Notes under the pieces: model-generated | What the model was told of the DNA's origin: nothing | The model's input: only the letters and a program-made list of their open reading frames with translations | The model's database searches: none | Translations under genes and position numbers: made by a program | Assembly: GCA_000310025.1 (NCBI GenBank) | Contig: FN649726.1 | Span: 3,133,070 to 3,197,069 of the forward strand | Length of the DNA stretch: 64,000 nt | Origin: Ectocarpus siliculosus | Lineage: Eukaryota; Sar; Phaeophyceae; Ectocarpales; Ectocarpaceae | Direction: 5' to 3' | In this document: positions 1 to 64,000 of the stretch, one piece after another | Layout: each line of letters begins with the position of its first letter | Numbering within the stretch: the stretch's first letter is position 1

Positions 1-165
1 GGGGGGGCTCACCCCCCCCCTTTGTGGTTTTTTTTGGGTTCGGGGGTTTTTTTCCTTTCCGCCCCGGGGGGGCCCGGAAAAAAAAGGGGGGGTTTTAAAA
101 CCCCCATTTTTTCCCGGGTGGGGGGGGAATAAAGAGAGGGGCCCCCCCCCCCCCCCCCCCCCCCC
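1..165. other. Low-quality sequence at window edge
   Basis: Nearly every base lies in a homopolymer run (G, C, T or A tracts of 4-20), ending in a long C tract just before normal sequence begins near 166. The texture is the same as beside the two N gaps at 10466 and 48455, so this is probably a badly base-called read end next to a gap just upstream, not real genomic composition. Confidence 0.75.
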
Positions 166-3100
166 ACGCGCCGGCCACGAGCCCCGAACTTGTTTCAGTT
201 TCTTGAAAACGATACGCTTTGGCTACCGGAGAACATTTTGTCTGTACGGTCCGTCCGCTGTGGGCGGTAGCGGATGATACGATTGTTTATGAAATTTGGG
301 CACGCTGCGACCACCGATGATCTGTGATGGGACGGGAAAGGGTTGGTCTGGATTGGGGTCGGGGGGCACCGCCGATGTATCGTTGTGTTTGTACCGCCCC
401 GTCAGAGCTAATGTATTTCCGTTTTGAAAATTCGATTTAGTGAAGAAGAACTGATGATGATGTGTACTTCGCCTTTTCGTGTCGTTGGCCTTGTGTGTGA
501 CCATTTTTTCGCAGAAACTACTGCTGCTGCTGCTGCTATTACTACTGCCTGTAGAGACCAGTGTACCTCTCTTGTTAACAACGATGACAACGTGATGTTT
601 GTTTGAATCCTCCGTCGTACGTGTAGGTAGCCTTTATGTTGCTTGGCATGTTAGTCGACGTCGCTGTCAAGCCAGGGAGAGCAAAATAACGGACGGGCCT
701 TCTTCAACGAACCCGTGCGTGTCGCAGCAACTTTTTTTCTCAGGAGTGAGTGCGCAGCCCAGCGATGCACCTATAGTACTACACCGTTCGAATGATTTTG
801 AGCATGCGGTGCTCCTTGGCCCGACGTGGCTTGTCTGGCGAGGAAGCGCGATGATGGCGATGTTTGTGTACCTCGCATGTTAGGGATTGAGGATCGTGAA
901 CGTTCTTTGGAGTGGGTTCATACCTCACTACTTGTGCGAATGGTGTACGATCAATGCTTGTTTGTTTTTCCCAAGAGGCAGACCGAGTGGCGTCACGTTT
1001 GCCAGATTGATGAACCCCGTGATAATCCCCTCCCACCCATCACTGATGCACCATTACACCAACCCCCCCACGAGCGATGACGTGCCTTTGCTGTCTCGGG
1101 GTGGCCCTTTTTGTTGTTTTGTTTGTTAGTTTGTCGCTACGGTAGGTAGTAGGTACAGCCGTAGTTAGTGGTTTTCTGGCGTTGTTCGTCGTCTTTCTTC
1201 TCTTTTTCTCCCTCTGTCTTATTTTTTCTTTTCTTTTTCGTTTTTTTTGTTTTCTTAATATGACCCAACAAATCCATCTCTCTCTCTTATAGAAAAGAGT
1301 CTAAGATAGCAGCAACAAGTCCATAGCGTCAGCGGAGGCTACTGTTTTTTATTCATTTTCCTTTCCAGATCGTGACCGTCTTTCTTCTCTTCTGTGAAAT
1401 ACCAAGAACCAGGGAAATACCTACTACCCGTGATGTTGACTTCCAGTCTAGTTTACCTCGCGTAGCGTGAAGAGGCGAGCGGAGGCTGCTACTGTAGGCT
1501 ATTTGTCTGGTTGATTTCTATTGACTTGCGGACGCTTCGGGTCAACTTGTTCGGGTCCATTATAAGTCTGGTATACCTGTTTTGGGGTAAGTTATCCTGT
1601 GACCACGGGAACCGACCGCTTTCAAGTGTTGGACTGGTACATACGGACAGACAGATGAAGGTACATACTGGGTACAGAGATCGGATTTAAATGTGAAGAC
1701 AACAACAACAACAACAACCACAAGTCGTTCGAAGCCTGCTACGGCACGTGCGCCACCAGCTCCGGTAGTACTCGGCGTTTTCTGTCGTCTAACAACCAGC
1801 CTCTGATTTCCCAAGTCTACACGTACGAGGAGTGTACGCCACAACTTCGACCTCACGGTCGACGGGGGGATGGAACGGCTGAATCCTTCTCGGCAAACAG
1901 AGAAAGGAAATAACCGCAGAAGAAGAAGACAAGGTGGAGACGAAATAGATTCAATTAATTTCTTCGTGGGGCCTTGTTTCGTCCTGTCTGTGTGACCCCG
2001 CGCGATTGGCGCAACCAGGTAGCACACGGAAAGATGCGAAGACTGATGACGTCCAGAATGGATGGGACGGCACACACACACACGTTGGAGACCTACTATT
2101 CGCCGTGTGTTCCAGCTATACGGTGTTGCTTGATGCCCTCTGTGCCACAATAATTTCCTCTTGGGGTTGCCAACACTATCGAAGACCTCTAGCGCTCGCC
2201 GTGTGCCACCAACCCCCAGGTAACTTAAGTTTTTTTTCACACGGACGAAACTATACTTTCAGTGCACAGACAGGCGAAAATAGGTTTCAATTTGCTCGAT
2301 GCGACAATTTGTTTGGTCGAATCCACGGACTGCAACTTCCATCACCTCTCTCCCTTAAAGGGTGGTTAGTTGGTGAGTCACATGGTCTTCGAGAATGAGA
2401 TGAGAGCCTTCACGCTTGCGGTGAAAAAAACGTGGTTTACCCCCGGGTCACGCGTCAGCATTTTACGTCATGCAATAACCCTTGCTTGCGCGGCGTAGCG
2501 TCAAACAATGTGATTCTAACGCCCGGGTGCTGCAGGGTATGATCTTGAGCGGTGTTGTTGTGCGCTCGCACGGCACAAAAAATGGAGGCAGAAAAAAAAA
2601 AGGGAATCAGCGTGGTGATCCGCCACTGGTTGATCGGTGACGACAGCGTCCGGAACCACGAACGTCCACGCAGCAGTGAACAAAAGACGCAGGCGGGCGG
2701 CACCGTGGCCAAATAAAACGTCGTATTCATTTACCTCAAGAAACTGCGCGCCCCTCCCAACTCTGGCTGGCTCTAGGCCATCGGTCAACCTCATTTTTCT
2801 ACTGAAACAACATACATGAGGAGGAAGTAAAACGCCCAAAACGCGTCGAAACCACGAACAACGAAAACGAAGGCCACGGATAAACAAAGCATCACGCCTC
2901 GAAATCGAAATTTACCGCCCGACTAAGCACGATCTGCCAATCAACCGTCCATCTCCCCCCCCGAGACGCCAGAAAAAACAATGCCACCACTTATAGTCGC
3001 CGCGTACATTGATTAGCCCTCTCACGATTTTCGGCGGGGAAAAAACACCACATACTGTAGACACATGACACGGGAGTTCTGCCCGCCTTTCTCCTCACCT

Positions 3101-3235
3101 CCCATCCCAGAATACTGACCCTTATGCCTCTAGAGGACCCCCCCCGTGGCGGCCCCACCCCATGACGAAGAAAGATGGAGGGCATACTTTTACTGCTGTC
3201 ACCCCCCTGTCGACCGCCCTCAAAACATGCGGCTG
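166..3235. other. Intergenic region, no supported gene
   Basis: About 3 kb with only short open frames that lack protein-like composition, splice continuity or recognisable motifs. It contains a short CTG run near 521-540, T-rich stretches near 1195-1260 and a copy of a dispersed SINE-like repeat at 1511-1720. It may hold the 3' untranslated region of the minus-strand gene ending at 3236. Confidence 0.5.
1511..1720 (+). repeat. SINE-like dispersed repeat, copy A
   Basis: About 200 bp here match 15015-15230 along their length. Shared blocks include TTGATTTCTATTGACTTGCG near the left end, a central GTGACCACGGGAA block and GTGAAGAC just before an AAC trinucleotide tail. The tail is shorter here (about 6 units) and has decayed to CCACAAG. 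I see no flanking target duplication at this copy, unlike copy B, so this is probably the older insertion. A tail of simple repeats is typical of SINE or LINE 3' ends. Confidence 0.65.
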
Positions 3236-6200
3236 CTACTGCCCCCCTCGCTCGCTGCCCGACCAGCTCGTCTCCCCCTGCGAGTAGTATCTTTCCCTCG
3301 CGCTAAGCTCCGAAGACGGCGAAGGTTGCCCCTGCTGCTGCTGCTGCTGCTGCTGTTGCTGTTGCTGAGCCCCGCCGTCCTGCGCGCCACCCTGCTGCAG
3401 GTGCACGTGAACGTTGCCGTAGATGTTGATCGGCGATTGGCTGCCCCCGTCGAAAAGGCGAGGCGACGCCACCCAGCCGCTGGTACGAGCGGCGCCGTCC
3501 GCCGCAGAACCGGGCAGCGGTTCTGGCAACAACGCCGCCCCGCCGCCGTTTCCCCCCACCCAGTCGCCGGGGCCGTAGTGCGGCACGCCGCCGCCCCCCC
3601 CGTACGCCGACAGCTGGTTTCCCCCGGCCGTCGCCGTCGATGGCGCCGCTGCCGCCGCTCCCGCTCCCGCGCCCCCCCTCCGGCTCTGCTCCCAGTACGC
3701 GTCGAGCTGGTCCTGCAGGTGCTGGTCGTTCCAAATCTCGTCGCTGGCCGCGGAAGGCGGCAACTCGATCGGGTCCAGCAGCACCCGTACATCCGACTCG
3801 TCCTCCAAATCTTCCTCCCCTTCCTCCTCCTCCTCCTCCTCCTCCTCCTCCTCCTCTTCTTCTTCTTCTTCTTCTTCTACTAATACTACTACCGGATCAG
3901 AGGTGGCCGCATCGGGTTGAGGCGGTAACGTTTCCCAGCGCCTGGTGTTTCCCCACAACGATCCCGCCGAGCCCGCGCCCGACGACGACCCGACCTCAGG
4001 AATCGCCGTCGCCTCCGCTGCCACCGGCGGTTCTCCTTCCTCCTCTTCGCCCGCCACCGCTGACGTGCTCGCGGCCCCGGGGGGAGCGCCGCCGGGCGTC
4101 GAAACGCCGCCGCGCGCCCGCGCGTCCGCTGCGGCATGAACGCTCGCGTCACCGTGCGAGGAGGGAGTGCGACGATCCTGGTCTGCCGCTTGCGTGGGCC
4201 CCGCCGCCGGCTGTTCTCGCACCGCGTCCACCGCCTCCTCCTCGTGATCGTTAACAAGAGAACCCCAGCCTTGCCCCGGCACGCCCCCTGATCCGACCAC
4301 CGCCGCCTCCGACGGAACGGCGTACTCTCCGCCTTCGGCATCGGGATCGTCGGCGTCGTCGAGGATAATGCTGTCAAACAGATCGTCCAGCTGGTGCTCC
4401 ACCTCTCTGTCGATCATCGCCTGGTGCTCCGACGACGGCGGCGGCGGCTGCAGCGGCGGCGGTGTCGTCGGCGACAGCGTAGACACGCCGCTACCGCCGT
4501 CGCCAACAACCCGCGGCCTCTCGCTGCCAATGCTCGGTGGGTCGTCCCCGTTGCCGATGGTGCTGTCCATGCGCTCCAACTCGCGTATGAGCGCCTTCTC
4601 CTCGCTCTCCAGTTGGAGCTTCTCTTCCGAGCCGGGAACCTCCACCGTCTCCCCGGACTCGCCCTCCGCTCCTTTCCCCTCCTCGTCACCGTCCTCCTCG
4701 ACCCCGGTCCCCCAGTCCACCTCCTCCTTTCCATGGTCTGCCGAGCTTGGCATCGTGTCTAGGGCGCCGTCGCCCCCGTTCGACCGGAATGAGACGCCGC
4801 CGACGCTGCTGCTGTCGAATACCTCCGTCCCTACCACGGGCTCGCTCCCTCCCGCACGACTCACAGAGGGTTCGGTAGCATCGGCGTTGTCCACACCGGG
4901 CCACGCTGCTGCTGCTGCTGCTGCTGCTGCCGTCGACCCGCTCCCCGAAACGCCGCCGCCTTGTGGGTCAGCCGGTACCGTGGCCGTCGTCGATCCGGCC
5001 TTCCCTACATCATCATCCTCCCCGCCTTCGGCTGCGGGCTCTTCCCTAGCGGGGACGGCATCCACGCCTGGCGTTGACCAGCCCTGCCCTACCGACGCAG
5101 CTCCCGCCTGCGGGGGCTCAAACGACGGCTCCGAGCCGCTGCTGCCCGCCGCGCCATGCCTACCCTCCGGCACCGTGGCGGCACCGAACGTGTCCACCAC
5201 GGTGTCACCACCGATGCTGCCATCACCGTACCCCCCCGCGCTCCTAGGTTCGTTACCGTACCCGCTGCTGCTGCCGCCGCCGCCGCCATCGTCTTGCGGC
5301 GGAACAGGAGGTGGAGCTTGAGGGTCGAAGAACGGCGGGGGAGTGGACGCGGGGTGTTGCTGGCCCTGCCGGTTGTCGAAAGAGGCATCGGTGGAAGCGG
5401 TGGCGCTGCCGCCACCGAGCGGGTACCCGCCCTGCTGCTGTGCCACCTCCGGCGGGGGGTCGTAACCCGGTGCTGGTGGACCAGGAAACGCCGGCTGCTG
5501 CTGCTGCTGCTCGTAGCCACCACCGAAGCCGCCGTTCGAGGCCTGTTGAGCCTGCCCACCGCTACCTACCGGAGGAGAGCTGTACCCCGTGTTTTGGTCT
5601 ACGCCGCCCTCCCAGGGAGACCGTGGCGGCGAGTACCCGCCCCCACCTTCGGCCCAGCCGCCGCCGTCGCCGCCCCCGCCGTAATGATACCCTCCTCCGT
5701 CTTGTCCGCCGTAGTTCGCCGGCGGCGGCTGCCCCGACCTAACCGCGTCCTTGACTCTCGAGACGAGGCCCCGCCATCTCGTCCCCAGGTGTATGGGCTC
5801 GCCATTGCCATCGCCTGGTGCTGGAGGAAGATACCGTTCGTTTCGTCGAGGGAACTGGCCGTTCACATGCTGCTGCTGTTGGTTGGGCGGGTACTGCTGC
5901 TGTCCTGCCCATCGCGAGTGCTGCGGGACGTTCGGAGACCCATATGGTGGTGGTGGTGGTGGTTGTCGCTCTTGCTGCTGCTGCTGCTGCTGCTGCTGTG
6001 GGTGGTACGTTGACGGGTCATGATAGCCGGTAGCAGCAGCTCCGTTCGCGGCAGCCGGAGCGTTCAAATTCCCTGGGGGGATATTGTTATTGTTGTAGTA
6101 GTTGGCGGGGTCCACAGGAGGTTGGTCAGTTTGTGAGCCCTGCGGTGGTCTGCTAGGCGGGTCTTCAGCGGGGAAGCTCGGCCAAGCACCGCCCGCTCCG

Positions 6201-6304
6201 CCTGCCGTGGAACCTGGTGCTCCCCATCCTGCGGAGGACGCGTGCGACCGCGCCAGGTGGAGCGAGCTGCAGGCAACTACTGCGGTTGCGAGAACCCGCT
6301 TCAT
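3236..6304 (-). CDS. Secreted low-complexity protein (disordered; poly-Gln, Gly and Glu)
   Basis: A single open frame of 1022 codons. I start it at the ATG at 6304 because it opens a signal peptide (MKRVLATAVVACSSLHLARS, then a likely cleavage after Ala-Ser-Ser); the frame stays open further upstream without signal-like sequence. The rest is almost wholly low complexity: Pro/Gln/Gly/Tyr-rich repeats in the first 400 residues, Ser/Gly/acidic sequence in the middle, an uninterrupted run of more than 20 Glu encoded by the CTC/CTT repeat at 3817-3880, and a poly-Gln run near the C terminus. There is no recognisable domain and no membrane segment after the signal. It could be a cell-wall or extracellular matrix protein; that is inference. 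No introns are needed, unlike most neighbours. The large plus-strand open frames here are antisense shadows of the GC-rich codons. Confidence 0.6.
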   Translation of the reverse strand: MKRVLATAVVACSSLHLARSHASSAGWGAPGSTAGGAGGAWPSFPAEDPPSRPPQGSQTDQPPVDPANYYNNNNIPPGNLNAPAAANGAAATGYHDPSTYHPQQQQQQQQQERQPPPPPPYGSPNVPQHSRWAGQQQYPPNQQQQHVNGQFPRRNERYLPPAPGDGNGEPIHLGTRWRGLVSRVKDAVRSGQPPPANYGGQDGGGYHYGGGGDGGGWAEGGGGYSPPRSPWEGGVDQNTGYSSPPVGSGGQAQQASNGGFGGGYEQQQQQPAFPGPPAPGYDPPPEVAQQQGGYPLGGGSATASTDASFDNRQGQQHPASTPPPFFDPQAPPPVPPQDDGGGGGSSSGYGNEPRSAGGYGDGSIGGDTVVDTFGAATVPEGRHGAAGSSGSEPSFEPPQAGAASVGQGWSTPGVDAVPAREEPAAEGGEDDDVGKAGSTTATVPADPQGGGVSGSGSTAAAAAAAAAWPGVDNADATEPSVSRAGGSEPVVGTEVFDSSSVGGVSFRSNGGDGALDTMPSSADHGKEEVDWGTGVEEDGDEEGKGAEGESGETVEVPGSEEKLQLESEEKALIRELERMDSTIGNGDDPPSIGSERPRVVGDGGSGVSTLSPTTPPPLQPPPPSSEHQAMIDREVEHQLDDLFDSIILDDADDPDAEGGEYAVPSEAAVVGSGGVPGQGWGSLVNDHEEEAVDAVREQPAAGPTQAADQDRRTPSSHGDASVHAAADARARGGVSTPGGAPPGAASTSAVAGEEEEGEPPVAAEATAIPEVGSSSGAGSAGSLWGNTRRWETLPPQPDAATSDPVVVLVEEEEEEEEEEEEEEEEEEEGEEDLEDESDVRVLLDPIELPPSAASDEIWNDQHLQDQLDAYWEQSRRGGAGAGAAAAAPSTATAGGNQLSAYGGGGGVPHYGPGDWVGGNGGGAALLPEPLPGSAADGAARTSGWVASPRLFDGGSQSPINIYGNVHVHLQQGGAQDGGAQQQQQQQQQQQQGQPSPSSELSARERYYSQGETSWSGSERGGQ
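3797..3880. repeat. TCC/TCT trinucleotide microsatellite (poly-Glu coding)
   Basis: A run of CTC units followed by CTT units on the plus strand. Read on the minus strand it is GAG/GAA and encodes the poly-Glu tract of the secreted protein. The repeat is in frame, so length changes by whole units would be tolerated. Confidence 0.85.
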
Positions 6305-7002
6305 CGATTTCCGAACCCAAGGAGTCCAGCAACCCGACGTAGATGTTGATAGTATTTCTTTCCCTCTCCCCTCCCCGGGCCAGTTGTTCGAGCAGACAGC
6401 GAGCTCTCGTGTATGTGCTGCGGCTGCTGCTCTGTCGCTGCTTTCGGCGGCCGGGAGGGGCTTCGCACACTGGATTATGTGCGTACTGCGAAACAAGTAC
6501 TGTGTGTACATTTCGCGTTGCCTCTTGGTGTGACGTTGTGTGACGACACACACAGCAAGCAGTTGATGCAGTGTAGTGTTCACCATCACCATCACCTCCC
6601 TTCTCTATCTATCTGCAATGGTCCATGCCTTAATCCAGATCCAGGTTTTGCTAGCTGCCGCTTTATGGCTCTGCTATTGTCCGGTTGGGGCTTTTTATGT
6701 CCAGCTTGAATCCCGCACGAGGTGAGTGTGTGCGGGCCAACTACCCGGCCGTTCATGTTTCGTATGACAGGTTCACGTTCTCATCAGATGCCGTGCCCAT
6801 CTTCCTACCCTGGACCCTCACACGCACGGCTAGTATCGTACCTGTAGCGCTTGGGTTGTATTGGAGAGTATGGTGCGGGTAGTTCCGTCAAGCATTAAAC
6901 AATCACATGTGTGTGAAGGGCCGCCTTTTCTAATGTAAGCTGTCTTCATTCCTTCTTGCCAAAGGTAGATCCGCCGGTGTGTGCCTTCGTCTGCCCTCTG
7001 CT
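6305..7002. promoter_or_regulatory. Divergent intergenic region (shared upstream region)
   Basis: About 700 bp lie between the start codon of the minus-strand secreted protein and that of the plus-strand oxidoreductase. It must contain both promoters unless upstream untranslated exons exist. I see no TATA box or other named element that I would defend; a CAC/CAT-rich stretch lies at 6581-6600. Confidence 0.4.
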
Positions 7003-10000
7003 ATGCTACGATCCATGACAACTCGCCGTGCGTACCAACCAATAGGCGTGCGTTGTTTGTCCCCAAACTGGTTCCGCAGCAGCAGGAGCAGCGGCAGGGA
7101 TACTAGTACGCACGGGCATCGGTTTCGTTGTCGCAGCACCCCGAGCGGATTAGGTGCCAAGGGCGATGATGGTGGTGGTGCACGAGGATACGACAAACAC
7201 GCGAGGGTCATCGTTGTCGGGGGCTCCGGGCGGGTGGGGGGGAGCACCGTGAGAGCTCTCCGACAGCTTGCAGGGCCGGGCCTCGAGCTCTTGGTTGGTG
7301 GACGGAGCCAGCGGAACTTCGTCAAAAGCGTCGAGGTACAATAATATCCGTTCAAATCAGCTACAACTGCTGTTGACGCTGCTGCTATGCATACGTGTTC
7401 CGCGCTGAGGTGCGACTGCCGTACTTCTATGAGGTACCACGCCGAATAGCGTCGGTGGGTGTCAGCCTCTGCTTCCACTTGCGTGGGCATACCACCACAA
7501 CAATATTCTTTACACCAACAAACAGCAGTGAGATGGTTCGTCCTCGTCTCACCCCGTGACACCACCCCACCCCCGCCCGTCCTTCGCACCCCCTCGCTAT
7601 TTATCGCATCCTGCACGCGATTGGTTTGAGAACCTCTCGTGCACCACCAACAGCGATGGCGCACGCTGCCAGGAGCAGACGAAGAGTACGACTACTCGGA
7701 CGTGAAATTCGTCGAGCTGGACCTCGGCGACGCCGCTTCCCTGGCGAGCGCTCTCGACGGCTGCGACCTGGTAGTGCACACGGCCGGGCCGTTCCAAAGG
7801 AAGACAAGGCCGGAGGTGTTGGAGGCTGCGATAGCGGCAAAGGCGAGAGGAGGGCTCTTTCCAAGATCTGCTTTGTAGGCCACGGCTTTAAGATGTGCAC
7901 GCAGTGATTGATGCTTGTTTCATCCTATTGGCAGCAACGGTTGTCCTGCAAAGAAGTCTTTTTATTTCCCTTGGGTTGGGCACCTCTTGAGTTCCCCGCT
8001 CCCTCGCCCTAACCTACCTTTGAGGCGTCTCTTCAAAGAGTATGAACGAGTCAAACGGTCTGATGAGCAACAAGTGAATTATTTCTCCTCGAGAACTGTC
8101 TGTCACTGTCTTTCTGCACAAGAAGTACCCGTCTTTTTTTGTTTGTGCTGTTCCTGTTCGTGGCTCGAACTCGAGAGAAGGCGAGGGCTCACTCGCGCTG
8201 CTCACCACAGCTGTTACTTGCTGTAGCTCCCCGCTTCTTGCGCGGTACTCAAAACAGGAGTATTCGGTACTACCCACACCAGGCGTATGTGCGTGTGCAT
8301 CGATCGCGCTAACCCTCCCACTTATTGAAAGAATAGCCATCAGTCTGATACCGGGACGAAACAACACGAACACGCATTCTTGTCAGCTGGCGCCCCCGAC
8401 TCTCCGGATTCAAGGTACATGTACCTGGCAAAAGGAAAACACGAAAGTGCAACACGCAGCGTTCCTAACTGCGGTATGTACCCCTCCTGTGCTAGCATCA
8501 TTACCCTGCAGTGGATTTTGCTCTATCCGACTACTGGCTCTTCGCCCCAGTGTGCTTGTTGCTGGCTTCAGAAAGTTCGTCCCTGCGATTCTTTTTGGCC
8601 GGCTCTCTCTGCTGAGACTGCTGTGTGTGTGCGTTCCCTTCCCCTCTGACACATGCGTGCAGGTGCCCTACGTGGATGTCTGTGATGACGCTCGCTTGGC
8701 GACGGTGGCTAAAGCGCTCAACGAAAAAGCGCAGGAGGCTGGGGTCTCGGCGACGATATCGGCGGGAATTTGGCCCGGCATCGATCAGCTCATGGCGGTT
8801 GAGGTACGAGCGACTGAACAGGTAGCAGCACAAACTTGTTTCCGTACGAGCGACTGAACAGGTAGCAGCACACACTTGGTTCCGTACGAGTGAATGAATG
8901 AGGTAGCAGCACACACTTGGTACCGTATGAGTGAATGAACGGGTAGCAGCACAAGTGTTTCAGACCCACGGTGTGGTCGTACGTAGCGAGTTTGCCTCTC
9001 GGAAAGAGTCCCTGCTTTTACCACTGCTGTACACGAGGGAGGTTCTTGCCATTTGCATCCAACCAGTGTTTTTGCTCGAGTAGTTTGAGCGTAACGGGAA
9101 TGGCGCATCTCGCTCTCGCCTGTGGCACAAAGTTACAGCGCATGCTCACGCACTGTTGCCCGTCTTGTTGTTGACCCTGTTCCCCGTTTCATGTCCCCTC
9201 GACCCTTCTCTCTGCGGCTTTTCCCTACTCCGTGTGTCCCCTCGGGGTGTGCGGCGGTGTGGCCGGGCGGGGCGGAGGCTGGGGGGTGGGGGGGGGCATT
9301 ACGCGACGCAAACATGAACTACAGGCATGCGAGATGCTTGGCGGCGCCAGCGAGGTGGAGTCGATCGACTTTTCGGCGTACACCGCGGGAACAGGGAATG
9401 CGGGCACCACCATCCTGAGCGCCACGGTACGCGAGCGGCGGCGTGATCGATTGACAAAAGGGATCGCCCCTCTTGGATGTTTCAGCAGATGGCCACAGCG
9501 GTTGGTCTTGGATATTTCAACCGTACGGCAAGCGCCACGCCGGTTCGTTGTCTGTCCCGTACTATCTTGGTCGTGGGCGTTTTTTCCTACTCATCGACCC
9601 ACCCACCCCCTCCCCTAACTCCTCCCGGTTTCAAACCACGGCCCCCCCATTTCATCCCCGGCTTTCCCTTTCGTCTCCCAATCCGCTGCCGGTTGATTCG
9701 CCACCTCCTCTCCAACAGTTTCTCATCCTATGCGAGAAGGTTCTCGGCTTTAAGGATGGCAACGAGATTTTCCACGAGCCAGCCAGCGGCTTCAAGAAGG
9801 TCGACTTCGGGCAGTCTATCGGAGAAAAGACGGCGAGTCGTTTGCGCAGCAGACAAGACACTTTTTTGAGGTTTGATACACCACGTGCAGTTTTTGAGCC
9901 ATTGGGAACGTACAACAGCATGCACAGAGTCGCGGTCTACGTTTGCTCTAAATAGCAAGAGAAAGAGGTCACACGTGCGGTGTGAGGTTGGTTGCGCGAG

Positions 10001-13000
10001 TTTTCGCCCGATGCTGGCGGCGCGCCCCTTGCCCTGGGCTAAAGTATCCGTCTCTTCTTGATTCCCCCTCTCCTTACGGGCTCATGATTGCGTGGGGCCA
10101 TCACGCGGCTCTGAGAGCGTGGAGCTCGAAACACCCACGCCGTTGCATGCCGCTCCGCGTTTGGCAGCGCGGTATGTGCACGCCGGCGGCGTGGCTCACG
10201 AGCACAAGCGGGCGCTGTCGCTGCGAGCGGCAGGGATCCGCCGTGGTGCTGGTGGCGGCGGAGTGAGCGTGCGTGCGCCGACCCCCCGAAGCTCCAATGT
10301 TGTTTGTTTTGTCGTCACCACCAATAATAGAAATTATCTCCGTGCTGCTTGGGTGCTCTCTCTTTGTCTCTCTCGCTCGCCCCCCCCCCCCCCCCCCCCG
10401 GGGTTTGCCTCCGGGGTGGGGTTTCCTCCCTTGGCAACCACCTTTTAAAAAAAACCCAATTCCTTNNNNNNNNNNNNNNNNNNNNNNNNNNNNNNNNNNN
10501 NNNNNNNNNNNNNNNNNNNNNNNNNNNNNNNNNNNNNNNNNNNNNNNNNNNNNNNNNNNNNNNNNGGGCCGTTTTTTGGGGAAAAAAGGGGGGGTTTTTT
10601 GCGCCCCCCCCAAACCCCTTTTTTGGGGTTTGATCCCCCCCGGCCAGTTTTTGGCCCCTTGGGAAAGTTCAACCCCCGCCCCAGGGTGGGGGTTTACGTT
10701 TTTTTTAAAAACCAAGGAAAAGGGGTCCCCCGGGGGGGGGGGGGTGGGTTGGGGGGGTTTTTCCCCGATGGGGGGGGGGCCCCCCTTCCCCGGGGGAAAA
10801 ATTTCCTTTTTTTTTTGTTTCCCCCTCCCCTTAGGGGGTCAGGATGGGGGGGGGCCCCCCCGGGGTTTTGGGGGGGGGGGGCTGGAAACCCCCCCCCCGT
10901 TCCATCCCCTTCCCGTTTTGGCAGGGGGGTTTTTCCCCCCCGGGGGGGGGGCTCCCGGGCCCAAGGGGGGGCGTTGGGTGGGGGGGGCGGGGTTCCCCCG
11001 GGGGGTTGGGGGGGGGGGAGGGGGGGGGGGTGCCCCCCCCCCCCGAAGCTCCAATTTTTTTTTTTTTTTTTTCCCCCCCAAAAAAAAAAATTTTTTCCGG
11101 GGGGGTGGGGGGTTTTTTTTTTTTTTTTTTCCCCCCCCCCCCCCCCCCCCCCCCCGGTGTTTGCCATCGGGGTTGGGTTTTCGTCGCTTGGCAACGACGT
11201 TGTAAAACAAGCCAATTCGCTTCGTGAACTCGGCAACCAGGTTTCCGGGGTTTTTTACCTCTGGTTTTTGTTTTTGCGGTAACCATAATGGTGGTCGAGT
11301 AGATCATGTTGTACGGGGTGGAGAACCCTCACTCCGCGCAAGGGGGATGATCGCACCACGTTGTGTTAAAATGGTCAAGCATCCTCGAGGCAGTTACACA
11401 GCCGTGCTTATACCTGTCTCTGGAAGTGAAAGCACCAGAAAATAAGTAAGTCATACGCAGCTGTCATCTGTACGCAAGGAAGTAAGCACAAGATGCCGAA
11501 CACCCTTAGCAGGATGCAGCTCACCCTTCATGCGACTCGCCGAATACCTCACGGCGCTTCGCGCTTGGTGATGTGAGAACCTGGTCCGGTGAGAACCCGG
11601 CGTGCTCCGTCCCGGCTTTGTAGGGATGCGAGGTCAATGGTCTAACGACTACGGCATGCACGACTACGAGTACATAAGTACACTCCTCCCCACCTCTGTA
11701 CATCTCCCTGTCTCTCTTGTCTCATTCTCTGTTTCCGTGTTTGTTAGGTTTTCCGGATGAACCTCATCGAGTCCTTCACGTGCAACCAAGTTCTCGGCAT
11801 TCCCAACATCAGCACGTGAGTAACCGCCACGGCGGTCCTACGTTGTATGAAACCCCCAACCGCAACTCTTACCTCGACATCGCGACCACTTGGGGGGTCT
11901 CTTTGGACGGCGTGCCTGCGCACGCGTTCGGCGAAGGAGATCTATGTGCTTCTTGGACCCTCAAAGCCTACAAGTGCGATTCCCTGCCCACCCATCCTCG
12001 TCTCACGGCAAGGCCAGTGTTTCCATAACGAACACGATTGGGTAATGCAGCAGAGACAGCACCTATCAAGTGTGGGAAGTGTCTCCCCGCCTAAGACGGG
12101 GTTTGGATTGGTGTTCTCAAACGATCAAGAGCGGTTCTAAACGGCAACAAAAAAACAGCGTAACACCCATTTTACCTTGTAACCGCAAACTCGTGGCCCT
12201 TTGTTACCAGTTACTTCGGCACGTCCCCAGAGCCGTGGAACTACTTGCTGAAGGGGATGACTCTCCTGCCCGACAGCATAATGGGCAACCGTGACCTCAT
12301 GCAGGCGCTCGCGGAGTTTTCCGAGCCCCTGGTCCGAATAACGGACAAGCTGGTGAGAGTTGGGAGACTAGATGGACGCGCCAAACGGACTGCTATCTTG
12401 GCAAATATCTTGGGATGTCTTTTTTCTTTTTTTCATGTTTCGTTTTTTTCTTGCTGACGAATGTACTCGTTATTTCCTTCACGGCCGGCCTCCGCACCGG
12501 AGCTCTGCGGCGAGAAGGGCTTTGGCGTTGGATGTGGATTCTCTCTGTCACGCCATTGTCGTCCTCCTGAAGGATAGACAGACAGGCAGACAGACAGACA
12601 GGCAGACAGACAGACAGGCAGACAGACAGAGAGAGACAGCGACAGAGACAGAGACAGAGAGACGGGAGGGTGGGGGGCGAGAGAGAACAAGCGGGGCTTT
12701 TGGGTACAGGAGTCATTTGTGATGAATAGTACCCCTACTCTGCGCAGCTGTGACCCTGCTTCGCAGGTGCAGCGTAGCACGTCACCGACCTCCGAATCGC
12801 GGTTGGTGGCAAGAAAGACGCTTTCGGGTCTGGTTCGGGGGAAGACAGGGAATCATCGACACCACTACTGACCTTTCTTTCTCTCTCTCTCTCTCTCTCT
12901 CTCTCGCTCTTATCTATCTATCTATCTATCTATCCATCTATCTATCTATCGTCTACCTCAACACGGAACGTGCACACGCATGCACGTCGTTGCTCCAAAA

Positions 13001-13649
13001 CCCAAACAACACCAAGGTTGGAGCAACGAACGCCATGCGGCTGGAGGCGGTGGCCAAGGACGGTAGAAAGGCTGTTCTCAACTACGCTCACGAAGACCTC
13101 GAGGTCTGCGTGGGCATCGCTACGGCCGCCTTCGTCGTCGCGACCCTCAGGGGAGATGTGAGTGCGCACACCGCTATGCACACAAGACCGGCATGGCACC
13201 AAGACCAATTTTCAATGCTGGCTCAGACTGTTGTCGGCAGACAACAGAGGAAAATCAAATGTTTGGCTCTGCCCGCCTCTCTTACGCATTGATTGGTTTC
13301 TGGACTTTCCTCGCGTCAGATGCACCTACCCATCCCCCGCCGCGCTGCGCTACTACCATGCTGCGCCCTGCCCCGTGCCGTGATCTGCCCTGCTCGGGTT
13401 GCTAACGAGCGGTGTTCTTCTTCTTCTTCCCCTTGTTATTTTGCGTGTTGGTTGGGGGGGGGTGGGGGGTTTGATCCGACCGTGGGTACAACTTGATTGG
13501 AACAGGTGCGGCCCGGGGTGTGGTTTCCCGAGGAAGCTTTCGACGACGAAGCCAAGCGGGGGCTGCTTTTCGACGACGCGACGAGAGGCGCGTTCATGTG
13601 GGAGCGGCAAGAGCAGGGGGCGACGGCGGTGGAGGGAGCTCCGTTGTAG
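7003..13649 (+). CDS. Saccharopine dehydrogenase-like NAD(P)-binding oxidoreductase
   Basis: Nine exons: 7003-7335, 7654-7842, 8663-8803, 9325-9426, 9719-9832, 11748-11815, 12211-12352, 13017-13157 and 13506-13649, giving 457 residues in one continuous frame. The Rossmann fold opens with VIVVGGSGRVGG (about residues 69-80), followed by DLVVHTAGPFQ and VPYVDVCDD, the pattern of the saccharopine dehydrogenase NADP-binding family common in cyanobacteria and algae. The later exons (FGTSPEPWNYLLKG, LVRITDKLVGATNAMRLE) continue the family's C-terminal part, and the length fits. Substrate is unknown; many members do not use saccharopine. The first 55 residues are Ser/Arg-rich with few acids, suggesting an organelle transit peptide. 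Introns 2 and 5 read as GC-AG, because only those joins keep family continuity. Intron 5 (9833-11747) contains an assembly gap and a spurious duplication; no exon is affected. Confidence 0.85.
8804..8955 (+). repeat. 40-bp minisatellite, units beginning with the splice donor
   Basis: Three units of 40, 40 and 41 bp plus a 31-bp partial fourth unit, starting at 8804, 8844, 8884 and 8925. Each starts with GTACGAG or GTATGAG and contains GGTAGCAGCACA. The first unit starts exactly at the 5' splice site of intron 3 of the oxidoreductase gene, so the donor itself belongs to the repeat. Confidence 0.9.
9868..11215. other. Assembly gap 1 with duplicated, badly base-called flank
   Basis: One hundred N bases (10466-10565) separate two versions of the same sequence. 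The left flank 9868-10465 is mostly clean. The right flank 10628-11215 repeats it in the same order but with bases collapsed into homopolymers; compare GTTTGATACACCACGTGCAG on the left with GTTTGATCCCCCCCGGCCAG on the right, and the shared CCCGAAGCTCCAA before the C tract. The last 50 bases of the left copy are the degraded ones and the right copy becomes clean there, as expected for two reads that overlap but were not merged. The true intron is therefore probably shorter by about 750 bp. Confidence 0.85.
11577..11690 (+). repeat. Dispersed repeat family 2, copy 1
   Basis: About 110 bp in intron 5 of the oxidoreductase gene, containing CCTGGTCCGGTGAGAACCCG, TAGGGATGCGAGGTCAATGG and ACGACTACGGCATGCACGAC. 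The same order of blocks recurs at 62905-63025 (plus strand) and, more diverged, at 51340-51450 (minus strand). The segment AATGGTCTAACGACTA resembles a tRNA A box, so a tRNA-derived short element is possible, but no clear B box follows. Confidence 0.65.
12575..12665 (+). repeat. CAGA/CAGG microsatellite
   Basis: Tandem GACA units interrupted by GGCA and then AGAGAC units, inside intron 7 of the oxidoreductase gene. Confidence 0.9.
12875..12950 (+). repeat. CT and TATC microsatellites
   Basis: A CT dinucleotide run followed by TATC tetranucleotide units near the 3' end of intron 7. The stretch is almost all pyrimidine and lies about 70 bp before the acceptor at 13016. Confidence 0.9.
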
Positions 13650-15191
13650 CAATAGAAAGGACTTTCTTCGTTCAACACGAAAACGATCTTTTACGCGGGG
13701 GTTGTTGGAACCCCGTAGTTTGCAAGAATTGGGCGAGGGTGGTTCACGGGTAGTATTGTGGTAGTAGTGCGATTCTACCGCACCCCGAGACGATGGCATT
13801 GGCGCGGGAGGGGGGGGGGGGTATGTTGTACAAAGGACCTCTGTTATCCCGAAGGTCTTACCGCAGAAACACAAGCTAGGGGGCTAAGAGTACAAGTTTG
13901 GAGGTCACTTACAACCGTATATTATCGCGTCCTCTGTTACCATTCTTTTTCAAAGAGGAACGCGACGACGGGAGCGTCGTTCTTTGCACGGACGTGTGGT
14001 TAGGCCGTTCCTTTTCTAGACCAGCTTGCGTGTGGCGATTAGGGGCGAGCCAATTGTATCGGGAGACAACCAACCATCGATCCCGTGAGGTGGCATGGAT
14101 ACTAAGTAGAGTAATTGTTTTGACTTGAGACTGGAGCGTGCACGAGAACAGGAATTCCCAGGAGTGGTAGGCAGACTGGAAGTGTACAGTTTGACGGCAT
14201 GTCGAACAGTCCCAAAAGGCGATTGCGTCAATTGCAGTAGATCAAGCTGGGGAATCTGTGCCACCAATGGTCTGCCCCGCCATCAAACAAAACCAAACCC
14301 ACGTGCTCGTTGCACACAGCGGAATGCGAGGGTGGATCCACGTTGGTGGATGCTATGTATGCATACAAGCAGAGGCAATGTTCATGTTTCCAATCAATGG
14401 TCGGGCCAACAGCGAAGGAGCTAGCTGATTGGTCCACGGGTTACCCCGTTCCTGCGCACCAACCGTCGCAGAAATTTCCACTTTTTTTTCAACTCGGCAG
14501 GTTCCAAGGTCGTCATCTACCTACATAATCGTGATTTTGCTCTGATTTTGTCCACCTGGACGTTTAAGTACGGATGAGGAGTTGAGTTGGACTTGTGTCT
14601 ACGAACCTGCTGTTGTCTATAGGCTACAACGTCACATGCGGCGGTGAAGATACTCTTGTCATGTGTACAGCAGTGATTGAGTAGATCTAGCAGACATACG
14701 TAGGTGAGAGGAGAGAACTTGTACAAGTATGCAGTCTTTTTGGATACTCGGAATTGACGTCATCGGTACTATATCCAATCAAGCACTAAACTATTCGCCA
14801 ATGACGCGTAATTCTGCACACCATGATAGCAGGGCTGGCATGGAGAGGAACACGCAGCGCTGGGCAACACAGCAGGTTCTGAATGCAATGCATGATGATC
14901 GCGATGATGCAAGGACCGTGAGTCACTTTTGCAAACAGCAAATCAAACATTCGAAACAAGCACTCACTGAAAAGACTCCACCACATCCCGTTCGACTGTG
15001 GGTATATCTCGAATAATATCTGTCGTTGATTTCTATTGACTTGCGGACCCCTCGGGGCCAGTTTATTTGAGTGTACCTTTTTAGGGTAAGTTAACCTGTG
15101 ACCACGGGAATCGACCGCGTCGAGTGTTGGATCAGTACGGACATACGAAGGTACTGGGTAGAGAGAGATCGGAACGGTTTTTAATGTGAAG

Positions 15192-15232
<41 letters not shown>

Positions 15233-15779
15233 ATCTCGAATGGGTAGTCTTTCTGTGTGTGTTTTTGTTATTCCTTAATTAAGTTTGGATGGGGGGGGAA
15301 ACCGTCATCTGTGTGCCCCCCCGATGATACCCCGCATCTTACGAGCGCGAGATATGGTGATTTTTTACACCAGGGTAGAGTCAGACCCGAACTTACAGCC
15401 ACAGCACTGCTCACGGCTCCATGCCTCGGGAATGAAAGGGGCGTGGGCACCCGTTTCTCGCCATGTGGAATCGTAAGAGTGCTGTGGCGACAAAGCTCGA
15501 AGGGTAAGCCGGAGTGTTTGCTCGGTCAGACCAACCATATTCTTGGAACTGAAAAGCAAGAAACCAAAACGGGATGGGGTTGGATACCGAGCGTAGAGCC
15601 GGCGACGCGATGGAAAGCGAGGAGAAGCTGCGCATGCTTGACCACTTTCCCTGATCATTTCGTATTCCTCGTTGTGTGTTGTAGATGGTCAGGCGTTTTG
15701 CTAGAGAAAGAGAAACAGAGACAGAATAGCCTTAGTCGAATTGCTTCCGCACGTGACCCGGTGGACACCTCCCTCCCGG
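13650..15779. other. Intergenic region, no supported gene
   Basis: About 2.1 kb between two plus-strand genes with no protein-like open frame. It holds the SINE-like insertion at 15015-15230. The promoter of the downstream EF-hand gene should lie in its right part, but I recognise no specific element. Confidence 0.5.
15015..15230 (+). mobile_element. SINE-like retroposon, copy B, with target-site duplication
   Basis: About 216 bp ending in a pure AAC repeat (15193-15230) and flanked by an exact 11-bp direct repeat, ATATCTCGAAT, at 15004-15014 and 15231-15241. A 3' simple-repeat tail plus a target-site duplication is the signature of target-primed reverse transcription. The body matches 1511-1720. 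It has no coding capacity, so it would depend on a LINE reverse transcriptase elsewhere. I find no convincing RNA polymerase III A/B boxes. Confidence 0.75.
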
Positions 15780-18700
15780 ATGAAACGTTCACACCATCAC
15801 CCTCCGCTGCCCCTTCCCTTCGTCGGCCGCCACGCGACGTCCAGGGAGCAACAGCAGCATCAACGGTGTGACCGTAGCGGAAGCCTAGTAGAGGCAGCTG
15901 GCGGAGGGAAGGAATGCCGCAGGTCCCAGGCTGTACAAGTGTCTCCAGAACACTTGTTGAAGCCGCAGACCGCCTCGTCATCGTCAACCGCCGCTGCTGC
16001 TGCTGTCGGCAATTTCGAAGCTAGTTCTGTCGAGGGCAGCCGGTACAGTTTAGCCGCCGGGGAGGTGGGCGGAGCTTGGAGTGGGAGTCTGGCAGGGGCA
16101 GGAGAGGGTACAGCAGTAGCGTGTGCGGTTGGAGAGGGAGGCGCGAGGGGAGACGGCAACAGGAGGTTGCTGAGGTGGCGATCGATTCGGCGCCTACAAC
16201 AATACAAGTCGTCTGGAGATGTCAGCGGCAAGTCCACAGTCAACGGTGGGGGGAAGGGTACGGCCGCATGTGGCAGCAGCACGCAGTCGCCAAGTCGGTC
16301 GCCAAGTCGGCTGTCGCTCGGACGCCTTGTCAGAGGGCCGGCGACGGCTTCGAACACAACAGGGACGGCGGTGGTGGCACCGGCAGCGGCGCCAGCAGCA
16401 ACAACAAGATCTCCGGGTGTTTGCTTGAACCACCGAACAGCAGTTCCCCCGCAACGGCGAGGCGGCTCCCCCGACGACCACCTTGCTACCAGCAGCGGCA
16501 ACGCTAGCCCCGACTCTAAGGCGGTTGGTGACGAAAACAACAGCAACAACAGCACCACCACAACAGCGGCGGCAGCGTCTCTTGTGATATCGTCGCTCGA
16601 CGACGAAAAGGCAAGAAAACCGGCATGCCTCGTGCCCTTCATACTACTCGACGACGACAACGGCGGCGGCGCTGGCGACGGGAGCGACCGCGAGCCGCTT
16701 TCGCCGGCGACCTCCATCGCCTCGGAGGGCGGCAGCGCGCCCGGGTGGGCCGAGCGGGCGGGCCTTTCCGGCGGGGTTGCCGTTGCGGCCACCTCTAGAA
16801 CGGCGGGGGGGCGGTCGAGTGCTCTCAGCAAGAGGAGGAGCCGCCTTGGCAAGGAGTGTCCGGTGGCCTACGACGACGACTTGTCGCCGCCGCCGACGGT
16901 CATGCCGGCGGCGGCCAAGAACAGCGGGGACCGAGAAGTGCCCCGCTTCCTCCGGCCGGTGTTGGTGCTCCTGACGCTCTCGCTGCTGGCGATCGGCGGG
17001 GCCGCGCTTCTTCAGGAGGCCCGCAGACGAAGGGCGGCAGCCGGGGAGGGTTGGGCTGTTGGTGGCGGCGGCGGCGGCGTGGTGCTGTTCGGCCCCGCGG
17101 CGTATGCGGCCGGCGGCGTGCAACTGCCGGAATCGGTGGTGGACGACATTTTCGAGCGCGCCGACAAGGACAAGAACGGAGTCATCGGGGACGAGGAGAT
17201 TCAGTATGTGAGTTAGTTGAAAGCCAGACGGACAGGAGATTCAGTGTGTGAGTTTGTTAAATGGCAAGCGGACATGGATCGTTTACGGCAGTAGTAGCTC
17301 GTATGGTCATGGAGGGACCTAATTTTTGTAGATTTGGTAGCGCGTGTTTTCTCTTTTGTCTTTTTTTCAGTCCAATTACCTCTGTTAGCTAAGTGGGCTC
17401 AAAATGTTTATGATGGGTGTTCCTTTTGCTCTAGGGGAGAGTGTGCGAGCATGTGCTTTTGATAATTGGGGGGAACAATCCACCCACTTTGCATCTTGTG
17501 GCTGGACTGACTCGACATCACTCGGTTCACTCCCGTCCGCCCCCCCCTGCCCCCCAACGAACATCCCTCTAGCTTGTCGAGCGCGCCGGGGGCTCCCTCC
17601 TAGACGATGCCTCGGAGATCGAGGCCGGCGTGGCGAGCGTGATCAAGAACCTTGACAGGAACGCCGACCAAGCGCTCTCTCGGTCCGACCTCAACACGTA
17701 CTGGGACCGGCTGGGTGAGGCGGCAGGGCAGGATATGGCGTGATTGGCTTGGCTTGTCTACAACCGCTCACAACCGGTTGTTGGTCGCCGTCTTGCGGAG
17801 CGTTCGGTTGGTCCGGTCGGATGGTGTCTGGAACACTCGATGAAGAAAGTTGCACCCGAACGATGCTGCTCTTGTCTTCTGTGTTTTTCGATGCGATGCT
17901 GCGTGCTCTTGCCGCCATTTGTGGTAACAACACACGAGGGCTAGCAAACCCCCGCCTTTCCCTCCGAGAGAACCAGTGGTAGTCGCGCAGCCATCAGGAC
18001 TTCGTTCCCGAAATCATGGGCCAGTCATTGTCCCCCCGTGTCGTCGTTGTCAAGTGTTTTCTAAACGAAGGAATGTTTCTGCACGAACGGTCATGTCTCT
18101 TGAAGGAAGAAAGGGAATGTTTCTACACGAACGGTCATGTTTCTTGAAGAAAGGGCATGTTTCTACTCGAACGGTCATGTTTCTTGAAGAAAGGGAGATG
18201 TTTCTTGAAGAAAAGGAATATTTCTAAATGAACGGATGCCCTCGTGATCACAGGAACGCTGCTGACGGTGGACGAGGCCGCCCAGTGGGTGCTGCACGCG
18301 GCGCAGCTACCCCAGGAAGTGGCCGACGCCTTCGTCAACAACATGGTCACTGGCTACGACTTTCCCGAACTGGCAGCACGCCAGGTGAGCGGTGCTTCCG
18401 GGGGCGCAGGTTCGGGCCCAATTGTTCGTCTCACCCTTGGGGGAGGGCTTGTCTCACCGTTGGGAGGTTTGTGCAAGTTTTACTGTTTTGGCCTTGTACG
18501 TCAACGGTGGCAGCGGGATGCGAACCGGGGTTGGAGGCAGGGGAGAACGACGGTAAATAGTGGTTTTGGGGCGTTTGACTCAGGCCCGAGAGGGAGGTGC
18601 GAGGGTTGACGGAAGTCTTTTTCAACTACACACACCGAAAGCTAACGCAGAGCAAACGGGAGACTCGATCGGGAAAATGTTTTGCTCCGAGGAAAAATGG

Positions 18701-20086
18701 CTTGTAATTCGTTGCTTGCCTGAAAAATGATAGAACACAACGAACTACCGCGTGTTGCCTCAGGTGCTACTTCTCATGTACCCTCATCTGATTTCGTTTT
18801 TTGGTTCTTGTCAGAGTAAGTGTCTACATCGTTGGTTTTGCTCTTGGCACGCACAAAGAAATGAACGAGCAACACCACCTACTTCTATTTCACAACAATC
18901 AATTCATCTTCATTTTTCTTTTTTTTGAACGCAGGGCGCTTTGTTGGAGCAAGACCTCGACATCACCCGGCCGGCCTTCAAGCGGAATCTGGTCCGCAGC
19001 ATGCAGTGGAAGCTGTGGGGCATGGGCGAGGAGCCCGCGGCCCCCGCGGGGCTCCGCGCGACGAGCTCCGCCTGCGGCGCGGCGAGCCTGGAGTGGGACC
19101 AGACGTGCCCGGCCAACAGCGAGCTCAGCTTCCCGGTGCACAAGCACGTGCTCCGGCGGGCCCTGCTGGGCGCCGAGGGGGAGAGGGACGGCGGCTGGGT
19201 GACGGTGATGGCCGGGCCGGGCGGCGCCTTCTTCGACGCGGGGCTCCAGCCGGGGGCGGCCTACCGCTACGCCCTACAGGCGTGGAACGCGCTGGGGCAC
19301 AGCGGCTCCGTGGAGGTGGACGTGGTAGCCTCGTCTGAGGACTGCGTGCCGGGCCGGACCTCTTGGTTTTGGTCGCCCGGCGGCGGCGGAGGGGGAGCGG
19401 GCGGGGCGGACAGCGCGGAGGCTTCGCTGGGCGGTCTGGTCGTCGCTACCGCTGTGTCCGTAGCGGTGGCCTTTTGCTTGCGAGCGCTGAGCGGCGGGGG
19501 GGGTGGTGGTGGCGGTATTCAGAGGGGCGCGTCAGGAGATGTTGTTGGCAGTAGGAGCGGTAGCGGGAGTTTTAGTGGTAGCAGTAGCGGCGGCAGCGGC
19601 AGCAGAAGGGAGTCGGAGAAGATGAGACAGCAACCCGAGGCTGCGATAACGGGCACGGCCCGAAGTTCAGCGGTGGCGGCGGCGGCGGTTTCCGATCGGG
19701 ACGGGGTTAAGGGCCGGGGAGGGGCGAGTTCGCCGACGTCGGTTCACAGCAACGGCAGCGGGTGGGGTGACAGAGAGAGGGCCGAGCCTCGCACGAAGAT
19801 GTTGGGCTCTGGTAGTACCAGGCCTGCGTCTTCGAGGCGAACGAAGGAGAGGTTGAGACGAGCCAGCAGCGACGTTTCTCCGCCGAGAGGAGGGGCGACG
19901 GCGGGGAAACCGGGCGGCGGTGGCGGCGGCGGCGGCGGCGGCCTGGGCAGGGCGGGTGTGAGCAGCGCGGCCATCGGCGATAGCGTGCGAAGGGAACGGG
20001 CGAAGAGGATGATGATGTACGGGCACAGCTCCTCGAGGGACGACAAGGATGTGTGCAAAGAGTGCGGCAAGGAGTGGAAATGGTGA
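15780..20086 (+). CDS. STIM-like EF-hand/SAM membrane protein with fibronectin III domain
   Basis: Four exons: 15780-17207, 17573-17714, 18254-18384 and 18935-20086, giving 950 residues. Residues 1-385 are Ser/Gly/Ala-rich and look disordered. A membrane segment follows (about 390-412, starting FLRPVLVLLTLSLL). The EF-hand loop DKDKNGVIGDEE (462-473) is canonical. A second, degenerate loop (DRNADQALSRSD, 504-515) leads directly into TVDEAAQW..(6)..LPQ and a SAM-like domain (about 528-597). This order of EF-hand, weak second EF-hand and SAM, with the TVDE/QW/LPQ pattern, is that of the luminal part of STIM calcium sensors. Next come a fibronectin III-like domain (about 603-700), a second membrane segment (about 733-754) and a Gly/Ser-rich tail ending with a CKEC motif. 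Animal STIM has a single membrane segment after SAM and a coiled coil; neither matches here. The start is the first ATG in frame; an upstream exon cannot be excluded. Confidence 0.7.
18071..18235 (+). repeat. 40-44 bp tandem repeat in intron 3
   Basis: Units start near 18071, 18115 and 18155, with degraded pieces from 18195. Each carries GAATGTTTCT or GCATGTTTCT, then CGAACGGTCATGT and TTGAAGAAAGGG. The array ends about 20 bp before the acceptor of exon 3 of the EF-hand gene. Confidence 0.85.
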
Positions 20087-21169
20087 GACTAAGTATATAG
20101 ATGGTGGGTGGGCCGCACAGGCACCCCGTCAAGTTTTATAACAGTGTATCACTTTTGTCCCTTTTCTCAGATCACAGAAACATCGATCCCGCTCCGCCTC
20201 TCACATGCCGTTATTCGGCTCTCTTGACTTACCGCAGCACGCCTACGGGCAGTACCGATTGAAGCCAATCTGACCATCCTCTACCTGTCGTCTGCTCATC
20301 TCTCCTCGGCAAAAGTGCTTCAGTGCGTGCATGCGAAATTCCGAAACATAGCAAAGTGTAGCGGAGATGAACTCCAGACAGAAACGAGGGAGCTCACTCA
20401 AGCACACAAACTCACACGGGCCATGTACAACGATCTTGCGCATTGTCACACGACCACCAGTCATCAGTACCTTATGGCCATCCGGGTGATTTCACCCGTT
20501 GTCTCTTGGAAAAATAGTTGGTCGTCAACCATGTGTGGACTGGAGTCCGCAGTCAGCCGCGCGCGCGTAAAGATGTGCAGTCATGGAGGCAATATCAAGC
20601 GTATGAATTGTCACTCTTGAACTCCCATCCGTCCATGTCTCAACGGGTACGTATGAGGGGTGGGATATATGCCCGAGAGTTGGTGCCAGTTCTGTGCGTG
20701 GATTTACGTTCGTCGTGGTTTGAATTTTTGCGGGATTTAGGCCAGTTTTCCTCGCATAGCACGGAGCGCTGTTGTGTTAAGTTCGTCGTCTACTCTTGCT
20801 CAACAAAAGGTACCTCCCAATATCCGTCTGATGCAAAACAGGGTCCGCTCGCGCCGTTTCTCTTTCCACTTTAGCTCTCGCATAGCACAGTAGCGTGAGC
20901 CAAGACTAGACTCGGAGATTGTTGCCGTGTCTTTTGATTGGCATCAATTTTCCTCCTCTGCTGCGCCTCTTTCTGTCCCTATGTACAGCCCATTCAGACG
21001 GGCGCCGAAAGCGAGGGTGGCGATGAAATTCCCCACAAAGACTTGGGTAGCCCCCAAGGGTTGACTGCTGGATGCAGCGCTAAGAGATTGTTGCCAATAT
21101 ATTGCCTGTACCTTCGCCCCGCCATCTTCCCACCACATCTCCCCCCCCCCGCGGGCTCTTTATTCAGGT

Positions 21170-21354
21170 ATCGGAGGGGAAAACACACTTGTTGCAAGTG
21201 CCACGAGCAGTTCTGTGACCGCAAAGAATGTGGTTCACGCTCCCATGCTTTCGGGGCCTGTCCCGTGGGGGGCACGTGCATGTGCAGCTCGTGCATGCAG
21301 TTGGGGGGCCGACGAAGCTCTTCGCTCTCGGGGTCGATGTCGTTCGATCACTGA
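21170..21354 (+). other. Possible cysteine-rich exon, unassigned
   Basis: After an acceptor-like TTTATTCAG the frame reads RYRRGKHTCCKCHEQFC and continues with nine or so further Cys/His residues before a stop at 21352-21354. The spacing resembles a zinc-binding finger of the kind found at the C terminus of some transposases, such as the piggyBac type. No partner exon or start was found, so this may be a decayed fragment. Confidence 0.2.
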
Positions 21355-21482
21355 TGGTGGTTCATACGTGAACGTGGCGGAGACGAAAGGGGAGCACACG
21401 CTGACACGTGTGCTGTGTTCTCTCTGGGGGGTGAGGAGAGAGGGGACAGGGGACGGCTTTGGCGAGCGACGACGAGCTGCAT

Positions 21483-21540
21483 GTGTGTGTGTGTTTCTTT
21501 TATTTTTTTAGCGTCGACGGCGCTAACCGGCTGACCAATA
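21483..21540 (+). repeat. GT-rich intronic repeat, orphan copy
   Basis: A GT dinucleotide run, a T-rich stretch, then GCGTCGACGGCGCTAACCGG and CTGACCAAT. The same arrangement occurs in introns of the importin-like gene (46953-47249, 52120-52177) and the MgtC-like gene (61535-61706), but here it lies in no intron I can define. Confidence 0.7.
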
Positions 21541-23772
21541 TAAAACAAAAGTCAGCCTTGGTACAAGCGGGCCAAGAAAATGCGAAAGCGATGTCTGGTC
21601 AACGGGGCGCCCTCGATATGTGTGTGTGTTTGTGCATGCGTGCGTGCGTGGTCGATGTTGTTTGGGTGCGTGTGGCCAAGTGTAGTTTGGTGTGGCGCAA
21701 GGTGTTGTCGGTGCGGGAACAGGAGATATAACGAGGGGGGGGTCTTTCTGGTGCGAAATCATCAACGTGGGTTTTCGTTTATTTTGGCTCGCGTTCTATG
21801 GGTCCACGGGACGGGAAGGGGGGGAGAGTGCGGAGGGAATCGAGAGACGCACGTCTGCCAAGCATCGTGAGGCATGCAGACACGGGAACGAGATTTTCTC
21901 TCCTGCGTTCATTCATCTAACCTCTCGTTTTTTACCCGAGTTCGCGGCTCTTGCCTCCAGCAGCTTTTGTAACAGTACTCAGTTTGTAATTTGATTACTT
22001 ACCCTGTCTCCTTTGCGTATAGGACCTACCCACTTTTGGTGCTGTTTTCGGGTGGAGACACCGCAGACAGACAAAAGTATGTCATTTATCGTTGCCCCCG
22101 CGACGACCTTGGTCGACGTCAGCTTTAAGGGTTGTTGGTTACAAATATTGCGTTTTTGAAACCGGGGGCGAGCGGGGGGCGGTGGAGGGGGCGGTGGGCG
22201 AGGGGGGGGCTCGAGAAACCTGGGGAGCTTAAGAAGCCTAGGAGGCTTTCGGAGTTTCTTTTTTTGGAAAGGCAGGAATATCGGAGGGGAGGGTCTTGCG
22301 TGTGGTTTTGCTCTCTCCCTCTCTCTCTCCGCGTAACTATAGCTAACTTGGTGTGATTGCGCCCTTTGGTGGTATGCAGTTTTTATCCGTCGTTCACTTT
22401 GGTCGGTTTTGTCGTCCCAACGCTCTCGGCAAGCAATTACTTGCGCTGCTTCAGCAACACAGGTTTGACAGTCCTGGGTCTCTGCCGTGCCGAAACGAAC
22501 GCTGCACGACCGGACATACTTTGCCATGTGTTGTCTTCTGCTTTGGAAAGGTTTTGGTTTTGTTCTGTTTTTTTGTATTCACTCTACGTATCCGCGCAAC
22601 ACAAAGCTGGAACCCTCTCGTGGGCTCACGCATCACGGCGCTTGCGTGCGCGTTGCTTTGCCTCTCAGTGGCGTGCCGTGAAGCCGTAATGTAGCGTTGT
22701 GCCTAGTCTGTCCGTGGGTGCTACAAGTAAACATTGTCCGTTTTCTCTTCGTCGTGTGAGACTGAAAAAAAGCTGTGGTGGTTTCGGAATGCGGTTGTTT
22801 GTAGATTTCAGAGATGTTGTGCGACTGTCATGTTGCGGTAGGCGGCCCATCCGCCCGACCGCAAGCGCGGCGTCGCGTTCGTTCGTGCCTTGCACTGTCT
22901 TAAATTAACCACCGAAGTCGTGTTCTGTTACAAGCGCACTTGCACCGCGGCGTGGCTTGTGCTCGCTGGCAGGCACAGCCTGTGTGATTGTGACAAGCAA
23001 TCAGTCGAGTTGTTTAGATGACGCGCAAAGGCTAGCGTGTCCTTCTTCGTCAAGGGTGGACCCGTATGTGCTGATTAACCCGCCCAACCGTTCACTGCTG
23101 TGATTCGCAAACGTTCCGGGTCGTTTGAACGCTTGCTCACGAGCGGAAGAATTTGGCGGTACAGGGTCTGCTGGATCGTCGTTATCCTTTGCCCCATTTC
23201 GCGATCGTGTTGAGTTTATCACGTACGACATGTACAAACGTGTGAAAGCGGGGGCGACAACGGCCCTCGTCGGCTCTCTCCCACCCATACGTGGGAATTT
23301 CGAAACGTGATTCGTGTAGACGCATAGCTATTTCCTTCGGCACGTGGTCTCTGCGACAGTGGGTCAACTCTCGTGTCAACGGGTGGAACTACAACCGGTC
23401 GGCTCTATACGTACGTTCAGTGCTTGTTGTCGCCATGGGGTGACTCAAGCGGGTGCATTTCGTCCGGCACCTTGAACATCCACCCATCCCAACACACGTA
23501 GACTAGTTGAATGCCGCTTCCTCCGAGCCCGCCACCGCTCAAGAAAAGCCTGGATCCTCTATTTCCGCCTTGCCATACGATCACATTGGAAATCGTTTGA
23601 ACGTGCACAACAACCCGATGTGCAGTGCAACGACACAGACGCACGCATGCATCATAGAGGAGGGGGGGTATCACTCACGATCCGGAATACAAGGAAAAGA
23701 CGAGGCACATCTCGCGAGGCCGCCGTGGCGTGGCGTGGCGTGGCGTGGCGTGGAGCATGATCAGCCCGATGC

Positions 23773-26700
23773 TCATGAAATACGGCCGCCGGTGTCCTTC
23801 TGCGGCACGGGAACGTACGGCTTGCTCAGCGGCACCGCCGGCCGCTTCCACACAGGCGTTGTGCTTATCCTTCTCCTTCCTAGAGCTCCTTGTTTTCTAT
23901 TTCTGCTGCCGTAAGCAGATGCCGCGACACCGGTAGTGGCCGACGCGCTTGCGCTTCTCGCATATCTCGACGAGAACGAGGGTCGGGTCGGCGACAAGAG
24001 GGGAGGCTTTCTAAGCCTACGACTGACGGTGACCATTTCACCGCTGTCGTCGTCTGGTAGCGGTGGGGCACATGAGGACCCGGAGGCACGTCTTGCGTTT
24101 GTTGGCGATGACGCTAGGTGTGGCTCCAACAAAGCACCGCCGCTCGGAGAGGTGGTGGTAGTGGTGTGCTGGGCGGGGGTGGACCCCTGTTGGTTCGCTT
24201 GGGGCTGGTGATGGGTTGATTTCAAGGCGTCGAGCTCGGCCTTTCGCACGTCCTGGGCACCTCCGCTGTTGCTACATGCACCCTCGAGCGCGTCTTGGAC
24301 TTCTTCGATGTGGTCGGGGTCTACTCGCCGCCAGGTTTTTCTTCGTCTAGACGCGGAAGATGCGACCCCTGGGCCATTGTCTCCAACAACGGTCTCGGCA
24401 ATGGACTGCTGGTAGGGGTTCGTTCAAGGGACTTTTGTCAAACACGGTGGGGATATGTATGCGCGTCCGTAAATCATGCTATTTTACTTGAAAATAGTAC
24501 CTGGTGTACCGCCAGATAGCCTAAACGCCAGACGTTGAGCATGCTAGCGTTTGAAGGATGCACGGAATACCATAGCGGCAACTTTGTACGCACACAGCAT
24601 GTGAGGACCGTGATGCCAGGTTCTAACAAAATATACCTGGAGACGTTCAGCGTCCTGCGATTGAATTCACAACGCCACGGCTGTTTTGAGGCCTCACAGC
24701 ACTCACTCACCGCCGAGTCCGTGATGCTAAAAAACGACCGAGCGGAGTGCACCGCGGGCACAGGAGCGGGGAGCACTGTGGCCACAGGACTGGTGCCTTT
24801 GTATCTCTCCCCGGCCTCGTACATCCGCATCATCTCGACCCTCTCGTCTTCCTGCCGCTGTAGGGCCAACTCTCGCCGCCGCTCTTCCCGGCGTATCCTC
24901 GCGTACGTTTCGTTTCGCACGCGCCTCTCTCGCTCGTCGGCTTGGGCCTCGTCGTACGCGAGGACTGCCGCGACTCTCTCCCGCTTGGCCTCGGCTTCAG
25001 CCTGCCGCACTAGCCCCAGCTGTCGCTCCCGCTGTTTCTTTTCGGCGGCCACTATGCTGCCCCGGGCCGCAGCCGCTGACCTCAAGGCATGTGCCTTTCG
25101 TGCCGCTTCGGCCTCCCTCGTCTGTCTCTCTCCTTCGGACCTTGCCTCGGCCTCCTGTTTCTGGCTCTTCGCCTTTTGTATCTGGGAAGCTGCTCTTGCT
25201 AGCGCCGCGCGGCGGGATGCCTTGAGCCGCTCGATGTCCGCCACGGTTGGGGGTTTCTTCGCCGACTTGGATGCCACAAGGGAAGCCACCAGGAGCGCAA
25301 TTCAAGAGCGGCGATGGAATGAGGGTATGTAAGAGCAGCGGTCCTGTACAACTCAGTCTCACGCCACAAAAGCCGTCGTGCACACATGCTGGTCAAACGA
25401 TGAGTGATTGCGAGGAACCTGTCTCCCTTTGAATCTGGGTTACGTTTCCACGGTTCTCCCAACCACGTAACCGCAATCGCAAAGCTTGTGTGACGGTGTT
25501 GTTCTACTACGGGCAAAGAGCACAAGGGCACGGCACTCGGGTGGCGTAACTCGTGCATACCTCGAGGGCTCCCGCTTTTCGTTCCTCCTCGGCGGTCTTT
25601 CGCTTTTGCATCGACAGGGCCCTGCGCCGGGCGCGTCTCTGCGCTTCGAGCACGACGGCAGAACTCATGCCGCTTTTGTCCTTGGGTCGCGACATAACAA
25701 ACACGTCCAGCTCTCGCTCCATGCCGGCGGAAAACGGGCTCGGTGGCCCTGTTGTTCTCGATGGTGGCGCCCTATCTCCAGCCGACATCGTCACGGCTGG
25801 CTTTGGCGTTTCTCCAACGGACCCGAACGGGGCCGGAGCCATTGTCGCGCTCTGCGGAGGAGGCACGGGAGTGAACGAACATTCTACCTGTGGCGCCGAG
25901 AGAGAGAGAACCGAATGGTGATGTAAGTGCAGAGTGTGTCAATATACACACCGGGTTGTGTCCGATGGGCATCGTTTTTGTGTAGGAATACACGGAGAGA
26001 GTGATGATGATGACAGCTACCGACGTCGTGAAAGGAATCGCTACCGAAATCTTTCGGCGTCTCCTCACTTTCTTTTCGACCCGCACGTACCTTGCTCGGT
26101 GCTAGCGCCGCAGCGCACGGCGCTTCTTCTTTTCCACTTTCACCTAGTGCAGCGACTCTGCCGGTCTGTCCAGTAGCGCTATCCTTCACATGCGTAGTAG
26201 CAGTCATGACTTTTTTCTTCCGCGCCTTCTTTCGGAGGTACAACATGCACTCCATGTTTGTCTCGCCGGCGAAATCGCGATCGAGCGACACGCAAAAGCC
26301 CCCCCCCGGGTCTATGTCGGCCGGAACAACGCTGTAGAAGCCGCCGTCGATACACACCTCCACCTCTCGCGTCAGGGCCCGGCGATTAGTCTGGGGTGGC
26401 GCGGATATTCGGTTTGACCCACAGACCACGGACACGGGCCCCAGGCGCCGCCACCCTTCTCCTCGCGGCGGTGGGATGTCCGAAGGCAGTCGTGCGCAGA
26501 TGTCTGGCGGCTCTTTGACCGGGGTGTTTTTTTTTTTTTGCCTCGGAGGTCGGTCTGGGTTTCCGTGAATGGCGGCTATGCGGCGGCTGGCCTCGATCGT
26601 GGCTTTTTGTACGTCATCCGCGGCCGCGCACAGAGCGCGAGCCCTATCTATGAGACTTAGACTACCTAGCTCCAGCGCTCCGTCGCCATCGCCCGAAGGC

Positions 26701-27131
26701 AAGGGGGTATGCTGTCGAGGAAAAGCATTGAGTGGAGGTGAAGTGGAGGGCGTTGCAAGATGAACTAGAGCACTTTAGTTGGGTGGCAACGCGTGGCAAA
26801 GCGACGGCCATGTGGTGGTCCTGGGGAGACGAAACAAACCTCCAGAGAGGCACGGTAGACGTCTCGTGCAGTAGGTGCCGGCACGATGAGAGTTCACTTC
26901 ATCATTGATAAGCGAACGCGATGAGACGCCGATTAGTTATCGTCTTACATGGACTCATTCCCGTTCCCTCGATACCCTTTCATTCTGACAAGCTACCAAA
27001 ATTGCGAATATCGCGGTCCCACACCAATGACCAAGAGGAAGAGGGGGGTACTGGACAAAAGCATGTACCAGTATGTGGTGTGTCGTTGGATGAGAAGCGC
27101 GACGACAACAACAACGACGACGACGACGACG

Positions 27132-27183
<52 letters not shown>

Positions 27184-27680
27184 CCAGTAGTAGACTCAAT
27201 GTCAACAAGTGTATCGATCAACGGGTGTCGTCACGTATCGCTTCTTGCTCTGTTGTACTGTAGTAGAAGGCAAACGCCCCGAGAAGCGTAGGCTACATGT
27301 AGTCTTTGTAGTGTAGGTCAGACTGTAATGGCAATGATAATCAATCTGAGGCCCTTCAGTATTAGCGCTAGAAAACTGCTACTACGCTACCGCTACAACT
27401 GCCGTTGAATAAACGCTGATCAACCGTTCATGTGTCAATGACGTTTTGAACAAGGCGTGAGAAACAGCTCAGAGTCCAACCTATGATGTACGATCTCCCC
27501 ATCCCCCTCGAATACAGCGGCACGAATGACGTGTGGTCTGGATCTAGGGGGCTTGACCCTAGAAAATATATGCAGCCGTACGCTTATACCCACCGGCTTT
27601 CTCCGCGGGGCATGGGGAGGAGACGAGGAGGACGACGGAGGAGGTGAAGGCGGTTCCAGTGCTTGCTGCGTTGGCTGCAT
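23773..27680 (-). CDS. Coiled-coil protein of unknown function
   Basis: Five exons on the minus strand: 27680-27594, 26711-26091, 25887-25561, 25265-24711 and 24408-23773, all joined in phase 0, giving 741 residues. I do not recognise the family. Exon 2 has a possible folded segment (EVEVCIDGGFYSVVPADIDP, about residues 150-200). Exons 3-4 carry a long, highly charged Arg/Glu/Ala/Gln stretch (about 310-480) typical of a coiled coil. The C terminus is Ser/Arg/Pro-rich and ends ISTTPVWKRP...GGRIS. Such proteins are often cytoskeletal or flagellar, but nothing here proves that. Exon 1 (29 codons) is the weakest part: it rests on a good ATG, a CCG|GTGGGT donor and matching phase across an 882-bp intron. 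The last four exons are well supported by splice consensus and frame continuity. Confidence 0.6.
27101..27184 (+). repeat. GAC/AAC trinucleotide microsatellite
   Basis: GAC and AAC units, ending as pure AAC, lie within intron 1 of the coiled-coil gene. The Asn/Asp and Cys homopolymer open frames here are products of this repeat. Its flanks do not match the SINE-like element, which also ends in AAC. Confidence 0.9.
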
Positions 27681-28306
27681 TTCCACCTCTAAGTTTGCAC
27701 CGCATCGCCGATGAACGGAAAAGACCCTGCGGATGCGGGTTGTTGCATGCGGAGCGCACCGGCGCCAATGGTGTGCAGTCAAGACTCTAGACTACTCCTG
27801 TAAGTCTTGGAGAGAGTTGCCGCCGTGATTCAAGCGTGGAGCGATGCCTCCTTGTTCTGCATCTAGAGCAGTCTAGACAACAAGTAAATGGCTATGATGC
27901 CCCTCGTTGAGTAGCAGGTAAAGGAAACATGAAAGGGTTCAAGATAAACAAGACGAAAGTAGCTTCTCTCGCTGTCAGGGCGGTGTCTCTGTGTCCCTCT
28001 TCGTCACTCCTTATTGGACGCATGATGTGAAACGGAATCCGAAGAAGCAGCAGTTCCACCGCATATTGACCTGATTTTATATCCGGTGAGCGGTGCACCG
28101 ACGCGTTCCTACACCACAGCCTGCGTTCGGCTTCGGTGTTGACGCTCGACCCGGCCCTTCTTTGCAGCTGATTTCAACCCATTGGTCCCCCACCATCGCC
28201 GCCACCCCACCGCTGCTCCGTCGCCAACCGCCAACCGCCAACCGCCGCCCTCACGAGAATCCTGGATCTGAGAACAATTTCTCCGCACATCTTCCGACTA
28301 CTGTAC
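27681..28306. promoter_or_regulatory. Divergent intergenic region
   Basis: About 630 bp between the start of the coiled-coil gene (minus) and the first ATG of the glycosyltransferase gene (plus). Both promoters, and possibly a first exon of the glycosyltransferase gene, should lie here. No defined element is recognisable. Confidence 0.35.
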
Positions 28307-31300
28307 ATGCGGGTACATCCGCTGCGGCTGTTGTGGAGCGAAGTCCTTGGACTCGAACGAGTTGAACGAAGTGGGTGCCCCAGCACGCTACTGTCAGTGG
28401 TAACCCATCTTTCCGATGATCGTTTCCATCAGCTGAAAGGGTTGTGCCTCGCCCTCACGGACGGCGACGACGGCACCGTCAAGAGTAATTCCGCCGCATC
28501 GGCAGTGTCCACGATATGTGTCGCCGTCTTTGTTCAGGACAAAACCGCATCTACTCGGGTTCGCCATGCGATTCATGCCCTCCCTGGGTTGGACCAGCTG
28601 ATCGTACGCGTGCAGTGCTTTACTAGCAGAGGCCCGTCGAAGGCATCCTGGTACCCCATCAACCAACTGAGGAACCGAGCTCTGGCCCAGGCGGACACCG
28701 ACCTTGTGTTGATTTGTGATGTGGACTTTCGCCCGTGCCGGCGCCTAGCTCACCTGCTTCGTGCATCTGGGGAGATTAAATCTATTTTTAAGCGCGTATC
28801 CTGCCGACTGAACTGCGTCGTGTTGCCAGCTTTCGAGGTGTCCGCCGCCCGCGACGACGACGACGATGGTGTTAGCAATGAAGAGGCGGCACAAAGAGCA
28901 GCCATTGAAATGCCCGAGAAGTCGTGGTGGTTGAAGACTCTAGCCTGTAAGCAGGAATTGCTAAAACAGTGGGAACAGGGCCGCGTGGTTCCGTTCGCAA
29001 GCCGAGTGTGGGCTCAAGGACATCGCGCCACGAACTTCGACAGGTGGAAGGCAGCCACCGACTTGTCCGGTTGGTACGAAGTCGCCTATGAGGAAGGCTT
29101 CGAGCCGTTCGTTATCATGAATCGGCTGCTTGTTCCTGCATTTGACGAACGATTTGAGGGCTACGGAAGGAACAAGGTGTGCCACTGTGCAATACAACCA
29201 CATTTCTAAAGTTTCTTGAAAATTCTTCGTTGCAACGATCGTGGTGATTCAAACTCAACTAAGCGCTACCCTCTCGTTGCTGCCCCACCGCTTATAGTAT
29301 GTGGACCCCTATAATCCTTGTTCGCGTCCTCTGCTGGTGGATACTATCCAGGTGATCTTCTTCTATCGACTCCACAGCCTTGGCTTTTCGTTCACAGTGG
29401 AGCATGGTCTGTTCCTCGTGCATGCCCCCCATGAGCGTTCAGAGTCGTGGCACAGAACGTTCGATCGCAGAACGTTCGATCGTGAAGCTGTTGCTGAACT
29501 CTCGTTGCCCGCCAAGGGGTATCACTCCGAGCGTTTTGCCGCTATTCTCGAGCAGTATAAAGTGGCGAAGGAAGAGGTCAACGCGGAAGCTTTGCAGAGA
29601 AGACACCCCCCGCGAGGTGGCAGCACCAAGAGAAGGTTTCCTTTGGGGTTGAGAAAGAACCAGTTGGGACATTGGCCGGTGGGGGCAGGGCCGAAGCTCG
29701 GCAAGTGCAATGTTGGGGTGGCAAGAACGGCCTGCACAGACGCCCTCCGAGACGCCATGCGTCACGCTCTTTGGGCCAGCCTGCACGCGCTTTGGTACGA
29801 GTACCATCCAAAAAGAATCGACGTTGTCGCAAGGTGAGACACCCCGATGTTCGCGTTGTTTGGGAAATGTCACGGCGTGGCGGGTGTGCTGGGATTGTGT
29901 ACGATGGCTATTTCGACGAGATTAGCTACCCCCAGGGCGCGGGGATCTTGACTGTGTCGATAGTCGCCCTTCCTTGCGCTCTGCCGGGCATCCTGCCCGC
30001 GCCCCTTGGTTTGGCACAAACCACCAACCTGTTTGTTTGTGTTGCCTCACCTCGGTTACCCTCGCCGCAGGCTTGAGAGCCGTCACCGCCGCGCTGAATC
30101 CGACATCACCATCTTTACGCAGTGCTCGCTCTCCCGGCTGAACCGCCTCGAGCGAATGTGCGATCTCTGGACAGGCGTGGTTTCGGCGGCCATAATCAAT
30201 GGTGGAGGGGGCCATGTGGACCAACGCATGCGACGGAAGGTTTCGGCCCTTCATCGCAGGGTAGAGTCCACGGGGAAATGCCGCCTGGATATATGCCTGT
30301 GCCAGCCCGCCCCTGGTCTTGCTGCGAGAGATGGTCTCTACCCCGTAAATTCGCTCCGGAACGCCGCCCTCCGCGCATCAAGAACCGACTTGGTCTTGTC
30401 AGTGGTGAGTAAGTAGCAAGCTCTCCGACCTTACATAGGCAGCTTTCGGTGTTGCTCTGTCGAAGGTTAGGCTACACTGATGATCACATTCGCGGTACCA
30501 TGCAACCTTAACCTTCAACGGTACGACTCCGTGTTTTTGGAAAAGCTCCTGGCCCCGCGTGTCGTGCATCGAATCTCAGGACGTCGACGCCATGCCCATG
30601 CGGGGTCTCCACGAGGTCGTCAGCCGTCCCCCGGTGTACGCGCGACTCCTTGAAATGTGCCGAGGAGGAAGGCCTCCCACTCACGCAGCCCCTGCATTCC
30701 CCGCGGCCTCTTGTTCGGGGGCGGACACAGAGGCGGCGACCTTGGACACGCATCCACCAACGTTTTTGGTTGTGCCTGCGCTAGAATTCGTGGGTGCAAG
30801 CTCGCCGGACGACCCGCGCATCCGCACTCTTCTGCAGGAAGCCGACAACAAGCGGAAGGCCGCTGACCTCGTCGTGGCCGGGGACCTGCAGGCCTTCCAT
30901 GCTGAGTGTTTCCCCGAGGGCCACCGACAGACCAATCTCGATCGGTGGACAACACTCCCAGTAGATGCGACTCCGTACGAGGTGAAAAACAAGTAAAGAC
31001 AACCCGCTGTTCTGTTCCGGTGGTTGTTCTTTCCTCAAGTGGTAGTTTTGGGGGAAAAAGCACCACCGTTGTGTAATCGAACTGTAACACGTTGTTTAAC
31101 TGCAATTATTTTCCATAGGTGATGTACGCAGAAGGCTACGAGCCATACGGCCTCTTTTTCCGCCGCCACGCCCCGCCGTTTGACGAGAGGTTTCGAGGGT
31201 TTGGACTGGACAAGGTATGCGCCAAGATTAGACTCAATCACAGTCGTACGTCTCGAGTTCGTTTTACAGCTAGAAAGGTTTACAGAACAGAACAAAGTCG

Positions 31301-34300
31301 TCTCTTATGACGATGGGGCTGCAGTTGCACACTGCGTAGCTCCTGAGGCGCGGAGAGCCCCGTCCGGCCGCGAGTGACTGTTTCCACGGGCCCTCCTCAA
31401 CTACGAACGAAACATTATACGTGATTGTTAAACAGACCACAACTACAAGTCGGCTCACCTTTACGTCTGAGTACCGTTCTCTCGCGCCGTGGATCCTGTC
31501 TGTATCCAGGCGACATGGCCGTAGGTGGCAATACAATGGGATGGACGATATGTCTAACGGAATTCGTTTGGTGGTGACTTGACGTGATGAACGAGAAAAA
31601 CAGTTTCAAACAAATCACACGGCACACAGTGCAACGTTAAGTCAGGAAGGGCGGCTTCGTCATTTCTTTGCGATGTTTGGCGTGACGAGACGGGCACCGG
31701 GTTCGACAAAGCCTCCCGCGATAGCAAGGCAATTGTGTCTCCAGGCCTTGGATGCAGCGTCGATTCTCCTCCAAACTCCTCTTTGAAGCAGACGGCGAAG
31801 CGTCCAACCGCTTCGACTTGCCGCTTCCATGTCTTTTGTGCAGCATCACGGGGCATCACGACCCGTCATGACCTCGTTGCTCGAAATGTGTAGATACATG
31901 CTCCTCGACATCCCGCTCAGTGCAAGCAAAGCTGGAGGCACCTCCAGACGCTATGGAGCTCCAACCAAGATCTACCCTCCACATTCTTCGTCGCGGCTGA
32001 TCTTCGACCTCCCTCGCGATGATGACGACGCGGCGGTAACGACGCAGGTGTCCCACTGCTGGCACCTTCACCGCCTCGGGTGGACGTTTCGCGCGCTGCC
32101 GGTGGCGTACCTCATCGACCTGCCGCACCCTGCGACCGACCACAGAAGGGCCCACCGGACTGCGCCCAACTTTCGGGCCTCCGTGGACGGACTGTTCCAG
32201 CGTTTCTGCACCGAGGTCGACCGTTCCCTCGCCGCCAGTTCGTCCTTGCTCTCTCCATCTGCCCGCGCCCCCACCGCAAACGTTTGGGGGGCTACGTACT
32301 ACCAAGAGACTCAGCTTGAGGGCCTCCAGCGTCGAGATTACGAGGTGTTGGCGGGGCTGTCTCTCTTGGCGTGGGGTGACGCTTGGGCAGCCGGTCGAGC
32401 CTACCAAGGCGGCGGCGGCGGCGGTGGCGGCGGCAGCAGACTCCGAGTCACTTGCGGGGGAGGCTGGAAGCTCAAGGGGAGCATGGGCGCTTGGGAAGGA
32501 CTGCGGGCCAGGGATGCGTGCAGCAAAGACGGTGACGACCCGGCAACCGAACCGGGTTCGTGTGGCGCTATCCTCGGCGATCGTGATCGAGTCGCCATTC
32601 CGCCACGAATGGTCGGTGGCTGGGTACACGTTTGCATCGAGGGGCAACAGCAAGGAGATGCGGGGGCTGGCGGTGACAGTAGCTCGTCTGGACTGCATGG
32701 ACGATCTGTCATCCGACCCCGTACCCTGCACGGGGTGGTGCGGTACTGGGTTCACCCACGGTGGAATCCAAAGAAGAGCCCGCGGGGGAAACTTCCCGGG
32801 CTGGGAATGTCGGGGGACGTGCGATTTTTCGTGCGCTGGCGCGAAGGATCCATCGGTTTCTGCTCGCTGATGGTGCTGGGGCGACCATTGAAAGAGGTCT
32901 GCGAGGTGCGTACATGCTCGAAAAGGCGAGACTCCCGTTTCCTTACCGCCACTCTCTCGGATGAACCATACTCTCCTCACCATAGGCCACTTTCGAAGAT
33001 GGGCGAGCCAGGGCTTATCGGTCTACCAGAGAAAACGAAAAAATGTTTGTTTGCTTGGAGCGGCTCTTGCGGCTCCGAGCTCCCCCAAACGAACACACAA
33101 GGTAGTGATTCAAGTCGGCACTCCACCCTCGCCCCCCGTTCCTCCCGACGCACAGGTGCACGTGATTCACCAAGTCCCGTTCTCACTAGAGCACGGAAAA
33201 ACGACCGCGATACAGCTCGAGGCGGACATGCGGCGTACGCCGGGCAACGGGGGCGCGCTCTCGTTCCGAGCGTGGGCAAACGGGAGCGTGGTCTACGAGG
33301 CTCGTGTTTACGCCGGCGACGTGGCCGTTTCGGGTGATAACGAGAAGGGGATGTGGGTCGAGGACGCCTTACTTCATGTTCTCGCCGCCTCTGTTGGTGA
33401 CGGTGGGGACAAACGAGAGAGGGAGAGAGGAGGGGCCGCCGATGCGGAGCATGTGCTCATCGGCGGATTGGAAGTCTGGGGGAAGCACCCCACTCGTGAA
33501 GCAGAAGAGGGGGGGTTGGAACCAGACACTACCCTTCTTGCTGCTCAAGGCAGAAAATACACCAGAGAGGGGCTCGTTGCTCAAGACGATGCCATGGCGA
33601 GGTCTACAATGGCGGGAAAGCTGCGCTTTGTGTTTGTGGCAAGGTAAATGCAAAGCACCGAATTCGCGCGCAGATCAATGAAGTGTTTGGAATCTGTGTC
33701 CTGGGTTACATGTCGCCTGTCAATCTGTACCGATGTTTGCCCCCGATTCAGTTGTACTTGTGTGCACCAGGAAGCACTTGTCTCGCTCAGAAACGACGGA
33801 CAGATATACACAAGTCTTTTCGCACCGCCTGTTCTATCATCGTGGCGCAGTACGGGAAGGTGTGGGACACACTACCTGTCTCAATTGTTGGGAACATCTC
33901 CCTGTGTCGAAGCGCTTCACGAGGCTTCTCCTGACCTCAGCGGGCGGCATAACCTTCTGGCGGCGGCAACCGATCCAGAAAAGAGCTACGAGAAACGCCG
34001 CCACAAAGCCGAGGAAATCTTGCGATCGGCACGGCACCACCTGTCGGACAGGGGCATCGGAACCCTGACGTACGTCGAGACGTCACACCTGTTCCTGAAG
34101 ACGTTTTCGGACGTCGTTATGGTAAGCCAGTTTTCGAAGCTCCTATGACACGCGCGAATGTAAAGCGTGCGAGAAGACCTGCGGAATTTGGAACCGTGGA
34201 AGTGTTTTTTCTCAAGACCTTCTCGTCATCAGAACGCGTCACGGTGGACAAGTAGACTGCGCACCATAGAGCAGCTACAGTACTCTATTCAGCAACCCTC

Positions 34301-35828
34301 GCGTAATTTCCGCCGGTCGTGCTTCTGATCTCTCACCCTTCTACTGCGAATCTCTACGATGTGCTCAGCGCGAGCTAGCGCCACACTTTCGGGTGGACGT
34401 CGTGGTGCTCCGTCGCGATCCGGCGGCGGTGTTGAAGAGCCGTATCGAACTAGGCCATTTCTGCCGCCGGCACAAGCGGAGCGACTGGCTTCTACTTCCC
34501 GCTGCTGCGACCGCTACCAGCGCTCACGACCGTTGCCGGCAGCATGCGGACGCGCCGTGTGGTGGGGGTGAGAAACGTCGTCTATCTCCCGTCCAGGAGG
34601 TTGACATGGATGGGTTCGAGGCACTGATTGCGTATGCCGCAAACACGGAGACCCAGATACGGTACGAAGGTCGATGCCCATATTGAGCGTGTTGTGTTCA
34701 CGGCAGGCGGTTGTTTGAGGGTGGTTAACATCGATGAACAGTAAAGCCCATACCATTTCCCAAACAAGGTGTCCGTGCAGGCTCTACTTCGACACCCACC
34801 GAGGCCTGAACTCGGGACAAAGAGGGCAATCCAACTGCAATCCAATTTGTGCTTCTTCCGAAGCAATGCATGCATGTGGTGTTACCTCCCCACATCCCCC
34901 GCTCTTTCGTTGAGCTTTGTCGCTCAAACCAGGCTTGTAGTGTGTGAATATATTGTTGGCTTTGTCCATTAATAGTAGAACCAGAGGCGGAGGAGTAACG
35001 AAAGGCTTGGGGGCCGATGATTCCACGAGGATAACCAGAAACACCCAAAGGTGGCCGAAACAACAGGCGAGACACTAAAGCAGCGGTGAAACTCGTGCAA
35101 GCATGTTGAGGTGAAAATATGGAAACAATCAACCTAAGCTATGGCATGAAACATGGCGCTGCACTTAGAATGGCCGACAGTTAGAGGCGTTATCATACGG
35201 AGCAGAAACGATGTCCCGTCTCGAAAGGAGAACGCGACCAAGGTCTTGCAAGCGACTCAGGCAGGAAAAAAACAAAACAGGATTTACCCTCCTACTTCAC
35301 CCGTCCGCCCCAACTCACCCATCTCACCCATCTCTTCTCACCCGCCCCCCTAGAACATTCAGGAGGTGTTACGAAAGGAAATCGACACCGCCGAGCGGTA
35401 ACGACGACGACGCATCAAGAGGCGCAAAGCCAAGAGGAGGTGGTCCGTCTCTGCCCCATCCTCCCCCCGAAGCGGAGCCGCCGCTGCCGTCTTCGGCGGT
35501 ACCACCACCAGACCTTTCGGCTGTTCCGCCGACCGCCGCGTGCAACATGGTCGAGACGAGCCTGGAGGCGTTGCAGACGGAGCAAGGAGTGCGAAAGTTG
35601 TTCGCAGATTTGGATCTCGAGGTGTCGGAGGGACGGACGTGGCGAGTCTTCGGGGCCGGGGCTACCAACGCTCGAGACCACCAAAAGCACCGGGTGGTCC
35701 CGCTGGGCTACTGCAGGCAGCGGCTTATCAATGCGGGGGGGGGCGACGGCCCGGGGGAGAGGCACTGCGAACCGGCTGCAAGCAAATCAGCGATCGGCAG
35801 GGAAGATAGATTGAAGCTTGAATATTGA
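28307..35828 (+). CDS. Tandem GT49 glycosyltransferase fused to a sulfotransferase
   Basis: Ten exons: 28307-29176, 29352-29833, 30071-30404, 30580-30981, 31119-31214, 32048-32905, 33102-33643, 33752-34121, 34369-34661 and 35354-35828, giving 1573 residues with every splice phase matching. Two GT49 (LARGE-type) domains are visible. The first (about 30-355) has YPINQLRNRAL, the metal-binding DVD at 138-140, GHRATNFDRW and VPAFDERFEGYGRNK. The second (about 465-800) has YPVNSLRNAAL, DVD at 563-565, GHRQTNLDRW and PPFDERFRGFGLDK. Residues about 830-1190 form a module I cannot assign. A sulfotransferase follows, with WRSTGRCGTHYLSQLL (about 1226-1241, PAPS 5'-phosphate loop) and VVVLRRDPAAVLKSRIELGH (about 1329-1348, 3'-phosphate site). 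Intron 7, which joins the two halves, is only 108 bp, arguing for a true fusion. The role is probably synthesis and sulfation of a glycan in the Golgi; acceptor and sugar are unknown. No signal anchor is seen at this ATG, so a 5' exon may be missing. Confidence 0.78.
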
Positions 35829-36649
35829 TTTCCACATAGAAAAACAAGTGCATGGATGGGTGGTAAATAGTAAATAGCAAAGCATTTTCAACAGGCGGAA
35901 CAGATGATTGCGAGCGAGACAAGACTAGCGGGGAACAAATTTATTTTTTCTTACCAGGGTCATCACCAACCATCCACCGTTGACCACGCACGGTTGAATT
36001 CCTTGAGAAACGCGGCAGGCACCGCTGCCTACTTCTTCTCCGATCACCACGCAGAACAACCCGTTGAATACTGAATGTTCACCTAGAAGTAAGTATCGGG
36101 GACCACATGTTAATCCTTTTTTTGCAGTTCTTTCCGTTCTTGGTGTGTTGGAGAAACAAGAAATCATGCTCGTTGTTACGTGTCGGCCGTCTCCCCCCCA
36201 ATCATCTAGTCGACATGTATTGTCAAATTACTGTATGTATGTACTGTAGCGTGTGGTGAAGGCGCGAAACATCTACTACTACTCTTCTTCTACCACTGTA
36301 CCATATTTTTCTGGTAATATACGCCGCAGACGAACGGGCCAATGTCATCTCAGTGAGCGTCTAAAACCGATCGATGCGGGTCAATGCAGTGAGTTCTTCA
36401 CCACTCCCTCCCTCCACCTCCCCCCCTTCGTCAATCGGTGGAGAGTAAAATAATATACGGAAAAACATACCGTTTGCGAGCAATGACACGGTCAGGAGTG
36501 AGTTTGTCGTGCGACAATACAAAAAGTACGAACGTCGCTCAGGGATCTCCCTCTCCGGGCGTGAGGCTGCGTGCTACCAAAAGCGACCCCATGAGCTGCG
36601 ATGTATTCAGCATCGTTCAGATGTCCGGAAATAGTATAAGAAGGATACC

Positions 36650-36671
36650 ATGCATGCATGCATGCATGCAT
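36650..36671. repeat. ATGC tetranucleotide repeat
   Basis: About five and a half palindromic ATGC units in intergenic sequence. Confidence 0.9.
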
Positions 36672-36967
36672 CTCGTATCTCACACTGAGTGGGGGCACAG
36701 ACAGACAGACAGGCGAAAATAAACAATCCTGAAATATCCGAATGAAATGATTAAATCCGATTTCCGAACACGACGCGAATGTGGCACAGACAGTCAGTCT
36801 GGAGTTACTTGCACAGGGGTGCGTGAAAAGGGCAAGACAATATGTTTTAGAAAGCAATCACACACTACTTGTTGTTCAAGGTGCATGCCGGCAATATTGT
36901 TTTGGAAAAAAGAAGACACAGTTTGGGAAAAAACTGAGGGAAATGTTTTGGAAAAAAAAATAGTTAA

Positions 36968-37048
36968 CGTCAGCGACGGGATTTGAACCCGCGCGTGATA
37001 TCACAACAGGTTTCAAATCTGTCTCCTTAACCACTCGGACACACTGAC
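36968..37048 (-). tRNA. trnS-UGA: tRNA-Ser (anticodon UGA)
   Basis: Read on the minus strand, the acceptor stem GTCAGTG pairs with CGCTGAC (one G-T pair), followed by discriminator G. The D region GTCCGAGTGGTTAAGG contains an A box, the anticodon loop is TTTGAAA (anticodon TGA), the long variable arm folds as GTGA-TA-TCAC, and the T arm CGGGTTCAAATCCCG contains a B box. The long variable arm and anticodon both indicate serine. One A-C mismatch closes the anticodon stem. There is no intron, and CCA is not encoded. Confidence 0.92.
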
Positions 37049-37863
37049 CCTTGCTGAAGTGCGACAGCTTTTTTCAAGGGTCCCCACCAGACCTGCTTGC
37101 TGCATGCAGATCCAACCTGGTACACTTTCGGCTGGGATCCGCAATGAAACAAGTGCATGCAAAAGATGAAAGAAAAGTCCATACGTACGCAGCATCAAAT
37201 CAATTCTCACCACACAGCCCTTTCAACACACCGTTTCCAATGATGATTATTGCAACTTGTAGGAAATTTATGTTCAATGTGCGCAACCTACACAGACACG
37301 ATCTCTTCAAATGAGCGCTTGAATCTTTAGTTTCGAGAGTGAGTGTCATGGACGGGAGAGAATGTACGGCGGTAGACTACATGTGTGTAGTAGCATAACA
37401 GTTACGGCAACAAACAAACGAGACGTGAAACACCTCTTTTGTTTTCCCGAGGAATGTCTAGTAAAACCGTCAGTCAATACAGTGGTATTTTTCCGGCCCC
37501 CAGCCCAGGCACAAATGATTAATATCTCCACTATGCAGACGATTCACACAGCAAACTATATATCATGTGAAAGCTATGAACGAGAGCTTTCGAATGAACA
37601 CACTTTTGGCTGCGGCAAATTAGATGGGCACGAGCTACGCTGGGTTGGCCGTTTTCATAGAATCGGCGAGAAATAGGAAAAACGCGCAATCGACGACGAA
37701 GACTTTTTTTGCCGCAAAAAAAAGTTCCATTTTTGGAATCCCCGCAAAAAATGGGTTCTAAAAACGTTTGGTTGGAACCTCCGAGCGTCTGCATAGCAGA
37801 GGAAAATTTCAAATTTCTCAGGGCGTGCAGGGTACGCTTTTGCCACAGATCTTGGGCGGGACC

Positions 37864-40800
37864 ATGGACCCCGATACAGATGCGCTGCTGCATGTGAAGG
37901 GAACTCTGCCTGCTGAGTACGAGCTCGGAGAACTCGAGGTGCACAGAGGGGCTCCACGAAAGTACCGCATTGGTCTGAAAGCAAGACACAGCAGCCAGGC
38001 CGGCCAGCCGTTACTTCAGTGGCACAGCCGGACGTTCACCACGAAGAGTGCACGTGGCAGAGACAGAGCCGCCGAGTCTCAAGCATGCAGAACCATCACA
38101 GCGCAAACATGGTTAGACCTTGCAGCAAAGACCATCCAGCATGAAGCGATCCAGCAACCACCCTCCCGGGTTACAACGGGTGTCAGACTTGCAGCTCCCG
38201 CACCTGGTTCTCTTCAAGAACCTGGTGTTGGAGGCGCCGAAAGGTTGCGAGAAGGGTGCGGCGGCGCCAGAGAGGGCGCCGGGAGGAAGAAAGGAAGCCT
38301 AGGAAAGAGGGCCCGGCGAGAAAGAGCTACCATGCTGCGCGAGGAGCTCGTCAAAGCCTTTCCAGGCGCACTCGAACTTCAAGCTGGGACGCTGGCAGAA
38401 TTGTTGCGGGCGTGGAAGGCAACTGAGCCTGAGATGGCCGATGAGGCGATGAAGAGGTACATGAACAAGGGCACGTACAACACATCGCAGGCTAGAAAAA
38501 AGATCAAGCGTGCTCGCGAGGCAGATCTCAGAGCACGGGCGGTTGAGGCGGCGGCGGATGAATTTCGCGCGGACAGCATCGAGTATTTTGATACCGTGTT
38601 GAGGGATGCGCAGAAGGCCATCAGTGCGGCAAGCGGCACTGGAAGATGTGAGTGTTTTTTTTGAGTGTGTAAAGAACTGCTGTACAGCAGTAATGTACTG
38701 CCGCAAACTACTTTCTCCTTTAACCACTGTACTGCTGTGTACAGTGTCACCACTCGAATAAGTATACTGCTGTAAAACACTGCTGTTAAGTTGCTGCTGC
38801 GTCCGCCCAGCACCATGGGCGCCTCTGCTGTGCAGTGCACATCCGAAAGCAATACTGTAACGTTCATTTCATCGACAACAGTTGTTTAACCCCCCCGTCC
38901 CCACACCCTCGCTCTCTCCCTCCGGCATTCTCCACAGGACGAGGCGAGCGCACCGGGGGCTGCCCTGTCCAACTACCAGCTGGCCCACGTGGTTCAACAG
39001 GCCATGACGTTGCTCCATCTGTACCTTCTCCAGCAAGACGGGGTCAACCGCACCGATGCGCTAGCAGCTGCCGCACGAGTGGGCAGACGAAGCATTGGAA
39101 CCGTAAACGACTGGGAGCATGGTTTTCTAGCACGCGGCAAAATCAAGCCGCCAGAAAAAGGTCGCTTCCAGCGGACCTTTCTCCTGGAGCTCGACGAAGG
39201 CATCCAAAAGCTGGTGAAGCAGTGGATGCTGGACAACTGCGGCATACTGAGCGGTGAAGCCAACAAGACGGCAGAAGATTTCCGCAAGTGGATCAACAAG
39301 ACCATCATGCCCAAGCTGGAGGCGCTGGAGACGGAGGACTTCGACCCTTTCGACGGCTTGAGAGTGCGGCGGGAAGAACCAACAGAGAAAGATGGCGAGC
39401 CCCCCGTTCCCGGGAAGCGTTTCATCTCCCTGTCTACAGCAACGGCATGGCTGAAGAAGCTAGGATGCGAGTACCACGGTGCCAAAAAGGGTCTCTACTT
39501 CGACGGCCACGACGACCCGGAGACCCTCAAGTACCGGAACAACGACTTTCTGCCGCAACTGTTCGACGCTCGCGACCGCATGGACGTGTGGATTCCGGTG
39601 CCGAACGAGGAAGCCGAGGCCTGGGGCATTGATGTGAACGAAGTGCCGGAGGCCGACCGCATGCAGGAAGGTGACGGTGTCTGGGTGAGTGTCGACGATC
39701 TACAATCGGCGTTGGCGGACCTGTCGCCTGACCTGCAAGCTAAAGTACAGAGCAAGAAAACGTACCCGGACGGGAAGAAGGCCTTGCTTCTCTACCAGGA
39801 CGAGAGCATCTTCCGAGGTTAGTGGGAAGTCAAGTCAAAACATAAAAATATTGTAGAGCAATGCAAAAATTGTCGTCCACCACGTGAAGTTAAAGTTGCA
39901 AAAATACTTCGACAAGGTTGGGTTGTGTGCAGTGGTCTCGCACATACAGCAGTACTGTGTAGGAGTACTGTACATTACAGCAGAGTACTGAACGTTTTTG
40001 TTGCACTCTCTGATTCTTTTTTTTTTGGCCGCCCCTGTTTTCTTCTTTCTTCGGCAGCCAACGACGACCAGAAGTGGGCGTGGTTCAGGAAAGACCAGCG
40101 TGTGGTAATAAAGAAGTCACCCGGCCAGGGCATCATGGTGTCAGGAACGATCATCCACAACGTTGGCTTCTTTTCGGCGTCGCCGAGCCAGGTAGCTGAG
40201 GCCGAGAGCAACCGGAAGAAACGTTGCCGTGAGTCGGCGGCTGCAGCTAGACGAGGGGAGAACATCAAACCAGAGAAGTACCGGCCAATCGACATGCTGC
40301 ATGTCGACGACGACGGCAACTATTGGTCCTTCCATCTCTTCGAGTACGGCAAGAACAAGGAGGGCTACTGGACCGGTCTGAAAATGCTGGACCACACGAA
40401 CGACGTCCTGGATGTGGTGGCCGTCCTCTACCCCAACCACAAGCCTGTGTGCCTGTTCGACTGGTCGTCCTGCCATGACTGCCTAGAGGTCGGCGCGCCA
40501 AGGGTGAGCGGGATGAACGTGGGTTTCGGTGGAGTGAGAAAGGGAGAAGAGCTTGCGGCGATGGATGCCGTGACGATTCTGGAAGATACGCCACTCCTCA
40601 AAGCTGGCACGACACAGCACTTGGTTTTCCAAAGGGGGGACGACCCCCCCTTCTACGCCGAGCACCTCCGACCGTCGGAGTATGTCGGGAAGCTGAAGGG
40701 GATGCGGCAGATCTTGTTCGAGAGGGGGTTGCTGAAGAAGGGCATGTCGAAGTTGGGGGGGACGGGCGAGAAGAAGGACCTCAGCATGAGCATGGAGCAT

Positions 40801-41183
40801 GTTCTGGGAGAGCAGCGAGACTTCAAGGAAGTTGACTCTAGTCTGGTGCTGTTGATGCGGCGGCACGGGGGAGTCTGCGTGATGCTCCCCAAGTACCACT
40901 GCGAGTGCAACCCCATCGAGCTCGTTTGGGGCCGTGCGAAGGACTGGACGCGCCAGAACTGCACATATTCGATGGAATGCTTGCGCAAAAACGTGCCGTT
41001 GAGCTTTAGACCGGAGAAGGATACTGTAGACAGGCCATTGCGGTAGTCCAGGCTTACTGCAAGAAGGCTTACACGCATGCCCTCGTGTACCTGAAGGCAC
41101 GTGCACTTGGACCCACGGGCAAGGAGATCTACAAGAAATTCAAGTCCCACAGGCGCCCGACGCCGAACACGTGGAGGAAGTAG
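37864..41183 (+). pseudogene. DDE-superfamily transposase, frameshifted near the C terminus
   Basis: Three coding blocks: 37864-38628, 38938-39817 and 40058-41022. They carry a plausible DDE triad: Asp in LLLYQDESIF (about residue 543), Asp in CLFDWSSCHD (about 683) and Glu in YHCECNPIELVWGRAK (about 836). The last motif is typical of Tc1/mariner- or IS630-related DDE enzymes spread in fungi and algae. The N-terminal block is basic and may bind DNA. Near 41022-41028 the frame breaks: the open frame ends at 41046, while the next frame continues with YCRQAIAVVQAYCKK to KSHRRPTPNTWRK and a stop at 41181-41183, so a one-base indel has disabled the C terminus. The first intron fits as GC-AG (donor GCG|GCAAGC); the nearby GT donor at 38648 would create an in-frame stop. 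No terminal inverted repeats were found by eye. Confidence 0.7.
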
Positions 41184-44100
41184 AGAGGCATGCGTTTGTA
41201 TTCCTTGTGCTGTCCAGCACTGACTTTTTTCCCCCTGTTTTCGCCACATTTTCTCAGCTTTTTTACCTGTTTTTTTTTTTTTTGTGTGAATACACGTATT
41301 TTGTGCGGTTGCTCGTTGCCAAAAGTTGCTGTAGGGTGATACAGTACAGTAGGTGAAGGGTACCTGCGTTTGTGCGGTGTTTGGGGGTGTTTTACTCGAC
41401 GTGACGCATGTTTGCAACCAAAAAAAAGAAAATGAAAAAAAAAAAATCGACGCAAAAAAAAACAAAAATGGTGCAAAAATGACCCAGGACTAACGTTCGA
41501 GCCCCGGCGAAAGGCATAATTTTCCCTTTTTTTTTTTTTTTTCCGACTCGCTACTCTTTTGCGCCTCTTCGCGGGCGTTAATAACATGTTATTTTTTTTT
41601 TTGTTCTCCACTTCAGTCAAAAGTTATGGAGGGACAACGAAATTCGGCCTCAGGAAAAATACCACTGTATCGAGCAGGACCTTATCCACTCACTGAAAGA
41701 CGTCAATACGTACACGTCCGTGTCCCTCCGATTGTTCATGTATAACCAATAAATAATGTACCCAGTGATTGATTGTTGTATATTTTAACCCTCCTGTAGT
41801 ATCCAGTCATTCATCCAGTCCCTCCGCAAAAAAAAATGTCGCAAAAATGTTTGTCATCAGCCATTGGTCGGGGGGCTACAGTAAGAATCTGAGCTCCTTG
41901 CCAGACAAAGGGTTACTTGGCTTCATACGTGGGACACTTTTCAAACTGAGGCCAAGTCGGCAATTTTTTCCAGTACCAGGCGATGTACAGTGCTACGATC
42001 TAAATAGGGGCGCGCAGGTTTGGAGATGTGCACAGCAAGTCAGAGGCCCAGGAGAGGTATCACACAGCATTTCACACAGCGTACCACCTCAGCCAAGTAT
42101 AATAGACCAAGGGTTCTCACGTGAGTTGCACACAGCGGGGCCTAGGGTGACTACAGTGCGGTTAAATAGGCATTTGAGTGCTGTGTCCCCCAAAGTGTCC
42201 CCGTTTGGGATTCCAGTACTATAGGAGGGATAAGCCCGTTAATAAATCAAGGCTTAACATTTGTTCGTTTGTGAGATTATTCATAAACCCTTCAAGCTTG
42301 AAGGAAGAAGACACTTGCCTTCATCTTGCATCATCTATGATTATTGTAGCCACATACCGTCCCCCACCCCATTGCGGCCGCACAAATCTACCACCAGTTG
42401 TCTCATCCAGCTGGTATCGTCAGGGCAAAAGAAATGTGCCGTACGAACGCTTCATTCTTCACAGCGCGTGCACACGTACGTACGTACGTACGTACGGACT
42501 GTCTTGGTCCGTATGCACACACACTTTCCTTGCGTGTATACCGGTTCCCATCCATCTGCACATGGTCGGACAGCGTACCCGCAGAAGAGAGAATCGAACC
42601 CCGTGCCTGCACCGCTATCCCCCCGTCTCGAGGCCGTGTTCCTGTCTTCACCCCCACGGCGGACACAAAAGTATGCAACAACGCGTCGAGCACACCTACA
42701 ACGACAGACAACGAACGATTGATTACTAATATCATTAACGAATATTAATGGCACAATGAACCACCGCGAAAAACACCAGAAGTCACATCAGACGACGCCC
42801 CACCATCCAGCCTAGGAAAGTGCGCCACACTCCTTCGATTCCGGCAGCCCCTCCTTGTCCTGGAAAAAAAAAAGCGTTTTTTCATCCACAACTAATACCC
42901 TTGCCTTCGCTGCCGTTTGCCTCCTCCACACATGCGCAACGCACGCACGTCGTCACCGGCACAGCATGTTAATTTTTTTTTTTCTCCCTTCATAATAGAA
43001 TCAGCCACGGGCCAACACACCCACGGTACAGGGATAAAAAAAAAACGAAACGGATTCGACAGCAAGCAAAACTTGGTACACAGGACAGAGGCCTCCGCCA
43101 CAACATCTATCTACGGGCCGGCACATCGTTCAACCGCCGACCGTCCATGCATGTCGCTCCGAGCCCGAGCGTTTTTCACAAGACACAACGCGCGCGCCCA
43201 TGGCCCCCAAATCGGTGAGAAGCGGGTGCCAGAAGGAACACGAAGCTTGAAGCGAAACGTCTGCAGCTACGCAACGAACCACCACGCCCAAACATGGAAA
43301 CGTTGGCAGACGAAAAACAATGTGACACCCATGCAGCCCAACAGCGCAGACACAGATGAAAACAACTTTCTGCTGCAAAAGCCCCGTCTATCGATTGATG
43401 TCATGTCATGAGTCATAAATATGCAGCAGCATGCAGTCAGCAAAAAGTTTCTCTACTGAATGCACAGCTGCAAAATAACCAAACAGAAGAAAAAGGACGA
43501 CCATCATGGAAACTTACAAAACAAAAAAAAGATGGTCGCATCACACATGGGTCCTCGCCGGGTCTCCATTCCAATCCCTCGCTCGCGCCTTTCTATTAGC
43601 TAAAAATACAAGACTGCTCTCTTTGAACTTGCATGGCTTTGCTCGCCCCTCCCCACCAATCCAACCACCTTCTTCTCAGCCATCGTACAACTTAATGCCG
43701 GAGCAGAGAGGAGATGAAAGAAACGATGTGACGGGCGATCTCAAAGAACCAAACGCACTAGACACACCAACGTACACTAGAGGTACAAACACATTTCGCG
43801 TGACAACATGCAAAAAAAAACCCAACAAAGACGAGAGAGTGAGAGCGAGCAAGCAAGGGTCATTTGTTGGAGCGTGGTTCTGGCGTTCACCCCTGCTCTC
43901 TCAACGACACGTGTTCTCCTCTGCAGAATACACAAATGTAAAAAAAACAAAGAGCTAGCTCGCTAATCGACTTGCCGCGCCCAAGCTTGCAGACAACACT
44001 ACACACATCTCAATCTATTAGTCTCGCCCGAGCAATCAAGCTGTACTGGCTGTGAAAACTACAGCAGCAGCAGCAGCAGCACGCAGGATTAATCTAGCCA

Positions 44101-45121
44101 GGTACAGGTATATGAAACACACGCAAAAACCAGTGCGAAAGCGAACACAAACAACCTCACCAAAGACGCCAAAAACTACCGGAATCGGACGGCACAACAA
44201 CAACAACAACAACAGCCACAACACACATGCACGAACAAGAACCAAAAATCGCAAAACTGTTCTGCTGTTACCATTGCTGCACATTTCACGACAAAAGCGT
44301 AGACAAAGCAGCGGGCGTAAGTCAACCCGATAGCTAGACCAGGAGGGCTACTACCATACGTAAATAAAACTCAAATCACGAACCGAACCAACACAGGTAC
44401 ACAAGAGCGAACGGCGCAAGCCATGCAAACTCTGGCCACCTGAGCTTTTCCTGCTCTTTCCGTAGGCAGGGAAGGAGAGAAAGCGAGCGGACAAGAAGCT
44501 GTATAGAGAACCCTGTAACAGGCGCGCGCGCATACACACACACGCAGACCTGCGAGACTAAACCTGTCATCCATGAAAACACACCTAGCGGCGGTCGACC
44601 TATCTTGGCAGCCGCCTCCGTCTCTCCCATGCACGCGCGACAACAACGCCTAGACCCTCGAAATACCAAACCAAACCCCGGGGGTACACCTGCCGCCATC
44701 TTGTCTCACACACATGGGGCCCCCACGTCCACCAACTCGCCTCCGAAAAAGCCACCTGACACTCCTTCCAAACTGAGAAAAACGACGAGATTTGTCTCTC
44801 TCTCACACTCGATCGACGTTTGAATCACGGTCTTGGGAGACGATGCACGTGGTCGCTAACTCGGCGGCGGGGGGTATGTTAACTATTATCTATCTCCCTG
44901 GGGCCGCGGCGCGAAACCACTGGCCTAGAGCATGTCGATGTTTCATAAACCAGGGGTCGAGGGATGCTGAAAGGGGGGGGGGTACTTTATTGAAGTTTGT
45001 CGATACCGAAAGAGATGAAAAAAATAAAGAGATACGCATAAACCCACACCGGAGAAAAAAAATATGTCTATGTAGACGGCATATATAGATAGAGGGGGGG
45101 GGGCTTGTGGTTGCTCGTGCG
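41184..45121. other. Intergenic region, no supported gene
   Basis: About 3.9 kb rich in A and T homopolymers and simple repeats (CGTA at 42475-42496, CAGCAG near 44061-44080, CAA near 44197-44214). Open frames are short and lack protein-like composition. The left part probably contains the 3' flank of the transposable element. Confidence 0.5.
42475..42496. repeat. CGTA tetranucleotide repeat
   Basis: Five and a half palindromic CGTA units in intergenic sequence. Confidence 0.9.
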
Positions 45122-48100
45122 TCACAAGAAGTAGGCGAGAAGCCCGTCCTTGGTCATTTCGTTGTGGCAGATCTTGGCCAGGTCGAGCATGAGCGCCTTG
45201 AACCGCGACCTGCTGTCGTTGAGAAGTCGGAACACGGCGTCCAGCACGTGCTGCCGCTCCTGCAAGCAGGGAAAAAAAAAGAAAACAAAAGGCAGTAGTA
45301 AACCGACGAAGACGACCCCAACGAAAAAGACGAGCGAGCGACGTTCGGAACGGACCGGCTTGCCGCGTTGGCCGCCACGTAGAGGGTCTATATTGTAGTG
45401 CAAGCGCCGTCCATCATCGTCATTCTGGAGGGGGCTGGGGTAGGAGATCGCAGAGTTGTAACGAGCGAGACTTCAGACAAGGGGCGGGCGTATAGCAACT
45501 CCGCGAGATACAACCAACCACAGATTCCAACGCGCTGCCTCGCCCTCTCCATCCGTGCCACGTACCACCTCCTCGAAGGCGGACGGACCACTCCCGCGGG
45601 TGGACTCGGAAAGCAAAAACATCACATTCGTAATGTCACCGTCGGCAAAATAGGCAAGAGCGCCCGCCAATGTAGGTGCGCTATCGAAGCAGGAGAGTCG
45701 AAACGGCGGGCCGTCTCGAGAGGGATGTGCGGGTCTATTGGTAACATGACCAGCCTCTAGTGAGCACGTCCCCCGCCCCTGCATGCCGCTTTTTCGTTAC
45801 AACTTCCACACGGTTTCGTCCGCTCTTTCTTTCCTCCTGGCGCCTTCCCGCTCTCTCCGCCTCGCGCAAAGTGTACGCAAACCCAAAGCTCAAGGACTAC
45901 GGCTCATGGGTGAGGACGCACCTCCTCGCTGAGAGCGGCGCAAACTTGGTCGTCCCGAAGCGCCCCGAACACCCACTGCTGCGACACCCCCTGGTGCTGA
46001 GGCTCCGAGAAGGCCCTCAGCAAGGCGTACAAAGCGTCGATGAGGTTGGGCCACAGCAGGGAGGGCGAGGCACCCTGCAAGCGGCACGTGGAGACGACGA
46101 TGACGGCACCGGTACACATAACGACGAAAAATATGAGGGAAAAACATTTTTTTTCGACGTTTCGACGCCCAGAGGACCCAAGCGCAAGCAGCAGCGTGCT
46201 CGTGTGCTTTTCACTCCCTTCTTCTGTTTACCCCTCGCCTACCTTCCCCCTTTGCCCACCCCCACCCACGCGCAACCTCCCCCCCGCTCGCTCACCGCAA
46301 GCGCCGCGAACATGAGCCGCGTTAGAGCCTCCCCGTGCGGGGCCAGCGCCGCCTCCACCTCCCCCTTGTACCGGTCAAGCTGCCCGCCGCAGCGCCCGGC
46401 AAGCTGGCCCAGGAACACCAGCACTGCTCTCGCCGACTCTCGCTCCAGATCCGGGGCGCGGACGCAGGCCACGGGGACCTTGAGGGCAGTGTCGAGCTCG
46501 GGGGAAGGGAGCAGCCCCCCCGGGCAGAAGAGCAGGAAGGGGAACAGCAGCTGGAAGTACGAGCCCCCCAGTTGGGGGATTTTTCGGGTTTTGGGGCCCC
46601 CTTTTTCATTTTGTTTTTAAGCCGAGGCGCGCGATGGGGGGGGGGGGGGGGGGCGCAAGTTGAGGGTGATGGAGGAAAAGACGGATCGAAAACAAACAAA
46701 AGCTGGTTCGCCAAAACAAAAAGGCAAGACAAGAAACTCGCGATAGCTCATGAAGCACGCACGCACGCACACCTGCACGTACAACAACACATATCCCTGT
46801 GTCCTCTCCTCCTATACGACCCCGACTGATGCGCACAGCAAAACGAAAGACGTCAACTGACGCCCAGAGTGAAGTAGATGGGACGACACGCACGATAACT
46901 ACAAAAGCGTGTTCGTGTTTTTCCAATTCTGTGAGACTGGGGTATTGTTGTTGGTCGGCCGGGTGGTGCGGTCGACGCGATCGATGAAGACACAAACATG
47001 CACACTGAGACTGACGTACGCCGTTTCATTGGTCAGCCGGTTAGCGCGGTCGACGCTAACAATAAAAAAACACACACACGCACGCACACACTGTCGTCCA
47101 ACTCCTGCGTCACCCTCGTCCGTAGAACCCTTACCTTTTGATTAGAAGGTGTGGATGTTTTTTATTCCGCTACAAGACTGACATATTTTCGGCGGTCAGG
47201 CGGTTAGGCGGTTACGCGGTCGATGTTGCAAATAAATAAAGACACATACCTGCACAACCGTGAAGGTCCGCGTCGACGCCCTGCCCAGGAGGGCGCGGAA
47301 GTGCTCCACCGCCTCGTCCGCGGACCCGTACACCTCCACGGCCGTCGTCATGATGTCCAGGCAGCACGGGTACTGGTGTTCGTCGTACGAGTCCATGATC
47401 ATCTTCAGGAGGGTCGGGATGTGCACCTGCCGGGCGAGGACCATCCTCAGCGAGGTCAGGAGCTTCCCCACCAGTAGGAAGAGCTGCCGCATCACCTCCG
47501 GGCTGCCGCCCATCCGCCCGGGAACGGCCTCCAGCATCGGCCACAGCGTGCGGACGAGCTCCGTCGAGATGTGCTGAGACTGGGCGCCGCCGCCGGCGCC
47601 TCCAGCCCCCGCCCCTCCCGGGCCAGCCCCGCCTGCTCCTCCGTCCGCCGCGACCGGTCCCGCCGGAGACATCCCTCGGGCTGCTGCTGCCGCGGGAGAC
47701 CCCGGTGGCGGTGCGGGCGGGGTATCCCGAACGTCCAAGAAACGCACCGCTTGGGCTAGCTGCTGCAGAGCCTCGGAAATCTTAAGGCGGGGGGGGGGGA
47801 GATAAAGAAAGGGAGCCAAGGTCAGACCTTCATCGCCGAAGGAAGAAATTGAAAGACACACGTTCCTGTCTCTTTGAGCCACAGCCGATGGCGTAGGTAC
47901 GATGAGGAGCGTACCCCGCAATCAGCTGCACTACTGCTGCACAGAAGCAAGCGGAGACCAGCGCACACACACTACATCGCCGAACCGATTCGACCCCATC
48001 ACCACACCCCGGCCTCTCTCTGTCCGACATAATCGTCGATGACCGCGGCCAGATTGTGCCTCCCACATGATCGATCACTCCTACCAACTTGAACCAGGAC

Positions 48101-51100
48101 AACGCGTTAACCTCCGCTCCATTCCGCGTGAGATGCGCGAGTCCCCTGCCCCCCCCCCCCCCCCCCCCCGGGGACCCCTGCCCCCCCCCCCTTTCCTTCC
48201 CCCCGGTCCTCCCGAAGGGGCCACCGGCCTCCCCGGGGGAGGGCGGGGCTCCGGGGCGAAAGCCGACCCCCCCGCCGCCCAAAAACCCCGGGGGGGTCCA
48301 CCGGGGGGAACCCTCCCCCCGGAACCCCCAACAAAAGCAACCCCCCCCCGAAGCCCCCCCCCCCCCCGGGTGCCCCCCCCCAAATCTTTTCCCAAACAAG
48401 CGAACCGGCCCCGGGGGACCGCGGGGGCCAGGTTTGGGGGGATTCCCCCAGGGCNNNNNNNNNNNNNNNNNNNNNNNNNNNNNNNNNNNNNNNNNNNNNN
48501 NNNNNNNNNNNNNNNNNNNNNNNNNNNNNNNNNNNNNNNNNNNNNNNNNNNNNNCCCCCCCCCCCCCCCCCCGCTGTGACGCCTTGCCCCTCCCTCTTCT
48601 CTTACCGCCGGTTCATCCGGAGTGGTCGACTGCAGTCCCTGGGCGAGGGCGTGCATCAGGGGCGAGAGCAGACCCATCAGCAGCACAGAACCGCGGGCAG
48701 GGTCTACGGCGGGAAGCACTCGCACGGAAGCCTCGATCAAAGTCAGCCGCTCCTCGATGCCCGCGCCCGCCCGTGTTGCCACCTCCAAAGTCTTTCGCGA
48801 AGCAGGCGAGCGGCGCCGGGGGGACGGGGGGGTCAGGTTGTGGAGGGATGCGCGAAGGACGACAGAACGACAGAAGGACAGAAATAGCAGCGCCGAGGCA
48901 CAGCCAAATCAAACAGCAGTCAGTCAACCCTTCGCAGCAAAGAAAAATAAAGAAGGTAACGCAGTTCACCATGTTAGCAGGCACGACAACGGCAAACCCC
49001 TACCATTGATGCCATTCAAACGATCTCCACACAAGAAGCCGGTGCAAGAACAAAAACAGCCACACACACACGGCACACACCTGCAGCAGCGCTTCCAATG
49101 CTGCCGGGTTGTTCACGATGGCCCTCTCGCAGCTCGCAGCGACGGTGCGCACAGAGATCGCCGCCCTACCCCTCGCCTCGGCCTGCTGCAGCCCCACCGT
49201 CAAGTACCCCAGGGCGCGCGGCAGCAGCGACGGATCGCTGCTCCCGCCCAGCCCCCCGGCGCCCCCCGTCGGAGTCGCGGTCGCCGCTGCCGCTGCCGCC
49301 GCCGCCGGCGTGGCGGCTACTGCCCCCGTCGCCGCCGACCCCGCTCCGTCCCCTCTTCCGCCGACGGTGGCGGCGGCGCTGCCACCGACCGACCCGAAGC
49401 GCGGCCGGCCGTACCGCCCTCCGCCGACGAGGGTCGCGAAGGAGCCGACGAGCTTGCAGCCGGCGGCGAGCACCAGCGGGACCGAGGACAGCGACGCGTT
49501 CACCAGGAGCTCGTTGATAAGGGCCGACACCAGCGCGTGCGTGCGCCCGGCGTCCTCGGCACACTCCTGGTCCTTGCTCCGCGCGTGCGCGTCCATCCAG
49601 TCCCGGATCTCCTTCGACACAAGCGTGACCGCCAGGAGGGTTACCTGTTTAGACGGACGGGGACCAATGTTAGGACGGGTCGTATATAACGCGATTGTGT
49701 ATCAGTGTTGCGCGACAACGGGTAGGAGCGGCAATCGAGGAGGCCGTTCGGTGGCGGCAGCGGCGGCGGCGGCGGCGATGGCGGAGGGGAGGAGGAGGCG
49801 GAACAAACTGAAGTTACCAGGGGGGCTAGATTTCAAAGTGAAGAATTTTGTGGAGACTTGTTGGGGAGAACAAACATATATACATAAAAACGCCGTGAAA
49901 CGATGCAACCGCTGTTACTGTTCGGCTACAAACACAAAGAGCGGTGGTGTACCGAACGGTCACCAGACGTCAAACCATGGTAGAGCCATGATCGATTGCC
50001 TCTAACATTGGTCGGGGAGTTCACATCAAAACACGTTTCTTCAGCATTGAAGATGCACTTTTCTCCCCAGCGCCTCACCTCAAGCGCTTGCCACGACTCT
50101 GGCCGAGCCTTGAGCCTCTCCATCACGTGCGACAGGTAGTCCGCCCGCAGAATGTAATAGATCACCATCAACACATCCTTCACGCCCTGAGTTTTTCACA
50201 GCAGCAGTTGAAGCGGAATGGAAGGGGATGAGTCCGACAGGCGCACCAAAGAGAGCGGGGAACCGGAGCAACTCCGAGCGCACGCGTGGGGTGGGCAGAG
50301 AGATAGATAGGTCACGCGAGACGATTCGCACACGAAAAAAACTCCTATTAATTCGTGAAAAATACGAAATTGCGGCTGAGAAAGAACCTCGCAGTCGCCC
50401 CGTCCCGTACACAAACAAGAGGATTGATTTCAACGCATGCATGCACTGCGGGGGAAACATTATCCGGTTAGAGAAAAATCCGTATTCAAGTATGCATAAA
50501 CTCCAGCTGGACACCACACACTTGCTACAAAACAAGATTCGACATTGCTGCCATAGGAACTTGAAACAAACTCGCTTCGCTCCGGGTACTACAACTATCA
50601 CAAGGACAACGAACAACGAACTAGACCGCCCGGTCGCAGATAGCGTGGCGCCGGTGACACAACCCACATGACGGACAGGAAAACATGCAAAACACACGCG
50701 ACGCAACAAACAAAGAAGCCGAACCTGCTGCTGTAGCTGCACACAACAATTATTACCTGCGCCCCCTCTCTCAGCTCCGTGATTGCGTCCTCGTCGAAAT
50801 TGTCCCCGGTGTAGGTGCTCCAAGACACGAACCCCGCCGGCAGCTCGCACTTGGCGAGTAGGACGTTCAGCAGTCGCACGTATACCGGTCGGCCTAGGGA
50901 GGGGTGTCTCTCGGAGAACGGCACGTCCTGTGATTGGCGTCGCCGTTTAGGGGGACGGGGGGATTGGGTAAGGGTTGCACATTCAAACGTGGTGATTGTG
51001 CTCGTAAGGAGGGTCGGGCGGCGGCAGGAGCTAGGAGGCATTCTTACAGCCGCTATCATACGCCAGAATGAAAAACAATACCACCAAATAGATTGTGAGA

Positions 51101-54100
51101 GACACGGTGGCGAGAGGCAAACATGAAGGTGTCAAGGCGAGGCTTATCCTCGCATGATGACATGGCCACAACTGGGGCGGATTCCACACAGAGCGTCAAC
51201 GGTCCGTGAGAGGTCGCGCCCGTGTTTAGCATGGCGTCGGTGTGTGCCAGGAACGGTATATTTAGGCTGTACCGTCTTACGCGCCGTTGTCTGAAGTAGC
51301 AATCGAGTCTCGGGGCAAGGGGGGATCGGGGGGGTGTACTCATGTAAACGCATGCCGTAGTCGTGAGAGACCATAGGCCTCGCATCCCTACCATGCCGGG
51401 ATGGGGCGATATGCCGGGTTTTCGCCGGCCCAGGCCACGTTTCACAGGGACAGGGGTGAACTAGAAGGGGCACCGGGTCATCCCAGTCTGCATCCACCCG
51501 ATTCAACGAATCCAATCAATCCAATCCAATCCAATCAAAGGATCAAACCCGCAACAGACCAATCCAACCGACCCCTTTCCACCCACTTGCAACTCCAGCC
51601 AGAAATCCAGGGTAAGGACGGGTATTCTCGGCAGGTCGCACGCCGTCAGGCTCAGCAGCAGCTCCACCAGCGGCAGGCCTTTGCCCTCCTGCCCCGCGAC
51701 AAGAGGCATCTCCTCCTGGGCGAACGAAACCACCGTGTTGCAAAGCGTCGACGCCGATTCCTCATCCTTCGTCTGGTGGGTGACGAGGAGGAAGGGGATC
51801 CGCGCGGGGGTAGGTGGGGTTAGGAGATGTACGCCGTAGAAATTGGACTCGATGCGTCACGTATGGTCAATGCTGATCTGGCCAAAATCTTCTGTAACAA
51901 ATGTCACAAGCACGCCGTCGCTCCCTGAATACCATCAATTTCGGATGACATCCACCCTACCATGATACCTGGCAATACGCGCGCGCCAAGGGCAGCAGGG
52001 CGCAGCAAACACAGCCAAGGTTTGGGAGCACACAGGCATAGAAGATGGGCGACGTGGGTCCGCGCCCAATCCCACACCCGATACGCAGTAGGCAACTCAA
52101 CCCGTCTACGCGAGCACATTCACACACAAGCATCAGGTAGCGCGGTTGATGCCAAAAACACAAACACACACACACACCTGTATGGCGGCTGCAAAAAGCG
52201 CGGGCATCTTCCCCATCGCGCCTAGCAGCGCCTCCGACACGCCCTGTGCCGGCGACCGCGGGTACTCCTTCACCGCCAGCAGCTCCGACATCACCTCGCA
52301 GGCCGCGCACGCGGTGGGGAGTGCCGCCGCCCCCCCCCCTCCCCCTCCCCCGCCGGGACTCCCCTCCCCGCCGAGCAGCCTCACGACCCGGTCCAACAAC
52401 AGGGGTCTGTCCGTCGCAAGCCTGCCCAGGGAGACGCCCAGCTTCGTCCACTCCCTCAAGCAGTCCAGCGCGGCCAGCACAACGTCTTCGGTGGTCCCGC
52501 CGCCCGCCTCCGCCTCCCCAAGACCACCACCCCCAGATCCTCCCGGTGCCCCGGCCCCGTTCTGATCTGGACCTGCCGCGGCGGCCGCCGCCGCCGCCGC
52601 CGCCGCCGGCTCCGCCACGCTTCCCGCTAGCACGGACTCGAGACCGTGCAGGACCGTCGAGCTGTGCTCCCGGACTTGGTCCTGCAGCTCGAGCCGCCGG
52701 GCGCGGGAAAGGTCGGCCCCGTCCACCTCCTGGGGCAAGACCTTGATCATCTGAAGCGACAGCGCCACCGTCGCGGGGTGTGCGCCCACGCCCGCCCCCG
52801 CGGCGGGCCCAGAGGCAGACTGCGTTTTCGAATGGTCGGTTTTATACAAGAACAGGCATCGACCAGCGAGGGTGTGCAGGAGCGGGAGTTATGCTGGTGG
52901 GGACGGACGTATTGGGGGAGATCTGGTGTCTACAGCGACGCAAACCTTCTGGACACGCGGAAGCACACCGATTCATGGTCTAGCCGCCGGCGCGCACCCA
53001 CCACCCACCACGTGCTTCATTAGCTTTTGTTTTTGTTATCGTACTACTGCTGTGGTGCTTCATGTGCTTGGCACAGAAACAATTCGTTCGGAACTTGATC
53101 GAGCACCCCCACACTTCAGGGACTCAGACGACGCCCCGTAGTCATTATTACACAAACTAACACACCATTGCGCTGCACACAGTATTTTTTGGCGAGATCT
53201 TTTTTCATCTCGTGGCGCTCTGCTTCGTCGCAACAAGCGCGTGGATCTCTCACACGGAGCACCTCACTACCACTTCTGCACCTGCCACCGAAGACATACA
53301 TCCTTCCGAACGAACAAAAAGGAATACATAGTCAACACGGAACACGACGGATATGTTCACATACATACCTGGCTCAAAGCGAATGCTTCTCGCACGTACG
53401 CCTCAACCCCGTTTGCCGCTCGAACGGCCACGGCTGCCAGCGCCAAGCACAGCCGGCTGATCACCACCGGGGAGAACGGCAGCGGGTGCGGCACCGCGGA
53501 GCCATGGACCGGTGATGGCGAGACCGGAGGGGTTCTCCGCAACAGCTGCACAGACGATTCGAAAAGTGGAAGAAAACCATGAGGGGGGGGGGGGGTTGGC
53601 ACGTGTTGCACGCGCGACACTACGGCCCCCCAGGGTGCTATTGGCCATTGCCGGCAGCGTGAAAGACGGGGTTGGCAGACGGGCGGTAGTTGATTTGTCC
53701 CATGCGAAATAGCCGATGGAAGGGTGCGAGTTTCAACACTCCAGACTAGCCTTGGTTTGCTTGGTAGGGCCACGGAAAAATCGCACCGCCAACCCCGGAA
53801 AATTAAGGACTTTCCAAAAAAATATGTAAGGGAACGCAGCAAAATAAAACTTGGCAACCTACTTTGCGTCCTACGCCGACAAAAACACTACGAAGCGACC
53901 GGACCTATAGTAGAAAACACAGAGAAGCATACTGTACTATTATCACTAACTACGGCAGTACCTGGAGGATGACGGTGCCTAGTTGGTCTCGATGCTCCGC
54001 CTCCAGCTGGTGCCAGTGCTTGCGGACCTTGGTGTAGAGAGTGTTGGCCGCAAAGTAGTGCAGAGCGGAGGCCGACTCCGGCGCTACCGAAGCAGACGAC

Positions 54101-55568
54101 AGGAGCTCCACGCTTATCGACCACGCCGCCTTCCATTTTGTTCGCATGACAACAGGAGGGGAGGAGGCACACGACGCAGCACCAGAAGCAGCGCAACAGC
54201 AAGCAGGTGGTGGCCACGGTTTATGGCACAGCAGCAGCAGACCATATATCCCTCGCCGTGTGGACCGCAGTACAGCATGTGGCACGCGGGCTGATCCACA
54301 ACAATCGGAATAGTTGTGTCAAAATAACTTATTGTGTGTCACGCACGTACTTCAGACGGGGTGGGAGAGGGGTGCGCCTATCCTGTGATGGAGCTCATGT
54401 AGATACTAGCTGGCACATGGGGATTGATCGTATCGCGCACGGACACATGGGCAGGCCCATTCCATCACACGACGGAAGCAGTCTACTGCGGTACCGAACA
54501 TCAGACAACAGCGGCTCTCAGCACGGCGATTGTAAAACAGCAATGCCGGCTGAACAGCAGTGTGACGCGTGACGGTGCTGCTAGAGTTGCGGGCGAAATT
54601 GCCTGGCACCGATGGAATGCCCACGCAGCTCCATGTTCTCTCTGGATTGTGCCAAGTGGCTTGGAGTCGTGTGCCCGTTTGCTGCAAAAATGCAACATGG
54701 TTTACCAAGGGGCATGGAGCACTACAGCAGTAGCTCCTATGGCTTTGACGAGATCGGCCGGTCGTCCCGCGTCAGCAGTGTTGCTTTGTTGCAGGTGAAC
54801 AAGCCACAACCATGACTTCCCTATGCGGAGGGTGTCTACTGCCCATCGCCCAGTTCTGGTACCGCCCCTCCGCTACCCGTCGGCTGTACAAACCATCTAC
54901 TTAGTTTTACCTCGAGCTAAATCTGCGTGCTCGAGGGGCGCCACGCTGCTGGTTCAGCAGCAAGGGGGGGGGACGGCAAATTTGTGTGCCGATTTCCGAG
55001 ATTGTTTGTGATTTTGTCAACCAACCGGCGACTGCTTCTAGGCTTTATGGTCGTTCCCACTTGCCAAGCCTGTGTCGACCCACCAGAGTCAGGGTGAGAG
55101 TGTGAGCCAATTATTATGCTGCCGCACAATCGTATGTTTGGTGCGGTATCGTGTGGTTGCTCTGATGAAGGGATGAAGGCAGAAGAGAAGGAAGGGACGG
55201 GTGGGGGCTGGCTTTCGTTGTGTAGCTTGCCCGGCAGTGGCAAAGCACTGCCCGCTCCATCAATACCCCCGTGCGCACAAGCCAACATCCTAACTGCTGG
55301 CAAGTTGCAGGGTTCAGACGGCAGCACGCGGCGAAAGCGAGCAGCACAGCGTCCGGTCCAAGTGCACAACGAGCTAAATAGGCTCTTGCTGCTTATGAAA
55401 AAAAAACAGAGAGGAAATCAGAGCGGAGACCGCCAGATCTGAAACGTTTACCGGTTGCTCAGTGAAGTCCATCAGGAAGGTGTTTGCCCGGGCAGACTCC
55501 GCAGCATTGGATCCATACAGTGCCGCAATGGCCGCTTGGACTTGCATCGTCTCGTCTGTAGTGCCCAT
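45122..55568 (-). CDS. TNPO3: Transportin-3/importin-13-like nuclear import receptor
   Basis: Thirteen exons on the minus strand: 55568-55452, 54129-53962, 53545-53369, 52819-52178, 51772-51587, 50927-50757, 50186-50079, 49644-49081, 48782-48606, 47780-47250, 46550-46296, 46074-45922 and 45259-45122, giving about 1128 residues. All twelve introns are phase 0. The N terminus (MQVQAAIAALYGSNAAESAR, then AAWSISVELL and ALHYFAANTLYTKV) is the importin-beta N-terminal pattern of the transportin-3/Mtr10/importin-13 group, which carries SR splicing factors and other cargo into the nucleus with Ran. Helical HEAT-like repeats run throughout (for example LPLVELLLSLTACDLP, RQVHIPTLLKMIMDSYDEHQ). The protein exceeds the usual 920-960 residues because of Ala/Gly/Pro linkers in exons 4, 8 and 10. 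The start is the first ATG of the small first exon. The 5' edge of exon 11 lies in poor sequence and is probably about 25 codons short. Importin-13 remains an alternative assignment. Confidence 0.78.
46953..47249 (-). repeat. GT-rich intronic repeat, three tandem copies after a splice donor
   Basis: Read on the gene (minus) strand, intron 10 of the importin-like gene begins with GTATGTGTC, T-rich sequence, then ACATCGACCGCGTAACCGCC. A second copy (47095-47031) has GTGTGTGCG, T-rich sequence, GCGTCGACCGCGCTAACCGG and CTGACCAAT. A third (about 47005-46953) has GTGTGCATG, then GCGTCGACCGCACCACCCGG and CCGACCAA. Each copy is laid out as donor-like GT-rich head, T tract, and conserved core. Confidence 0.75.
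48150..48577. other. Assembly gap 2 with ghost copy of exon 9
   Basis: One hundred N bases (48455-48554). The sequence to the left (about 48150-48454) is a homopolymer-distorted version of 48557-48861 to the right. For example CAAATCTTTTCCCAAACAAG at 48380 corresponds to CAAAGTCTTTCGCGAAGCAG at 48786, an offset of about 406. The left copy therefore contains an unreadable ghost of exon 9 of the importin-like gene. The two flanks should be merged, which makes intron 9 about 400 bp shorter. Confidence 0.85.
51340..51450 (-). repeat. Dispersed repeat family 2, diverged copy
   Basis: On the minus strand this reads CCTGGGCCGGCGAAAACCCG, then GGTAGGGATGCGAGGCCTAT, then ACGACTACGGCATGCG and ATGAGTAC, in the same order as the copies at 11577 and 62905. 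It lies in intron 5 of the importin-like gene. Confidence 0.6.
52120..52177 (-). repeat. GT-rich intronic repeat starting at a splice donor
   Basis: On the gene strand, intron 4 of the importin-like gene begins with a GT run, then GTTTTTGG and CATCAACCGCGCTACC. The core is a shorter version of that at 46953-47249, and the repeat again starts exactly at the 5' splice site. Confidence 0.6.
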
Positions 55569-58500
55569 GGCAAGCTCGTCCAAAACGGCTCAATGATGCC
55601 CTCGGCCGTGAGGCGGCGGCTAAAGGTGGGGGGCCAACGCTGTGGAACCCTGCTATCGATGAAGGGGGGTGGGGGGGTTCTCTGTGATCATGCTGTCAGT
55701 GCACCATCCACGAGGCAGGAGGGTCGCTCTACTGTGCTTTGCTGCACGGTGTCGTTGTGGAGAGAGAGAGGCAACGAAACAAAATGAATGCACTTGGAGC
55801 TTAGGCGGATATGTGGAATGTTGCCGGTGCCTGTGCTCGCTTACCCCAATGTCACGCTCTCTGTATATATTCCAAGATAATGAATTCCGCAATTATGCGC
55901 TGTATGATTTGGCGCTGGATCCTTAATATTGTTCCTGTCACAAAATCTACCCGACGCTCTCTGTACACCAAACTAGGCTGCTAGGATGCGTGTACGGGAG
56001 ATACGCGATGTGTTGAACACCTGGCATGTGTCGTTTGCTCCGCCTGCAGTATAAACCAATTGTTGTGTTGAAGTTTCATGATATATCTTCGAGTCTACGC
56101 AAGATCGATACGCATAGGAACGGGGTCGTAACTTGTGTGTTTGTGATGACGTTTACGTGTCGGGTGTAAATGTTGTGTTGTGCAATGCTGACCGGAGCCA
56201 CGTTCATTCTTCCCCTGATTCATATATCTCTTTGCGAAGCGAGATAAGAACACAACCGTAAAAAATATAAACCAGCGAGCGACACTGCTCTGTGGACGAC
56301 ATCGTAAAAACTGTATCGGGGGGATGCTATTTTTCTCTTCCTTTTTCTGCGGGTGGCACAAGTTGGGTGGTACACAGCGACGCTGCCATGCGTGAAGCTT
56401 GAAGTCCACGCTCTTCGCAACGTTGGGTATAGTTTGGGAGGAATTTTCTTCGCATATTGCGTGTAGCAAAAGCAAGGCTGACGTGCACACGGGTCTTCTC
56501 GGAAGGAAATGGATGCAAGAGGATCGCGTGTGCGTTGTGGTGCAACGTGAGAGATCTGCCACTTACAAATTGTTGGTGTTAAAAATAATGTCACCAATCA
56601 CATGCTGCTTGTAGCAAGTGCGAGGCAGGGGGTGATTGCTTGAGTGCCTGTTCTGCAGATGATAGATACAGATGGTTGTGCGCGGTTCGACCGGATTGAT
56701 GACGGGAAACAAAAGCTAACATTGCCACCGTCGCGGGCGGGAAATAAGGGAAGATGCGCCCCCAACGTACCCATGCACCAATGAACCATCGTTCAGAAAT
56801 CGCCATACGGCACATGACAATTGATATCTATCGTGCAATCGGTAAACCAATGAAGGCGGTAATACGGTGGGAGAGAGCGACAGGATGTGCTGTATTCGCG
56901 GTTGATATCAGTTTACGAAAGGAGGGCTTGATTGGCTGACTGTCAGTCGCTGTGACTCTTGGGCGTTCAGATGGAGGGCGCAGCGACATGCTCTGCCTCC
57001 ATGCCCTTTGAATACTTCTCCACATTGTGGGCCGGCCTCTGCAACTTTGTCGATTAAACATCAAGGTCGAGATCGATCACGCCACCACAAATATTTGCTC
57101 AAAGTGACCACCTGCACACCATCGTGCATGAGCCAAGCATTGATAACATCACCAACATATCGCGCGAGACGATGAAAGAAAAAGTCAGTCCAGGTTGATG
57201 TGCAAAGTTTGACATCACTTAAATGGGCCTAGGCTCCCACCCTTCCATCTAGCTAGCCAGTATTTAGTTCTCCAACACGACGAACTCACGGAGATGGCTG
57301 TCGCGTCGATGCCAACAGACTACAGCCTAACAAGAGAAGCGCACCCCCACCGGGCATAATACTTCCGCCGAAATCAAAGCACAGCATCGCCGAACCCAAA
57401 CAGAAACGCGACAACACGTGCTTTGCTACTGTTGCTACCGGTGTATTCCGACGGCGGAGTAATCCCGGCCACATCGCGCATACAAGGAGCTCTCCATTCC
57501 CTGCGCACCAAAGATGTGTGCATCTTCACCGTTCAAGGTAGGAGCAACTGTGGGGCCAATGGTTGCTGGTTTACATCGAGCGAAACTTTCTCACTGTGTC
57601 TCGTATTCGGGCGAAAGTTGAATGTTGTGACAAGCCACAAGAAGCACGGGATGGCACCAACACACCTCGAAGCTCACACGCGTCCAACCTTCCCACAGAT
57701 GCTAACCGTTAAATCGTGAGCCTCCGACGAAGGACAAAGGTAACAGGTGCTATAGAAGCAGAGGAAGCAGTAGCAGAAGCAGCAGCAGAAGCAGCAGCAG
57801 CCCACCAGCTCAAATCTTGAAAATAAGGAGGGGTGAGGGTTCCGAACCATTGTTCAAGATTTCACACCAGCGACAGGTGGACCAGAAACAGATCTGCAGA
57901 GATGAAAATAATTACATAAACCGATTCGGACTTTGTCGTCAACCACCCTGGGCCATTGTTGCTGCTATTGTATTCCATCCACCCTTCATATTCTGTTTCG
58001 TCGATCTCCCCGCCAAACAACAGAACGCAGCGCATCGTATAAAAAAAACGAGCGAAGACTCAAAGGTTCTGTTCCTTGTACCAAGGTGGCTCGTGTTAAT
58101 ACGGCAGGAAATGCAGACAACAATGGTACGCACAGACTCTTCAAGTTCTGCTACGGGAGCCCTATACATGCAAAGGCGCGGAGCCTTTCCATCTGTGCAG
58201 TCGAGAGCTGGAGTGCACATGGTTCAAGTGTCTCTACGTCATTGCACAGTTTCAAACACCATCAGAGGGCATGCTTGTGCCCCGAAACACCCCCAAAAAT
58301 CAACCTCGAGGGATCAAACCGTTCGCCCTCTCTGAACACCGCCCCCATCCCATGGTAGTGATTTGAACGAAATAGTTGTTTTGTCCGCTTAAGCCACTAC
58401 CACTTCTGTTGAACGTGCCAAGTCTACACAATGACAGTCAACGGCCGTCAAACACCTCGCTGGTTGGATGAAAATTCTTGATCGGGCGACGAAAGCGGAT

Positions 58501-59011
58501 GGATACTTGTGTGACGGCCAAAACAGTAGCAGATCAGATCGAAGACAAGAGGCAAACCTTGTGTACTCACAATTAGCTAGGCTAACCGACTACATAAAGT
58601 TGAGTGGCCAAGGGCGCGACGACGCCGTATCCCAATATCTCTTGGTGGGAAGGATCATTGGTGTTACTGTCGGTCGCGCGGAGTAGCTGTTGCTTTTCAA
58701 AACACAACCTCATTCCAACGTATACACCACCCTTTTTCTGCCGCCAAACCAAACCAAGGTACACATCGACACATCTCACCATACGGTACGCCCCCCCACG
58801 TGGAAGGCTTTGGTTTTCTACGGGGTACATAAACCACCTTTCTCTTCGGATCGAATGCGTCGTCAACTCTTTGGCAAGTGTCAACATCAAGTTGCCCGCC
58901 CACCAGACACCATCACTGCACGTACCCGCCCACACCACCGCCAAGCGGGAGCAGCCAGCCAGCCCGTCCCGCCGTCACGCCTTCCACCCCTTTCGTAACG
59001 GCTGCGAGTCG
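55569..59011. other. Intergenic region, no supported gene
   Basis: About 3.4 kb between the start of the importin-like gene and the end of the small membrane protein gene, both on the minus strand. Open frames are short and unlike protein. It contains an AGAAGCAGCAGC-type repeat near 57762-57801 and a tRNA-like fold at 58353-58402. The promoter of the importin-like gene should lie in its left part. Confidence 0.5.
58353..58402 (-). other. tRNA-like 50-nt fold
   Basis: On the minus strand TGGTAGTG and CACTACCA form a perfect 8-bp stem. Inside it are GCTTAAGC, giving an A-box-like TGGCTTAAGCGG, and ATTT-CGTTC-AAAT, a short T-arm-like hairpin with a B-box-like GTTCAAATC. The space between is too short for a normal anticodon arm, so this is at best a shrunken tRNA relic and may be chance. 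Confidence 0.3.
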
Positions 59012-59302
59012 TCATCTCTTCGATCTAATTTCCTCTAGTTGTTTCTTGATGGCGGCGTTTTGTTCATGGGTCTTTGACCTCGTTGGTGTCTCTCCCGGCT
59101 CCGGCAGCACGCCCGCTTCCGTCAGGTTCACCTGCGCTCGTTCCTGCGCCCACTGCATGAGGTAGTGCCCCCCTATCACCGGGATCGAGAAGTACACGAT
59201 GTTCATGGCGATGCGGCCGGGCCGTGACAGGGGCATCCGGAAGTTGTGGATTCGCTCCTTGAGCCGCTGGTGTCCCGAGCTGAAGTCATCCATGATTCCC
59301 AT
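59012..59302 (-). CDS. Small single-pass membrane protein, possibly mitochondrial
   Basis: An intronless frame of 96 residues from ATG to TGA. Residues 1-30 are basic and amphipathic (LKERIHNFRMPLSRPGR). One membrane segment follows (about 31-50, IAMNIVYFSIPVIGGHYLMQ). The C-terminal half is hydrophilic and ends with a charged helix (AAIKKQLEEIRSKR). Size and layout are typical of small inner-membrane assembly or subunit proteins of mitochondria, but I cannot name a family. Complete codons, clean composition and sharp contrast with the flanks support a real gene. It is divergent from the MgtC-like gene, with 330 bp between the start codons. Confidence 0.65.
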   Translation of the reverse strand: MGIMDDFSSGHQRLKERIHNFRMPLSRPGRIAMNIVYFSIPVIGGHYLMQWAQERAQVNLTEAGVLPEPGETPTRSKTHEQNAAIKKQLEEIRSKR

Positions 59303-59632
59303 GCTCTATGATGCTCGCTTGTATCGGTTCCAGCCGGCCGTCGGTAGCAGCAGTAATGTAGCAGTAGTAGTGGAAACCAACTAAGACCAACAGATCGACG
59401 TTTAGAGAGTCGAGGTAGATGGAGCAAACAACGTTGGCGGTTCTATCCGTGGTAGGGTGCATAAAAGAGAGTGAGTAGCAGGGGAGTGGGTTGTTGCGTG
59501 TGTGGCAGGCCGTGTCCCGTCGCAGGTTGCAGTTGTCTGGTACTGACTCCTGTCTCTGCTCTGCTGGCCGGGGGGCACCGTGTTGCAACGGGACTGTCGT
59601 CCAGCATTGTCGCGCGGACCTCCTCTGCGAGT
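59303..59632. promoter_or_regulatory. Short divergent promoter region
   Basis: Only 330 bp separate the start codons of the small membrane protein and the MgtC-like protein, so the two genes probably share promoter elements. No specific site is recognisable. If the MgtC-like gene starts at a later ATG (59786) the region is about 480 bp. Confidence 0.4.
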
Positions 59633-62600
59633 ATGGTAAACGGACTGACTGCCCGTTGTTTGATGCGTCACGGGCAGGCGCACTACAATCGCACCCTCGC
59701 ACTTCTCATTGAATGCGAAGCACTACGACACCACCCGTTGGCGAAACGATCCTTGCACCGTCGTTTTCCTTTTGCGGCATCCATCATGAGATGTCGGGGC
59801 GCAGGGCTATTAGTCCTGTTGTGCCCGGAGCTGTTCTTGCATACGCATGACCAACGGACTGATGTTGCTGCCCTTCAATTCCCCTTGTCGATATCGACTC
59901 GCTTGAGGGCTAATCGTATCGTTGGGAGACGAACCCCTTCTCCTGCAGCAGGATCAGCAGCAGAAGCAGCAGCCTCACCTTCGGGTCCTCGCGGCGGCCG
60001 CTCCAAGAGCAGCGCTTCTTCCCCCTCTGCAGACCGAGTCCGACTGCTGAGGGATTCGAGAATCCTGTTGATTCCTCCCGTCGGAGCGAGAGCCGTCGTG
60101 GACGTCGTGGAGAGCGGGCTTGCTGACGCTATCGTCCAGAGCAGCAGCAGCGGCGCCAGCGCCAGCGCCAGCGCCGGCGCCGGCGCCAGCGCAAGCAGTG
60201 CGATGCTCAGCGGCCAAGGCATGCAGCACAGCGTGCTGGAGTCGGTCCGGCTGGTGCTTGGTTACGGTTGGGTGTTGCTGCAGTCGTTGGCGCCCTCGCC
60301 GTTTGAGCTGCAGATATTCCTTCGGCTGGTCGTGGCGGCGATGGTGGGAATGTTTATCGGGACGGAGCGTCGAACATCTCACCGACCTGCTGGAGTTCGC
60401 ACCATGTGAGAGAAGAAGGGCAGGAGGAGAGGGAGAGCAATATTCGGTGTTAGTCTCCTCGGTTGGAGGTTGAGTGAAGGTGACCGCTAGTTGAAGTATC
60501 ACCTCGACCGGTACCGCACATTGGCTCTGCTGCTGCCACCGCACCTTGCGCCAACGAAGCCGCCCCTGCTATGCATACAGATACTACGTGGCAAACATGC
60601 TTCGCCTGATGCCCCGGGCAGGCCGGTAAGGCAGTGAGTGCCATACGCTGGCAGTTCGGTGCACCATCCGTTGTACGCTCTTGCAGAAATATGCATATTC
60701 ATAAACGTCAAAGAAAGACTACCCGCTCGAGACACTGGCACTGGCAAGTGAAGAATCTCAGTCTCATGCGTACCTGCACAAAAGTACGTTGGTGGTTTGA
60801 GAAGCAAGGGCGGTGGTGGCGTGGTGGCTGTCTTGCAATCAAGGTGAAACTGGCGGTTGTAAGCAACGAGATGGGCCGTCGCCAGTCGCTTCTGGCCAAC
60901 CACGAAGGCGAACGCACGCAGCTCAAAAGTGATTGATATATGTACAAGACGTGCAAACGCGCAAAAATATCGTTCTGCACTAAACACGTGGTTTAACTAT
61001 CTGCCGCTGCTGATTTTTGTATGCAGACGTGAACTGCACTCCTTATTGGGTGGGGGCTGCATGTCTCTTTTGATTAGAGCCATAGAGCGTAGCCATGCAT
61101 TTCTGAGTATCACAATGTTGGAGCCCATCCCAGGTTGGGTTTGGCAGGGCGTATTTGCAGGATATACAAGGCACACTCAGGTGTGAAGACGCGACGAAGA
61201 GAATTCAGAATCAATCGATACGTTGTCAGAATGCCATCGACGAGACGCTTCCAACGCCACCATTATCGGCACTTACGCATATTTTGCTGCGGCAAGGAAA
61301 TTGGGCCTTGAAATGCGGTCCTGGGGGTGTGGTATCTTGTGCAACGCACGCTAATCGAGCATTTAATACTCCGTGTTTGTTCCCCTTCTGCTTGTTGTTG
61401 TGCATGGAAGGTCTTTGGTCGCTCTGGGCGCCTGTACCTTCACTCTGGTATCGCAGTTAGGTTTCGTCGGGAAGGCCGACCAGGCACGCGTGGCGGCCAG
61501 CGTGGCGTCGGGGGTCGGCTTCATCGGAGCCGGGGTGAGTAAGGGTGCTCCATGTGTAAGTGTGTGCTTCTTAAACTGCCATCGGGCATCGACCGCTCTA
61601 ATCGGCTGACCAATGAAAATCGCTACAGTCACACACGGTGTGTGCGCACGTGCGTGTGTTTTTTTTAAAGTAGCGTTGACCCCGCATACCGGCTGGCTGA
61701 CCAATGGACGACGCCAGGTTTGGAGCGGGACAACTTTAGTCAGCGGGCTCCGACAGTTGGGGGCGCGGAGGAGATCGGAAGACAGGGTCCATCAGTCTTT
61801 GCAGAGCTTCGCGTGTGTTGTCATCTCATATTCTGGACGTCCATATTGTACCTTTTGAGTGTATGCTTTTTTGGGCGGACCAACCAAGGTCACGCAGAAC
61901 GGAACCACCACAGGATTTTTTTTTCCCCTCCGCCTTCCTTCTGCAGTGGTCGCCTTGCTTTCTGTCTCGATGAATGTTCAGTGGTTGCTTGTCCTCGTGG
62001 ATGGTGTATTCGGATATCTGTGCATACCATTCAATCGTTATCCACATTTAGTCGGGTTTGGCTAAAAACGTCAAAACAGGTCGCCTTACACACAGTACCG
62101 GCAGCACCGACCGAGTAGACGGCACGGTATTCACGCGGTTGACATTCTACGCTTACCCCCATGGCAACAGCAGAAGACGAGTGTGTACATCTCTCGTTTG
62201 CCAGTGAACATCCGCGCTCTTTTGACTTTTTTTTTGGCCGCGAGGTGCTCCTTCCGTCTTCGTCTTCGACGCCCTTCATTGACACCGGGGAATGTCAGTA
62301 GTCACAGCCGTGTCGCAGTTGCGTTTTTCGCTCGGCGAAACCCGCTTCTTCCCGGTGGCAGTGACAAAAGCCAAGTGTCGACATCCGCGGCATTTTATTT
62401 GACGAAAAAATGAACCACCAAGTTTTTGATCAGGCTAACGCAGTCTTACTATCTGTGCACGGGCGGTTGACGGACAAGGGCATTCCCCTGGTCTACTCGA
62501 GCTCGCTCGTTGTGCACACGCCGCGAGCTAATCACCGGAACACCCTGATGATGACGAACAGAACACTTGACAATCTCTAAAATTCAACCAACAGGTAATC

Positions 62601-62870
62601 ACGACATCAGGAAAGGAGGCCAGCAGCATGCGAGAGAGCCTGAACACCCGCGGGAGAGGCGGCAGCAACTTTCCCGGGACCACGGTATCAATGAATGACG
62701 TCGACGGCGAGGTGAAGGGCCTCACCACCGCCAGCGCCATCTGGATTACCGCGGGACTGGGGATGGCGTGTGGGGCGGGGCTTCTTTTCATCGCCATGCT
62801 CGGGGCTGGTTTGACGGTCGGCATCCTCAAGATCTCCGAAGTGACCACGTCCGTCCAGAAGAAGGTGTGA
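59633..62870 (+). CDS. MgtC/SapB-family membrane protein
   Basis: Three exons: 59633-60405, 61411-61534 and 62595-62870, giving 390 residues with phases 2 and 0 matching. The MgtC core is clear: LRLVVAAMVGMFIGTERR, HRPAGVRTMSLVALGACTFTLVSQ, VASGVGFIGAG, and GEVKGLTTASAIWITAGLGMACGAGL. It contains four or five membrane segments. In bacteria MgtC/SapB proteins are linked to magnesium limitation and membrane-potential control; plant and algal relatives exist but their role is little known. The first 180 residues are extra, basic and Ser/Ala-rich, with an in-frame GCCAGC/GCCGGC repeat (60143-60196), and could hold an organelle-targeting region. The start is uncertain: 59633 and 59786 are both in frame. 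The C terminus after the last membrane segment is short (KISEVTTSVQKKV). Confidence 0.82.
61535..61706 (+). repeat. GT-rich intronic repeat, two copies after a splice donor
   Basis: Intron 2 of the MgtC-like gene begins GTGAGTAAGG, then GTGTAAGTGTGTG, CATCGACCGCTCTAATCGGC and TGACCAATG. A second copy (about 61640-61706) has GTGTGTGCGCACGTGCGTG, a T run, GCGTTGACCCCGCATACCGG and CTGACCAATGG. Orientation and layout relative to the gene match the copies in the importin-like gene. Confidence 0.7.
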
Positions 62871-62904
62871 TGTGACACCTAAACAAGCGGTTGTTTTTTT
62901 TTGC

Positions 62905-63165
62905 CCACCCGTTGAACAGTCAAGAGCCTGGTCCGGTGAGAACCCGGCGTGCTCCGTCCCGACTTTGTAGGGATGCGAGATCAATGGTCTAACGACGACG
63001 GCATGCACGACCATGAGTACCCCCCCCCCCCCCCCGTCCAACAGCCGAGAGAGCCCTTGTTCCCTTTCCAAAGGGACGGGTGGTCAATGGTCAAATGATT
63101 AAGGCAAGCAACAAATGGGTACGCCCCCCCCCCCCCGTCGAACAGCCGAGAGAGCCCTTGGATTC
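62905..63165 (+). repeat. Dispersed repeat family 2, degenerate tandem copies
   Basis: The first unit (about 62907-63022) closely matches 11577-11690. After a C tract the unit restarts as GTCCAACAGCCGAGAGAGCC, runs through GGTGGTCAATGGTCAAATGA and GGGTAC into another C tract, then starts a third time as GTCGAACAGCCGAGAGAGCC. The three partial units are thus in tandem, separated by C tracts. Confidence 0.65.
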
Positions 63166-63482
63166 GTTTTTTCAGCGCCGCCGTTCAAGTACGTTGTTGC
63201 CGTCGCCCTTGCGTCAATAAACCGAAACACGTTCCGATCTGTACCCGGCACCCCCGCAACACCGGCAGTGACATGTAGGTCACAAGGCTGACAAGAACGA
63301 AGTGTTGTTGAGATGAAACGGCACCATTAAGGTAGGTTCTCTCAACTCGCTGGGGGGAAGTGGCCCCTAAATTTTTTATTCCATCCATTCAGACGTCAAT
63401 CAAGCGAGGGGAATCAGGTCCGAGAGGAGGGTAGAACCCACCGCTGTGACTGGGAGCCCGACTATTTTTGAAGAAAAGCTAC

Positions 63483-63600
63483 GGGTATGCATACAGCACC
63501 ACTCCATTTGCAAAGGGACTCCTCGCACACCTGCAATGTCTGGGTATGCATACAGCACCACTCCATTTGCAAAGGGACTCCTCGCACACCTGCAATGTCT
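63483..63600 (+). repeat. Perfect 59-bp tandem duplication
   Basis: Two identical 59-bp units, 63483-63541 and 63542-63600, each starting GGGTATGCATACAGCACCAC and ending TGCAATGTCT. Absence of any mismatch implies a recent event or an assembly error. Confidence 0.95.
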
Positions 63601-64000
63601 GGTTGATTGTTGTGTTTTTCGACCACCTGCTGTCCATATCGAGCCGAAGTATTAGAGGGGATGGACAGGTGTGGTTTGAAAGAGCAGCAGCGCACGTAGT
63701 CTGTAGCGTCAAGATTAAGGCAATTTCTAGGTGAATGTTGCGGAAAATGTTCGTGGTTAGTGGTAAGTGTTTACCTGTGCTTTGGAGGCCAAGCAAAACA
63801 TTGGTCCAGGCTAACCCAAACCGTTAGCCAAACGGATTTTAATCAGCTCAAACTGGTGCCCGATACGCCTGATCTCCCCCAAGGTTGTACCGACGCTTCG
63901 GGCGCTTGGAGTCGCTATAAACGTTGGAGACGTGTTAAGCCGAAAATACTCGCCTTGGGTTCTGCAAACGTCCATCATGTTGTTTAATGGAAAATATCAT

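Follow-up and report, generated by a model that had tools for sequence, protein, structure and literature searches.

A candidate brown-algal gene joining two GT49 domains and a sulfotransferase-like domain in one predicted chain

In animals, the glucuronic acid (GlcA) transferases B4GAT1 and LARGE1 and the HNK-1 sulfotransferase, a member of the Sulfotransfer_2 family, are separate enzymes. LARGE1, the matriglycan synthase, has a GT8–GT49 architecture in which GT8 handles xylose, and its transfer of GlcA is described in the available sections of PMC12514197 and PMC9746966. A title cited in PMC9746966 names 3-O-sulfation of GlcA on matriglycan. Among the CAZyme families of brown algae, GT49 is reported as an unexpected one (PMC11468063, BMC Genomics 2024); the available main text of that article does not describe a GT49–sulfotransferase protein, and our open-access literature search found no such architecture. 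According to the accessible part of a 2026 review, the enzymes that make and sulfate the fucose-containing matrix polysaccharides of brown algae still need characterisation (PMC13380512). A gene naming sugar-adding and sulfate-adding steps in one chain is a direct candidate for such enzymes, and its recombinant protein could be assayed for both activities.

We analysed 64,000 nucleotides of the Ectocarpus siliculosus genome (GCA_000310025.1, contig FN649726.1, 3,133,070–3,197,069, forward strand), referred to as the window, whose numbering is used throughout. Ten exons on the plus strand, spanning 28307–35828, spell a chain of 1522 aa. All nine introns of the gene model are GT-AG with compatible phases, the chain reading frame is open across every junction, and the two assembly N runs (10466–10565 and 48455–48554) lie outside the gene. 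Two GT49 domains, GT49a and GT49b, are followed by a middle region of about 400 aa and a sulfotransferase-like domain. The sequence indicates that the GT49 domains and the sulfotransferase probably form one chain; that the gene yields a single multidomain enzyme in this order is a reading we hold with just under even confidence. What it shares with LARGE1 is GT49 with identical motifs, tandem glycosyltransferase domains in one chain and, putatively, a matrix glycan as product (PMC9746966 and PMC12514197, available sections), but where LARGE1 pairs GT8 with GT49, the window protein has GT49 twice and a sulfotransferase-like domain. No N-terminal GT8 was found in the chain, on which Pfam gives only PF13896 and a weak sulfotransferase match. 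The analogy with B4GAT1 or LARGE1 plus HNK-1 sulfotransferase would be GlcA transfer and GlcA sulfation, both putative in the window protein, whose domains share a chain.

Pfam Glyco_transf_49 (PF13896, cut-off 27) matches the chain at E 8.4e-70 (236 bits) and its second half alone at E 1.7e-34 (120 bits), and each half matches LARGE1 in the PDB (E 9.5e-22 and 1.2e-24). The original prediction of two GT49-type blocks, each with its own DVD and DERF.G.G..K, is thus upheld. Exon 1 (28307–29176) contains a candidate start codon and most of the GT49a catalytic domain, including DVD (28718–28726, aa 138–140) and DERFEGYGRNK (29144–29176, aa 280–290). Exon 2 (29352–29833) completes GT49a with VHAPH and continues as a linker to GT49b, which begins in exon 3 (30071–30404); an open frame here (29964–30416) lacks an ATG ahead of the first GT49 strand. 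Exon 4 (30580–30981) opens with the second DVD (30580–30588, aa 563–565), exon 5 (31119–31214) carries DERFRGFGLDK (31182–31214, aa 718–728), and exon 6 (32048–32905), whose acceptor has a weak pyrimidine tract (0.4), ends GT49b with LIDLPH and runs stop-free into the middle region. In both domains a phase 0 intron directly follows the K of the DERF motif. In a tree of four GT49 rows, GT49b grouped with a paralogue on contig C12 and not with GT49a (support 0.83); the rows are few and short, and the one conclusion we draw is a lack of support for a recent duplication within the gene.

Both histidines of GT49a VHAPH, His314 and His317, align with LARGE1 His705 and His708, the former assigned by its offset from D563/D565. 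In GT49b (IDLPH), Asp752 occupies the place of the first metal-ligand His of LARGE1, whose ligands are described in the available sections of PMC9746966. This substitution, on which the earlier annotation was silent, has a parallel in the C12 paralogue (FARPH), also without the first metal-ligand His. It is quite possible that the chain is real and only partly active, with GT49b or the sulfotransferase serving as a scaffold or binding domain. Asp752 would fit such a role for GT49b, as would the repetition of GT49 in the window protein where LARGE1 unites two different transferase activities. However, GT49b retains DVD, DERF and neighbouring residues, and Asp can itself bind Mn2+.

The last domain begins in exon 7 (33156–33643), which holds the rest of the middle region and then sulfotransferase strand 1 (RFVFVA). 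Exon 8 (33851–34121) follows with the 5'-phosphosulfate-type loop STGRCGT, HE..P and YVETSHLF, exon 9 (34369–34661) with the 3'-phosphate-type motif RRDPAAVLKS (about 34411–34440), and exon 10 (35354–35828) with the C-terminus. Exon 10 also encodes a proline-rich insert that the four remaining sequences in the printed alignment lack; an intron may have been missed here. The exon count and compatible phases agree with the original prediction, but its start of exon 8 at 33752 is better moved to 33851. In alignments with sulfotransferase homologues the late acceptor scores 104 bits against 97.8 for the earlier one and gives a gapless alignment from strand 1 into the loop. A start at 33752 is possible, but it places 33 extra residues inside the nucleotide-binding core at a lower score. 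The acceptor is most likely 33850/33851, judging from these alignments, and the intron 33644–33850 (207 bp).

By the usual definitions of the PAPS-binding motifs, STGRCGT corresponds to the 5' loop and Arg1283...Ser1291 to the 3'-phosphate motif. Both predicted nucleotide-site motifs are therefore present, but the family profiles recognise the domain weakly and its relatives carry the case. Sulfotransfer_3 (PF13469) matches with E between 0.0025 and 0.041, varying with the stretch supplied (14.6–18.5 bits, cut-off 27), and Sulfotransfer_1 (PF00685) at 13.6 bits (cut-off 22); below these cut-offs, the domain is filed under neither family. Its relatives are bacterial or from IMG/VR contigs, in collections that held no eukaryotes. 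A protein of the actinobacterium Smaragdicoccus (L024) is 38% identical over 207 residues, and its best segment among the candidate stretches reaches 44% (E 7e-26). Together with L048, L051, L052, L057 and L058, it and the window domain make up a subfamily of seven members sharing 18 invariant columns, including GR.G, HE..P, Y..TSH and an Arg–Ser pair with a spacing of eight residues. Among the residues conserved in all seven are G14, R15, G17, R118 and S126 of the two nucleotide-site motifs and, in exon 10, Leu1438 and Asn1470. The window row holds all 18, which argues against a mere scaffold or binding role for this domain.

A profile of the seven members, compared with solved chains, places SULT2B1 and then Teg14 at the top with weak E-values (0.032 and 0.043). 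At E≤10 it finds 14 chains: nine named sulfotransferase, three of the sulfotransferases Teg12/Teg14, one AGAP001425-PA and one endophilin. Sulfotransfer_1 matches four of the seven members at E≤1 (best 9.2e-7), and one member also matches HD-CE (E 0.0041). Single-sequence structure models of the Smaragdicoccus protein and L052 gave mean pLDDT values of 36 and 34, too low for use. Sequence comparison assigns the last domain to a sulfotransferase-like subfamily, one hardly seen by Pfam. An HNK-1-type sulfotransferase, as first proposed, is not borne out: no Sulfotransfer_2 (PF03567) match appeared in the chain (E≤5), nor is this family listed for any of the seven members, and HNK-1 is for this reason only an analogy. 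Elsewhere in the genome a short stretch matches Sulfotransfer_2 over 28 profile positions (E 1.1e-5).

The frames of L024, L051, L057 and L058 contain little besides the sulfotransferase, whereas L048 has an N-terminal part with no family assignment. L052, from an IMG/VR contig, resembles the window protein in joining a glycosyltransferase-like domain to the same sulfotransferase type, but its glycosyltransferase is of another type (phrog_12406, E 3.9e-7), which indicates that such fusions recur. No GT49 match was found in L024, L048, L051 or L052. The Smaragdicoccus protein had no hit among plasmid records, nor had the L052 fusion among phage records. A search of its class with the Smaragdicoccus protein gave hits in 2 of 394 genomes, the query genome included, and a search with alignment A2 across the actinobacterial phylum returned 1 of 396 genomes, the query itself.

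If the chain is a single enzyme, it would work in the Golgi; a simple hydropathy scan detected no membrane segment in it. GT49a, and perhaps GT49b too, would move a sugar onto a growing matrix glycan, most likely GlcA donated by UDP-GlcA, with DVD and His coordinating Mn2+. The tethered sulfotransferase would transfer sulfate from PAPS to the same glycan chain, and this tethering would couple extension to sulfation on the spot. The middle region may bind the glycan or keep the active sites at a distance from each other, and the likely product would be a component of the sulfated matrix of brown algae that contains uronic acid. The sulfotransferase domain probably arrived as a stand-alone gene and later fused downstream of two old GT49 units. 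There is an appreciable chance that the GT49 domains instead move a sugar other than GlcA, or that sulfate is placed on a different residue, such as fucose: identity to LARGE1 is only about 34%, and no characterised member of the sulfotransferase subfamily was found. Against this stands GlcA transfer by B4GAT1 and by LARGE1. More doubtful is the fullest form of our proposal, that one brown-algal polypeptide uses two GT49 sites to assemble a uronic-acid chain while sulfating it, as part of the brown-algal sulfated matrix. It would then represent a broader class, so far undescribed, created by more than one fusion of a single sulfotransferase subfamily with glycosyltransferases unrelated to each other, both in algae and in bacteria or bacterial phages. 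If true, this would be a natural design coupling chain growth with sulfation, in which one enzyme could build and sulfate a cell-wall sugar chain.

The main rival to a single chain is a pair of adjacent genes, one with both GT49 domains and the other a sulfotransferase of its own that starts at the internal ATG GATGCCATGGCG (33594–33596, plus strand), which we consider unlikely. The original prediction dismissed a gene boundary because its 108-bp intron (33644–33751) was too short, but a short intron does not by itself exclude one. Better arguments for one chain come from the open frame, from how the frames score relative to each other and from the split in the sulfotransferase core, with strand 1 in exon 7 and the loop in exon 8. 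Exon 6 is stop-free for 774 nt beyond GT49b (1 of 2000 shuffles) and exon 7 for 438 nt ahead of the ATG (P 0.015), and in both stretches the chain frame outranks the other five in codon score. One frame on the reverse strand of the exon 6 stretch is likewise stop-free, which makes the open frame less telling than the shuffles imply. Codon scores also separate exons from introns poorly (−0.021 and 0.088 in the two middle stretches; up to 0.035 and 0.116 in intron frames), and the chain frame outscores the two alternatives in four of six 150-nt sub-windows. Codon statistics thus favour the chain frame only modestly, which leaves room for two genes. The exon 6 frame could continue to a stop at 33337, but when read on unspliced its codon score is −0.161 over the intron and −0.228 over 33156–33337, against 0.063 for the chain. 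The ATG may be a relic or an alternative sulfotransferase start: its context looks good by the Kozak rule, and it lies about a dozen residues ahead of the first invariant column, as do the N-termini of the stand-alone L051 and L058. The gap between two such genes would be about 256 bp, a further point against this reading.

The middle region (aa ~757–1165) was absent from the earlier annotation. It has no Pfam match and no relative was found; a genome search gives one other place, on contig C33 (E 0.225). It is improbable that the region is a polysaccharide-lyase 14 (PL14)-like jelly roll binding or trimming the product, an identity prompted by the hexapeptide GKLPGL (aa 975–980, 32786–32803), a PL14 motif that is present in the PL14 sequences compared, but dropped as unproven because the region has no Pfam match to PL14, 22 PL14 sequences gave an hhalign probability of 1.7% and −3.2 bits in hmmsearch, and a PF21294 search of the genome was empty, as were its controls.

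Across the genome, GT49 searches find the window gene and places on contigs C12 and C16. Exon-by-exon searches, in which few candidates were scored and which do not prove absence, showed no further copy of the fusion. In the surroundings of the GT49 genes on C12 and C16 (L012–L015), the matches listed at E≤5 included none to the middle region, and the top sulfotransferase match, in L013, reached E 0.21. Sulfotransferase probes recover the window gene and otherwise only places on C3 (E 0.136) and C90 (E 0.62). The L052 sulfotransferase, searched against the 189-Mb genome, finds the window gene as its sole match at E≤0.5 (E 0.02). The EsV-1-7 family (PF19114) is expanded in this genome, with 150 scored matches, which fits a brown alga; the available text of PMC7457493 describes it as expanded in brown algae and patchy across other eukaryotes.

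Ten forward-strand exons, spanning 28307 to 35828 of the window (C1:3133070–3197069; genome of 189 Mb in 492 contigs), join into an open chain of 1522 residues. Every intron is GT-AG and all phases are compatible, which upholds the ten-exon gene originally predicted, and both N runs of the window lie outside it. The product is probably one polypeptide comprising two GT49 domains (GT49a and GT49b), a middle region and a sulfotransferase. A simple hydropathy scan of the modelled chain detected no membrane segment, and a first exon upstream of the model may be absent from it. An open frame at 26921–27190 (+) starts MRRRLVIVLHGLIPVPSIPF and ends in an Asn/Asp-rich repeat; it may represent an N-terminal anchor exon that the model lacks, or have no significance.

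Both GT49 blocks of the original prediction are recovered by profile and structure searches. Pfam Glyco_transf_49 matches the chain at E 8.4e-70 and its second half alone at 1.7e-34, and each half matches LARGE1 in the PDB (E 9.5e-22 and 1.2e-24). GT49a and GT49b share 30% identity over 226 residues. In a four-row comparison they are 32.5% identical, compared to 34% with LARGE1; these similar distances indicate an ancient separation. In the tree of the four rows GT49b groups with a paralogue on contig C12 (support 0.83), so that we make no case for a recent duplication within the gene. Both domains carry a phase 0 intron immediately after the K of DERF.G.G..K. Further GT49 genes of the genome lie on C12 and C16. 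Inspected by eye, the C12 gene (L013:849-1098) has an apparent GC-AG intron, with a GC donor, exactly at the position of the window GT49 GT-AG intron, while the corresponding C16 intron lies a few bases further on. Among the matches listed for the 19-kb stretches around these two genes, none at E<=5 is to the middle region, and the top sulfotransferase hit there had E 0.21. PMC11468063 describes GT49 as a CAZyme family that was not expected in brown algae.

The GlcA-transferase domain of LARGE1 holds Mn2+ through Asp563, Asp565 and histidines including His708, according to PMC9746966. By offset from the alignment, two of the metal histidines are those of YMIHMPH. Both are present in GT49a (VHAPH), and this domain looks complete. 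GT49b instead reads IDLPH, with Asp752 replacing the first histidine, so that metal binding may be altered, as judged from these motifs. The C12 gene also is without the first histidine (FARPH), and the C16 gene has both (IHAPH).

Taken alone, Pfam is weak on the sulfotransferase: its Sulfotransfer_3 profile matches the domain below the cut-off, with E values between 0.0025 and 0.041 according to which part of the sequence is submitted. A scan of genome contigs with the domain returned one relative, a 300-aa frame of Smaragdicoccus niigatensis (best segment 44%, E 7e-26 among candidates; 38% over 207 aa when compared one-to-one), which has no Pfam match at E<=1. Later searches added L048, from an actinobacterial genome, and L051, L052, L057 and L058, from IMG/VR contigs. 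The resulting seven-member alignment has 18 invariant columns, including GR.G, HE..P, Y..TSH, an Arg and Ser eight apart, one Leu and one Asn. The last two fall in exon 10 (35354..35828), supporting the last exon as first drawn. A three-member profile found no sulfotransferase among solved structures. The seven-member profile returned 14 chains at E<=10 (best 0.032): nine named sulfotransferases, three Teg12/Teg14, which are glycopeptide sulfotransferases, one AGAP001425-PA and one endophilin. Sulfotransfer_1 is matched at E<=1 by four of the seven members (best 9.2e-7) and Sulfotransfer_3 by two; one member also matches HD-CE (E 0.0041). The L052 domain, used as a probe of the algal genome, returned the window gene alone at E<=0.5 (E 0.02). 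Known brown-algal carbohydrate sulfotransferases are linked to animal enzymes in PMC8307928. Relatives of the window domain, in the non-eukaryote collections searched, are bacterial or from IMG/VR; eukaryotic relatives may exist.

Exon 8 had been predicted to start at 33752, an acceptor that inserts 33 residues within the nucleotide-binding core. With the acceptor at 33851 the chain reads RFVFVASTGRCGTHYL, gap-free against RFIFSINSGRAGSQYL, and scores 104 bits compared to 97.8, which displaces the earlier choice. Exon 7 (33156..33643) consequently ends within the sulfotransferase core. The main doubt about one chain is an internal start of the sulfotransferase at ATG 33594 (MARSTMAGKLRFVF). 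From there the sulfotransferase part (33594–33640) begins MARSTMAGK; stand-alone relatives begin likewise, at the equivalent position. This ATG is possibly the trace of a once-separate gene and of a fusion event. After GT49b, exon 6 (32048..32905) runs for 774 nt with no stops, a stretch stop-free in 1 of 2000 dinucleotide shuffles, and exon 7 upstream of the ATG is open for 438 nt (P 0.015). The chain frame has the top codon score of the six frames in both stretches. One reverse-strand frame is equally stop-free across the exon 6 stretch, which counts against one chain. The codon scores are low: −0.021 and 0.088, compared to 0.181 for exon 1, which was itself used in training. Frames within introns score up to 0.116. 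The chain frame is the best of three in four of six 150-nt sub-windows, the last of which extends beyond the exon end. Continued through the intron, the exon 6 frame scores −0.161 and −0.228; the chain scores 0.063 in 33156–33337. A separate GT49b gene starting in exon 3 is unlikely, since no ATG precedes the first GT49 strand in that frame.

Within the predicted single chain, the middle region (aa about 757–1165) had gone unmentioned in the original prediction. Searched against Pfam and NCBIfam, it had no family match at E<=5; in the PDB its best match (E 0.26) is not a credible relative, and the viral contigs searched gave nothing. Elsewhere in the genome it matched one place, at E 0.225. 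A PL14 jelly roll, hinted at by GKLPGL, is unlikely (hhalign probability 1.7% against 22 PL14 sequences).

L052 (468–1913, +) lies on a 7.9-kb IMG/VR contig, IMGVR_UViG_3300035158_000761, and encodes 482 aa. Its first 200 residues match the phage glycosyltransferase family phrog_12406 (E 3.9e-7) and are followed by a window-type sulfotransferase; phrog_1574, a family of unknown function, scores better (1.2e-11), and Pfam GT2 gives 0.1. As predicted proteins, the window gene and L052 both couple this type of sulfotransferase to a sugar transferase; such joining would have occurred at least twice. In the open-access literature searched, we found no description of a GT49–sulfotransferase protein or of a fusion like L052. 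L048 (670–2283, +) has about 270 extra residues N-terminal to the sulfotransferase, matching no family in profile searches. By eye, a NADIEL stretch there resembles a GT-A acidic motif. In Smaragdicoccus the sulfotransferase frame is overlapped by an upstream frame of unknown family.

In the mechanism we propose, the two GT49 sites would extend or branch a chain with glucuronic acid (GlcA), and the sulfotransferase on the same polypeptide would sulfate it, the middle region perhaps holding the chain or spacing the active sites. We offer this full scheme tentatively, as a real possibility. In animal matriglycan, GlcA is reportedly sulfated by a separate enzyme. GlcA as the transferred sugar is suggested by analogy with LARGE1 and with B4GAT1, which is a GlcA transferase. 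For LARGE1 this basis lies in PMC9746966 and PMC12514197.

Genome-wide, EsV-1-7 repeats (PF19114) gave at least 150 matches (150 scored of 880 candidates). According to PMC7457493, brown algae have an expanded set of this family, whose distribution outside them is patchy; its abundance here supports a brown-algal genome. Many matches are arranged in tandem, as on C30 around 3.19–3.31 Mb. Three forward-strand open frames of the window have weak matches under cut-off: 15705–17213 (503 aa) to EF-hand near its end (E 0.001), 59465–60406 to the MgtC family at its end (E 0.00017), and 39823–41043 to DDE_3 transposase (E 0.0014), which may belong to a transposon located downstream of the predicted fusion gene.
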